A stretch of 64,000 bases of DNA, taken from the NCBI GenBank assembly GCA_948567375.1, contig OX419756.1, positions 28,968,333 to 29,032,332 on the forward strand, in the 5' to 3' direction. The DNA is from Lunularia cruciata. Lineage: Eukaryota; Streptophyta; Marchantiopsida; Lunulariales; Lunulariaceae. Positions 1 to 64,000 of this stretch are shown one piece after another (the first letter of the stretch is position 1; each line of letters begins with the position of its first letter). The notes under the pieces are model-generated. The model made no database searches. It was not told the DNA's origin and saw only the letters and a program-made list of their open reading frames with translations. A program made the position numbers and the translations under genes.

Positions 1-3000
1 GAGCAAGTGTTTTAATCCAAGAGAGTGGATCATCCCTCTTGGAAGAGCACGAGCTACTAAAATTGAGTAATTTGAGGTGGAGAACATAGTGCAATTGTTA
101 GACTTGGGAAGCGCTTTAGAGAGCATATGGGATGGATGCACCAGGAGGACAATTTCTTGCACCTAGCTTCCCATTCTTGAATCCATTTCACAGCAAGATT
201 ATGTACATCTAGTGTGAGCAAATGAGAGTATTGCTAGTTTATCACTTTGGAGTAGAATTCATGGACAGAGTGATGAATTCACCAAACCCGGTGATTCTAC
301 CTATGGTGGTATACAACAAAGAGTAAGATTTGACAATCTAAATTCTATTATGATGTTATGGATCAAATGTATTGAATCCTCACCCTTTCAACATGCAAGT
401 AGAAATCTGTAATGTAATTAGACCAAAAGTGATGTTTTGGGATTTTATAGTCCGTAATTTTGGTAAGGGAATATTATCAATGAGTGATTGCCTCTAAGGT
501 CCCACTGGTAGTCCTCATAGTTTTTTCACCCTCTCAAGTGATCATTCTAACTCTCAATTGTAGTAGGAAGTAGCAAGTGAACATCAATTGTGTATAGGAA
601 TCACGGACCCGTAATTGCAGGAGTTGATGGACTGAATGTAGGGGATATTGAACAAGTTTTAAGAAATCAAGATGACCATGGAGGAATTGCAAAATCAAGT
701 ACGTGCTATCAAGAAGGATCAAGTAATGCAAGAAGGGGAGTTGTCTCAACAACCAATACCAACAATCAAAGTACCTGGAGAGTTATACATGCCAATCACA
801 CCGATCGCAATCAACAACCAAGCCACATTGTTACTACAAATGAAGAAGACATGCAACATTAAGCCTTACAAGGGATAGTGTTCCATGGGAGTAGTGGAAA
901 ATTAGATTTCAAGAATGAATTGATACCTTCTACTATTCACAACAAAGATCATTGATCATTGATCATTCTATAGGTGTGTTTGCTTGTGGGTACTTGACCG
1001 ATAAGGCCCTCACATGGTACGACGCTTGGGAATGATCATTGATGGTAGAATGACGAGAAGTCACTTGGACAGCCATGCAAGAAGGGGTGCTCAAGAATTT
1101 TCCAATTTGTGGATTCCGTGTTAATGGCCTGAACCAGACTCTAGGGGTTGAAGCAAAAGAATAGTATACAAGAGTACATGGAGGCATTTCTGGATCTACA
1201 GGTTGCAATAACCAATATGAGTCCAGCCAAAGCTCAAAGTCCAGCCAAAGTTGTACACAATTTCAAGAGAGGATTAAAAGAGTGGATTCATCAAGAGGTA
1301 ATGGTGCAAAATCCTCATCTTGTTTTTGAAGCCAATTTTTGTGCCCAAAGAATAGCAAAGGCACTTGGAGGAGGTGAAGCAATAACACCAATGCAAAACT
1401 ATTGGGCAGAGACACACCACTTTGGTGGACCAATACCTATAGAATTGGGCAACATTTGATTTTGAGACATAGGAGCAAGACCTCTCCAAGGAGAACGGGG
1501 ACGGTTCAAAGAAAGGAGAGAATGAGTCCCGCAAGGAGAATGGGCTCGAGAAAAACAATGATGTTGTTACAATTGGGCACATAAACATCAATTGTCATCC
1601 TCTTCATCTTAGAGGCCATTGGTCTCTTTACAAGTGACCTCTGAACCACATAGAGAGATGAATTGAAGAGGAAGATATAGAAATTGCATTGGAAAACAAA
1701 GATCCCTAGTAAATGTACCTTGCGGCCTTATTGGCTCGGTAAAGAAGAGCAAAAGTGGTGGGGAGGAATAAGACAAGTGTGCAAAGAAGGAAGAAGGTAA
1801 ATGCACAATTAATTGTTGTAAATAGAGTGCTAAAAGGCAATCCAGTGAAGGTGTTGATAGACCCTAGGGCAATAGAGAATTTCTTGTCTTGTTCTATTGC
1901 AATAAGGTTGGGGTTGGAGTTGAAACTAGAGAAGGATGAGAAGGACAAAGTAAAGTTACCTAATGGTTAGACATAGAGGATTGAGTCATTACCTAGAAAG
2001 TAAATACTCTCAGTAGGAGGGTATTGAGAAGCAATCAAGTGGTGAGTGATACAACTAGCTTGTTATGATGTGTTCTATGTATGTTGTGGATGGAGCACTA
2101 CAACCTCATAGGGGATTGGAGAAACAAAGTAGTAAAAACTAGTCAGTGGAAAATCTTTGGGATGAAAAGAAGATCACAAAGGCAAGAGCTGCCTCTGTAT
2201 GTCATTAAGACCAAATCTATTGGTAAGATAGATTGATGTTTAATGGATTTAACAAGAGAAATCCAGATTGCCCAACACAATGGAAAAATTCTTGAGAAAT
2301 TGAAAGATATGGTCAATGAGTTCCAAGATATCTTTCCGGATGAATTACTCGTAGGTTTACCACCAAAAAAGAGAGTAGATCATAAAATTCAAATAATTCC
2401 AAGGAAAACACCTCCTTTTAAGGCCCCATATTGACTATCACCTCAAGAGTTGGAGGAATGTAAGGCTCAAATTGAGGATATATTGCAAAAGGGGTTTATC
2501 CAACCCAGCATATTAGTATATAGGGCTCTTGTATTGTTTGTGAAGAAGAAGAATGGAACAATGTGCATGTGCATTGACTACAAGGGATTGAATCAACAAA
2601 TGGTGAAGAACAAATATCCATCACCTTGCATGGATGACTAATTTGATCAACTCAATGTGGCAAGACACTTCATCAAACTTGATTTCCAGAGCGGTTACAA
2701 CCAAATCAGGATTGTAGAAGAAGATACACATAAAATGGCCTTTGAACAAGGTTTGGTCATTTTGAGTACTTGGTGATGCAGTTTGGCCTCATCAATGCTC
2801 CAATCACTTTTATGAGTTTGATGAATGACATATTTCATCTATACTTGGGTAAACCTATTGTCCTTTTTCTTGATGACATCTTAGTCTATAGTAAGACGCT
2901 AATAGAGCACAAGCAACATCTGCAAGAAGTCCTTCATATTCTACAATAGAATCAATTGTATGCCAAAATCTCAAGGTGTGAGTTTGAAAAATCTGAAGTA

Positions 3001-5899
3001 GACTACTTAGGGCATAAAGTAAGTGCGGAGGGTACCCAAGTGCTAATAGATCAAATAAAGGTCATTCAAAAATAGAGTGCTCCAAAAGATTATACTCAAT
3101 CCAAGAGTTTCTTGGGATTGATAGAGTTTTATCATCGATTTGTCAAGGACTTCTCCAAAATTGTACAACCTCTAACAACAATATTGGGCAAGGGGAAGAG
3201 GTGGATATAGGGAACCATACAAGACTTGGCCTTTCAAGAGTTAAAAAATGCATTACTACATGCACCAATCTTGAAATGGTATGACCCAAAACGTCCAAGC
3301 AAGATAGCTACAAACGCATTAGGGGTTACAATAGGAGCAATCCTACAACATGAATGGCAGGATGGATTTCACCCAATTGCATATTTCTCTTCAATTGCTA
3401 TCAGAAAAATGCAACTATCATACCACCAAATGAGAAGAGCTGGCCACTGTCCTTGCAACCAAGCATTGGAAGCACTATTTGGGTGAGAAGGCATTTATGG
3501 TAGAGACAAACCACAAACCTCTAGTCTACCTCAAGACACAAAAGGATCTTTCTTGTTGATAGATTTGGTGGGCAAAATGGAGACAACAATTTAGCATGAC
3601 AATCAGATATATGGAAGGCAAGAAGCAACTTGCAGATGCATTCACTCAAATCCCAATGGCAAAAAACTTGGTGATAGAATTCAAAATGAACCTTGAATTT
3701 TGGCCCAAGATTCTTGCTGCTACAAAAACTGATCCACAGATTGTAGGTGCTCAATCATCCAAAGGCATCACTAGCACCCAACAACTCACGTTTTGTGATG
3801 GTAGGTTGTGGATCCCTAATGATACGGATCTAAGAACCACTACCCTGTCAAAATCTCATGATTTTGCCATTGTAGGTCACATTGGAATGGACAAGACCTT
3901 AGATGCAATTAAATGCCATTACTATTGGCCCAAGATGAGCAATGATGTGATGGAATATGTTTGGAGCTGCTTACTTTGTCAACAAAATAAGACTTCTAAT
4001 CAACCTTCTACAAGACTCCTCCAACCTCTCCCCACTCCTACACAATGTTGGGAATAGGTAAGCATGGATTTGGTTCTTTAATTTCCCAAGACCACCTTTG
4101 AGATTGATTCCATTGTAGTCTTTGTCGACCAATTTAGGAAATTGATCACATGTATGTACTACCACCAAGGATGTGACTTCTTTGCAACTAGCTCAATTGT
4201 ACTAAGATGCAATCTTTTCCATCATGGCTTGTCGTGAGTGCTGATCATAGATAGAGGCACTCAATTCACTAGTTTTTTTTGGAGAACACTCTTTGGGTTC
4301 TTCAAAACCAAATTTGCTCCATCCACAACTTACCATCCACAGACCAATGGACAAATAGAGAGGCAAATCACACTATTGAGGACATGCTTCAGAGCTTTAC
4401 TTGGATGAGCAAGAAAGTTGGGACATGTTACTACCATAGGTGGAATTTGAGTACAACATTTCAATGAATGCCTCCATACAAGTCAAATTTTTCTTCCTCA
4501 CGTATGGAGAGCATCCTTTCACAACTGGAAGCTTGATGAAGTCCGTTTGATGGCTACCAAGGTAGATGATGTCAACACTTTTGTTTCTAAAATCCAATAA
4601 GGGGTGGAGCACAAGATACAGATTGCCCAAAATTGGTAAAAGTAGTATGCAAATGCACACAGCCAACACATGGAGTTCAATGTGGGAAATCAAGTTTGGT
4701 TTTCAACCACCAGCCTCAAGTTAGTTGGTCCTCATAAGCTTTGACCTTGTTTTATTAGACCTTTCTCCATCCTTCATCGCATTGGAGCCATGGCCTATCA
4801 CCTTGAGCTACTGCCACATATGAAATCCACTCAATGTTTCATGTTTTCTTATTATGCAAATATGCTCCTCAACCATCCCACTTCTCTTCCATCCAAGAAA
4901 GTTGACCTTGTCCAACCTTGGTTGATGACACATAGGAGTATGAAGTCGAATGCATTCTCCAAAAGTGCATCTCGGGTACTCACCATCCACATGTGGAATA
5001 CCTAGTACATTGAAAAGGGTGTCCCTTGTATGAGGCAACATGGGAGCCAGTAGCCAACTTGACCCACACACCAATGTTAGTGAAATCTTTTGAGCAATAA
5101 CTTTGCAACAAGGACGTTGTGTCTTAAAAGGAGGGAGGTTTGCAATACCAATAGCTGGATAGATGATCTAGATATGAAATTTGATTTAGTAACATTTTGA
5201 AGGATGTTATACATGATGGACTAAGTAGATAAGCTAGAGGTATCACCAAAAGATTACTTCTACAAATAGGCCAAAAACCAAAACATGCTTGGAAACTTTA
5301 GAATCAATAAGTAGACATATGATCTAGAGGTGAAACTTGAGGTGGTAACATCTAGAAGGATGTTACACATGATAGAGAATGTAGATCAGATAGAGGTATC
5401 ACCAAAAGAGCACTTCTACTAATAGGGCAAAAGCCAAAATAGGCTTAAACTTGAGGCAATTTTGGAGGCCTAAACGGATGGATTAGGCCTCAAAAATGTG
5501 TAGATTCCCCCCTCTCCCAATGAAGAAGAGGCTAGTTTTTGCTCCCCCCTGGTTTCTCTTGATGAGAGATTTCCAATGGTATCTCTCCCACATGATTCTA
5601 AGATTCTTACAAGAAGATTCCTTAAAATATTTCCTCCGGTCAAAGCCTATTTGACCAACTAGATGGGACCAAGACCAACATGTCACCCATCCAAGCAAGT
5701 AATCTAAAGGTGGAGCTTGCTAATAGGTCACCTATCCATGTACCTAATCCTCTGGTGGAGCTTCCTTGGAGGAGATCCTCCCTGGCTATATAATAAAGAG
5801 AAGGTGCTCCTTTGGGGCATCGGAGGATTGAGGGTGAAATTTTTGTTTCCTCTCTTGTATCTCTCTTGAAGAGTTCTTTTGTCCTTGGAGTATTATACA
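1..5899 (+). mobile_element. Ty3/gypsy chromovirus, copy A (5' LTR lies outside the window)
   Basis: Old LTR retrotransposon in the order gag, protease, RT, RNase H, integrase, chromodomain, 3' LTR. The window opens inside the primer-binding site: the first bases match those following the methionine-tRNA-type site of copy B at about 15027. Gag covers roughly 600-1600. A protease-like block (VLIDPRAIENFLS) lies near 1838-1885. RT runs about 2280-3190 ([17 protein letters not shown] near 2548), RNase H about 3220-3640 and integrase about 3850-4800. At about 4940-5060 a chromodomain-like block ending in EATWEP follows integrase, which marks a chromovirus. A purine tract (about 5128-5139) sits just before the 3' LTR. 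The copy is clearly broken, with well over ten interruptions, and is old. Confidence 0.9.
5141..5899 (+). repeat. 3' LTR of chromovirus copy A
   Basis: The LTR begins TGCAATACC and ends in a GTATTA..ACA block, matching the TGTAATAC...GTATTACA ends of its relatives at 14423-15025, 54819-55590 and 62713-63626. A TATA element (TATATAATAAAG, from 5787) and the downstream GGTGCTCCTTTGGGGCAT block are kept in all four LTRs and are the likely promoter and start region. The first 300 bp contain the same roughly 150-bp segment twice (about 5145-5280 and 5305-5430). The solo LTR at 54819-55590 shares this doubling, but the LTR at 14423-15025 does not, which defines a long LTR subfamily. Confidence 0.9.
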
Positions 5900-6169
5900 T
5901 CACTACATCATACATCATTGTCAACAACATACACTATTGAAGCACAACTCACACATTAGTCATACATGAACTCTAGCAGTTAGGTCCATCTAACTTAGAT
6001 AGCCATCTACTCCAAGTATATGGTATACCCTATGGTGGGCAAAGATCAAGAAGCCGGGTGATATTGAGCCCCATTGTTGGTTACTTTTCTACAATCTATA
6101 CCATATAAAGGATGAACTAGCTATAGGTCAAGTACATCTAGGATATAACCACTGTCCTTGAGGAATAAC
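5900..6169. other. Spacer between copy A and recognisable part of copy C
   Basis: No coding similarity is visible. It may hold the decayed 3' non-coding end or LTR of the minus-strand element C, but I found no match to the C 5' region at 13.9-14.4 kb, so the 3' end of C is undefined. Confidence 0.4.
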
Positions 6170-8960
6170 CATGAGGGGAGGAGTCAAACATGTCACATTC
6201 TATCCTCTTGAACAACTATTACACATTAACATAGTAGCAACTCCACCAAAAGAGCTGCATAACATAGAACGCAAGCCTACACATACAAGTGCCAAGCTTG
6301 GATCCATAGTACCATCAATGTTTGGGAGATGGCATGCTCAAATGCCATTGGCATTACTTTCCAAAAGATCTTTGCCCATTGAGAACATGCACTCATCCAT
6401 ACGTCTGGATCATCCAAGTCCAAAACTATTGGAGCATTTTGACAAATGGTTGTAGGTAAATCTAGATCTCTTCCAAAGAGTAGAAAGAAAGGAGAGAAGG
6501 ATGCTAAGGAAGCTTGCTGGCTAAACCAATAGCCACTGGCCAACCAAGGTAATTGGAGATCCCAATCTCCTCAATGGCCTCTCTACAAACTATACTTATG
6601 AAATCCACTCTCTTTGCTAAGCCATTTGAACCACTCTCTTTCTTAAGCCATTTGAACCACTCTCTTTGCTAAATCATTTGCCTTAGAGTGATATCAAGAA
6701 ATAGTATGATGATCAATTAGATCCTTCTCACACAAGACCTGAAACTCTCCCAAGAACTTTGTACATTGATCAGTCAAAACCTTAGCTTGTGCACCAAAAT
6801 GACTAAAAACTCAATCCAAGAATGAGTAAGCCATCCCTTCATTGGACTTATCAAGAAGTGCAACCAACTCAATCCACTTGGAGAAGTGTTCTACCATAAC
6901 CAAAACATACTGATGATATCTCATAATCAATGATAAAGGTCCAACAAACTCCAAACTCTAAGGTAATTAGTGTAATTTTGGTGTAGGAGCACTAAATAAT
7001 GCTCTAACTTGGTCACAAACCACACATCTAGTAACAAACTACTATACATTGGTATGCATACCATGCCACAAATAATGACTTTGGAGTAAGCTATATGTAT
7101 GCTTTACTCCAAAATGTCCTAGCTCTTCATGAGCATGACAAACCAACTATGGTCTCTAGGATGGAAGTGGTACTACTTGTACTCTACCATCTTCCCATAC
7201 ACAAAGAAGGTGTCTACCCACCAACTTAAACTACTTGGCTTGCTGAAGAACATGATGTCTCTCCTTAGCACCAATTGTATCACCAATTCTGTCATCCACA
7301 ACACTAGTGCAAAGATAATCCATCACCAAGACATTATCATGAATGTCTTGTTGAATTATACCAATATTTCCACTTTTGGATCTATGACCTCAATAATTCC
7401 ACCGGTATGTGCTAAGAGAAATACCACCAAAGCCTTAGAGAATATAAATAAGAAGGTAGATGCATGCCAACTTGGCACCATCTCCTCATTTGTCTCACTA
7501 TGCCAATGTGCCCTGGTCTAACTTGTTGGTTGAGATATGGGTTTCTACTCAACCTATCTACATCATAGTTCACCACTCTAGGTATGTAAATAACCATGAA
7601 ATCATACTCTTGTAAAATTAGAGCCCATTGTGTAAGCTTCCCAAAAAGCTTGTCAGACTCCATCAACCACTTCAATGGTTGATGATCAATGATGAGAATG
7701 AAGGAGTTATAGGGTATCAAATAGGTAACATTGAATATGTGTTATTGCCCATAATGCTACCAAGCACTCTCCCTCATATGAATATACTTCACATCTACTA
7801 AATTGTTAGAGCAACTAGCATAGGACACCACAAACTCCTTCTCCTCATCATCATGTTGGGTGAGCACTACTCCAAGCCCCAACATGCTCCAATCAATGTG
7901 AACTTGGAATGGTTGTCCTTTGATCAGTCTCTCAAGAATGGGGGTAGATATCAACCTCTCCTTGAGCTTTATAAAAGAAAAACTCTCTCTTGCTCATCTC
8001 TCCAACACACTCTTGTGTGAGCTTGTCCAACTTTGTGAGGGCCTTGACCTTGGTAATGGCACTAAATCCTCTAACATAGCGGCAATAGAAGTTTACCAAC
8101 CTAAGGAATGCTCGCACTCTACTCACATCCGTAGTCCAAGGATACATGCAATAGCCACCACCTTGGTATGTTGAACACCAAGTCCTCTAGGGTAAATAGT
8201 GTGACCCAAATACTCAACGTGCTCATGGAAGAATCTACACTTTCCAAGATGTAATTTGAGTCCATGAGATCTCAATCTCTCAAACACCTCCAAAAAATGC
8301 CTCTTATGTTCTTCCTAATAATGCTATAGACCAAAATGTCATCAATATAGCATTGAATAAAATCCAATCCTGCTAGGATCTTATCCATGACCCTCTAGAA
8401 CTCAACAAAAGCATTCTTTAACCCAAATAGTAAGAACCTCCATTGATATAATACATCCTTACCGTGAGGATCAATAGCCAAAAATCCTATCTTGGACTTA
8501 TCTTCCTCCTTGATTGGCAAATAATGATATCTTGCTCAAAGATCCAAAGTATTGAATACCTTTGCATGACCAATTGCATCACAGATCTCCTCAAGTGTAG
8601 CCATGGCATACCAATCAGCCGTAGTTTATCAATCAATTGGACAATAATCTCCACACATCTGCCTATCTATGCATATCCTTCTTGGCTTGCATCACTATAG
8701 CTAAAGCATGCTTTCCATGTGAAATCTCCACCAAACCTGCCTCAAAATGGTTTTTATTGTGGCTTTGAATCAATACTTTCTCCATGTCACTAGATTCATA
8801 AGGATGTCAAAAAATTGGTGTATTGCTAATAAGCTCAATGTGAATACTAGGTCCTTTTAGAGCACCCAAATACTTCATACTAAAGGCAAAAAAATTTGTG
8901 TAGCTCCTAAAGAACCTCCAAACTCTCTATCTTTCCTCTCTTGTAAGCTTGGGTCCAAGA
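6170..8960 (-). pseudogene. RT, RNase H and integrase region of element C
   Basis: Fossil pol 3' half. RT motifs lie between about 8960 and 8000, with a YIDDILVYS core near 8330-8352. RNase H carries LGVVLTQHDDEEKEFVVSYA (near 7900) and DHQPLKWLM (near 7690). The integrase has a zinc-binding segment near 7160-6980, a core (GPLSLIMRYHQYVLVMVEHF, near 6930) and a C-terminal part with FLLFGRDLDLPT (near 6480) and DLDDPDVWM (near 6410). Multiple interruptions; no longer a gene. Confidence 0.85.
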
Positions 8961-9339
8961 TCTTTCTCCCAAGTACCCTTTGTAACTGATGTAGGAGTGG
9001 AAGAAATATTGACTGGCTACTATGTTAGGCACTTAGTATTAGTAATTTCATGCTTCCAACCACTAGAGTAACCAAACTTAGTATGGAAACTCCCTCTGAT
9101 TTACCTACAAGCTCCATACGTCCTCTAGCTGCATCTCATGCAGGTCAAGGGTGTGATCCAAGTAGACCATGCTCACTTGGATAGATTCTAAGCAGACCAT
9201 TCTCACTAGTAGCCATTGGCTATGTCCCAAGAAAACCTTGCCTACTTGGTCCATCGCTCCTAACATGTGCTTGAATCATCTGGATAGGCATAAAGCTCAC
9301 AAGTGTTCAAGTTGTGATGCCTATCAAGCGTATCCTAAT

Positions 9340-10301
9340 CTGCCAAGCCAAGGTTTACAATCCAGTCAAACAATTTAGGTCCATAGCTTGACCTAACATA
9401 TGACACTTGGATGCCTTTGACATTGTTGGAACAATGGTGATAGTGGTTTGAAAACCCATTTCTTGCTCCCTCTCATCAACATTGGGCTTCACTAACTATT
9501 ATAACTATGAGTCTCAAACAAGTCCATGTCCCCTCTCTCAAAAAGCATGAGAGCTTGGAGAAACTCATAAGTGTGGGTAAAGCAGATTTGGCCTATCCAA
9601 CAAGATTCACCATTTCCATAGGTGACCTATCAGCCACTACCACCATTTGAGACTAGCGCCCAACATTTAAAATATCACCAACAATGAGGTGATTTAGTCC
9701 CTAAATCCCATCATAGGCACATTGTAGAACCTCTTTGGGTAAGAGGTCTGTCCACCAAAGATTAAGATGATGAGCCTGTGATCCCACTCTAGCTGCAACC
9801 AACAATATGGTAGTTCTCATCCAAGAATGGACTTGATGGGTACTTGCCACCACTTGGGTGCAAGAATCACCAATCAAAAGGACTTTCTCCAAAATGTAGG
9901 TTGTAGAAATAGACCAATGAACCTAAAGATGTTTTAGTATATGTTTTAGTATATGTTTTAGTATCTCCCAAACACACCACAATGGGGTCCTAGAGACCCT
10001 AACCTCAGCTTGCCCGTGTATGTCCTTGATATGGCCATCCAAAAATCACCAAATGAATGAGACCATGTCTCTCCAAATCCTACGTCCCCAACAAGGAAAT
10101 GTCTACAAGTTGGGTCTTTTGGTAACTCCTAATTGTTGACATTAGCAATAACTCAAGATACCAATGGGCCAAGTGTGCCACATAATGTAACAAGAGTTGC
10201 CTAGTAGTCTCATCTCTCCCTACATACAAGTACTTTTGTACTTGCATATTTGCATGTAATACAATAGCTAGTCTAGTGCTAATCCTACCAAACAACTCCA
10301 A
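9340..10301 (-). pseudogene. Captured cytosine-5 DNA methyltransferase domain inside element C
   Basis: About 320 codons between protease and RT read as a C5 DNA methyltransferase (DNMT/Dcm superfamily), which moves a methyl group from SAM to cytosine C5. Visible in order: motif I for SAM binding (LELFGRISTR, 10301-10272), then YLYVGRDET in the motif II position; a motif IV block GWP-Q-GHTRAS near 10030-9995; a motif VI-like LEKVLLIGDS (ENV position) near 9890; a motif VIII-like ARVGSQAHHLNLWWTDL near 9800-9750; and C-terminal DEREQEMGF (about 9478-9452) followed by LGQAMDLN (about 9400-9376). Copy D keeps the N-terminal half, including the catalytic GWPCQ. Relatives of this arrangement are known from retrotransposons of some algae and protists. 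The copy is a fossil with many interruptions; function is inferred from the family. Confidence 0.8.
9930..9970. repeat. Short tandem repeat inside element C
   Basis: Three to four copies of TTTAGTATATG in a row, a local expansion within the methyltransferase region between the motif IV and motif VI blocks. Confidence 0.85.
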
Positions 10302-10959
10302 TGGGTATACACCCTCTATTGGATATTGCCCAGCAATAAGTATGTGGTATCCAAAGGTAACATTGAGAAAGACTCCAAAGGCTCATCCTCACATAGGTCT
10401 CCTAGTGGTACAAAGGCTCCACAACAAGCCTATTATACCAATTGATTTGCATGCTACTACAATGCCTCTCAGAACTCCACAATGGAACATCCAAGGTGGA
10501 TCCTACTCGGACTCCAAATCCAAGTGATCTCCTCTAGTACTAGATTATCCTCTACATGGGCATTTCTCTCCAATAAGTGACCAGGCCAAAGTAACAAAAC
10601 CATTGAAAGTTGAAACTAATGGCCATGGTCCATGACTGTAGTGAGCCAAGACTACCACTACTAAAGCATATTGTTAAATGACACACCCATCCTCACCTAA
10701 CTACCAACTTGGTCTATAGAAGGTTGTCTCTTCCAAGTAGTCAATACCCATGGGATATAATACTACTCCACCAACTAGCACATCATATGACTCAACTACT
10801 GTTGCAATAGCTTGAGCTCTCACCATAGAGTTGTAAATCTAATGACCAGGCTGAATCTATATAATGAGCTCTCCACATGTGATGTACAATGTAGAACCAT
10901 CCCCCAGAGATATATAGATCTAAAATGGACACCTCTCCACATTGGTCTTCCATAGCTCC

Positions 10960-11010
10960 ATATTGACAACTACAACCTTCCCTAACATAAAGGGTTGCAC
11001 ACTAGAGTCT
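10960..11010 (-). other. Retroviral-type aspartic protease block of element C
   Basis: Minus-strand reading gives RVLLDSSVQPFMLGK, which resembles the LLDSGAQPVMLGK active-site region of Ty3/gypsy proteases. It sits between gag and the methyltransferase block. Fossil. Confidence 0.6.
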
Positions 11011-11879
11011 AATAAGACCCTCTATGGTATATAGACCTACCCTAAAGGGCCCAACAAAAAAAATCCGTCTCTCATTATCCAATAGGACAACTCAAATTGT
11101 GAACCGCACTTGCTCAACGGTAGTCTAGTTGGTAACTCCTCCAATCTAGTTGTTGTTGCTTGATATAAACCATTGGTTGGTGAGCGGATCACATGCTCCT
11201 CAACCAAGTCAGCTCCACTATCAACCACCTCTGCTCTAGAAGTAGGACCACATCATCCCTACTCTCACAAAGTGTGGCAGCCAAATAGAACACTAGAGTT
11301 AGGTCAACTTCAAATGTAAACATATCATTGGTTGAGAATAAAGGGAAGTGCATAATCAACTAAGCCATCCCCAACATCAAGCTAGACTCAATTGGTGTAG
11401 TAGCAAGTAGTTGACTAGTAGGTAGTTTATCATGCACCCCATCACCACCTAACACACCTACACTAGGACATCTAGGAGCTATGGATGTCATTTGTAGTGC
11501 CTCAAAGAGTGTAAATGATTAGAGGAGACTAGGGAAGATTCTTCTCTTTGTGGGTCCAAATCCACTAATGTTCCTCTAGGCTCTAGAGTATGCACTACAC
11601 TCCTAGTTACTGCAATAGATGCATCTACTTGTGTTGCTTCACACATGAAGTGCAAGATGTCTCTATCACTAGCATAAGAGGTGTAAACCTCAACACCAAA
11701 ATTTGATCTCCTCTAAGTTATGGCCATGTTGGCCAATCTTTGCTCCAACTACTCAATCCAAGTAGCCATGGTTGTATCAAAAGTAAAAGTAGGTACTACA
11801 CTCCTACCAAGTGTGGATCTTCTACCACCACCTCACCCTCCATGACTTGGATCTCCTCTACCACCTACTATAGTAGCCC

Positions 11880-13080
11880 TACCACTCCATAATTTTGAGT
11901 GGAGGTCAAAGCATAAGTCACTAGTATGACCAAATCTTTGGCAATGGTCACACTATCTCTATGATGGTTGTGATGCACCATAGGTATCATGTCCATTGCC
12001 TTGAGTGCACTCTCTCTTGTGGTGAGGTCCATCACAAGTCCAACAAGCAACACCACCACTCATTGGCTACTATTGACCTAAAAATGAAGATAAGGGTCTA
12101 GCTATAGTAGGCCTTCTACTCACTCCATAGGATAAAGGTTGTCCACTCTATCCTTGAAAACTAACATGGTGTGGTACACTCTACTACACTCTAGAAGAAG
12201 TAACAATCATGGATGAGGTCTCCCTACCAAATCCAAATGTCACTCTCTGAGCTCAATGTGTTCAGCCAAACTAAGGACCATTGCTAAAGTATATGAAGTA
12301 GCCTTTAACAATGTAGTATCACGTACTCTGTATTGCAACTCCCTATCCAAAATTCTTTACCAAAACAAGACTATTTGGGCTTCAATAACTCAATCCTTGA
12401 GTGAAACTAATCAATCATCTCATGCAAGTGTATGCCTCTTGTTGGCCGTCTTCAACCTTCCATTTGAATTCTTACAAGCTCTTCAACTTGTCAATCCGCA
12501 CTCCCTAGTCATTTTGACTCAAGCTTTGGAAGAACTCCACCATGGGATTAAACCTGGTACTATACCACCTCTTGTAGTGGTACCTCTACTTGTAGTAGCA
12601 CCATTTCCAACTAGTGCACCTCCACTAGATCCACCAATGCTACCCCTAGAAATCAAGCCTAAAGTGATGGAGATGTAGTTTGGAGACCAATATTATCTCT
12701 ATAGCTCAATCTCCTCCAAGTGAGCTCTCTTGAATTCATGATAGTCATCCATTGGTGGACCCTCCAAGTTCTAAAACAACCCCTTCCATACAATGAAAGG
12801 TGTGATCAAAGTCAGGTTCCGCATCTATTGTAGATCACACCAACTATCAAACTCTTGGATGAAGTCATCCAACTCAATAGTACTCACTAAACTAGAGTAG
12901 CATTTAGGGCCCTTGGATGCCCCATGGATCTCATCTATATCCCACAACAATTATGCGGACACACCAAGTGCACTCTCAACTAAATCAATCCATGTATCAA
13001 ACTACAACTCAGAGTCCATCTCCTCTCTCATTGGGATATGAGATATAAGTTTTATACTAAGTGCCACTCCGTGTAAACCC
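11880..13080 (-). pseudogene. gag of element C with two zinc knuckles
   Basis: The zinc-knuckle pair is the clearest part: CWTCDGPHHKREC followed about 30 codons later by CDHCQRFGHTSDLC, a perfect CX2CX4HX4C, at about 12050-11905. Upstream codons to about 13080 match the equivalent stretch of copy D at about 20880-21900 but show no recognisable capsid motif by eye. Fossil, several interruptions. Confidence 0.75.
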
Positions 13081-14417
13081 ATTATGTATTATCATGATAT
13101 CTCCTTAAGAATCCTCAAAGAACTTTGTTGTGATAAAGTAACTCAAATTGTAACCATAACCACCGCAAGTACCCTACCAAGAATCACTACCAAGTGCTAC
13201 CACCAATTGAACACCACCCACTAATGTAATTGTGACTACAACAACTACACTAAGGGAAAGTGCAACCTGTAACTTGCCATCACAACATGCACTCTTACGG
13301 TCTACATGTCATCACTTCTTGCTTCACTAGAGAGAAACACAAGTAGTTTGACTAGTCATCACTCCAACCTCATTACCAAGAGAACACTAGACACCATCAC
13401 TCTAAAGTCAAGGCACCTCACACAACATGGTGCATAAACAAAAACTAAAGAATGGAAGAGATCCAATCCCAAGAAGTCTAAACACAACTCTCTATTTCAT
13501 AAATCAATACCAAACTAACTCTGTCACCATTTGGCATTTTACATGGTAGGAGTGTCTATCAACTTCTTAAGCTACCAAAGGTCACCAAGAATGGGATCAA
13601 ACTACCTCTAGCCAAAATTTGACATAAATCTTCCACAAAATCTGACATAAAATTTGACATAAATTTGAATTGACTCCTCTATAGTTGGCTAACTACCAAA
13701 TCCTTTGCTAAATCTCCACTTGAGTCAAATCTCTAACTTGAGGAGATGGGTTCTCAAATCCAACTTCAATTTTGCATTTTGAGTTCAACTCACACCAAAT
13801 CGGCCTTGATTTCACCTCTTAGGCTCAAATTGAACACTATTGTCTAAAATTGACACTATTCTCATCAAAATTTGGCCATCACTTTTGCACCCAATATCAT
13901 TGAAATCTGAACCATGATCAAGGTACCAACAATCAACCAGGCTTGGAGATACCACCAACCTCTTCAGTTCTTGCACCCGATTTCTCCTTGACTCTCACTT
14001 CTCCAATGTTAAAAATTCTTCATCAACTCAAATCACACGCAAATAGATTAAGACTTGATCATTCACTCAATCACTTTGCCAACAATCATGCATTGATTAC
14101 AATCAAGCAACTTCTACTCTAGCTAAGAGACTCTAGGTGATGCTTGCCGGCCTCTGTCCACCATAGCCAAAAAATCAAAGGCTCAACATCAAAGAAGTGA
14201 ATTTTTTAGAGTTACACTATGACAGTATACCTTTGATTTTGGCCTAGGTCTCCAGCCCTAACGGTCTTGCTGATGGTACACTTGATGTCACAAATAGTGC
14301 AAGTGACAATGGGTCTCACCTTGTGATCAATACCTCAAACATGAAATCAAACCACCATGCATGAGTCTATGAGTAACTACCAAATACCTTTGACTACCAA
14401 CACTACTACTCTAGTGT

Positions 14418-14422
14418 CCAAG
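14418..14422. repeat. Target-site duplication of copy B, left
   Basis: CCAAG immediately before the 5' LTR, repeated exactly at 18655-18659. Confidence 0.9.
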
Positions 14423-15025
14423 TGTAATACAAGCATCTAAACATATTATCTAGAGGTCAAAATTGGCTTCATAACATCTAAAAGGATCTTGTGTACAATG
14501 GGCTAAGAATATCATATAGAGTTGTCACCAAAAGAGTACTTCTATTGATAGTGCAAAAGCCAAAAAAAGCCTAAAACTTTAGAGCCAATTTTAAAGGCCT
14601 AAACGGATGAATTAGGCCTCAAAAATAAAATAAAACTCCCTCCTCCCCCATTGAGAAGAACGCTTACCTTCTCTCCCTAATGATTTGTCTCATCAAGAGC
14701 TTTCCAATGGTACCTTACCCATGCAATTTTGAGCTCCTTATAAGAAGATTCCCTAAAGATTCCTTTTAGTCAAACCCGTTTGACCAACTAGACAGGACAA
14801 GGATTGACATTTCACCCATCCAAACAACTAATCCAAGGATGGAGCTTGTTGATAAGTCACCAATCCATGTATTTGATCCAAGGGTAGAGCTTCCTTTGAG
14901 GAGATCCTCTTTGCTATATAATAAAGAGAAGGTGCTCCTTTAGGGCATCGGAGGATTGAGAGTGAAACTTGTGTTTTCTCTCTTGTATCTCTTTTGGAGA
15001 GTTCTCTTGTCCTCAAAGTATTACA
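14423..15025 (+). repeat. 5' LTR of chromovirus copy B
   Basis: 603 bp, bounded by perfect inverted ends TGTAATAC and GTATTACA. It has the conserved TATATAATAAAG promoter element at about 14915. It represents the short LTR form without the internal doubling seen at 5141-5899. Confidence 0.93.
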
Positions 15026-18000
15026 ATGGTTTTAGAGTGGGTGTTTTAATCCAAGAGAGTGGATCACCTCTCTTGGAAGAGCACGAGCTATTGAAATTGA
15101 GTAATTTGAGATGGATAACATAGTGCAATTGCTAGACTTGGGAAGTGCTTTAGAGGGCAGATGGGATGGATGCATGGGGAAGACAATTTCCTGCACCTAG
15201 CTTCCCATTCTTGAATCCACATCAAGATTATGTACATCCAGCGTGAGCAAATGAGAGTATCTCTAGTTTATCACTTTGGAGTAGAATTCATGGATAGAGT
15301 GATGAATCACCAAACTTGGTGATTCTACTTGTGGTGGTAACGACAAAAAGTGAGATTTGATAATCTACATTCCAATATGATATTATGGATTTGAATGTAC
15401 TAAATCCTTACCCTTTCAACACGCAAGTAGAAATCCATTACGTAGTGAAACCAAAAGTGATGTTTGGGGATTTTGTAGTCCACAATTTTGGTGAGGAATA
15501 TTCAACTAGTGATAGCCTCTAAGGTCCCAATGGTAGTCCCCATAGTTTTTGCACCCTCCTCAAGTGATCATTCTAACCTTTATTGAAGTAGGAAGTAGAA
15601 ATTGAACATTGGTCGTGTGTAAAAATCATGGATCCGTAGTTGTGTGAGTTGATGCAAAGAATGTAGGAGATGTTGAACAAGTTTCTAGAAATCAAGATGA
15701 CCATGGAGGAATTGCAAAATCAAATACATATTGTCAAGAATGATCAAGTAATGCAAGAAGGGGAGCCGTCTCAACAATTAGCACCAACAATCAATGTACA
15801 TAAAGAGTTATGCATGTCGATGACACCAATTCCCATCAACAACCAAGCCACATTGTTACTACAAATGAAAAAGATGTGCAACATGACATGCAAATGCTAC
15901 AACTAGCTCGTTATGATGTGATCTTAAGTATACCGTGGATGGAGCACTACAACCCCACGATGAATTGGAAAAAGAAAGTAGTGAAAACTAGTCAATGGAA
16001 GATCTTTGGGATTAAAGGAAGGTCACAAAGGCAAGAGTTGCCTTTGTATGTCATAAGGACCACATCTAGTGGTAAGATAGATAGATGTTTCATTGGTTTA
16101 ATAAGAGAAGTCCAGAGTGCACAACACAATGGAAAAATTCTTGAGAAATTGAAAGATGTGCTCAATGAGTTCCAAGATGTCATTTCGGATGAATTACCCA
16201 TAGGTTTACCACCAAAAAGGAAATAAGATCATAAAATTGAGATACATCCCAAGAAAACACCTCCTTGTAAGGCCCCATATTGATTATCACCTCATGAGTT
16301 GGAGGAGTATAAGGCTCAAATCAAGGATATGTTGCAAAAAGGGTTTATCCAACCCAACGTATCACCATATGGGGCTCTTGTATTGTTTGTGAAGAAGAAA
16401 GATGGAATAATGCACATGTACATTGACTATCACGGATTGAATCAACAAATAGTGAAGAACAATTATCCATTACCTTGCATAGATGACTTGTTTGATCAAC
16501 TTAATGGGGCAAGGCAGTTTATCAAACTTGATTTGTGGAGCGGTTGCAACCAAATCAGGATTGAAAAAGAAGATATACACAAAATGGCTTTTCAAACAAG
16601 GTATGGTCACTCTGAATATGGTCACTCTGGTGATGCCGTTTGCCCTCACCAATGCTCCAGCTACTTTCATGAGTTTGATGAATGATATATTTTGTTTGTA
16701 CTTGGATAAATTTGTTATCATTTTTCTTGATGATATCTTAGTCTACAATACAACACTAATAGATCACAAGCAACATCTACAAGAAATCCTCCAAATTCAA
16801 CAATAAAATCAATTGTATGCCAAAATCTCAAAGTGTGAGTTTGATAAATCTGAAATAGACTACTTAGGGCATAAACTAAGTGCAGAGGGTATCCCAAGTG
16901 TTAATAGATAAAATAGATGTCATTCAAAAATAGAATGCTCTAAAAGATCAAACTCATCTCAAGAGTTTCTTAGGATTGATGGAGTTTTATTGTTGATTTG
17001 TCAAGGACTTCTCCAAGATTGCACAACCTCTAATAGCACTATTGGGCAAGGTGAAGAGGAGAACCGTACAAGAATTGGTCTTTTAGGAGTTGAAAGATGC
17101 ATTACTACATGCACCAATCTTGAAATAGTATGACCCAAAATGTCCAATCAAGATGGCTATATATGCATGAGGTGTAGCAATAGGAGCAATCCTACAACAA
17201 GAATGGTAGGAGGGATAGCATCCAATTGCATATTTCTCTTGTAGGTTGTTATCGACAGAATGCAATTATCACACCACCAAACAAGAAGAGCTGGTCATTG
17301 TCCTTGCAACCAAGCATTGGAAGCACTATCTGGGTGAGAAGGATTTGTGGTAGAGACGGACCACAAACCCCTAGTCTACCTTGAGACACAAAAAGATCTT
17401 TCTTGTCAACAGATTTAGTAGGCAAAGTAGAGACAAAAATTCAAAATGACAATCAAATATGTGGAAGGCAAGAAGCAACTTGCAGATGGATTCACCCAAT
17501 TGCCAATGGCAAACAATTTGGTGGTGGAAATCAAGATGAACCCTAAATTCTAGCTCATGATACTTGTTGATACAAAAACTAATCCACAAATTATAGGTGC
17601 TCAATCATCCAAAGGCATCACCAGCACCCAAGGACTCACCTTCCATGATGGCAGGTTGTGGATCCCAAATGATACAGATCTAAGAACCACCATCCTAGCA
17701 GAATGTCATGATTCTACCATTGCAAGTCGAGTTGAAATGGACAAGACCTTGGATGCAATCAAATGCCATTATTATTGGCCCAAGATGAGCAATGATGTGA
17801 TGGAATATGTTTGGAGCTACCTACTTTGTCAATAAAATATGGCTTCTAATCAAGCTCCCATATGACTCCTCTAACTTCTTCCCACTCCAAAACAACATTG
17901 AGAACAAATAAGCATGGATCTCATTTGTGAATTGCCCAAGACCACCTCTGGGTTTGATTCCATTGTAGTCTTTGTCAACCAACTCTTCAAAATGATTCAT

Positions 18001-18654
18001 GTATGTCTTACCACCAAGGATGTGATTGCCCCACAACTAGCTCAATTTTACTTAAATGTAGTCTTTTCCCATCATGGCTTGTCTCGAGTGCTCATCATAG
18101 ATAGAGGTACTCAATTCACTAGTTTTTTTTGGAGAACACTCTTTGGATTCTTCAAAACCAAATTGGCTATGTCCACATCTTACCATCCTCAAACTTATAG
18201 AAAAATAGAGGGAAAATCACACTATTGAGAATATGCTTTAGAGCTTTACTTTGGATGAGAAAGAGAGTTGGAACACCTTACTCCCATTGGTAGAATTTGC
18301 TTATAACAATTCAATGAATGCCTCCATACAAGTCACACCGTTCTTCCTCATGTATAGAGAGCATCTTTCACACCTTCAAGCTTGATGAAGGTTTGTCCAG
18401 TGGCTACCAAGGTGAATGTTGTCAACACTTTTGTTTCTTGAATCCAGCAGAGGGTGGAGCATGCCAAGCACAAGTTGCAGATTGTCCAAAATTGACGGAA
18501 GCAATATGTAGATGCACATTGCCAACACATGGAGTTCAATGTGGGAGATCAATTCTTGTTGTCAACGACTTACCTCAAGTTGGTCCTCATAAGCTTAGAC
18601 CTTGTTTTATTGGACCTTTCTCTTGGAGAGTTCTCTTGTCCTTGGAGTATTACA
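14423..18654 (+). mobile_element. Chromovirus copy B inserted in element C
   Basis: Same family as copy A. It starts with an LTR (14423-15025), followed by a methionine-tRNA-type primer site at about 15027 (TGGTTTTAGAGTGGGTG). Then come gag N-terminal sequence (about 15670), RT (about 16130-17040; [19 protein letters not shown] near 16400), RNase H (about 17090-17480) and integrase (about 17590-18560). The right end finishes with LTR-terminal sequence GAGTATTACA. Both flanks carry the 5-bp target duplication CCAAG (14418-14422 and 18655-18659), so this is one insertion event into C. It is shorter than A and broken in many places. Confidence 0.92.
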
Positions 18655-18659
18655 CCAAG
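18655..18659. repeat. Target-site duplication of copy B, right
   Basis: CCAAG immediately after the terminal GTATTACA of copy B. The sequence after it to about 18690 resumes element C. Confidence 0.9.
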
Positions 18660-18689
18660 CAATCTTGCTTCAATAACACAAATGTCATG

Positions 18690-18815
18690 ACAATGAAAGT
18701 ACTCTTTTTTGACACCTCTATTTAATCTATTTAGGCCATCATATATAACATCTATCAAAATATTACCCAAGCTAATTTCCACCTCTAAATAGTATATCTA
18801 GCTAATGGTATTATA
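18690..18815 (-). repeat. Chromovirus LTR fragment at the junction of elements C and D
   Basis: Its reverse complement matches the first 125 bp or so of the chromovirus LTR (TATAATACCATTAGCTAG, then AGAGGTGTCA). Its outer edge at 18815 abuts element D exactly after the Gln codon of the GWPCQ motif. No target duplication could be recognised, so it may be a recombination scar. Confidence 0.85.
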
Positions 18816-19110
18816 TTGACATGGCCATCCAAAAATCACCAAATGAATGGGACCATGTCTCTTCAAATTCTATGCTCCCAATAAGGAAATATCTATTTTA
18901 GTAGTTAAGGGTTCTACTAACCCCTAACTAATGATATTGGTAATAACTCAAGATACCAATAGTCCAAGTGTATCACATGATATAGAGAGACTTGCTTTGT
19001 AGTCTCATTTCTTTCCACATACAAATACCTTTGTACTTGTATACTTACTTGTAGTATCATAACTAGTCTAGTGCTAATCCTACCAAAAAACTCCAATAGC
19101 CATACTCTCT
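18816..19110 (-). pseudogene. N-terminal part of methyltransferase domain in element D
   Basis: Motif I (EFFGRISTR) lies at about 19098-19070, followed by YLYVERNET. The motif IV core GWPCQ is at 18830-18816 and ends exactly at the LTR fragment. The Pro-Cys pair is the catalytic motif of C5 methyltransferases. This independent copy supports the domain call made for element C. Confidence 0.75.
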
Positions 19111-22100
19111 TTATTGAATACCTCCAAGCAGTGAATGTGTTATCCAAAGGGGACAAGGCAATAGACTCTAGAGGCTCATCCTCACACTGGTTGCCTAGTG
19201 GTACAAATATTCCACTCCAAGCCTATTGCACCAATTGATTTGCATATTGATGCAATGCTCCCTTGGAACTCCACAATAGAACATCCAAGGTGAATGGAAT
19301 GATCCCACTCATCCTCTATATTTAAGTGATCTCCTTTGGTATTGGGTATCCTTTGCATGGGCATTCCCTTCCAATAAGTCACTAGGCCAAGTAATGGAAT
19401 TGGTGAAAGCTGAAACAAATACCATGGTCATTTACTATAGTGAGCCTATACTACCATTACTAAGTGCACAAGTAGGCAACATACTAGTTCCTCACTTGAC
19501 TTCCAACCTAGCAAATAGGAAATTATCTCTTCATAATAGTCAATATTGAATTTATATGCATGTGGAGTAGAACACAACTCCACCAATTAGCATATCATAT
19601 GACTCTACTATTGTCGCAATGGCTTGAGCTCTCACCATAGAGCTATCCAATTGGGCTGAATCTAGACAATAAACTCACCACATGTGATATACTATGTAGA
19701 ACCACTTCCTAGAGATGTTTGGATCTAAAATGGACACCTCTCCACATTGGTCTTTTGTAGCTCAAGATCAATTATTGTAGCCTTCCCCAACATAAGGGGC
19801 TAATAAGATCATTTGTGGTCCATATATCTTCCTTAAAGGTCCCAAAAACAAAAATCCCACTCTATTTGTCCAATAGGACAATTCTAGGTGTGAACCAAGC
19901 TCACTCAAAGGTTAGTCTAGTAGATAACTCCTCCAACCTAAATGTCACTAAGTGAATCCCATGCTCTTCAATCAAGTCAACTCCACTATCAACCATTTCT
20001 ACTCTAGAAGGAGGAACTAAATCATTCTTACTCTTTCAAAGTGTAGCAACCAACTAGACACTAGAATTGGGTCAACTCCCAATATAAACATGTCATTAAA
20101 TGAGAAAAAAGATAAGCATATAATCAATTGAGCAGCCCCCAATATCATGCAAGATTCAATCTATGTACTTGTAAGTGGTTGACTAGCATCTAGTCCATCA
20201 TGCACTCCATCACCACCTACCACATTGCTTTAGGATGACTAAGAGCCATATATGTCATTTGTAGTGCCTTAGAGAGTGTGAAAGACTAGGGAAGTCTAAC
20301 TATCTACCAACCTCTCCTCTCTATAGGTCCAACTCCATTAGTGCTCTTCTAGGCTCTAGAGCACATATTGCGCTCCTAGTCACTATGGTAGATGCATCTA
20401 CCTATGTTGCTCTACACATAAAGTCTAAGGTACCTCTATCACCAACATAAGAAGTGCAAGCCTTAGCACCCAAATTTGACCTCCTTTAAGCTATGGCTAT
20501 GCTAGCCAATCTCAGCTCCAATTGTTCAATCTAAGTAGCTATGGTTGTACTAGAAGCAAGGGCAAGTATTGCATCCCTACCAGATGTGGGTCCTCTACCA
20601 GTTTGTCTTCCATGACCTAGAGCTCCTCTATCACTTGCCATAGCAGCCATACCACTCCATAACTCCGGGTGAAGATCAAAGCATTGGTCATTTGTGTGAC
20701 CAAATCTATGGCAATGGTCACATTATCTTTGGGTTGGTTTTGATGCACTAGAGTTATCATGTCCATTACTTTGAGTGCACTCTCTCTTGTAATGAGGTCC
20801 AACAAGCAAAACCACCACTCATTGGCTCTTATTGACCAAAAAATGAAGGTAAGGGTCCAATTGCAGTAGCCCTCCACTCACTCCATAAGATTTGGGTTGT
20901 CCACTTTGCCCTTTGAAACCAACATGATGTGATGCACTCTGTTGCACTTTAGAAAAGGTCATAATTGTGGATGAAGTCTCCCCACCAAATCCAAATGCCA
21001 CTACCTCTTCCTCCACCATGTTGAGCTCAAAACGCTCAGCTAAACTAAAGACCACTACCAAAGGAGGTGAGGTAACCTATAAGAATGTAGCATCACGGTC
21101 TCTACATTACAACTCCTTATCCAAGATCCCATGCCAAAATTGGATTACTTGGACTTTAGTAACTACTTGAGTGAAAATTAGCCGTCTCATGCTAGTGTAT
21201 GCTTTGCATAGGCTCTCTAGTCTTTTGCTAGAACTCTTGCAAGCTCCTTAGCTTGTCAATCCACACTCCCTAGTAATTCTTCCTCACACACTAGAAGAAC
21301 TCTACTATGGGTTAAAACCCCAATATCGCACCATCTCCTATAGTGATACCCCCACTTGTAATAGCACCATCTCCAACTAGTGCACCTCCACTTGATACAC
21401 CAATACTACAAGAGTTATAACTTGTAGGTACGGCTAATCTACCCCTAGAAGTTGAACCTAAAGTGATAAAAATGTAGTTCAAAGACCTATTTTGTCTCTA
21501 TAATTTAATCTCCTCTAAGTAAGCTCTCTTGAACTCATGATAGTCATCCATTGGCAAACCAACTCTCCAAGTGCTACAACAACTCTTTCCATGCCATGAA
21601 AAGTGTGAACAAGGTCAGGTTTTTTTATCTACTATAGATTACACCAACTATCAAACTCTTGGATGAAGTTATCAAACTCTTGGATGAAGTCATCCAACTC
21701 AATGGTACCTAATGTACCAAAATAACACTTGTAGCCTTTGGAGGCTCCATAAGTCTCATCCATATTTGACAACAATAGTGCGGACATCCCAAGTCCACTC
21801 TCAACTAAATTAGCTTCTATATCAAACTCTAAATCATAGCCAATCTCTTCCTCATTGGGACCTGAAATACAGGTTGATATTGATCACCATTCCATATAAA
21901 CCCACTATATATTGTAGAAATATCTACTCTAGAATTCCCAAAGAACTCTATTGTGACTCAAACCGTAACTCAAACCATAATGTGACTCAAACCGTAACCA
22001 TAACCACCACAAGTACTCCACCAAGTACCAAGACCACTCACTAATATGGCTCTAACAATGGCAATTGCACTAGAGGAAAGAGTGACCTATAACTTTCCAT

Positions 22101-22732
22101 CATAACATGCACTCTCATGGTCTACATTTCATCACTTCTTGTCTCACTAGAGAGAAACATAAGTAGTCTAATTGGTCATCGCTCCAATCTCATTGCCGAG
22201 AGCACACCAAAGCACCAACACTCTAAAGTCAAGGCACCTTACACAAATATGGTGCACAAAAAAGAAGTAGAGAATGGAGGAGGTCCAATCATAAGAAGTA
22301 TAAATGAAAACTCTCCATCTCATAAATGAACAGTAGACTAACTCTACCACCATTTGGCATTTGGCACAATAGGAGTGTCTACCTACTCTTAAGCTACCAA
22401 GATCACTAAAGTTGGGATTAGCCTTCCTCTCCTAACCAAAGCTACATGTGTATATGTATCAATTGACTACTCACTAGGACAAGAAGTGAGGGTGGACTAC
22501 TTGGCTAGTGCATTCGTCCATAAACTAGAGATTTGGTTTAAACCCTATTATGCAAAATCTATAAGGATGGGCAGATTTTGCTAAACAATGACCAAAAGCT
22601 ACCATAAACTCATCTAAGTTGGCTTGTTGGCCCTCTTAGGCCTTTTTAACCTCTCTAGCCCTATGCCTCCAAGCCTCTAAATGCCAAAATGAGCACTAGT
22701 TAGGACAATTTAGGCAACTTCCAACTTTTGAC
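18816..22732 (-). mobile_element. Ty3/gypsy element D (same family as C), left part
   Basis: This stretch parallels element C from about 10030 to 13900. From left to right it holds the N-terminal half of the methyltransferase domain (18816-19110), a protease region, gag with zinc-knuckle codons (about 20660-20810) and leader sequence. RT, RNase H and integrase are absent from this copy. Element E is inserted at 22733; D resumes at 30473. Many interruptions; old. Confidence 0.85.
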
Positions 22733-23418
22733 TCTAACACCAACCATTTTTACATCTATGTATTATTGTGATATTTAGTTTGGTATTATAAATATTTGTG
22801 AGATATTATTTATATAGAGACACAAGATAATTTTATACTAGTCATGATTAGCTAAAGTTAGTCAAATTTAAGATGAAGGAGATCTTACTTTAGAGAAAGT
22901 GAAGAAGATGAGCACCACTTATTTTGGATTCTAGTATGTTGACTTGGTATTATTCCTAGGTGTTTGGCTTTGAGGAAAGAGTTGAGAACTCTTGGACCCA
23001 CAAGTCTTTTTGTTTTGGATTCTTCTATAGTCCAAGGATAGCCTATGTGAAGGAATCCTTGACTTAGTGGTTGGGTCAAGATAAGACCACATGCTTAGGA
23101 GAATATTCATATGAGCATAGAAATTCCTTTAGACTTTTTGACTTTATTTGACTTTTACTTGAGTAACTTGAGTTACTCCAATAATTTTTAAATTTGGTAT
23201 GTAATTATTTCACAAGTATATAAACTAGGAATGAGGAAGTATTCATCATCCTTTCATTTGCAACTATCTCTTTCTCATTGAGTTCTCTAGTGAGCAATGG
23301 TTTGAGTGTTAGCCTTGGAGTAGTATGAAGGAGTTGGGGTTCTTCATATTCTTAGTCCATGGTGTACTACAATATTAGCCATCAAAGGTTCATCTTGAGT
23401 AAAAGATAGGCAAGCTCA
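22733..23418 (+). repeat. 5' LTR of element E
   Basis: Begins TCTAACACC and ends AGCTCA; matches 29804-30472 over its whole length. It has a TATATAAA element at about 23217 in the same context as the right LTR (about 30282). Confidence 0.9.
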
Positions 23419-26400
23419 CATTTTTGGTTTTGCTGTTAGGATCTCTCTAGAAGGCAAGATAATGTTCCACATAGAATTCTATATTAGGCAAAAAGAGGCT
23501 ATGAGAGCTCACTTAGAGAGAACATTAGGGGAGAAGAGAGTTGAACTTGTGTTAGAGAACCAAGACCCATTTGTGTATCTTGTAGTGTTCATTATAATAT
23601 CTTTGAGGTGATTTTGTACATCCTATACACATGAAAGGATGTGGAGAGATTATGTAAGGTGTACTGCAAATTTTGGGGATTATATTGATTTTGGGTAAAA
23701 CTTCAAGTTTGAGATCTAAACTCAAAATTTTCATAGAATGTAGCTTGGATTATTTGTTAAGTGGAACACTTGAAATTATTGTAAGGGCTACTACAAGCAT
23801 TGAGCTAGATGTTTTGGAAGGTGGTAGGGTAAATTTTTCCAACAAACTGTATGCTCTTTAGAATTTTATATAGAGTTTGCTATTTCTTCCAATTTCATTA
23901 GATTGCTTTGAAACTTTCTAAGAAAACTAAGTAAATAGTATTTTACTTTTTGGCCCAAGAATTAGAGAGATCATTTTTGTGCAGGAAGTTATGAATTTAA
24001 AGTGAGGGGGTGGTTTCAAACCAAATCTGAAATATGAGTTCTAAACAGAAAGGTGCCTAGGCCAAATGGCTTGATAAAAAGATCTGAATTTTTTTCGAAA
24101 TGACATCTTGAGGACTTAATTAGATGTGAAGAATTTCAAAGGATTGTGACATACCAACTGAGAGAATTTAGTGACATTGTGGGGAGGGGTCAATTCGGGA
24201 GAGTTTAGATCTCATGCATGAGGAGTGTGAAAGCAACCAAAAGTATGTTTGAGTGTTTAGATTCATCTTGGGAACACAGAAATCACCAAGAGTGGAAGTT
24301 GAGGCTAAGAAAGATTCCCAAAGGGTTTGAGGTGATTGTAGAGGTGGATTTGAGGAAAAGAGAGTTGAGAATAGAATTTGATTAATGTTGAGAGGAGCCA
24401 AAAACATACACTGCTTGGAAGAAAGAGTGGTTTTAAGTGTTTTTTATGTAGAGAGAAGGGACATAAGGCAAGTTTATGTCCATTGACCTTTAATAGCAAG
24501 AGATTGAGGGAAAAGAGAGGCTTACTTGACTTGGGATTGCATGTTAGACTTTTTTCACCAAGGAGTTGTGTGAGATTTGTGAAGTAGAAGGACTTCCAAA
24601 AGGACATGAGTGTAGTGGAGTAATAATATTTTTGGAGACTTTGGTGAAAGATCTTGGAAAGAGTCTTAGTAAAGTATAAAGAAATTACCACCTTCATTAA
24701 CTAATTCTCAAGATTAGTGATGGAGATAATCTTTCAACTTATGGATAAACTATCCATGAGGGTTTGATTAATATGCACTCTAGGATTTAGTATTGTTATA
24801 GAAAACTTAGAGTAACCTAAACCTTATTTTTTTCCTATGGTATATTACTCTCAAATGGTGTTAGTCATGTATATACTCTATTAGTTATAGAGTGAGAGAA
24901 AAGAAAAGATTGAGAGAAAAGAGAAAGATAGTGAAGGGCTAAGATGGGAAAACTTCCGGTTTTCTTTGGCAAGGATGGAGAAGATATGGAGGCCTTTGTG
25001 AGAGCCTTCATGAGAGCTTGCATAGGAAAAAAATAAGAGGAGGAAGAATGAATGGGCCTCATTATTACCAGATTTATTTGAGGATGCAGCACTAACATGG
25101 TATGAGTCAGAATACACAAAAAAGAAGAGAAATAAGCAAGAAGAGTCTTGGGAGAGTTTGACTTCAACACTCATTGAGAACTTTTTTCCATATGTGAGTT
25201 ACAAGAGATTGATGGGTGAGGTTACCTTCCTCAAACAAGGACATGGAGAGAAAGTGAGAGTCTATATAGAAAGAGTGGAGAAGTTGGAGTCCAGATTTTG
25301 CATAGTGTTGAGGAAGGGTGAGGATGATGTGGAAACTACTATGAATGGCAAAGGAGCCATGATCACCAAGAACTTTGTGGGAGGATTGAGGCCACAGATA
25401 AGAAGCAAGGTGAGATATGAAAAACCTTCTTCCAAGGCTGAAGCTATCAAGATTGCAATACATATGGATGAGAGTTTGGAAGGGGATGAGAGTGATTTGT
25501 TGGTGAAGGGTGTTGTGCATCTTCCTCAAGGTTACAAGTATGGTGGAACTTCTGATATTTTGGTGGTAAGGGTTGTATCACAAGTATTAGTTGTTCCGGT
25601 TCTGTGGCACCTCTACCAAAAGATCCACTTCAAACCATCATAGAACAACTTGCAGCTCTCAAGATCAATGTAGTGCAATTATGGGTGAAGGGAGAGGTGG
25701 ATCAGAATTTGGGGAGAGGGCCTAGGAGTTATGGAAGCTATATATATAGAGTATATCAACCAACCAACCAAAAATTTCAATGAAAGAAATTGTTTTGGTT
25801 GTGGAGGAAGGGGTCACATTCAAAGAAATTGTCCAAATTCCACTTACCATGGAGGAAGGGGTTTTGAGTAAGCCAATAGAGGAAAGAGTGAGATGGGAAA
25901 CCCAAGTGGCTCCTAATCCAAAAAAAGGTAAGGGAATAGCATCCATAGATATGGATGTTATTCCTAGTTGAGAGCAACTATGAGAAGGGGGAGTGCTCAG
26001 ACTCTAAAGGTCTTAATTTTGGCACAAGAGAAAAAGATAACTCATTTTGCAAAGCTTATACACTCTTCTCAAGGATTTACTCCTAGCAAGGATACTCCTA
26101 TGTCTACTAGAAGCACTAACACCTCAACACCATCAACAACAAAGACTCTAAGGAAGAAGTTGGGATGAGGGACTTCTTGATCTCAAAGCAACAATGGAAC
26201 ACAATGTGCTGGTGGATGTTGGTAGTCACAAGGCTAACATCACAGTGGGTCAAATAATTGCTTTGAATCCTACCTTGAGAAAGGATCTTAGAGGTGGTTT
26301 GAGTTCTACAAGGAGCAAGAGGAGGAAGAAAGCAAAGGCTCTAGTATCAATGGGGGTGGTGGATGATAAACTAATACCATGGGAGGCTTGTAAATATGCC

Positions 26401-29400
26401 TCCAAGATTGATGTAAGAGTGAATAGTCACAACATCAAGGAAGTAATTGTTGATGGAGGATCTGCAGTGAATGCCATGTTAGAGAAGTTGATGAATAAGT
26501 TGGGTATGATATCCTCTAGACCTTCATCATTTGTGGTGAGCACGGCAAAAAAAAATATGTTTGACCAATAAGGATGATAGATAAGGTGGTAGTTTCAATT
26601 ATTGGAGTTCAAAATTTCATAACTTTCCAAGTCTTGAAGGATTCAAGCTATGATTTATTTCTTGGGAGGCCATGGTTGAGAGAAGAATGCACAAGTGATC
26701 AATGGCACAAAGAGTACTTGAGGATTGGGCCATCAAACCATAGAGTCGTAGTTCTTGTGACTAACATCAATAACACTTCATAATGAAATATACCATCTTC
26801 TGATTATTGGGAATCAAATTCAGAAGGAGCTTCAAGGGTGGACACAAACATAAAGGAAGAGACTTCCATGGAGGAGGATGAATCTAAATTTGATTCATAC
26901 GTGTATCCCTTGGGTGCTATGGATTTTGCACCTAAGCCAGAGGTTTTGAAGGACCTAGATAAATCACCATTGACACTTGAGGAGATAGAGAGGAGTTTAT
27001 CTACCTCAAGTATGGTCCAAATGTAACCAAGGAGGAGAAGGTGAAATTTGAGGAGATGTTTTGCAAGTTCATCCATGTATTTGCTTTCAATTACAAGGAT
27101 GTAAAGGAAGTCACCTTGGATGAGCACAAGATAGAGGTGGAATCACATGCAAAACTAATCCACCAAAAGCAACATTGCATTAGCCCACCAATAGCTTTGG
27201 TTGTGAAAGAAGAGATTGATAAGCTCAAGGAGGCCAGATTTATCTTTGAGATGGAGAATTCAGAATAGATATCTCCAGTTGTGATTGTGAAGAAAAAGAA
27301 TGCCAAACTTTGGGGTATGTGTAGATTACAAGAAGCTCAATGTTATTACTAAGAAGGACTTTTATCCTTTGCTATTCATTGATGAGATCTTGGAGGAGAT
27401 TGTAGGTCATGAGAGTTATAGTTTTGGAGATGGTTATAATGGGTATAACCAAATCAAGATTTCATTAGAGCATCAAAAACTCACCACATTCACCACACCT
27501 TGGGAGACGTATGCTTTCAAGGTCATGCTTTTTGGGCTTTGTAAAGCTCTAGCCACATTCCAATAGTTCATGAACAAGGTGTCTGAACATTTCATTGGGA
27601 AATTTGTGAGAGACTTCATTGATGACTTTTGTATCTATGGGATCAAGGAAGAGCACTTTGAGCACTTGATCAAGGTCTTGCAATGCTTGCATGAAGCAAA
27701 TGCATCACTCAACCCAAAGAAGTGTATTTTTGGTTGTGAAGAAGGTCTACTTTTGGGACATATCATCTCCAAGGATGGAACAGCAATTGATCTTGAGAAA
27801 GTGAGGAAAATCTCAGACCTTCCATTCCCTTCAAGCTTGACAAAGTTGTGCCAATTCTTGGGGATGGTTAGGTACTATAGGATGTTCATCTTTTCATTTT
27901 CCAACAAGGCTTATGCATTGACCATCTACATGAAGAAGGGTGTAGAATACATGGTGATTTTGGAGGACAAGGAGGCTCTCAAAGCATTTTAGGAGCTCAA
28001 GCAATCCCTTATTGTAGCTCCAATTCTTGCTAAACCTGATTGGAATAAGCCATTCATACTCTACACAAATGCTTCCAATGTAGCTATAGGATGCACTCTT
28101 AGTCAATTAGACCAAGATGTGCATGATCATTCAATAGCTTATGCTAGTAGACAAATGGTTTCAATAGAAAAGAACTATTTTTTCATAGAGAGAAGGGTTG
28201 GCAATGATCTTTTCTCAAGAAATTTAGACATTGCTTGATTGGAAGGAAAGCCACCATTGTACAGATCACATGGTTTTAGAGTACATCTTCAACAAGCCTA
28301 ATGTTAAAGGGAGGCTAGCAAGGTAGATGATACTCTTGTTTTAGTATGACTACACCATTGAGGATAGGCCAAGGAAGAAACATGCAAATGTTGATTTGTT
28401 ATCTAGGGCCTATGATCATGATGGAGTTTAACTTGTGGATGGTTCCTTCTCAGATGAGGAGCTCTTGGCAATCTCAATCACTCAAGAGGTTCTAATGGAG
28501 TACAAGGAGATTGTGGACTTTGTGACAAGAGGTAACTATCTAGAAGGGATGCATACTAGGGAGAGGAATGCTCTTGCAACAAGATCTAGATCTTACACAA
28601 TGGTGGAGGATATTCTTTTTCACCAAGGATCAGATGGTCTACTTTGAAGAGCAATGGGTAATGAAGAGTCTATCATACTCATAAAGGAGTTTCATGAGGG
28701 TTAGTGTGTGGGAGACACTTTGCAAGAAAAGTGATTGTTTCAAGATTCTAGGTTACCATTGGAGAGAGATTTTCAAAGATTGTCTTGATTATTGCAAAAC
28801 TTGTCATTTTTGTCAAGCTTTTGCTAGAAAGTCTACTTCTACTCCACTCCTTAGATCAATTCCATTGCTAGGACCTTTTGAGAAGTAGGGATTGACTTTG
28901 TAGGTCCTCTCAATAGAACCCCAAGGGACAATTGGTACATTGTGGTAGTTATTGATTACCTTACCAAGTGGGTTGAGGCTAGACCATTGAGGGACAAGAA
29001 TGAAGATGAAGTTTGTAGATTTCTTTATGAACACATTATCACTAGGTTTGGCTGCCCTCTGGAGTTGGTTTCTAATAGAGGAGGAGAGTTTACAAGGAGC
29101 ATCACTACAACCATGCTACAACATTTCACTATCACATATAGAGTAACTACATCCTATAAGCCAAATCCAATGGCTTGGTAGAGAGAACCAACCATACCTT
29201 GTGCATGATGTTGGCTAAAGATGCAAAAATGGAGGGGGTAAAAATCATTGGGACAAGAAGATTCATGCAGTTTTGTGGGAGTATAAGAAACCCATGAAGA
29301 CTTCCATTGGATATTCTCTATTTCATTTGGTATATGGTATTGAGTCTAACTTACCTAATCACTCTGATCTTCCTACCTTCCAAAGCATTCATAGGAGATT

Positions 29401-29803
29401 GAAGAAAGCACAAAGAGATGATCTAGAGAAGTCAAGGAAGGATCAACTCATGGAATTGGAGCAGGTAAGAGCAATTGCTATAGTTTGAATGGAACAAGCT
29501 CAAAGGAAAAAAATGGAGAGCTATGACAAGAGGCAATGCAAGAAGAAGGTTGAGCTCTTCAAAGAAAGTGATTGGGTAATGTTGTTTGATTATATTCGAT
29601 CCAAGAGAGTGTAAAAGAAGTTTGTGCTTAAGTACTTTGGACCTTACATAGTGGAGAAGGTGTGAGGCAATTATGCTTATGATCTCAAGGAGTTAGGAGG
29701 AAGACACTTTGATAATTTTAACCATGATAAGTTGAAGATGTATCATAGAACATAGAGAGACCTTCACTTTGAGGACAAAGTGAAATCTTAGTCAGTGGGT
29801 AAA

Positions 29804-30472
29804 TGTAACACCCATTTGTGTATGGATGTGTTATTTTGATATTTATTTTGGTATTATAAGTACTTGAGAGATATTATTTATATAGAGACAAAGGATAGTT
29901 TTACATTAGTCATGATTAGCTAAATTTAGTCATAGTTAAGATGAAGTGTACCTTACTTTAGAGGAAGTGGAAAAGATGAGCATCACTATTTTGGATTCTA
30001 ACATGTTGACTTGGTATTATTCCTAGGTGTTTGGCTTTGAGGAAACAGTTAAAACCTCTTGGACACACAAGCCTTTTGTTTCAAATTCTTCTATAGTCCA
30101 AGGATACCCCATGTAGAGCAATCCTTAACTTAGTGGTTTGGTCAAGATAAGACCGCATGCTTAGGAGAATATTCTCATGAGTATGGATATTCTTTTAGAC
30201 TTTTTGACTTTATTTAATTTTATCCTAATGACTTGAGTTACTCCGGTAATTAGTAACTTTGGTGCGTAATTATTTCACAAGTATATAAACTAGGAGTGAG
30301 GAGGTACTCATCATCCTTTCATTTGTAACTATCTCTCTCATTGAATTCTCTAGTGAGTAATGGTTTGAGTGTTAGCCTTGGAGGAGTATGATGGTGTTGG
30401 GGTTCTCTGTCTTCTTCGTCCATGGTGTGCTACCATCAAAATTTCATCTTGAATGAGAGATAGGACGGCTCA
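29804..30472 (+). repeat. 3' LTR of element E
   Basis: Begins TGTAACACCC directly after a purine-rich stretch (CAGTGGGTAAA) and ends GGCTCA. The sequence after it returns to the leader of element D. Confidence 0.9.
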
Positions 30473-31350
30473 TTGGACAACCTCCACCAACTTGACTTGC
30501 AAATTTAAACAACCTCTTCCAATTTAATGCACCTTCTTTACAATTGGCTGACCGCTAAATGCTCCACTTACTATCAACTTGAGCCAAATTGAAAGGATGG
30601 AGATCTCCAAATCTCTAATCAGAGGAAATGGGTTTAGAAATCCACCTCTAATTGTGCACCTTGATTTCATCTCCTTGTACTCAAATTGAACGCACATTGT
30701 CTCAAATTGATTCAATTCTCAAAAATTTAGCTAGTGCTTCTGCACATTTTTTGCCTCATTGCCAAATCTACATCAATTTGGATAGAACTTTCACATGCGA
30801 TCACTCTCAAGGAAATCTAAGACCACAATCAAATGTATCAATAATCAACTAGGTTTAGAGATGCCACCAACGCCTCAATTTTTGCACTAGATTCCTTGTG
30901 ACTCTCATTTCTTTAATGTAATTAATTCATTCTTCCACTCTAATCACACTTAAATCATATTTGTATTTGATATTTCACTCAAAAATCTATCAACAATTGG
31001 ACACTAATTATAATCAATTAACACTCATTCTAGCTAAAAGACCCCAAGTAACGCTCATTGGCTCTATCCACCATAGCTAGGAACTCAAAAATTCTACATG
31101 AGAGAAATGTGCTCTAGAGTTACACTTTAAAAAAATATACCTTTTTGCTCGACCTAGATCTCCTACCCTATCGACGCCACTAATAACATATTTGACAATA
31201 TGAACCGTGTAAGTGACGGTGTATCTCACCGTTTGATTAGTAGCTTAACATGAAATTCAATCATACACAAATAATTTGTGAACTATTACCAAAATAACTA
31301 TAATTATTAACATTAACATTCACAATAACGACCTAACAAACTAGTTTTGG
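30473..31350 (-). mobile_element. Element D, right part (5' leader or LTR region)
   Basis: Long similarity to element C at about 13640-14420: both have a TAGCTAGAG..-type block, AGAGTTACAC and the segment TGTAAGTGACGGTGTATCTCACC (C version near 14300). It is therefore the continuation of D beyond element E. The outer edge near 31350 is uncertain, and no clear LTR end was found. Confidence 0.8.
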
Positions 31351-31383
31351 CACAACAAATATCATCACAACCTAAATCACTTT

Positions 31384-31429
31384 GTGTGCTAGTGCATGCA
31401 AATAATGTGTGCTAGTGCCTGCAAATAAT
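31384..31429. repeat. 23-bp direct duplication
   Basis: GTGTGCTAGTGCATGCAAAT.. occurs twice in tandem (31384-31406 and 31407-31429) with one mismatch. Confidence 0.9.
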
Positions 31430-31649
31430 GGATGAATGACATACTTTACTTGATATGATGATTACTGACCCCTACAACCATCTAGTCGATGGCAAGCAGT
31501 GATGACCTCATTTCAAGAATTATACATGTGTCCTCATGAATTAGTCTTGGAGTCGTCATCTATCATAAGTGCTTTGCCCTTCCCCTGGAAACTTGTGTTT
31601 GTCCTTGTTGCATCTATTGGTACTTTTTATTTCTCTTGTTCCTCTTAGG

Positions 31650-31970
31650 ATCTTACACACCTCTTGGCGCTTTGTATTTCTCTCTTTCTTTCCCATGGGA
31701 TTATAGTATTTCCCTCTGTCTTTCTTTCTAGAAGAAGTTGCTTGTGTGCACCCTGATGCACCTATTAATATTTTGTTTTTCTTTTTGTCCTTTTGCACCT
31801 CTTGGAGTTATGTATTTCTTCGAGGGGGAATACTATGTCGCTGCCTTTCTTTCTAGAAGAAGTTTCCTAACACGGATCGTCCCTCTCTTGTAGTTATGTT
31901 ATTTCACTCCGTCGTTCTTTCTGGAGAAAGTTTCCTGACGTGGTTCGTTCGTCTCCTATAGTTACGTTAG
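31650..31970. repeat. Degenerate tandem repeat, 70-140 bp unit
   Basis: Three to four units share the order CTCTTGGAGTTATGTATTTC then CTTTCTTTCTAGAAGAAGTT; the latter string starts near 31721, 31842 and 31911. The units lie at the transition from CpG-poor repeats to the CpG-retaining island. No coding content is seen. Confidence 0.65.
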
Positions 31971-34900
31971 GCTCTTCAAAATGCTGACGGCCGGGAGATA
32001 CATGAGGGACAGTACCTAATCTGAACTATTTCGTCCTTCTGTTCCACGTTCGTAGCCAACTCTTGGTAATCTCATCAAATTACTATAATCTGGAATTAAA
32101 ATCATGGGGTAAATCGAAAGACCAATCCTGTTCATTTTGTTGAGGAAACGATACAATTCGGACGTGTTGAATATCGAACAAACTGGGAAGGAAACCTTCC
32201 GCTAAAGCTTAGATGTTTTTCCTCCGTTTTCTTTGATCCCTGGCTTGTGTCCCTGAGGAATTACTCATCGATACACAATTCCCGGATTGAAACCCGGGTT
32301 GTTTCAGTTCGGTATAGTTATGGAAACTGGATGACCACCCACCTGTACTATTAACAAGAAATTGGGATCTATATCCGAGAATGGCAGTAGAGTCAACACT
32401 TGTGAATCTACTAATTTAATGAGTAATTTGAGATGAATTTGGCAAGTAGTAGAGAGAGATTTTATTGACCTTTTTTGACGAACTCGCTTCACACACTCTC
32501 CGGAAATTAGATTTCAGAATTAGTCCAGTGATTAAAACATACAGTGCACGGTACTCAACTAGTAAAAAGTAACGGGATATTCATTAGACCAAATTGAGTG
32601 ACTCTATAAACCTATTTACAAGAAATTGTAAGGAAAAGAATTAACAAAAAGATTAACAAGTGTGAAAAGATCTAGGAAAATGGGCCGAAGCCCATACAGC
32701 TACTCACTTCCTGGCCTACCAAGTAGATATGTACGACCTCCACATAACAAATTTGCATGGGTGATCCACGAGATGCCGTAACATACTAATTGCAACCCTC
32801 TTATGTTCCAGATTGCAGGTGTCCTGGTATATGAGCTGCCCCAATCTCCTCTTTTCCTTTGTCAGTGACTCTGGCCTTCGATTCTGGAGAGTTCTTCCTA
32901 CAATACTAGGAGGGCTCCAATACTGCACGTAGAGCTCCTGTTTTCTACTATTACCGATCACAATCATTATATGACCAGGTGTCCGTCAGATAGGGTGACA
33001 TGCCCAAGAGCGATTCCCACATGGTGGTCGTCTGAATGAGTTCAGCACATTAATTTGCTCAATAGAACATTGAGACAGCGAGAGAGATTGGTGAACGATT
33101 TCATCGACCTTGGTTACCTTGCATATCCCGAGGTCTAGTCCGCACGTGAATGCACGCAGTTGCACTTTAGGGGATGCTTACAGTAGTTCTATCCTGCTTG
33201 TTCACGGGATCCACGGCGGAGTAAACATCTGTCGTCACTTAGCGTATACTAGTGCCTTCATGAGAACCGGCCGCAGTCTTTCCGTCTTCTTCTTCCTTGT
33301 TCGTCTCTCAACGTGGATCGTGACATATCCTGAGATTAGTCTCAGTTCGTCCCTTGACCTGTCTGTACACCATGATGCATGAGATCTACACTGTAGAGTT
33401 TTCCTTTTTTATATATTTCTCTGTGATGTGTGTTCTTTGTTTCTTGTATGTTGTTTAAGTCGCGTGTGTAGGAACTTGGTTAGCGGAACGGTGCTCGATG
33501 GAGCATGTTAATCACCTTCTCGGAGTAGAATACTGAAGAGGCTAGTATCGTAGTCCTGACGCTCATGGTATCGAGCGTCATCAAATGCATAAAATGCAAA
33601 TGCTTTGAGGAGTTTTTTAGATCCCACAAATCCCTCTGTGTAACTTTCTTGAATTTCAAGAAAGAAGTTATTATTTTCCCTCATGGTACGGGGCCTTTTC
33701 TTCGCGCTGATGACTTCTACAGTAGCCTGTATTCTTTGTCTCCATGTTTTCCCCCAGCCTCTTGTTGCTTCCCCCGCTTAGTTTTTCCCTTATTTCTCCA
33801 GAATCTTCATCTTCAGACCGCACCGCCAGGTAGTACGTCACAATCATGGACAAAATTCAGAGACTATGTTTAGCGATCGCATTCGCTTACGTTCTGCGAT
33901 TTCGCTACAGTAGTACAGGACTGCTCATTCAGAAAACTACGATAACCAATCTGTCTTTTGGGCTACAGAATGTTTGAGATAACCTCTACTACCTTTCCTT
34001 CCCGCTTTCTTCACTTGGTGCGTGACACAAGAAGAGATCGCGATAATATTGACCGCGGACAATAAGATCGCTATGAAGATTTCTATTTCACCATTAGTGG
34101 CCTGCGCGTCCTACCGTACAATGTAAAATGTATGAAAACAAGTTACGAAATTTCAATCGATTCTAAGAACTGATTTGATATTGTCGACTTGACATCACAT
34201 TTTTCACCAAAGTTCTGAAATTGAGCGGCGACCTTACCGTTGGCGACCTGAAGGACCGCGATCCAATGGCATGTAACGAGAAGTTGTAGAACTGTAGACG
34301 CGAGATGCAAGAATACCTTGTGTAGATTCACAAGGACAAAAGAGTTATATTTTATTCAACTCCTGTAAAAGCAAGTGTTGCCAAATTTTTCCTACCGAAG
34401 ACAACAATTTGCGACTTCAGAACTAATTTTCATTCCGGAATGTCCGCTGCTATCATCAACATCTACTCTGACAATTCTAAAGTTGATAGATCGCAAATCT
34501 GTGTATGATGTGAATGCACCTTTAGGAGACTCGGGGTATGATGTACATTTGAACATCTTTATTCCCCTCCACAGAGATTCTTACTTTGCAATGTAACAGG
34601 ATATAAGATGAGACCAGCAGTCTACTTCACAAACTGGTTGTGATGCTATCAATACATCAAAATCTTGATGTGATGTTAAATTGGTTCGATACGTCCATGA
34701 TTGTCCTCAAGTGACGAGAGTCACTTTGGAGGACCCACCCCACATATATAAGGTGAGAACGGAATTGGGTAATCCCAGTGGGATTGTTCCAACTTCTAGC
34801 GAAGTTCGGATCCTTATTCGATTCGCGAAAGCCCTGATCGTGTTGATTTGGAGAGTATTACAGTTTCTGGCGGATATTGGCTAAAGAGATATATGTACAC

Positions 34901-35529
34901 TGTGAGAGAATGTCGTAGTTCTTATAGTTCGTCCTTTGTTTCCTTTCATGCAGACTACGTTAGTTTCCCTACCAGTAACTTCTGTCAGAGGGTCTTTCTA
35001 TCTGAATCTATTGTGACTAAGAAATTTTGTTCAGTACCAAATAATTTTTGAAAAGGAAGTAAAAAAGTTTTGAAGTCGTATCCTTCGTTGAGAGTTTTGC
35101 TGCTAAAATAGAGGAGGGAATCTGTTTCATGTGTAGGGAGTCCTGTTCATAGAGTACTCAGTACACAGGACCGAGTACACAGTACATAGGACATTTACGT
35201 TAACTTTTGAGGCTAACGTTAGGATGTTGTCGCGTCTATACGAACGTGACATAAAGGACAAGCAGGATCGGAACCACGACAAATCATACACTGACGACAC
35301 CGCAAAAAGATCAGTAAATGGATAGTTTCGTATTCCCAAGTACAAGACGCTGCGTTCCTCGTACTGCTTCCTATGGTATCTACTACAGTTGACTTCAATT
35401 CCGTGCAAGGGTTTGGTATCCTCAAGACCAACCGTGTGACAAACAACAGTTGACTGAAGCCATGAGGCAAAGGTCCGAAGAACAAGCAGTTTCTGCTTCT
35501 CGCAGAGGATCTTCCTCTGCTTGAACATC
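31971..35529. other. CpG-retaining intergenic DNA without recognisable genes
   Basis: Open frames are short (at most about 102 codons), unconserved by eye and scattered over all frames. No repeat family, tRNA or known domain was recognised. Exons of an unrecognised host gene cannot be excluded. Confidence 0.5.
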
Positions 35530-35665
35530 TTTATCCCTTATTGTAGGGCAGATTCCACTTATCGATACTATTGGGTTTTAGTTCCATTTTACCCTATGTC
35601 TTTTCCTTGTACGGCTTGACGAGGTGTTCCCTCCTTCTTGTTATCCTAGGCGCTCGCTTCTTTCA
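35530..35665 (+). mobile_element. LINE 3' tail, copy T1 (5'-truncated)
   Basis: Contains the family tail: TATTGGG, CCATTTTACCC, CTTGTACGGCTTGA, CCTTCTTGTTATCCTA and CGCTCGC in order. Upstream sequence (GGGCAGATT...CGATACTATTG) also matches the 3' non-coding part of the LINE at 36816-38250. This fits a 5'-truncated insertion. Confidence 0.75.
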
Positions 35666-35740
35666 GATCGAACATCCATGTCCACAACTATCATTCGAAG
35701 CCGAATTTCTGCGAAATGAAGCCATCTCCGGCCTCATCGG

Positions 35741-35870
35741 CCCTTTAGGCCAACCAACGTTGAGGTACTCAGCAACAGGGAGAGGACCTTGGGGTTTCTC
35801 TCCACCCCTTTAGGCCAACCAACGTTCAGGTACTCAGCAACAGGGAGAGGACCTTGGGGTTTCTCTCCAC
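35741..35870. repeat. 65-bp direct tandem duplication
   Basis: Two head-to-tail copies (35741-35805 and 35806-35870) differ at one base (GTTGAGG versus GTTCAGG). Near identity next to much older repeats means a recent duplication or an assembly artefact. Confidence 0.95.
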
Positions 35871-36328
35871 GATCGTTAGAAGCATATTACTACAGTGCAC
35901 ACCCGATTTAACACTCTTTTGAAGGAGAACTGAGTATACCAGTACTCGCACTTTTTGTTCGGTTGCTTTCTTAGGCTGTCCGCGCTGAGGCTTTGAGGTT
36001 TCTCCCCTTGGGTTTCGTGCTTTGCGCTCTTCCGCGCCTTGCCTTCTTTCTTCTTTCATCCATTCTACTTTGCGATGATTACTTGCGGTTGCATATAAAA
36101 TGGCTAGAGCCCAAATCGTTCCTTACGGATTGCTGCTGATAGATAGCTTCTCCCATTGCATATAGATTGGATTAGATTCCACAACTTGTAAGAAAAAATA
36201 TGATGATGGATTTCAATGCCCCAGACAGCATAAGACTTGCAAGCATACATAACCAACGTGCTACAAAAAGCCTTCTTGGAGTGATGGTTGTATTCATGTT
36301 CCAACAACAGGCCCACTAGCATGGAGAA

Positions 36329-36450
36329 GGTGGCGACCACGTAGGATACCAGGAAGGATGGGAAAACCTCATCAAGCCGTACAAGGAAGAAACATAGGGG
36401 TAAAATGGGGCTAAGCCTCAATAGTATCGCAAGCAGGTACACCCATCCAA
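36329..36450 (-). mobile_element. LINE 3' tail, copy T2
   Basis: The minus strand reads GGCTTAGCCCCATTTTACCC, CTTGTACGGCTTGATGAGG, CCCATCCTTC, TATCCTACGTGGTCGCC. This is among the best preserved tail copies, with many CpG. Only the tail is present. Confidence 0.8.
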
Positions 36451-36815
36451 ATGATTCCCTTTTACTGTACAGGGATCTGGATCTGCTGATGTCAGTAAGT
36501 TCTCAGACACTGTCATGTCCAACATGCCCAACTTTAGTAAACGAAAAGCTTTCGAGTCATTATTGAGAGTTCAGACCAATCAGCAATATTACATACAATG
36601 CCGCAACAGCGGCATAATTGTGGCCTGTGTATAAAGCTTCTTTGATCCAAAATAAGTACTCAGATGGCCTAAGTTCTCCGGAAAACATACGACTTTCGAA
36701 GCAGAGGCCCCCCAGTGGGGTAGGTTCACACAGGATCAGGTCAGACCGGTAAAGTGGATGGTACTTAGGAGGCAATGTGATGTTAAGTGAACGAGTCATA
36801 GGAGGGATTAAGAAA

Positions 36816-38250
36816 ATGAGAAAGGCGACTGTGTAGGAAAAACGAAGGATGGGAAGACCCCATCAAGCCGTACAAGGGAGACACAAAAAAGTAACATGGG
36901 CTAAGCCCCAATAGAGTCTATACGAGAAATCTACCCTATTGCACCTCAGATACCCTAGCTATGCAAGTAGTATGGTCTGCACACAACTGGAGCATCCAAA
37001 GAAACATCACCTAATGTGATTGCTCTCCTATGGATTGCACCAGCCACTGCCCTCAGTAGAGCATTGGACACATGCTGTATAAAGTATGCTACAAAGTATG
37101 AGAGTGAGAGTGGTACCCCCTTACGCCTAACATGGTAAGCTCTCGCGCACTCCTTGACAAATGTGTCAAATGCCATGTCCATCGCTCCGTATAACTCCAA
37201 GGCTAGAGGAACAAAGAGGTGACCTCGTTGCATGCCCTTGTACTTAGAGACCTTGCGACCTGCTGCTGCACTCGCCGCCCATCCCTTGGAAACTGTATCC
37301 CGCATTGGGTCTGTAACCACGACATCCGCTACTGTCACCTGATCATCTCGGACCAAGTATAAGTATGCCCTGACACATGTCGTCTGCAAGGCATACGAAC
37401 GCTCCCTCCGAGCCAACTATCCACTCTCTTGTGCCATAGCAAACACTATGTCTCTAATGGCATCATGGGTAGCTATCCTTTGTCCTCCAAAAAGACATCG
37501 TGTCATGTGGACGGCTGCTGCATCTAGTGTGGAACCACACTCACAAGTGAGTAATGAAGATGCAGATGGGTGGACCAAACCTAAGCGAAACCTAGGCGAA
37601 ACCTCATTGTTGTAGAGAAAGTAGTTGGTGCGAGTCGGAAAGCCCTAATGCACGGTCGAGCTAGGATCCAAAAGCCTACACCCTTGCTGGAGCAAGAGCG
37701 TAGACGTGCTCTAGTAGCTTGAGGAATGGACGAGTCGACTAAGAGAGAATGTAGCATATGCTCACACTATCGCTCCATCAAGGAAGATTGTAAACTTCCA
37801 GTCCAATCTGACGATAGTGAAGCAAATGGTGGAAAATCCTCTCGTGCTCGTGGGGATAGACTATCTCTCGCCTACCGCAATAACACTTGGAGAGAAAAGG
37901 ATCATCCCTCCACCTCTGTCACATAAGTCTCCAAAACCGGCCTATCAACAACCATAAAACGAGAGGAAAGTAGGGGTGCTGAGAGAGCACAACTACCCAA
38001 AAATGCTATAGGTGTCGTCTCCTCCATAGAAAGTAAGTCAACCCCACCACATGAGATCGGCAGAGCTGTTTGCATACGTGCCAGCTCCTCTGTCACACAC
38101 TACAAAGTCACTGGTCCAATAATATCACCAAAGACTCTCATAATCCTCTTATCAAATGCTCTCAGATGTGATAGGAAAAACAGTGAGGAGGAACTGTACG
38201 GGATTAAGAGCGGGTGCAAGTTAGTGAGGAGTCTGGATAGTTGATGCATT
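36816..38250 (-). mobile_element. LINE copy 3: C-terminal half with zinc knuckle and restriction-like endonuclease, plus 3' tail
   Basis: Non-LTR retrotransposon 3' half, 5'-truncated. From right to left: a post-RT segment (about 38250-37870; EELARMQTALPIS, then PIAFLGSCALSAPLLSS), a segment near 37690-37600 (AFRLAPTTF), a Cys/His knuckle C-x-C-x9-H-x3-C (CECGSTLD...HMTRC, about 37545-37497) followed by THDAIRD, then a 153-codon frame (37416-36955) with VTVADVVVTDP and KVSKYKG spacing like the PD-(D/E)xK endonuclease of R2-type elements. The stop at 36955 is followed by the conserved tail (36930-36816). At least one in-frame stop separates the knuckle and endonuclease frames (near 37417), and an acidic residue of the expected RADIL-type motif reads AYLYL. 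Assignment to the R2-like group is by layout, not alignment. Confidence 0.72.
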
Positions 38251-38439
38251 TCTTGTCATAAAACTTCTAGTCAGAACGAGAGGCGATTCCAATGTTGTCC
38301 TGAAGAGCATATGACACATTCTTTCCACTACTTTAGGACACTGACTGTGTTACCAAAGTGTTCCATTCAAAGAAAAGATTTCTTAGCGACACGGACGGAT
38401 AGAAAGTAAACTCATGGACGGAAAATCGCATTTCAGGTC

Positions 38440-38545
38440 TGATCTACGTACATTTAGCCCCATTTTACCTTTTTCATCTATCTCTCCCTTGTACGGCTCG
38501 ATGGGGTCTTCCCATCCTTCATTTTTCCTTCGCGGTCGTCCTTTA
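38440..38545 (+). mobile_element. LINE 3' tail, copy T4
   Basis: TTTAGCCCCATTTTACC, CTCCCTTGTACGGCTCGATG, GGGTCTTCCCATCCTTC and CGCGGTCGTCC occur in the family order. Opposite strand to copy 3 just upstream. Short truncated insertion. Confidence 0.78.
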
Positions 38546-39881
38546 CCATCTACGTACTCACCTTTGTTCAGTGGAAACTCAACCCTGTCAAATGGCAGAG
38601 ACTGAGAGGCAAGGCTGTAGGAGTTGTACCGGGGGTAGACCCGCTGATTGGGTCTGTACGTAGAGCTTTTCTACGATTCCTATATAGCCAGGTATACATC
38701 AGACTGTCCGCCTTCGTATCCCGTGTTTGACAGCATCTGAGGAGATATTACAAGACAATTAATGCTCAACAAAAACGATTCTGGATCAAACAGCCGAAGT
38801 TTGGAGGGATTGAATAGTTTGAAACAGAATGTGTAGCGATATCAACATTGGCACTAAAATCAACTATGCGTGTAATTGGGGTAAACTCCATAAACGTCGA
38901 TAATTACTTGTCACATATTGCATGTGCCAGAAGACGTTGCCAGATTTGTGTAAGTGCGATCTCGTACATGTCCTGGGGACATTATAAGGCATCATAGTAT
39001 TTCAATCTTTGCCTGATATACGTAATCCTAACTTAATTCTTCGCGACGAAGTATCACTGATTGGGTATCGAGACTAGGGTTTCAAGTGCATGAGATGCGT
39101 CGTACCGTGCAGCAAAAAAGACACTACAATCCTCAAGAAACACACCTTCGGAAAGTGGCCACATGGTTTGTGAGCTGTTCTACAACCCCTTATTCTGATC
39201 TAAAGAGGAAAAGAGAGCCTGCTCCACAGAGACTACGGAATCAGTAAACTAGCAAATGATACAAGATCTCTCCTGAAGCTTAATCATGTTCGCAGCGTAG
39301 ACAAGATTACAAATCAACAACCGGAAGGCGAATGTTGAACTGTCACAGAAAGTAAGCGTAAAAAGCTTGCTTGCAGTTGACGAGGAAAAGTATTTGATGG
39401 AGACCATTGTGAGGATGTAAAGCACCTGTAGGGCATCTCCTGAATCCTATCAGCAACAACTAATCTAGTGTAGCATTCTATAACCTGCACTTTCAGAATT
39501 GAGAAACCAATAGATTGGTTGTAATCCATTGGATCCGCAACATCAGCAGAGATTAACAAGTTTTAAGTGTCATGTCCGATTTCGAAGCCATGAACTGCAG
39601 AATCTTGGCAGTAAGGTGCTGCTTGAAAATTATATAGTACAAGGCCATTTACAAGAGGGCCAAACAACATCTCAGAGAAATTAGCCAGAAACTCAAGGTC
39701 TGTATCTATTTACATCATGTGTTACCAAACAAAATAATTCGGCTTCTACTCTGACCTATGCGCGAGAATGTGAACTAATACAAAATTGTTTTAATTTAGA
39801 CATCCTAAGTAGTGTACAATGTGAACAGCTATCTACATTTGCTAGCCAGAGTACATATAAAGCTGGGAAATGTACATCAAA
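38546..39881. other. Intergenic DNA, including 3' flank of the VQ gene
   Basis: No coding similarity was recognised. The 3' untranslated region of the minus-strand VQ gene must lie in the right part; no unambiguous AATAAA on the minus strand was found in the first 250 bases after the stop. Confidence 0.5.
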
Positions 39882-40925
39882 CTATGACCACCATTCATTT
39901 ATTATGTCCCTGTTCTCCTCCTCTCCCTCTGAAGGACATGAGATTCTCACCGATGCTGATTCACTATAATGACCACTCTCTTTGGAGTAAGACATATAGG
40001 GTACAAAATAGCTGGGGCAGACCGGCGAAGTACCTGCCTGCCCAGATGGAGAAACAGACGTAAACTGCGCACTGCTGGTTGTTGATGGGAGAGAAATTGT
40101 TGGCAGCGCGTTCACTCCCGAAGCCGGCCAGGGACCCCAGTTTGACTGATTGGTATATCCCATCATGTCGTTGAGGCCACTATCCTCACTGGTGCCGAAG
40201 TTCAGACATGCAAGGAAGCTGAACGACTGGTCTTGGTCTTGAGCAAGTACGGAGGCGTCGATCACCGGGTCAGTGGGTGCCTTCACTTCTGCATTGCCCA
40301 TCTCCGGGGGGTTGCCATTAGCATTTGGTCGTGAAGGCTGTGGCCGGACAAGATCGGCGCACGGAAGCTGCGCTGCCTCCATCTTCGTTGCAGCCGCGGA
40401 AGACACACTGGGAGAAGTGTCTGAATTTTGGGAACAAAAGGTCCCGCCTGTGAGTTTCTGCACTGTGGCCAGAAATTCTTCAGGTGTTATGTCCATAGTC
40501 CTTGTTGGCGGCTTCTTCGACGCGCGCGATTTGCGTTTAGTTTTTGGCTTTCCGCCTCCGCCTACCCGACCACCGTTCTTCGCAGACCTTGAACCGGTTG
40601 TTCCGGGTGAACCTTGAGTTCTCGATCGAGAAGCCTGAAGCTCCTCTCCTGGCCCCTTGCCAGTCTCTGTGATTGAAAATGTTGAAGGTGCTTCCTTCAC
40701 AGATCCGACACAGGACTTGCTCTCACTGCTATGTGATGGAGAGCCAATTTTCTGACTCAAAGACCCAGAGCCCGTTGGTTTTTGGACCCGAGACCTGCGA
40801 GCCTGCCATGCGTCATGTAGCTTGTGCAGCAACAGGGTAGAACTTGGCACACCACCCCCGGGCTTGAAACTCTCTTCTCGGGCAATTTGCCTATTGTCCT
40901 TAAGCATTTCTCGGCTAGGTGCCAT
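39882..40925 (-). CDS. VQ-motif-containing protein
   Basis: Single uninterrupted 347-codon frame, the only intact host-type gene in the window. The VQ motif FxxxVQxLTG reads FLATVQKLTG at residues 151-160 (40475-40446), preceded by MDITPEE. A basic stretch at 126-138 (KPKTKRKSRASKK) is a likely nuclear localisation signal. The rest is Ser/Gly/Pro-rich and probably disordered, with an acidic C-terminus ending NEWWS. VQ proteins are plant nuclear cofactors that bind WRKY transcription factors and MAP kinase cascades through this motif, acting in defence and growth; the partner here is unknown. Several VQ genes are intronless, in agreement with this one. The start has a purine at -3 and G at +4 (GGAATGG). 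Codon use is GC-richer than the surrounding repeats. Which VQ subgroup it belongs to is not resolved. Confidence 0.9.
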   Translation of the reverse strand: MAPSREMLKDNRQIAREESFKPGGGVPSSTLLLHKLHDAWQARRSRVQKPTGSGSLSQKIGSPSHSSESKSCVGSVKEAPSTFSITETGKGPGEELQASRSRTQGSPGTTGSRSAKNGGRVGGGGKPKTKRKSRASKKPPTRTMDITPEEFLATVQKLTGGTFCSQNSDTSPSVSSAAATKMEAAQLPCADLVRPQPSRPNANGNPPEMGNAEVKAPTDPVIDASVLAQDQDQSFSFLACLNFGTSEDSGLNDMMGYTNQSNWGPWPASGVNALPTISLPSTTSSAQFTSVSPSGQAGTSPVCPSYFVPYMSYSKESGHYSESASVRISCPSEGEEENRDIINEWWS

Positions 40926-41610
40926 TCCACTTTTCTATTTCTTGAATCCTGGGGGGAGAATCCTTGAGTTCAAACTTGGATGTCCTGTGCTGATTGCCGG
41001 TTTCACCTGTTTCAGAACCGATTGTTCTCGGACTGGATCAAGAAATGGAACACCTCCTTTCTGTTCTTCCCCTCACTTCCTCCCAAGTACTTTCAAAGAA
41101 GAGCTGAATAAAATAGCTGCAAGATTACGATTCTCAATCTTCAGATAGGAAGAACATGAAGGCGTGTACGAGGGACGTGAGAACTTGTAGCATTTGAAGC
41201 TCTCGTCTTTAGCACACAGTAGAAAATTCTGGTACTTGCTCTGTGGCCGTCTTTGATTACACGCTCAGGCGATCTGGGAATCATGTGTAGAAACGCCTCT
41301 TGCGCTTTCTTGCTCTCCCGCTGCAAATTCTCAACTCGCAACCCTCCCTCTTTCTCTCTGGGGCCTCGTTGTAAACTTAACGCTCCTCTCTCTCTCTCTC
41401 GCGGATGGTCGGCTCAGTTCAGTTGCCTCCCGATACAAGGGTGCGAATGCCACAACCCATAACTTTACAGGAAGAGCTTAACGTTCACACCAGTCCCTGT
41501 TCTGGACGTCTTGATCTTCCGACAGAAAGAAATCCTGATAACCCTGAGAGAACACGAGCGCCTTCTGAACCATCTACCGGGAAAATGTTGAGTTTATAGA
41601 ACCCATCTTC
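40926..41610 (-). promoter_or_regulatory. Probable 5' leader and core promoter of the VQ gene
   Basis: Upstream on the minus strand lies a GA/CT microsatellite (41384-41401), a common feature of plant 5' leaders and core promoters. Further up, TCTATAAACTC at about 41588-41600 resembles a TATA box, about 665 bases before the ATG. A 66-codon upstream frame (41341-41141) could be an upstream ORF. Transcription start and leader length are guesses. Confidence 0.35.
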
Positions 41611-43620
41611 CCGGACTCTAAGGAAAAGAATCTGGCCGAATAAGACGGCTTCCCTGGCCCATCCGCATCTGAGCTCAACGAAGGATGGTAAAAGACATGG
41701 GTGAATGGATGGTTCCAAGCAACGAATGTATGGATGGGTGACGCAGGGGTCCAGAATCTGACTGGTTTGGACGGAAAGGGATGGGATGGATAATCATGGA
41801 GAGGTGCGAGTGGGACGGAGCCACTCGACAGACATGAAGCTACGGATCATTTTCGGGTGAAATCGGGATTCCAACGTCCAAACGAACAAAGACCTGCTTC
41901 CACGGTACTCCTCGCATCATCGCATGCCTCTCAAGTCAATGCAGTAGCGCGGCAGACCAGACGGGGCCTGCCTCTGGCCCATCTGGGCGTAGGCTTAGCT
42001 TAACGCGCTTCTAGTAATAATCCGCTTTGGCCCCTAAAGACCCTTCTCTACTCCTCACGCTCCCACTGTAATCTGGAGTAATCTGGAGTACAGTACTTTA
42101 TGCCCTGTTCATCGTGAGTTCCCTACAGTTGTGGCTCTGCTCTACCCATCTGAACTCAGCGCTTGCTCGTCTTCTTTTCTTCCGCCCTACAACTGCACCG
42201 CACTGTGGGTTGTTCCATACAAACGCCAACTAAGTCTTGGTTAAGGCCTACCTTCTGCTTTTCTCAGGCCCCTGGACTCTCGGGATGCAGAATTGTTGCT
42301 AATCCACTTGCTTTTTGTGTTATAGTGAGGCCCTGTTGGAGAAACTAACCAGCCAACCCAGGAATGTGTATATACGGGCAGGTGCAAGTTTTTCCCTCCA
42401 CATGTAGCGACAATATCCTGCATAGGTCGAGATACATATGAAGCTTTAGAGCAGTTCTATTTCCACAAACTAGCGTCGGTTTTGGAGTTTGGAGTGGTCA
42501 AGCTCATATGGTTTAAACGCAATGCATAACTCGAAGGGGATGCCTGTACTGTAGCTAAAGTGAACTGAGGATCTGTTCCCTACAGGGCGTCTCATCGTTG
42601 TGCTGATATCGATAGACTATTGACCGTTTGAGAAGGACCTGCTTGGTAGACATTTATTCTCTCTGCCCAAATCTTTTTCACCGCATATGCCTCATCGTCG
42701 GTGCTTAGAAATTTCAGAATCCACTGTGAACGACCGGTGAAGTCAAAAACCACTCGGTGAGTTGTAGTGACTCAAAAGCTGCAGTTCACTGCGGACACCT
42801 GCTGATATCCAAAGCAGCTGAAGCTGTGCAGTCGGTAGGTCCCTGATCCATTACATTGCATTCTTGCAACATTCAATATCGAGGTATGAAACCGGTCAAG
42901 TCGGACTGTGTAAACTAGAAAATCCGTCATCAGACTCAGCACTCAAGAGCGTTTCACCTGTAGAGAGTACTCCGCTCACCTACTTTCGTAATCAATGCAC
43001 ATCTCCGTTAGAGGTCACTCTCCTGTTAGGAGAAAGGGCAGGATGGATTCCGTTATGCTCGAAATCTATGTTATCATGCTCCCCGAACTGAGTCCACGTC
43101 TTTTGACTGCCGTCTGCTGGATTGAACTACCCTTCAGGTCTGTTGAAAACAATTTTCAAATAGAATATTTTCTCAGCCTGGGTCAGAGACACGGCACGCG
43201 CGTGGCCCTCCGTCTCTCATCCATAGTTGCATGATTAAACGTTAATCCCGCTAGACCTGCTCAGCTCACCTAGAATAGAGCTTAAAAGATTTCGTATTGA
43301 GGCTTTGCGAACTTGTGGGACCTGCTTGACACACATAGTAACGTTGAATTTATCTACGGCAACCACTCATTAAAATATTACCGGACCCTGGGCATCTGAT
43401 GGGACCTGTATTGACTTTAAATACAATGTGGTAGGTCTTGCCCATCTCTTTGACTCGATTAAATTATTAGAGCTCCTGTATATAAGCAACTCGGGTTCCA
43501 GTTGTTCTGCTCGTGGACTAATAGTGGTCCATGTCGAACGCATCCCGAGTTAAGTATTACAGTCAGTGGTCACTTCCTAGAAATATCACGACTCATCATC
43601 TCAATACCCTACAAATTAAA
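41611..43620. other. CpG-retaining intergenic DNA upstream of the VQ gene
   Basis: Nothing longer than 80 codons is open, and no domain or repeat family was recognised. A 12-bp direct repeat (AATCTGGAGTA) lies at 42070-42090. Confidence 0.5.
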
Positions 43621-45660
43621 GGAGTGAATAGAGTTCGGAGACGGTAGAAGAGAGGGAGAGATGTGAGAGGAAAGATATATATTTCTGAGGGCTCTCTAGC
43701 ATATAGCACTTGAATGAATAGTAAATTATGTTCATTTTTCAATTTTGGTTTCAGACTATGGCGAATTGAGTAGATAGGAATGTGTATTTTTAGGTTTTTT
43801 TAAGGGTTTAGAGTGATTATTACACATTGAGAGTCATGGGTAGAGAGTTTTCAATTTTATTCTCTTGGTATTCATTCTACCATTCCATGGGAACTTAGTT
43901 TGAAAATTTTAGAGATTGAAAATTACAGGAGTTTATTTTTTTAGGGTTTGGAGAGATAGTATTTACTCTTGTGAGTTGGGATGTGAAGCATGGTGGTTTT
44001 GCAGGTATGGGAAAAGATGGAGTGGAGCATTGTATGTTATTATCATTATTCTTGTGCTAGACATGCTTACACTTCCCATGTGGGGCCGCCCAGAGTGGCT
44101 CGGGATACACCATGCTTGGTGTCTCATCAACTCTTTACTTCACAAGGGACAAAGACCCATGTGTGAAGGATGCACAAGGACTATGATTGGAGCACTTGGG
44201 ATAACATGTGAGGCAAGTGATCAAATCAACAGTTGTGACACTCGGGATTAAGCATGCTTCCTCCATCCCTTTGTTGACCGTTCCAATGATATCGATTGAG
44301 TCGTGGGAGTAGTTAACTTCTCAAGTGGGTTGCATTTTGGGATTATTTAAGATTAGTTTTCTATGTCCACGTTTATTCCATATGCTACCCTATACACCCC
44401 ATGATGAGGCTAGATAGGCTTTTTGCCTAATACTTGATCGTTTGGCACGTGATCCCTTGGATGAGTTAACATGGTTCCTATTACTCTTACTCTCTTTATG
44501 GTGCTAGAGTGTGACGTGTGGTGCATCAAGAGGTGATTGCTAGATTTTTTCATTCCGAGCGGGGGATTGGACAGCCCTACAAGAGGAGTCTATTAGGGCT
44601 GCACATTTTAGGAGACAATTTTTGTCATAGGATACCATAGAGTCCACTTGATTATGACAATGTAAGACTTTGGGTCATATGGGATAGTTTAGTGGAGCAG
44701 CACAAGCGCTACATCCTTTGTCTATGGCTATACCTACTGATGAGACTATATTTTCTCTACGCTCACTACATCTTATGGCAGGAGAGGAATTACCACTAGA
44801 GGTCTTAGATTATAAGCCTAATCAGCTTTTATGTCTTGATAGGTCACTTTTTGCACAAGCATTGTACATTGCCCCTTACCTTTCCTCATAGGCTTGTCAC
44901 GGATGATATATGAGCATCTTAGAGATTCCTTTCAAGCATATGATCCTTCTGGTGGTTTTACCAAGTTGTTTAGGTGGTTACAATAGTAGCAAGAGGAGAC
45001 ATTCCTATTTCTGTTAGTCAAGTGTTAGGTACTAGTTGACTTCTCATGATGGAGAAGAACACAAGGGGCATTAGACCAATTGCTATTGGAAAAATCTTTT
45101 TGCATTTCATTAGTCGTACCATTATCTTTTAGCATTGTTCTCACATCCAATAGCACCTCAGTCCATATCTATTTGGTGTAGCTACACTTGGAGGATGTGA
45201 GGCTATATCTTTAGGCATTAGAGCTCTCCTAGATATCTATTTGGAGTGCATTGTCCTACAGGTGGATGTTGAAAATGCTTTTAATAGCATCTCACAAACA
45301 TCCATCTTTAGAGAGCTTAGGAAGGCTAGTGGATCCTTGGCAAGTCTTATCCTTTTGTGTGGTTCTTTTATGGCTNNNNNNNNNNNNNNNNNNNNNNNNN
45401 NNNNNNNNNNNNNNNNNNNNNNNNNNNNNNNNNNNNNNNNNNNNNNNNNNNNNNNNNNNNNNNNNNNNNNNNNNNNNNNNNNNNNNNNNNNNNNNNNNNN
45501 NNNNNNNNNNNNNNNNNNNNNNNNNNNNNNNNNNNNNNNNNNNNNNNNNNNNNNNNNNNNNNNNNNNNNNNNNNNCACTTTACCCTATATGTCTTTTTCT
45601 TGTACAGCTTCATGGGTGTTCCCTTCCCTTCTTGTTATCTTACGCGTTCGCCATTCCCTC
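43621..45660 (+). mobile_element. LINE copy 1: N-terminal zinc finger and start of RT; sequence gap; 3' tail T5
   Basis: Non-LTR element parallel to copy 2 at 58280-60000. Homology starts at GGAGTGAATAG (43621). A C2H2-like finger region lies at 44112-44176; one zinc cysteine codon reads Ser and a stop interrupts it. RT begins near 45180 with GVATLGGCEAISLGIRALLD and continues with LQVDVENAFNSIS (from 45256), the RT A-motif region of plant and protist LINEs. The frame 45241-45375 is open up to the gap at 45376. After the gap the family 3' tail (45576-45660) follows directly, so most of the RT and the endonuclease half are missing or hidden in the gap. It is a CpG-poor island between CpG-retaining flanks. 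Confidence 0.75.
45376..45575. other. Assembly gap (exactly 200 N)
   Basis: A run of exactly 200 N suggests a placeholder of arbitrary size. It interrupts LINE copy 1 between RT and tail. Frames that run through it are artefacts. Confidence 0.97.
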
Positions 45661-48085
45661 CCAAAGGGTCTAAAACGACTCGTTTCTTTTTCTCCTGCGT
45701 GGCCTGCTTCGTAATATCCCCACCAGTTTCTATTTGACTTAAGCAGTCACAAATCCCTAATGGATGAGGAATTAATCGTTAATTGTTGCGAAACATAGAG
45801 AAACCAGCACGTGGAACTCTTAATTGTCTATAGACTTATGCCAGACATGCGGAAGGCGTCCGGGTGAAGAAGAAGAAACAACGGATCAGAACAAACAAAG
45901 GTTCAAAAACTTCTTAACTTCAAAAACTCAACCCAATGCCTAACAAATGGGTAGCGGGTTCCCCATCAACGGGTAGTTCAAGTTGCACTCTTGTCTCTTG
46001 AAATTGACTTGACTCGAGCTGTATTTAGAGCGGAACTCAAATCAGAATTCATATAGTTTGTGGGACCCTGAGAGCAGAGGTGATCCAATTTTGTGTTTCT
46101 CAAATTGTCCAAACAACCAAATGCCTCGGTTCGTAGAACACTCGGCAAGTCCCTGGGTTTCATTGACTAGAGTTGACAACGTTAACGCAGGTCCTTGACA
46201 AACCTGGATTGACCGGACAACATTGCACTCAACCTGGATACGGTGTATAATCGATCAAATCCGCGCGTATTCATTTAAGCTTCATTGATTGATCTGCGTA
46301 GGGGGGATGTGAACGCATACTTCTCCATAAGCCTCGGCAATGGGTATGGGAAACTGTAGAGTATCTCGCAGTAGCGGTCATTGACTAGACTCTACTCTGA
46401 CAGATTTAAATCTGTCAAAGTAAAGTCTAAGTTCTGGTTGGGTCAAAGGAATTGACCCAAAATACGCATTCGTCGATTGGCACAACGTGCACTCCGACAG
46501 TGAGAGTCGCATGTCGTTAGCCATCTTCCATTCTGAGGCTATAATTCTGTTATTCCCTACTCTGCTCAACCCAAGTATTACCATAAAGTTTCATCCATCG
46601 CGCCTTTTGGGGCTCCTTTGCCGCTCTAAAACTGAATCACACATGTTCAATTCTTTGTAGCACTTCGTGACTTCAAGCATCCATCCCTCCTCTCCACACC
46701 TGGAACCTTTACTAATCTATAGATTTCTGAACTCCAACCTACCTTCGCACTTTTTCTCGGTTTTCTTCACGAACTTTACTTCAGTAGCGTGTGATTCTTT
46801 TTGGTTAACTTTTCTGAAATGTATGTTTAACGAGGAACTTCTCGGTATAAATTAATCGAACAGTATGCAGATATACATATACTATGTATAGAACATGGCA
46901 CTCTCAGAGTGTATCCATGCACAATCTGAGGCGCTATCGGACAATGTCATGGTTGTCTGTAAAGAAGTCCCCACCACAGTGTAGTTTGCGTATATTTACG
47001 CGGCAGTGGTCCCACTCTTCAGCTATTGTTGTGTAAGATAGCCAACGCCTGATTTGTCTCGAATAGGTATCGCAAGAGATAATGGGTTCACATGGCTGCT
47101 TTACGGTTTCCTATGATCTGATTGATTACTGTGAAATATTGTGTGGGGTTACGAGAGAGAAAAATCCTCGGAAGAGACGGTCTGTATGTTTCAGAAAATT
47201 ACGTGGAGCACTTTTTGCATCGACTTGTTATAAACTTAACCAAAACTGCAAGAGGTTGTGGGAGGGAACAGGGTCTTCGAGGACAGATCCACCTCCTAAC
47301 TTGCATCCATGACAAGTCGCCGTTTAGGACTTCTAGTTATGAATAGTCACAAGCGGCTCTTGTGGAAGCCGAACCTCAGACCATGACCGGCAGATGTGCC
47401 CACCCACAACGTGCACTCACGGAGAGCGAAATACAGTACTGCCCTGTCCCCTCCTATCCAGATTTGTCTGTACATCGGATGAACTGTGGGACGTCCACTT
47501 GGGTTTCTCTATGACGGTACCCCCATACTAGATTCCATAAAACTCCACCGCGGCGTGAAAACCGGGACCTGATTAATAGCGAACCTCCTCGGAATCTGAT
47601 CTCCAACTCACGTAACCTTTTGTAGCAGAAAAGCTTTGCCGTTACCTGTATAAGACAGAGTCAGACTGACTGAGATACTGACTCCACCCACACCGCAATA
47701 CAGTGACCAACACTATAGACGTTTCCTACCAATCGTTATCTTGCTGCTGTATTGTGCTGTACAGCCGCAGTTCCCGGTGAGAGCGGTGCGCACAAAGCAT
47801 AGCAAAAGGACGGGAAAATCCCGAAGGGGCAAACGTGGCTGAGCCGTGATTTGACAAGGACAACCGCACTTTCCCGAGAACCTCAAGTGACGAACCCAGA
47901 GAATGATACGGAGAACAAACTCTTGCTTGAACCTTTTATGTTTCTAGACCAAATATGGTTGTGGAGGTGTCGGAGTAATTGAGTCTCCCGACAAGCTTTG
48001 GAGGATGGCATGTGACATAAACCTTGGATATTTGACCTATTTATTGCATGTAGAAAATATGGAGCAAGATTCTGAAAATCCATCT
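45661..48085. other. CpG-retaining intergenic DNA
   Basis: No gene recognised. A weak match to part of the LINE tail on the minus strand is seen at about 47795-47860 (GGCTCAGCC, TTTGCCCCTT, TTTTCCCGTCCTTTTG), too poor to call. Confidence 0.45.
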
Positions 48086-48089
48086 CAAG

Positions 48090-49420
48090 AAACTTTTATG
48101 GGAGAAAGGAGCAAAGGAGAGCCATCAAGCCAACCGAGGAGATCTACAAGGCACAAGATGTCTTCGATAAGATTTTAAATGATTGTTATGGACGTGTCTC
48201 AAGGAGGCGATGAAATTCCTTTGAGGAGCCATTGAGGATGAGCACTCTATGAAGTAGAAATGAATTATAGACTACGGGTCCCTTGATGCTCGCAAAGGGG
48301 CGAAATGTCATCGGGTACAAGTGGAACAAATGCATTTCAAATCAAGAACGATTCAATGGAAAAATTGAGAAGTTCAAGGCTAGGCTTGTATCCAAAGGAT
48401 ACATCCAAACTCGGGGTATTGATTTTAGTGAGACGTTCTCTCCAATGGGCACTTTTTCTACGATAACGTATTTAATAGCGATGGCAAATATGAGATATTG
48501 GAATGAAATGTGCTTTTCTTGATAAATATCGCAAAGAAGAAAATTAGACGGAGCAACCCTAACGATTTATTGAGAAAGTGAGAGAAAACCAAAAAGAATT
48601 TCAAGAAGTCTGTTTATGGATTAAAACGAGCATCAAGAGTATGGTATGATAAAATGGATGGTTAAGTAATATCCTTGGGCGTCACAAGAAGAATCTTTTA
48701 TCATGGAGTTTAATTCAAGAAATAATTAAATTATATATTATTCATTCCAATATGAGTTAATGACACTCTAGTATTCTCCAACAAAATGGCAATTATTATG
48801 AATATGAAGGAAAAGTTAAATGGAAGGTTCAATATGAGTAATTTAGGGGAAGCGAAATATTTTCTCCCTATTTTGCATACAAGGATAGAGTTGCAAAGAC
48901 TCTCTCTTTATCTCAATCACATATTTTTGAGTAAAAACTTACTGAGCAATTCAAGATAGAAAGTGCACATCCAATGACCACTCCATTAGAGGTTGGTCTA
49001 CGCATCAAGTCAAGAACTGAGCCTTCAACTGAAATTGGGAAAAAAGAAATGACATCAGGGCCATATATTCAGTCGGTTAGAACTCGTATATATTTGACTC
49101 CATGTACAAGGCATGATCTTGCTTATGCAATAGGTTTAGTAAGCACATATATGTCTAATCCTAGGAGAAGCCATTGGTTGGCTTTAAAGAGAAACATCAG
49201 ATACTTAATATATATAATGGACTTGACACTCACTTACAATGCAAACTTGGAGAATTCTTTGATGTGATATTCTGATGTTATTTTGGTGGAGTTTTAGATA
49301 AGAAAAATCTACTTCAGGTTTTGTATTTATATTACGGGGAGGAGCTATAAGTTGGATGAGCTAGGAAAAGCCAATCACTGTACTCTCTCCATGTGAGGCT
49401 GGATTTATAGACGTCAATCA
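48090..49420 (+). mobile_element. Ty1/copia fragment (RT and RNase H region)
   Basis: Copia hallmarks in order: a PRRSTRHK-like linker (near 48140), FKARLVSKGYIQTRGIDFSE (near 48373), then a C-terminal RT stretch with RHDLAYAIGLVSTYMSNP (near 49110), RYLIYIMDLTLTY, and an RNase H-like ISTSG/GGAISW region to about 49400. No gag, integrase or LTR could be recognised around it. Broken in many places; old and truncated. Confidence 0.85.
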
Positions 49421-50650
49421 AGCCACCATATGTCAGTTTTATTTTGAGTTTCTTTAGGACACCTAGAGAGCAAACCAACTCGAATAGAGGTAAACAATCT
49501 AGCATGCCTTGCTTTGATGAAGTGCGGTTGTATATTGGGCTTGTCTCAAGGACGCAAAGAGGGAGTGAGGAAGACATCGACCGCAGCCATGTTGACTCGG
49601 GTCTTACGCTATCACATGATTGATTACACACACACATAGAATCCCCTCCAAATATGACTACCGCTTCCTTCTCCAGAAACCGACCATCTCGTTGAGTTGA
49701 CCAGTGCAAATAGAGTGGTTACACTACAACTAATTCTATTGTTCACTTTTAAGCGTGCGGAAAGGTTTGGACATAAATCCAGTACAGTATGCGGTCTGAT
49801 CTAAGACAGCCTAATCCAATATCAAGTGCAAGTGGAGGTCCTGAACTAGGGAATACTCATGAAAGGTGTATTGTGGACCCCTTTAGCTGCTGCTCGCTTG
49901 CCGGGGACGGTTTCCAGCAAACACCACCATAACATGCGAAGTGGAAAGGATACGGATATTCCAGTATTACCCCAATGTCCGCGTAGAAAGAGACGCCAAG
50001 TAGGTGTACGCCCCGTATAGAATTGATGTTTTGAACAACGAAAACCGAAACTCAATAACAATTTCCTTTGTTACCGGTTTGCAGATATTCCTTCCGGGTG
50101 CAAGTTAGACGACACGCACCCATTTGGACGAGTCGCGCATTTTCGGACCATTTTCGCTGTATAGTTAGCTGTACAGCGAAAACATGGATTTCTATGTAAC
50201 ATGGGTTATTATGTATTAAACATTGTATGTATTAAATATTATGTATTAAATAACCAATAAGACGAGACATATTATTTTAGTTTGAAATATGATCATACCC
50301 TACCTCTTGTAGGATACTCTAAATGGCGTGAATTAACTTTTCGTGGTAAAACTTACAGTCCTTGTATTTGTGTGTAATTACGAAATTACGGATGATAGAA
50401 TCCGTGCCCCATATTTGGCACTTCTACTTTGCCGACCCAACTCATAGAGAAGACTCCAAAGAGAAGTGGAGGAGTGGACCACTCTGGCATCCGTAATAGC
50501 TGGCATGGAGTGAGGTCGTGCTGGCAACGAATGTTATTGTGTCTCAAATTCTCCAGCTAGGTTCCTCCGAAATATCTTCGTGAGCTTGATAACTATTAAA
50601 GAATCTTCCTCTAGAATTGTTCTTAGTATTCGACCATCGGTCTAAACAAA
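49421..50650. other. CpG-retaining intergenic DNA
   Basis: No gene recognised. It contains one perfect 11-bp hairpin (50151-50182) and three close copies of TATGTATTAAA (about 50210-50255). Confidence 0.5.
50151..50182. repeat. Perfect inverted repeat, 11-bp arms
   Basis: TTTTCGCTGTA and TACAGCGAAAA separated by a 10-base loop. There is no T-run typical of a terminator. It could be a small foldback or a miniature element remnant. Confidence 0.8.
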
Positions 50651-51815
50651 GATTAGATCACGATTAACTTAAAAAATATTAGATTAGTACACATATAAGG
50701 TAAAATACACCCCTAAATCTTAAATTTTGTATATTTTAGGCTAAGCTTTGGTCAAAAATCCACAATACTCAAAGTAAAATTTGATGCACATAGCACTCTA
50801 TACAAAGATAACTACTCTTTGACTAAGTCATGGTGTTTTAAGGTTTGAAATCATGAAGAAAGAGTATAATCAAATGGACAAGCGTAGTCTTATCTCTTGT
50901 AGTTATTTCTTGTAGTAAAGAATGCATAGCAATTTGTTGTTTCATATGGAAGAGAAGTGAATCAATTAAAAAAGAAAATCAGATTTGAGATGGTTTTTTC
51001 ATAATTAACTATCAAGATTAAGATGGAAAAGTTAGCAAAAAGTTAGAGATATGGTTGATGGGGGAAAATGTTCATTATGACCTGTTGTATTGTAATCAAG
51101 GTTATGGTGGACAAATCTATATTGATATGAAACCTTATTATGGTGAAGAAGTCTAATTTTGTGTAAGTGTTTAGATTGAGACATGGAGAGTTGTATTTTA
51201 TGACAAGAAACATTGATATGAACCTAGATTTTAAGGACATATCAATATTTAAGGGAAAAGTTTGAAGTTCAATAGAAGTTCACTTTAGTTGATTGATTGA
51301 CAGTCAATAATTGATCCAAGGAGAGTCAAATATAAGTTTGGATGAGTACTAAATATCAGAAATTTTCATTGAGTCATATGAAACCACAAAGAAAATAGGA
51401 ACAATGATTTTATCATTTATCATAACATGATTGTTATCATCAACAAGATCAATTTAGTGGAGTTTGTGTTACATAACAATTGTTCACTCCATCATAGAGA
51501 TCTTTGAGTGAAACATGTGGAGGATTTTGAGTGGCTCTAAAATATTTGTGTCAAAATTATGGTGTAATATAAAAACAATTCGTATAGAATTATAAGAAAT
51601 ATACTCAAATTGAAAATCTATTACAAGCTTGTCTTAATGGGAATCTTAAATTCTTAAGATCAAGACAAAGAAAATAGTTCACAAAAAGTTACAATAAGCT
51701 TCAATATGATTAGTTTTATTTTCCATATTATTGAGTAGTTTTTTAACAATCTTGTAAATCATTTGTAAAAAGAAAATTGTATTGATCATCCTTGTACTCT
51801 TCTTTGTCTCTTCTT
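50651..51815. other. AT-rich, CpG-poor DNA without genes
   Basis: No frame above 66 codons and no recognised repeat family; likely deeply decayed repeat. Confidence 0.5.
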
Positions 51816-53110
51816 CTTAGCTATGCAATAGGTCAAGAAAGGTATGTAGGTAATTGTACCATGAAACTTATTGGCGTAAAGAGTTGTTGCCACCCTTGTA
51901 TGAAGTTAAGCATGTTTATGACGTTTTTACCAAATACATTTATCAGAGTTTAGATCTTATCATTGTAATAAGATGCATCAACTAGTAAAGTGTATGCAAT
52001 TTATGAGTTGGATATGTTATCTCCAAGAAAGTTATCATTTAGGAAGTTTAGATATTAGCAAATTATCATGGATTTTATGAGTGGGTTAAAGACGTTTCAT
52101 ATATCAATTGTGTAGGTTGGTCCAAGAAACTTAATGTGTAAAAGATCTTCTCAATCAAATTATGGAAGTTATTTTTTGTAAAGTTTGATGAGTAAAATGA
52201 TTTTTTGCAATCCTTGTTATAATTTAAGCTTGTTTATTTTGAATTTTGAATTTAAGATTGTGCATTCAGAATTATTATTATTATTATAGTTTGGAGCTTA
52301 TTATTAAGTCTAATGAATTTTTTGGATATTTTATATTCATTTCATGAGTTAAGATATATGATATACAAGAATTGTATTGCTAAGAAATTTTTCAGAAAAG
52401 GAAGATTTACATTGATGTTACAAGTGAATTATCTAAGGTCTATGTGTTAACCAATTAGGATTGGTATGGGTTAAATTAGATATACATTATCCAAAGAAGT
52501 TATTGTTTGGGATGTTTGGATAATGGTAATTTACATAGATATATGAGTGTATGATTTAAACTACTTTTCAATCATATAGCTATATGATCTAGATGAGATT
52601 TTCCTAAGCAACTTATAAAACAAAAGAAGATAGTGATTAGAATTAAAAGTAAATTTATATCCATAAATCTTATTGTTGGAAAGAGTTGTTGAAACCCTTT
52701 TTTATGAATTTGAACATGTCTATGAAGTTTGGAGCTCAAGAATATACATGAGCTTGTTTTTTAGAGTTTGAAACTTGAATGAGAAAGTTCCACATGTCAA
52801 CCATGTAGGATTTGGGTGAGGGGACACCAAGAAACTTATTGGATATTAGAAGACCTCAATTGCAATATTTATGTAATTCTACCATTGTGCTTCTTAGTGG
52901 AATTAGTTGTTGCAATCTTTATTATGAAGTTGAGCATGTATATGAAGTTTGGATAAAAAAACATTTGTGCATGAGTTTTTTTACTAGACTTTGGAGCTAA
53001 TTTTCTATGTTGAGTGCATTGTTTTGCAAAGTATATGTACCTTATTTGTTGAGATATGCAATACTCAAGGAAGTAATTGCTTGTGGAAAATTTGGAATTG
53101 GGAAATCATG
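51816..53110. repeat. Degenerate tandem repeat array, AT-rich
   Basis: Three blocks recur. Block 1, consensus GAGTTGTTGCAACCCTTG then TATGAAGTTGAGCATG and TATGAAGTTTGG, occurs near 51875, 52195, 52675 and 52895. Block 2, CCAAGAAAGTTATTGTTTGG then GGAAGTTTGGATA, occurs near 52015, 52490 and 53055. Block 3, CATATGTCAA..TGTAGG then CCAAGAAACTTA, occurs near 52100 and 52790. Spacing is irregular (about 220-570 bp). No frame is open through it. It may be a decayed satellite or a duplicated fragment of an unknown element. Confidence 0.6.
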
Positions 53111-54813
53111 AGGGATGGATATTAAGAGTGAAATATTTAAAAATTCTATAATTTTCATGACTATACTAATCAATTGAGAGAATTGATAAGACATTTAAAG
53201 AGCTAACCTCAAAGTTCAATGTAACCAAGTCAATGAGTCAAGAGTTGCATTGAACATAAGTTCAAGTTTTGAAGAAGGAAGATAATTGTAGCAAAGAACC
53301 TCCTAAAGCAAGTAGAGCAATGTACAAAGGTGGCCAAGGAGGATGTGTTAATAACAAGGAGGGTGTAAGCAAGACTGCTTCATTAAGGTGTAAGATCTTG
53401 AGTACCAGACCAACAAAGCGCACAAGCCATATTGTCATACCTTGGATTAAAATCATGAAACATTGATTTTGAAATATTCTAAACAAAAAAATCCAAAGCA
53501 TTACTTCAAGTAATGGAAAATTGAGAAGAATGTTTTGTGATTAAATAATAAAAAAAGTTAAGCATATATATATATCTTAATTGCAAAGGAAAACCCAATT
53601 ACAACAAAGATACTATAGTTATTTCTATCAAAGCTTAATCTTTGGGTAATTCAGTTATTATGTAAGTCATATATATATATATAGCTTTTCTAGTAGAAAG
53701 TCAAGAACTAGGGGTAAATCTAATTTTATAAACTACAAAGGTTAGTCTTTGGCTTATTGAAAAGGTATATTGTAAAAAGAATCCTAGGTCCACAGAATTA
53801 GGTGGGCATTCTTATCTAATTTATCGATAGGACCAAGTATACTTACCATTTATCATCCAATTTTACTTGGCTAGGCCATCTTATGTGTATGATTTGCAGT
53901 TAGATGTGTATGATTAATGCTTGCAATGAATTCACTTTTGCTCTATCTCTCATACCTCCTCATCACTTTGAATTGAGGTGGTAGTCCTTTTGTGAGTAAT
54001 GCTAGCAACCTCCTGTTTGATTTAGCCATACTATGATTTAAATGTGATCCAAAGAAAGATTTTTTTTAGTTCCTTGGCTTGTGGCAAATATCAAAAGACT
54101 ACATTAGATCTCAAAGATATAAAGAAGTGGGTATGGGAATCATAAATGGTAAGAACATTGAACATTTTTTATGAGCCCTTTTCAAGAATACAAGTTGCTT
54201 CAATAGTTATCACATATAGTAAGAACCTTCCACTTTGCTCCAATTCTATGTGGTCACATATGTAAGACACATGGAATACCATACATCTCATATGGATGAT
54301 ATCTTTGTTGTATTTATGCTCCCTTAGCCCCTGGAGTGTTGAATTGAACTTTTGCATGAATAGAGGTAATGAGAGGTGTATTCAAAATTTAATAGATTTG
54401 GATTTTATGTATTTAATATACTCACAAGATACCAATTTTAAGAAGAGTTACATATACTTGTATATTTTTTATAGTCTTTTGTGATCTAATATAACATACT
54501 TCTTCTTTCAAGTAGAGATTACACAACTCCCATTTATCACAAGCCAAGTAACTAAGCTTGGCATGGATTCTCCAATAAACTTTTATATGGTTCTTTATGT
54601 GCACAAACTTTGAGCAAATCCTCAAGCCAAAGGAATTTTTTTACTTGCATGTATGATTTGCTCAAAGTTTAGCCTAAATTGGAAATTCATTCTACATGGA
54701 TTACATAGCATCTTTAAAATCCTTAGACATAGCTCGGGAAATATTCTTCAAAGAGTGCTCAAAGGGTCTCCAAGAGGACCTTACATCCTTGCAATGCAAC
54801 TTGAATCCTTAGC
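53111..54813. other. AT-rich DNA with TA microsatellites
   Basis: No gene recognised; the longest frame is 79 codons and has no visible domain. Two (TA)n tracts occur at about 53562-53575 and 53670-53684. Confidence 0.5.
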
Positions 54814-54818
54814 CTTAT

Positions 54819-55590
54819 TGTAATGTTCCAAGGATAGTAGAGAGACACAAAAGAGAAAACACAAGTTTCACACTCAAAACTTTGATGCCCCAAAGGAGCA
54901 CCTGCTCTTTATTATATAGCCAAAGAGGATCCACTCCAAGGAAGCTCCACCCTTGGATCAAACACATGGATTGGTGACTTGTCAGCGAGTTCCACCCTTA
55001 CATTACTTGCTTGGATGAGTGACATGTCTGTCCTTGTCCTATTTGGCTTGTCAAATAGGTTTTGACCACAGGGAATCTTCTTATAGGAATCTCATAATCA
55101 CGTGGGTGAGGTACCATTGGAAATCTCTCATTGAGACAAGCTTAGGGGAAGGGAAGACCAACCTTTCTTGAATCTGTTGTGTGGGGGGGGGGGGGGGAGG
55201 GGAAGGAGGGGGGAGGGGGAATCTGCACATTTTTGAGGCCTAACTCATCCATTTAGGCCTCTGAAATTGCTTTTGAAGTTTTCAAGCACATCTAGGTTTC
55301 TGCCCTATTAGTAGAAGTACTCTTTTGTTGATAACTCTATTTGATCTACTTAGTCCACTATGTGTAATATCATTCCTAGATGTTACCAAACCAAATTTCA
55401 AATCTAAATCATATGTCTAGCTATTGGTTCTAAGGTTTTCAAGCATATTTTGGTTTTTACCCTATTAGAAAAAGTAGTCCTTTGGTGATATCTCTATCTA
55501 ATATATTTATTCCATCATATATAACATCCTTCCAGATGTTACTAAACTAAATTTCACCTCTAGATCATATGTCTAGCTATTGGTATTACA
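54819..55590 (-). mobile_element. Solo LTR of the chromovirus family, minus strand
   Basis: The reverse complement starts TGTAATACCAATAGCTAG and ends GGAACATTACA, like the LTRs of copies A and B. The conserved TATA element is at 54907-54919 (minus). It shares the internal doubling of the copy A 3' LTR. No internal region adjoins, and the flanks are CTTAT (54814-54818) and CTTAC (55591-55595), a 4-of-5 target duplication, so it arose by LTR-LTR recombination. A G-rich stretch lies inside at 55183-55220. Confidence 0.92.
55183..55220 (+). repeat. G-rich tract (15 consecutive G plus further G runs)
   Basis: A run of 15 G followed by G4, G6 and G5 runs within the solo LTR. The equivalent place in other LTRs is only mildly C/G-rich. 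It could fold as a G-quadruplex, and it is also a typical place for sequencing error. Confidence 0.9.
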
Positions 55591-55595
55591 CTTAC

Positions 55596-58209
55596 CTAAG
55601 GGAATGAAAATTTGAGAGGTATAAGCCTTAATTAAGTAACAAAATTTAGAGAAACCCAAGAGAGCCATTCATCTTCATAATAATCCTTAAATTTTTTGCC
55701 ATTGATATATGATTTGCTTGAAAATTTTGCCTAAAGTTTGAGCAAAAGGATTTTATTTGACTTAAACTTTGTGGTGAAGGGAATTTTAGCAACATTTAAT
55801 TTGATCATTATTTTTGAAGAAAAATTTAGGTCCAACCAAACATTTAAACCTTAAGTTTTACATGAATCATATTTATTTGACCTATACAAATATTTTCTAT
55901 TTATAGAGATCCTTTCTTTGTTATTGACAATACATATCAATTTCATAACTTGTTGACCTAATGAGATATTATTCTTAGAATCAACTACCATGACCATATA
56001 GCATAATTCACCATAGAAGGGGCTAATTTCTGTTACATATACACATATATGTTATAGTAAACACTCCAAAAACAATCCAACATGTTTATGAAGTCCATTA
56101 TCACATAGAATTGACATGTCTCATCAAAGGTTCAAAGGTTTGGTTGAGTCTTTTGCCAACTTAGGATATGCAAACTCAAAGTGAAAAATAAGTATTTGGC
56201 ACTTCACTTTATATAAGGAAACATGTTAAGTTTTTCCTTACACAATGTTAACAAAGTTCAAATATTGTAAATGATAGAAGCTCAAAGAACGACCTTATAT
56301 ATGATATTAAACTAGCCTTATATTTATATGTTATCCTATATTTAGCATTGCAACTTAATTGATTCCCAGTTTCAAAAAAAATAACTTAATCAAAGTGCCA
56401 TAAGGTTTGACATGACATCTATGATTACTAGTTTACATAGAGTTTCATTGGCAACAAGGTTTCTATGTCCTAAGTTGTAAACATTAATGTAAGTCTTATG
56501 CTTTAAGGCAATGTGTACACTTTTAGTACAAGGTTAAGGTTGTACTAAAGGTCAAGGATCAAAGTTTCTTACAAGCATCAATGATTCACACTTCCAAGTT
56601 GCCTAGACATACTGGTTGGATAAAATTCATAAAAGATGTTGGGCTAATATAATTATCATAAAACTGGACTTCAAATTTATTTCAATTTGATTGTGACCAA
56701 ATTCCATAACAAACTACAAAATGATTATGGATGTTACCTTAATAACTTACAAGGTGTGTGTGGAAGTGCACTATACAATGTTTATAAGTGAGGTCATTTT
56801 TTCAAATTCATCTATTTATGTGCTAATTACTTGGTCCAAATTTCTAGGAGAATTATGTAAATAATTGTTATAGATCCATTAAATTTATTATCAGATTGTT
56901 TCTACATCTGGCTAAACATGAACTTAAACTTCAAATTTGATTTTTATATTATATATTCTTGTTTTTCTAAATCAAAATAATGCAAGATTCTTTAGTAATG
57001 AAATAATCTTTTTCTATTGCAAAATAAGGAAAGTGTATTCAGTCAACTTGAAAGTGAATTAATGATAATTATACAAATTAGTTACAATATAAACTTTGCT
57101 AGTATTACCAATTTTTTCTTTGTTCCTTGGGACACATAAAGTATGGTATTATGCTCCTTGCACCTCATTTATTACCCTATAAATCTAGAGGTTTCAATTG
57201 GAGAAATTATAGCATAGGTGTCAAGGAGGATCTACTTTTGTAAATATGAATGTGATATCTTATAAACATTATGAATAAAATCATAATCAAGTTATCTGAA
57301 CTAAAAATTGAAAAATTATATATTAAATAAATATGTATTAATATTATATTATATTATAGAAAAATATAATATTGCAGTAAAAAATTGTACCTAATTTGAG
57401 AAAAAATTACAATATTGGTAATAGCACTAAGTGCAACCTATCTATCCTATATACTCTAAGGGATAAAGATACATAGTTGAGCTAATTTGAATACCTTAAG
57501 CAACAAAATTTTTAAATCTAACATTTTAAGTTTTTAAAAAGTTCCATTATATCATGATATTATTATTTACTGTGCATATAGTATATAGGAATATTGAAAT
57601 TCATTGACAATGGTGTTTTTCTGGATATCGTTCTGACTCAAGTCCTTAAAATACAATGACGCATTTCTAAGAAATAATAAGAGTTAGGATCTTGAGGCAA
57701 ATTTATTTACTATGGTCATATTTGGAAATTTTAGATAGCTTCATGTAAGACTTGTTGCTGCTGAAAGCATAATTTTAGTGTAGTAGCAAATGCACGACAT
57801 TATTTTCATATGGAAAGTAAGATTTTGCAATTATACTTCCAATACTTTCAATAGGAGTATGGACATCTAAAGGATTTTTTTATTTTTATCAAATTTTGAA
57901 TATAGGAAATAAATAATAGTTTTTATTTGTTGATATAAGATTTAAGTATAAGGTATTATATTGAATTATGAAATTTAATAAATATAAATATAAATATAAA
58001 TATAAATATATGATTTTAACCAATTACATATGATTTATATTCAGATAGCTATATTTATCTACACTAGAATTATATTACTCTGCACTATTGTCAATACAAA
58101 GAGAATAAATCTAAAATATATATCTCATTTTTATACTTTGCAAATGTATCACTTTTCAATATATAAATAATATTTTATAAGACAATTTTTTCATACACAA
58201 ATGATTGGA
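55596..58209. other. AT-rich, CpG-poor DNA without genes
   Basis: No frame above 60 codons is open. An (AAATAT)n microsatellite lies at 57978-58010. No repeat family was recognised. Confidence 0.5.
57978..58010. repeat. (AAATAT)n microsatellite
   Basis: Five tandem units of ATAAAT in AT-rich DNA. Confidence 0.95.
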
Positions 58210-61200
58210 ATTTAGTTTCATTTTATCTCTACATCTTGTTTGGGCTTGATGGATCTTGCATCTTTTTGTTATCTTATCAGTGAATAGGAAAAGAGGAGAA
58301 GAAATAAGAGAGGGAGAAAGGAAGGAAAAAAAGCAAGGATATTATAGAGTTTTAGAGAGCTCATCTGCATATATCACATGAGCAAATAGTCTATTCTATT
58401 GTTTTTCAATTTTGGTTCTATTGGTACTTAGATTGAAGACTATGGATAATTGAGTATAAAGTTATGAGTAATTTTAGGTTTTTAGGGTTTAGAGTGACAT
58501 TGAGAGTGATGGATTGGGAATTTTCATTTCTAATCTCTTGGTATTCATGCCGGAGTTCCATGTGAACTTAGTTTGAGAATCTTTGAGATGGAAATTGAAA
58601 GTTATGAGAGTTTAAAGTTTTTAGAGTTTGGAGAGATTGTATTTAATCATGTGAGTTGTGATGTGAGAGGTTGTGGTTTTGTAGGGATGGGGAAATATAG
58701 AGAGAAGCATTGTGTGTTATGATTTTTATTCTTGTACGAGCCATAGCTACAGTTCCTCATGTGGGATCGAATACACCATGCACGATATGTCACCAACGCT
58801 TTAGCTTGCAAGGGATAAAGACCCATAAGGGAAAGATGCATAAGGATTATGATTGGACCACTTGGGATGCTCATGTTAGGTGAGCAGCCACATCAACACT
58901 AGTGACACTAAGGATTATGCATGCTTCCTCTATCTCTTTGTTGATTGTTCTAGGAAGATCAATCAAGTTGTGTGAGTGGTTAGCATCTTTGGTAGGTTGT
59001 ATATTGGAATTATTTGAGACTAGTTTTCCATATCCATATGTTACCCCATACATTCCATGATGATGCTAGATAGGCTTTTCACCTACCACTTGAGTTTTTG
59101 GCATGTGGTCCCTTGGACGAGTTAGCATAGTTCTTATTCCTCTTACTCCCTTGATGGTACCTTTGTTATGCTAGAGGGGGACATGTGGGGCATAGAGAGG
59201 TGGCTACTAGATTTTGTCAATTCCAAGCGAGGGATTGGGCTGCCCTACAAGAGGAGTCCGTTAGAGCTACACGTGTTAGGAGACAAATTCTACCATAACA
59301 TACCATAGAGTCCACTTGATTATGACGATGTAAGACATTTGGTCAAGTAGGAGAGTTTAGCAAAGTAGTATGAGAGCTACATCCTTTGTCTATGGCTAGT
59401 CCCACTGATGAGACTATCTCTCCCTTATGCTCACTACATCCTATGGCAAGAGAAGGAGTACCATTGAAGGTCTTAGATTATCAACTTGAGCAGCCTTTAT
59501 GTCTTGATAGGTCACTTTTTGCACAAGCATTGTGCACTACTCCTTGCCTTTCCATAAGAGGCTTGGCAAGGATGGTATAAGAGCATCTTAGAGATTACTT
59601 TCAAGTAGATGATCCTTCTAGTAGATCTACCAAGTTGTTTCAAGTGGCTATAACAATAGCAAGGGAAGATATTCCTATGTTAGTTAGTTAGGTGTTGGGA
59701 GCTAGTCAACTTTTCATGATAGAGAAGAGCCTGGGTGCATTAGACCAATTGCTATTGGAACTCTTTTTGCACTTGGTTAGCTGCACCATTGTCTTTAAGC
59801 ATTGATCTCACTTCCAAGAGCACCTCATTCCACATCAATTTGGAGTAGTTACACTTGGAGGTTGCAAGGCTATTCCTTAGGCATCAAGGCACTCTTAGAT
59901 ATCCATGTGGAGTGGGTTGTCCTATAGGTAGATGTTGAGAACAGTTTTTATAGCATCTCTTGTGCATCCACCTTTGGAGAGCTTAGGGAGGCCGTGGATC
60001 CTTGGTGAGTCTCATTCCTTTTGTGTGGTCATTCTATGGTTCTTGTGCTTTCCTTTACTACTAGGATGGGTGGTCACATGAGGGAGTCGCCATCTTGGAG
60101 TCAATTATTGATACATGATAGGGAGATCCTTTAGGGAGACCTTTGTTTGCCATGACTCACTTTATAGCTCTCTTATGTACTCCATGGCCATGCTAGGTTG
60201 TGTATTTCTCTCCTTAGAAAATGATACATACATTATGGGCTCCATACATCAGATTAGGCAGGCCTTTCCCCCAAGTGCAAAACATGGTCTTTTCAAGTAT
60301 CCCTCCCTACCTTGAGCTTCTAGAGGGATGTGCCACATTTATAGATAGACTACATATTCTTGGAGTGCTAGTAGGATCCAAGGATTTTGTCACATGTTTC
60401 TTAGAAGTTGCACTTGTAGAAGATATTCTCCATGTGGATGACCTTCCTTGACTAGGAGATCCATAAGTAGCATTTGGTATGCTTTCCTCTAGTATTGCCT
60501 ATCAATTGACTTACCTTCTGCCCTGTTTGCTCTTCCTTGACTTTCATATCATGTTTGAGAGCTTTTGATATGAGGATTATGTGAGTCTTTGGTGGTATCA
60601 TTGGACCAAGGACATTTGAGTGTGTGAGAGGGGATTTTGCATGTAGACAGACATATCTACCAATCTCATATGGAAGGGTAGGCATATTATCTATGGAGGA
60701 GATGGAACCTATAGCATTTTTGGGTAGTTGTGCTCTCTTGACACCCCTACTTTCCTCTTGTTTTATGGTTGTTGATAGGCTAATTTTGGAGACTTATATG
60801 ACCAAGGTGGAGGAGGATTTCTTTTCTCTCCAAGTTTTATTGCAGCATATGAAACATGGTCTATCTCCATGGGCACAATAGGACCTTCCATCCTTTGCTT
60901 CACTATTGTCAAATTGGACCAAGGGTTTGCAGTCTTCCTTGATGGAGTGGTAGTGTTAGAATATACTACATTCACTCTTAATTGACTTGTCCATTCCTTG
61001 GGCCACTAGAGTAGGTAGTGTTTTCATAGATTTCTATGGATAAACTAGTGATACTCAAAATAATATTATGGGTGACCATTAAAGATCATCAACTTCAAAA
61101 TGAATGGTATTGTAAAACTTTGATGAGTACAAACCTTTTTATGGTGAAATTTTTGGGTAAATATTTTACTCAATAAGTTCTTTGGATTGATTATTTATAA

Positions 61201-61478
61201 CTCATACAAATTTATAAGTCATATTTTCCAAAATATAAAAAAATTTATATGGTTAAAGATATATTTCCATAAATTCACATACTTGGTTATGCTATTCATA
61301 AAATTCTACAAACTTTTTGAAAACTTTTGCAGATTTTTTGTTTCAACTCTAACTATTCCAATAATCATCAAAGGTGGATAACTTTGACCTTTAATCTAAG
61401 AAATGGTGCCTAGCCCTATTTTACCCCCTTGTTTTTTCTTTGTAAGCTTGATGGGATCTTCCCACCCTTCTTTTTACA
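58210..61478 (+). mobile_element. LINE copy 2: zinc finger, RT and post-RT region, tail motif at both ends
   Basis: Longest LINE body. A tail-like motif (T6, 58210-58275) precedes it. Homology to copy 1 starts near 58280. A C2H2 finger reads CTICHQRFSLQG..HKGKMH (58779-58841), like the N-terminal fingers of R2-type elements. RT: the A-motif region VDVENSFYSIS near 59930, GDPLGRPLFAM from about 60124, and an ENDTYIMGSIHQIR block near 60218 in the place of the catalytic ADD. The post-RT part (60540-61000) matches copy 3 closely (PIAFLGS-type, FMVVDRLILETY). From about 61010 to 61400 it carries unrelated sequence, then the 3' tail T7 (61405-61478). No endonuclease half is present. Several stops and frame changes interrupt the coding stretch. 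Confidence 0.75.
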
Positions 61479-62029
61479 CATGCAATTGCATGTATTTAAG
61501 AAAAGCAAAAAATAGATTTGTGCACAACTCGGCTACTAGCTAGCTAGCTAGCCCACTAAAAATTGTAATTGACTAGTGTAAAATTAACCCATTTGAGCCA
61601 ACAAATCTAGGTTATATTATATTTTAAAAGTTAATTTAGATCATATTAGATTAGATAGATTGAAACAATAGATTCTAGGTAGAAATAGTTCTCAAGTAAT
61701 GAATTTTGAACATGAAGTTTTGATTATAACAAGAATCAAAGCAAAAACTATTCAGAAATGATAAGCTTGATGAAGAATCCGAGCTTGCTATTAGAATCAG
61801 ACCCTTTGCCAAAAATATGAAGTAAGCATGATGGGTGAGAAAGTCAAAGCGCCTCTCCACTATAGTAAGCCCCATCAAACTGATAATGAAGGTGACCAAA
61901 AAGGTCCACTACTAGGGGAAAAAAGGTGTTGGAGGCAAGTTGTGTGGCATAGTGGTCCTCCTTTCTCCTAGTTGTTATGATCACTACCTCTCTTGTTTGG
62001 ATGCTAGCTTGTGCCAAAGACTATAGACT
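61479..62029. other. AT-rich spacer with a (CTAG)n tract
   Basis: No gene recognised. CTAGCTAGCTAGCTAGC lies at 61536-61552. Confidence 0.55.
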
Positions 62030-62600
62030 AAGTGGGTTTGCTACCACCACATGATACAATGTATGTTAGCCATCTCTAAAGGTGACAATATTTGTACATA
62101 CTTTCTGGTGAGGTGGGCCCAATAGCACCATCCATCATTCAATCAAAACTTATGAGCATGTAGATTGTAGGATCTAGGCCACCGCATCTCTAATGGCATC
62201 ATGGAATATAATAAGCTCTTCTCATATGACACATCATAGGAAATGTTTGTCCTCAACATCCAATGTAGAACCGCATGGGTAGTGGTCCAATAAGCCCAAG
62301 AGTGATGGATACGGTAGACCTAGCCAAAGATAATGGACCATAGTGAACTCCTCTAATGTGAATTAAAAGTCCTCAATCAAAGGGAAAGCATAAAGCCAAG
62401 CTCCGGCACCCTTCTTATTGCAAGAGAGGATCCTAGCTCTATCAAGTAAAGGTGTGTCAATGAAGATGCTAGAAAGGATGTGAGTGTACATACACTCACT
62501 AAGCTCTACATGAAACTTCCTAGACTCTAAAAAGACATAATTTGCAAAGGAAAGAGTGATGTATGTGCATGGTCTGGCAATAAATCCCATGTTAATTGAA
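62030..62600 (-). mobile_element. LINE copy 4: fragment around the zinc knuckle
   Basis: Minus strand reads LLDRARILSCNKKGAGAWLY (near 62440-62380), then a CGSTLD block (near 62270) with a His/Cys remainder, then HDAIRD (near 62195). These match the segment just before the endonuclease in copy 3 (37690-37470), which links copies 3 and 4. The frame is interrupted several times, and no tail or RT is attached. It lies in opposite orientation to copy 2. Confidence 0.65.
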
Positions 62601-62712
62601 GAGATATTTAGAAATCATAAGTGCTTGAGTAGATTGTTGCAATAAGTGGCAAAAAAAGAGAGACCATCATGGTAAGGACCTATCCACAAACAAGGGGCCA
62701 GTAGTGCCCATG

Positions 62713-63626
62713 TGTAATACCATTAGCTAGTCAAATTATTTAAAGGTGGAAATTGGCTTAGTAATATCTTTAGGGATGTTATACACATGCCTATGTAGAT
62801 AAGGTAGAAGTGTCACCAAAAGAGTACTTTTACTAATAGGGCAGAACTCAAAAACACATTGAAAACTTTAGGGCCAATTTTGAAGGCATAAACAAAAGAA
62901 TTAGACCTCAAGAATGAAAATTTTCCCTCTAGAAAAATAAGGCATTGCCTTCCCACCCCCTTGTTTGTCTTGTCTAGATCTTTCCAATGGTACCACTATG
63001 GGATTTTATCTCTTTTTTGGTAGATAATAGATTGCATTTCATTTACATAGTTAGCTTTTTTATTATTAATATCTAACAAAACATTAGTATGAACTAAAGG
63101 CACACACTTCATTACACATAGTATGATAGATATCAAAAGCAATCATATGGGAAATTTGTAGGAAACTATTTGAGTGGCAGATTATAATGCTCCCAAAAAA
63201 GCATACTTGGAATTACTAGGCCAACATGCTGTAATAATTCCATACACTCCAAGTGAAGATATCACAAATAGATACAAAAACCCAATATTGAAAAACACAT
63301 ACCATAATCCAAAGGGATCATAGCACACCTCACCTATGATGTTCTAAGGTTCCTACATGAAGATTCCTCACAGATTCCCCTTGGTCAAAATTATTTGACC
63401 AACCAAATAAGACAAGGACCAACATATCACCAATCAATATAACTAATCTAAGGGTGTAGTTCATTGATATGTCACAAATCCATGTATCTAATGTAAGGGT
63501 GTAGCTCCTTTTGGGGAATCCTCTTTGCTATATAATAAAGTCAAGGTGCTCCTTTGGGGCATAAGAGTATTGAGAAATGAAATTTTTTGTTTCTCTTCGT
63601 GTTTCTCCTGTCCTTGGAACACTACA
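62713..63626 (+). mobile_element. Solo LTR of the chromovirus family, with a nested insertion
   Basis: Starts TGTAATACCATTAGCTAG and ends CACTACA. It is flanked by perfect CCATG target duplications (62708-62712 and 63627-63631). The TATA element lies at about 63529-63540. Without the nested 333-bp insertion and its target duplication it would be about 576 bp, close to the 603-bp LTR of copy B. It is the short LTR form. Confidence 0.93.
63001..63333 (-). mobile_element. Unclassified 333-bp insertion in the solo LTR
   Basis: Bounded by CTATG on both sides (62996-63000 and 63334-63338), a likely 5-bp target duplication; the LTR sequence continues across it when compared with 14423-15025. No inverted ends. 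Read on the minus strand it ends with AATGAAATGCAATC and an A-rich stretch, as short retroposon 3' ends often do. No coding content. A SINE or LINE 3' fragment is likely but unproven. Confidence 0.65.
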
Positions 63627-63631
63627 CCATG

Positions 63632-64000
63632 CTCCTAAGTAAGCTACTTGTGCAATAACCTCTTGTGATGACTACATGAAGCGATATCTATAATCATTGC
63701 CAGTCATTTGATAAGTATGAGAGCATACAAGGTCCTAAGAGTGTGGAGAAGGTATGTTGCAAGGTACTATCAAAGGACTATAGATGTGGTAGGAGTACCT
63801 ATGTCGGAGAATATGTATGTGCTAAATAGGATGCTCTTAGGACATAACATCTCAAAAGGATGGAGTTGGCCACTTGCATGTTCTCCAACCAAGGGAGGAT
63901 GTGCATGTGGGTAGTAGTAGGAATCAAAGTGATCAAGATAAAGGAGTTATAGAAAACCTCTTCTTTGAGAGGGGAGCCCAATACACTAAAACATGCTATT
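63632..64000. other. Unassigned CpG-poor sequence at the window edge
   Basis: No frame with recognisable similarity; probably more decayed repeat. Confidence 0.45.

Follow-up and report, generated by a model that had tools for sequence, protein, structure and literature searches.

The window, a 64,000-nucleotide stretch of Lunularia cruciata contig OX419756.1, carries on its minus strand two copies of one retroelement family, here called elements C and D. C is a decayed Ty3/gypsy element whose low side adjoins the LTR of another element, A, which ends near 5895. Its reverse transcriptase, RNase H and integrase, as identified with Pfam, stand in the gypsy order and lie 3′ of the remains of a cytosine-5 (C5) methyltransferase. 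The features of both copies, in window coordinates, are as follows.

5900..13610 (approximate), minus strand: element C, decayed Ty3/gypsy, delimited by pairing with D and by its Pfam domains (reverse transcriptase, RNase H, integrase)
6573..7200, minus strand: integrase of C (PF17921, 52.9 bits; PF00665, 30.7 bits, under the cut-off of 32.6)
7412..7993, minus strand: RNase H of C (PF17919, 46.7 bits; PF17917, 28.6 and 31.8 bits)
8123..8700, minus strand: reverse transcriptase of C (PF00078, 29.7 and 40.6 bits)
~9350..10340, minus strand: C5 methyltransferase remains of C, from tblastn of relatives, motif places and DNMT3A segments
9358..9495, minus strand: ORF with the motif IX-X block of C (DEREQEMGF, LGQAMDLN), top score among 672 ORFs for the DNMT3A segment
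9373-9396, minus strand: LGQAMDLN of C, by motif place
9451-9477, minus strand: DEREQEMGF of C, by motif place
9701..9922, minus strand: ORF with the motif VI-VIII block of C, top score among 672 ORFs for the DNMT3A segment
9743-9796, minus strand: AARVGSQAHHLNLWWTDL of C, by motif place
9863-9895, minus strand: ILEKVLLIGDS of C, by motif place
10020..10040, minus strand: motif IV of C, GWPYQGH, with the catalytic Cys changed to Tyr
10080..10382, minus strand: ORF with motif I of C, from tblastn of relatives
10275-10301, minus strand: LELFGRIST, motif I of C, by motif place in the three-frame translation
10767..11222, minus strand: protease-like stretch of C, from DSGADL to YDVLVGG, recognised by eye, its YDVLVGG side common to the relative P0005
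18816..22430, minus strand: element D, the second family copy, cut off at 18816, from pairing with C
18816..19129, minus strand: methyltransferase remains of D, motif I to motif IV, from tblastn of relatives and motif places
18816-18830, minus strand: motif IV of D, an intact GWPCQ at which D ends, by motif place
19070-19096, minus strand: motif I of D, LEFFGRIST, by motif place

Pairing between C and D extends over 10026-13609 at about 74%. Both are dead copies, and the join of the methyltransferase to the reverse transcriptase is visible only in the broken C. No LTR pair was found for C or D in the stretches compared, D being truncated and the limits of C approximate. Since Pfam returned no match for the DSGADL-YDVLVGG stretch of C, we infer its protease identity from its resemblance to an aspartic protease. 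By coordinates, DSGADL, YDVLVGG and motifs I and IV of C share one frame.

The surroundings of the two copies are themselves repeat-rich. The LTR of element A holds a 156-base unit in 1.8 repeats (5163-5446). Next to D, the 3′ LTR of element B seems to be mostly deleted (18619-18813): the B internal region (to 18622) is followed by 37 bases matching 5862-5898, where the LTR at 5141-5895 ends, then by another LTR fragment of the same type, and then by D. On the 5′ side, 13726-14405 (beside C) is 65% alike to 30608-31315, and 22741-23418 (beside D) is 85% alike to 29809-30472, so that the sequences 5′ of C and of D each match adjacent parts of one stretch near 30 kb. This stretch may be a third copy of the family, or else a long LTR; tblastn of the relatives found no methyltransferase in it.

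The earlier note had read six methyltransferase motifs, in a fixed order, from the minus strand of 9340-10301, and three-frame translation recovers all of them in that order. The location given for the domain was also right, its extent being slightly larger than reported, at about 9350-10340, where the upper end is set by tblastn of relatives and the lower end by motif X. The domain is split over three frames with stops between them, one holding motifs I and IV, one VI-VIII and one IX-X. Motifs I, IV, VI, VIII and IX-X are thus present in order, with VI represented only as LEKV and with VI-X lacking a relative's support; motif IV reads PYQ instead of PCQ, so the catalytic cysteine is lost. Motifs I-IV precede VI-X in C, which is the unrearranged order found in DNMT3; in plant DRMs the motifs are rearranged.

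To search 5.77 billion proteins, the D ORF was aligned with a single frame of C in which stops were written as X. Of 2386 candidates, four had E up to 1 (3.6e-37, 9.0e-34, 4.3e-27 and 5.3e-13). The best match, P0001 (E 3.6e-37), carries the source name ‘site-specific DNA-cytosine methylase’, as does P0003, while P0002 (E 9.0e-34) is an unnamed product of the liverwort Calypogeia fissa, encoded on a 66.6 Mb contig. P0001 scores 25.9 bits against PF00145, above the cut-off of 22; P0003 scores 14.4 bits, under it, and P0002, P0004 and the further relative P0005 have no PF00145 match. Against NCBIfam TIGR00675 (dcm), P0001 reaches E 2.2e-7, but its 30.8 bits fall far under the cut-off of 100.65. 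Phage C5 methyltransferases resemble the family as well: of 50,697 records, 583 had E up to 10 (best among the matches listed, 7e-6), and all four that were tested against P0001 matched it, with 0/1000 shuffles as good. The earlier note had looked to PF00145 for support: none of the window pieces alone matches this family, whereas the close relative P0001 does, and it is because of homology to P0001 that C and D are assigned to it.

In tblastn, P0002 aligns with the unedited sequence of C at 59% along 115 aa (E 5.7e-36), and with D in two parts, one of 88 aa at 51% and one of 29 aa at 66%. When the whole window is searched with the relatives, they align with C and D where the motifs had been reported, the next best hit having E 0.19. 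PCQ is kept in all three relatives that reach motif IV, and also in D. None of the relatives covers motifs VI-X, and a structure model of P0001 was unusable (pLDDT 34).

A second alignment search, which scored only the 8000 candidates with most words in common, gave one protein with E up to 0.1, the 259-aa P0005. This protein joins the YDVLVGG stretch, the protease-like tail, and motif I of the methyltransferase in a single ORF, with a spacing between tail and methyltransferase of 510 nt, compared with 486 nt in C and 503 nt in D. Given this one-ORF join and the similar spacing, the domain belonged to the element family and was no stray insertion.

The methyltransferase homology, its position, its occurrence in both window copies that cover the region (2/2), and a relative with tail and domain in one frame are demonstrated. 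With them the central proposal of the earlier note, a Ty3/gypsy family encoding a C5 methyltransferase between protease and RT, holds up, and the domain is not confined to one copy. Very probably, then, C and D both belong, as dead copies, to a single Ty3/gypsy family whose Pol was ordered protease, C5 methyltransferase (DNMT3 type, unrearranged), RT, RNase H and integrase; this level of confidence concerns the identity of the thing and not its mechanism.

Other explanations of the same remains were weighed against this one. The motifs might have been picked by a motif-seeking reader from chance resemblances in a decayed protease-RT linker, as the spread of the pieces over three frames and their poor showing in isolation would suggest: for pieces of the methyltransferase remains alone, Pfam gave nothing beyond the unrelated DUF5955 (E 0.19) for the VI-VIII piece of C, with which a protein search gave zero candidates, NCBIfam had no match for two window pieces, and PDB gave no match or one unrelated chain at E 0.92. 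Against chance, homologues at E 3.6e-37, one of them a PF00145 protein, align in place to both copies, and the later pieces each rank first when all 672 ORFs in the window with at least 40 aa are compared with DNMT3A segments. The VI-VIII piece scored 39 (next ORF 35, best shuffle 38) and the IX-X piece 45 (next ORF 36), with none of 2000 shuffles as good for either; on repetition the counts were 2/2000 for VI-VIII and 0/2000 for IX-X. The lead of VI-VIII over the next ORF and the shuffles is narrow, and that of IX-X wider. The relatives rule chance out, leaving it a negligible probability. It is also very improbable that a host DNMT3 gene or pseudogene dropped into one element copy without being part of the family. 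True DNMT3 genes are reported from non-flowering plants (PMC6453930), but the domain sits at the same place in D, and the same upstream stretch is joined to it in P0005.

Where the family acquired its methyltransferase is a closer question. The domain could be as described and yet go back to the capture of a C5 methyltransferase of phage-like or bacterial kind instead of a eukaryotic DNMT3, and parts of the relatives and of C lean that way: motif IV of P0001 reaches 86-90 when compared with four phage enzymes and 61 with DNMT3A, for motif I of P0001 and of P0002 the top score is with phage IA-38, and the motif IV piece of C, too, scores highest with phage enzymes, being a good match to only two of the four, with DNMT3A at chance. 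Other remains in the window point the other way: DNMT3A gives the top score for motif I in both copies, for motif IV in D and for motifs VI-X in C. The VI-X pieces of C are at or near chance against full-length phage enzymes (32 to 893 of 1000 shuffles as good) and against phage segments, of which four were compared with VI-VIII and three with IX-X. In PDB, where 41 distinct sequences matched P0001 with E up to 10, DNMT3A came first (0.031), followed by 4onj, which we take to be a plant DRM (0.052), and M.HhaI (0.084); a profile of the relatives and window ORFs retrieved 19 chains, all at E 0.2 or worse, of which 16 were DNMT3A, two DRM-type and one unrelated. Two scans of prokaryote genomes gave 14 and 36 pattern matches and two scans of IMG/VR viral contigs gave 2 and 24, with no relative in either set. 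On these sequence scores, capture of a DNMT3 appears the better guess, though not a settled one, and a phage-like or bacterial source is unlikely.

For the role of the enzyme, the likeliest single proposal, which we put forward tentatively, is self-methylation of new copies. In living copies the methyltransferase would be released by the protease and travel with the reverse transcription complex. There it could act on the new cDNA or insertion, with CpG as the probable target, and the methylated copy would look like, or be treated as, host DNA. Methylation of cDNA was proposed by the authors of PMC5890265, whose text, as available, describes de novo CpG methylation by retrotransposon DNMTs, with a DIRS-type DNMT active and a LINE DNMT that did not methylate DNA in yeast.

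The observed/expected ratios at CpG are 0.10 in both C and D, and those at CHG are 0.26 and 0.18, respectively. An element at 24-29.8 kb, in which tblastn of the relatives found no methyltransferase domain, has a CpG ratio of 0.04 and a CHG ratio of 0.27. The depletion was therefore rejected as a mark left by the methyltransferase of the family, the element without the domain being at least as CpG-depleted, and for the same reason the purpose suggested in the earlier note, managing silencing or marking targets, was not borne out. Differences between C and D number 19, 13 and 22 of 79 by codon position, with no clear third-position excess, a pattern that says little about purifying selection on the domain. 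It is an evenly balanced matter whether the methyltransferase, as described, had some role other than cDNA methylation, for example restraining the element, RNA modification or integration targeting, or was a passenger. The lack of a family-specific CpG footprint favours such a role, and restraint of transposition and RNA methylation are among the options in PMC5890265; evidence against it comes from the same paper, which reports that the Klebsormidium domain is under purifying selection and that a DIRS DNMT methylates CpG.

Across the window, CpG ratios are 0.04-0.19 and CHG ratios 0.18-0.37 in the repeat-rich stretches measured (within 1-29800 and 55000-64000), and 0.69-0.74 and 0.90-0.93, respectively, at 31.3-38 and 42-48 kb; the contents at 48-54 kb lie between the two levels. 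A 350-aa open frame at 39882-40934 on the minus strand, in surroundings with a CpG ratio of 0.69, contains FLATVQKLTG, which fits the plant VQ motif FxxxVQxLTG. This frame had no Pfam match and is perhaps a host gene. A further repeated stretch, 43687-45373 and 58355-60039, is 77% alike between its two copies and has an RT-like frame, seen by eye, at its end; a 200-base run of N at 45376-45575 adjoins it. A comparison with Rfam gave no match.

The kind of element is already known. Compared by description, KnitGypsy-Dnmt3 of Klebsormidium nitens is an LTR gypsy element that, like the family of C and D, has in its Pol a methyltransferase of the Dnmt3 class with unrearranged motifs, and it differs in its charophyte alga host, its conserved key residues, its Ka/Ks below 0.2 and its DIRS-like repeats (PMC5890265, available text). 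The family described here, unlike KnitGypsy-Dnmt3, is known from two decayed copies and a liverwort relative. A methyltransferase within the Pol frame, as in KnitGypsy-Dnmt3, is seen in the P0005 join, and in C the tail and motifs I and IV lie in one frame. The dinoflagellate SymbioDIRS-Dnmt3 and SymbioLINE-Dnmt are also retroelements with a C5 methyltransferase, although of the DIRS and LINE classes and not gypsy, according to the same partial text (PMC5890265). Plant DNMT3 and DRM are likewise de novo C5 methyltransferases, and the motif order here is common to DNMT3; as far as the available text of PMC6453930 goes, they differ in being host genes without retroelement context, with the DRM motifs rearranged. 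TatI and TatII gypsy elements offer a parallel in placement, having an extra enzyme domain between PROT and RT, which is an RNase H and not a methyltransferase (PMC6317226, in part).

Earlier records of retroelements with their own cytosine methyltransferase come from dinoflagellates and a single charophyte alga (PMC5890265). In PMC6338049, a later paper, they are called absent from land plants and an argument is built on that absence; PMC12344493, with reference to the 2018 paper, speaks of DNMT3 in streptophyte and dinoflagellate retroelements. By titles and abstract openings, no report of a land-plant retroelement methyltransferase was found in open-licence PubMed Central. The Calypogeia fissa protein P0002 places the protein family, as distinct from the element itself, in a land plant. 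Because of this protein and the fossils in the window, the premise of absence from land plants appears to need revision. It is possible, at a confidence that stops a little short of even, that a methyltransferase-bearing Ty3/gypsy lineage persisted or spread among land plants, both liverworts and the host of the window, and methylated its cDNA de novo with an enzyme of its own. Such a lineage, if real, contradicts the published view of absence from land plants, and whether elements of this kind shaped plant methylomes would become testable.

Follow-up and report, generated by a model that had tools for sequence, protein, structure and literature searches.

Does a retrotransposon of Lunularia cruciata carry its own cytosine-5 DNA methyltransferase (MTase), and how would the element make and use such an enzyme? 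The question is raised by a decayed minus-strand element, here referred to as C, in the window (the whole 64,000-nucleotide stretch of DNA that was analysed). The original prediction had read MTase motif strings at 9340–10301, between the protease and the reverse transcriptase (RT) of C. These strings are present on the minus strand in the order given, spread over three frames, and an MTase relic does lie there, with a slightly larger extent (10337–9253) when mapped on a fuller copy (L042). To draw the domain map of C and of a second relic, D, 15 relatives were placed on the window by tblastn, and C was also projected on L042:

5896..14437 (about 14.4–5.9 kb), minus strand: element C, decayed Ty3/gypsy (blastn to L042)
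about 14422–14027, minus strand: 5′ LTR remnant of C, 72% to the L042 3′ LTR region (blastn)
12752–12208, minus strand: gag of C (mapped on L042)
12096–11722, minus strand: zinc knuckles of C (mapped on L042)
10684..11088, minus strand: aspartic protease of C (mapped on L042; tblastn with P0010 and P0023)
9253..10337, minus strand: DNMT3-type cytosine-5 methyltransferase relic of C, in three frames (tblastn of relatives; L042 mapping)
9020..9022, minus strand: in-frame TAG of C at the MTase/RT boundary (alignment with 5 copies; 20 copies)
7961..8908, minus strand: reverse transcriptase of C (tblastn; L042 mapping)
6336..7179, minus strand: integrase of C (tblastn; L042 mapping)
6131..6334, minus strand: C-terminal PHD finger of C (tblastn to Marchantia P0060, 60% identity, E 1.3e-20)
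18816..22430, minus strand: element D, second relic, with gag, protease and the N-terminal part of the MTase (blastn, tblastn)
18807..19291, minus strand: linker and MTase motifs I to IV of D, PCQ intact, truncated at about 18807

C is 79.4% identical to L042 over 7,450 aligned columns (13616–6337) and 81.9% over 6336–5896 (blastn), and the Marchantia protein P0042 aligned with its 12249–11722 part at E 2e-17 (tblastn). No 3′ LTR was found for C, the end of which abuts the LTR of element A at 5895, and no LTR pair was seen for C itself; a scan for initiator-Met primer sites gave no match at C, and the internal repeat search of C and D returned only repeats of 25–33 nt, with no DIRS-like split repeats. 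D showed 73.7% identity to C 10026–13609 (blastn) and has the same domain order up to MTase motif IV. Two related plus-strand elements, A (window 1–5898, with an integrase zinc-binding domain at 3596–4057) and B (14438–18655), share an LTR-like repeat (5312–5895 and 14438–15023; 77%) that brackets C.

The MTase region of C differs from L042 by 6 indels, its projected frame has 14 stop codons, 2 of which are common to L042, and its catalytic motifs are degraded, with PCQ read as PYQ and ENV as EKV. Given PYQ, the indels and the stops, C encodes no working enzyme. A short tandem repeat of three 12-base units is present at about 9929–9964, where C has a 15-base insertion relative to L042.

When searched alone, the C fragments matched neither PF00145 nor any other DNA-methylase family even at E ≤ 10, and against PDB they returned no C5 methyltransferase, the matches being haemagglutinin noise with E of 0.18 or higher. 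On the other hand, when the same fragments (X at stops and between pieces) were used in a protein search, 994 candidates yielded 5 matches at E ≤ 10; the top match had E 5.1e-56 and 41% identity over 98% of the query. Searched back against the window by tblastn, P0001 found C at E 1.4e-59 and D at 6.5e-29. The relatives P0001–P0005 all scored above the PF00145 curated cut-off (5/5), which was also exceeded by L018 and by the own-genome copy L033, so the match expected to PF00145 was obtained from relatives and not from C itself. Since the fragments of C lack a family match, the identity of its MTase runs through these relatives.

The window's own assembly (565,766,749 bases) was then searched with the PF00145 profile, which gave 2,161 candidate places; 123 were scored and all 123 were over the cut-off, host enzymes included, and the longest open frame with an MTase had 1428 aa. 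Twenty copies, rows 9–14 and 16–29 of the 123 scored places, were taken as 10-kb loci. The order MTase, RT, integrase and PHD finger was found in all 20 of these copies, which were picked on the MTase, with a protease match upstream of the MTase in 18 and a gag match in 17, these being missing or replaced by other sequence elsewhere. The PHD finger (PF00628) was detected in L033 and L018. With LTRs, gag, protease, RT-RNase H and then integrase, the family is organised as Ty3/gypsy elements are. Because the first 20 copies had been picked on the MTase, 12 further copies were taken on an RT word, being the first RT rows with no perfect MTase word upstream. The MTase was present in 10 of the 12 (only its C-terminal half in L060); L053 had neither the MTase nor the MTase-RT junction, and L059 had the junction with no MTase. 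The domain thus precedes RT in 20/20 MTase-picked and 10/12 RT-picked loci, and the predicted position of a C5 MTase in the protease-RT interval recurs in the family copies.

Whole-genome word counts, allowing up to 3 mismatches, gave 5,031 places for the MTase, 5,180 for RT and 2,775 for the MTase-RT junction, with 0 for the backward controls; as the words differ in conservation, the near-equality of the MTase and RT counts can serve as a guide, not as a ratio. Of the first 100 perfect RT places listed, 49 had one of the first 100 perfect MTase places no further than 10 kb upstream on the same strand, with a spacing of 2,126–2,128 bases in 33 of these pairs, and no opposite-strand pairing was seen among the first 100 perfect places of both words. 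The resemblance of C could in principle have arisen by chance, or from a host methyltransferase gene beside the element, as the lack of a PF00145 match for the C fragments might suggest. The probability of either is negligible: relatives at E 5e-56 together with the recurring place in copies rule out a chance motif string, the same place in 20/20 and 10/12 copies rules out a stray host gene, and the abundant family copies rule out an MTase confined to a single copy.

The MTase itself is supported by sequence comparison as a DNMT3-type cytosine-5 methyltransferase. PCQ and ENV were read in all 20 own-genome copies (copies picked on the MTase region) in linear motif order, one relative models onto DNMT3A/B, and DNMT3A/B rank first in the profile and fold comparison. 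In the profile search at E ≤ 10 no DNMT1, MET1 or CMT chain was named; the fold lists were not used for exclusion. In the tree from the longer alignment, the MTase grouped with DNMT3A and with the own genome's DNMT3 and DRM (support 99.4/98), whereas in the 111-column tree the retrotransposon MTases were not joined to DNMT3. In the AU test, a clade of the element MTase sister to the own genome's DNMT3 gave p = 0.052. Unlike the DRM-like gene L024, with permuted motifs, the element MTase has an unpermuted motif order; by motif reading only, the host-like loci of the same genome also include DNMT3-like exons (L023 and L026) and a CMT- or MET1-like exon (L025). The host DNMT3 of non-flowering plants is described with a DUF3444 domain (Yaari et al. 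2019), which was absent from the Pfam matches of the element relatives scanned.

We also considered a bacterial or phage origin of the enzyme, in place of descent from a eukaryotic DNMT3. IMG/VR scans gave 17 loci (3 + 14), the enzyme being read in 14 and not in L003, L014 and L015, and a genome-contig scan gave 5 loci: L018 plus four from Streptomyces, the enzyme being read in three of the latter; L013 was too short and was excluded from the trees. The IMG/VR enzymes look phage or bacterial, their origins being judged by eye. The resemblance of prokaryote loci is in part selection, since these loci were found with AGWPCQ-like words. With the longer alignment placing the MTase with DNMT3/DRM, and DNMT3A/B at the top of the profile and fold comparison, we regard a prokaryotic origin as quite improbable.

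Searching from the best relative identified 114 proteins at E ≤ 1e-3 (7,993 candidates scored), 24 of which carry bryophyte names: Marchantia polymorpha (15), Calypogeia fissa (4), Sphagnum (4) and Riccia sorocarpa (1). P0048 also bears a bacterium's name. L018 (CADCWO010000201.1) is a 9,285-bp contig with a nearly whole-looking retroelement and identical 127-base ends, the second frame of which encodes RVT_1, RNase H, an integrase zinc finger and rve (Pfam). Although filed under a cyanobacterial MAG, it is probably eukaryotic contamination, perhaps from an alga.

In all 20 copies an in-frame TAG parts the MTase from RT and the next codon is CAG, and the six bases after TAG fit CAR YYA in 18 (exceptions L034 and L036). 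In C, the codon after the TAG (9019–9017) is a second TAG, where the 20 fetched copies have CAG, followed by CCA (9016–9014). The junction was found in 11 of the 12 RT-picked loci, with TAG in 10 of the 11 (CAA in L062) and CAR YYA in 8/10. Genome counts with exact flanks gave 502 TAG and 2 codons with a first base other than T, each of them CAG; 2 TAA were seen among the 100 listed perfect junction places. The MTase closes a Gag-protease-MTase frame at this UAG, and the same frame resumes as RT-RNase H-integrase-PHD. Several relatives end at a matching place: P0031 (Sphagnum jensenii), P0007, P0034 (Calypogeia), P0095 (Marchantia), P0006 and P0020 end 93 residues past LGQAMDL, and P0051, P0053 and P0054 share their final ten letters with the first frame of L018, P0059 nearly so. 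The ends of the remaining relatives lie at other places, in some cases perhaps where the contig stops.

CAR YYA beside UAG has been described as essential for readthrough of tobacco mosaic virus (TMV) RNA; in a plant reporter the TMV context gave 32% readthrough, and flanking bases affected its efficiency (PMC2754532). The junction has both sequence elements of TMV-type programmed readthrough, UAG and CAR YYA. The default product is predicted to be Gag-protease-MTase, with RT-RNase H-integrase-PHD made only by readthrough. It could also be that the UAG is not read through, that RT-integrase-PHD is reached by splicing, re-entry by frameshift or a separate start, and that CAR YYA is kept by descent. 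The gene models P0061 and P0100 (Marchantia) and P0058 (Riccia) would agree with this, as they join MTase to RT with no stop, possibly through predicted introns. However, the frame goes on unshifted past the TAG, and at other sites of the 20 loci CAR YYA follows just 2 of 3,613 TAGs. Moreover, TAG CAA TCA recurs at the same place, between frames of 1162 and 1047 aa, in L018, an element with only 51% MTase identity to that of Calypogeia. We therefore consider this alternative unlikely, and readthrough the preferred reading. P0107 (825 aa) has the MTase followed by integrase and PHD in one open frame, with no RT match between.

Partial LTR pairs were found in 16 of the 20 loci, with identities of 91.4–100%, the pair of L045 being 448 bp. 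The original prediction held that the family once encoded its MTase; "once" is too weak for a family that is abundant, with such LTR pairs and with long MTase-bearing frames. Many copies have further stops and frame breaks. Pooled dN/dS was 0.28 for gag (17 copies) and 0.63 for protease (19 copies), and, with 20 copies each, 0.32 for RT, 0.41 for PHD, 0.47 for the MTase and 0.56 for integrase; decay after insertion raises all of these values, and picking on the MTase lowers its own. By these ratios, the MTase seems to have been kept up to about the same degree as the element's other enzymes.

Observed/expected ratios for CpG and CHG were 0.09 and 0.27 in C and 0.10 and 0.19 in D, compared to 0.33–0.46 and 0.78–1.20 in the 20 fetched copies and 0.69–0.72 and 0.99 in the gene-rich part of the window. 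The heavy methylation of repeats that had been proposed fits the CpG loss in C (0.09 vs 0.69–0.72). As such CpG and CHG loss is the footprint of lost methylated cytosines, the host probably methylated these elements; the footprint says nothing on which enzyme wrote the mark. Window 32000–48000 is a CpG-rich gene island (0.72) with a sharp change from the CpG-poor repeats (0.09–0.23 in the stretches measured). An ORF in a CpG-rich stretch (39882–40925, minus strand, 347 aa), with a motif that we take to be VQ-like, had Mapa_007059 of Marchantia paleacea (37%) as its sole match at E ≤ 1e-3 and no Pfam match at E ≤ 0.01; this apparent host gene points to a likely liverwort host.

Taken together, it is likely, in our judgement, that C and D are relics of an abundant Ty3/gypsy family in which an anciently captured DNMT3-type MTase ends the first frame before a predicted leaky UAG and would serve self-marking. 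Most ribosomes would stop at the UAG and yield Gag-protease-MTase, by which the enzyme would be packed into particles at the level of Gag, while readthrough would give a minority Gag-protease-MTase-RT-integrase-PHD protein. In the particle or the pre-integration complex, the enzyme may methylate newly made cDNA or a recent insert; the copy would then bear the plant's repeat mark from its arrival, and the PHD finger on the integrase may steer insertion by reading histone tails. The retrotransposon MTases form one clade in the tree, and the capture would predate the moss/liverwort split. Both relics are dead copies, and their loss of nearly all CpG sites and of most CHG sites is what methylated DNA would be expected to show. 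Speaking against this explanation are the codon before the UAG (GTG, GTA or ATG, vs CAA in TMV), the relatives that run past the MTase (P0058, P0061, P0100 and P0107), L053 and L059 with no MTase, L062 with CAA for the stop, the further stops in many copies, and a dN/dS of the MTase above those of RT, PHD and gag, though below those of integrase and protease. The 111-column tree, the retrotransposition of retroelements that lack an MTase and the yeast assay of the algal KnitGypsy MTase (see below) also weigh against it. Perhaps the element carries the enzyme for managing its silencing or marking its targets, as originally suggested.

The MTase may instead be a passenger, or a brake that favours the host: self-methylation would slow the element and spare its host, and the enzyme would be kept for that effect and not for any help with insertion, an option proposed in the discussion of de Mendoza et al. 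2018 (PMC5890265). The strong CpG and CHG depletion of the old copies C and D would suit a brake. Nevertheless, a family with an MTase in more than 5,000 places, and with partial LTR pairs that reach 100% identity, does not seem to have been slowed much, which makes this reading improbable.

Among known elements, plant chromoviruses have a chromodomain C-terminal to integrase, thus also a chromatin-reading domain at the position where the present family has a PHD finger. SIRE1 is a Ty1/copia element. Like the present family, this plant LTR element of soybean has an in-frame stop between coding regions, but its stop precedes an envelope-like protein (PMC2194720, as cited). TMV also has UAG and CAR YYA between upstream enzyme domains and polymerase; however, it is a plant RNA virus with another codon before the UAG, while the present case is a retrotransposon with predicted readthrough (PMC2754532).

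The closest described system is KnitGypsy-Dnmt3 of the charophyte alga Klebsormidium nitens (de Mendoza et al. 2018, PMC5890265), in which an unpermuted DNMT3-type MTase likewise accompanies the coding domains of a Ty3/gypsy element. By its published description, the present element appears to work like KnitGypsy-Dnmt3. The repeats of the latter are described as DIRS-like, whereas the present family has ordinary LTR pairs, and its MTase is described in the Pol ORF (PMC5890265), whereas here it is the last domain of the Gag-protease frame, ahead of the conserved UAG. KnitGypsy-Dnmt3 belongs to an alga, the present family to land plants, with a terminal PHD finger and thousands of copies or pieces. 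The main text of that paper mentions neither PHD nor readthrough, its one "stop codon" passage being concerned with Symbiodinium. In yeast, the KnitGypsy MTase gave no methylation, which was called inconclusive, while the two SymbioDIRS enzymes tested both methylated CG (PMC5890265). SymbioDIRS-Dnmt3 of Symbiodinium also has a DNMT3-type MTase on a retrotransposon, but it is a DIRS element with a tyrosine recombinase, and the captures are described as independent (PMC5890265). According to the same discussion, retroelements with no MTase also retrotranspose in such genomes.

Transposons with DNA methylases were held to be absent from land plants such as tracheophytes (Morozov et al. 2019), and a 2025 paper, citing the 2018 work, places DNMT3 members in retrotransposons "in streptophytes and dinoflagellates" (PMC12344493). 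The main text of Neumann et al. 2019 (PMC6317226) has no mention of methyltransferase, PHD, Marchantia or bryophytes, and no report of bryophyte elements of this kind was found in the titles and abstract starts of the open-licence literature. An MTase-carrying gypsy family in land plants, with the order MTase-UAG-RT, is new in that our literature search did not find it in print. The 2019 view of absence from land plants is to be set against such elements in mosses and liverworts.

This land-plant family is abundant in its own genome and, by its sequences, living-looking; its activity, readthrough and purpose are what we infer. That the enzyme is encoded as part of the Gag frame, upstream of a stop of the leaky type, suggests that it is a predicted particle component at the structural level. 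DNA methylation is one of the main brakes on plant transposons, and here its usual target encodes its own predicted DNA methylase, yet the family is abundant. In DNMT3A the catalytic domain is joined to a histone-reading ADD domain, writer and reader in one protein, and the element would pair DNMT3 with PHD likewise. Only tentatively, we suggest that this may be an ancient bryophyte lineage that builds Gag-protease-DNMT3 particles, rations its polymerase by a leaky UAG and puts a self-written mark on its cDNA, writer (DNMT3) and reader (PHD) travelling together. If true, part of the repeat methylome in such genomes would be written by the repeats themselves.
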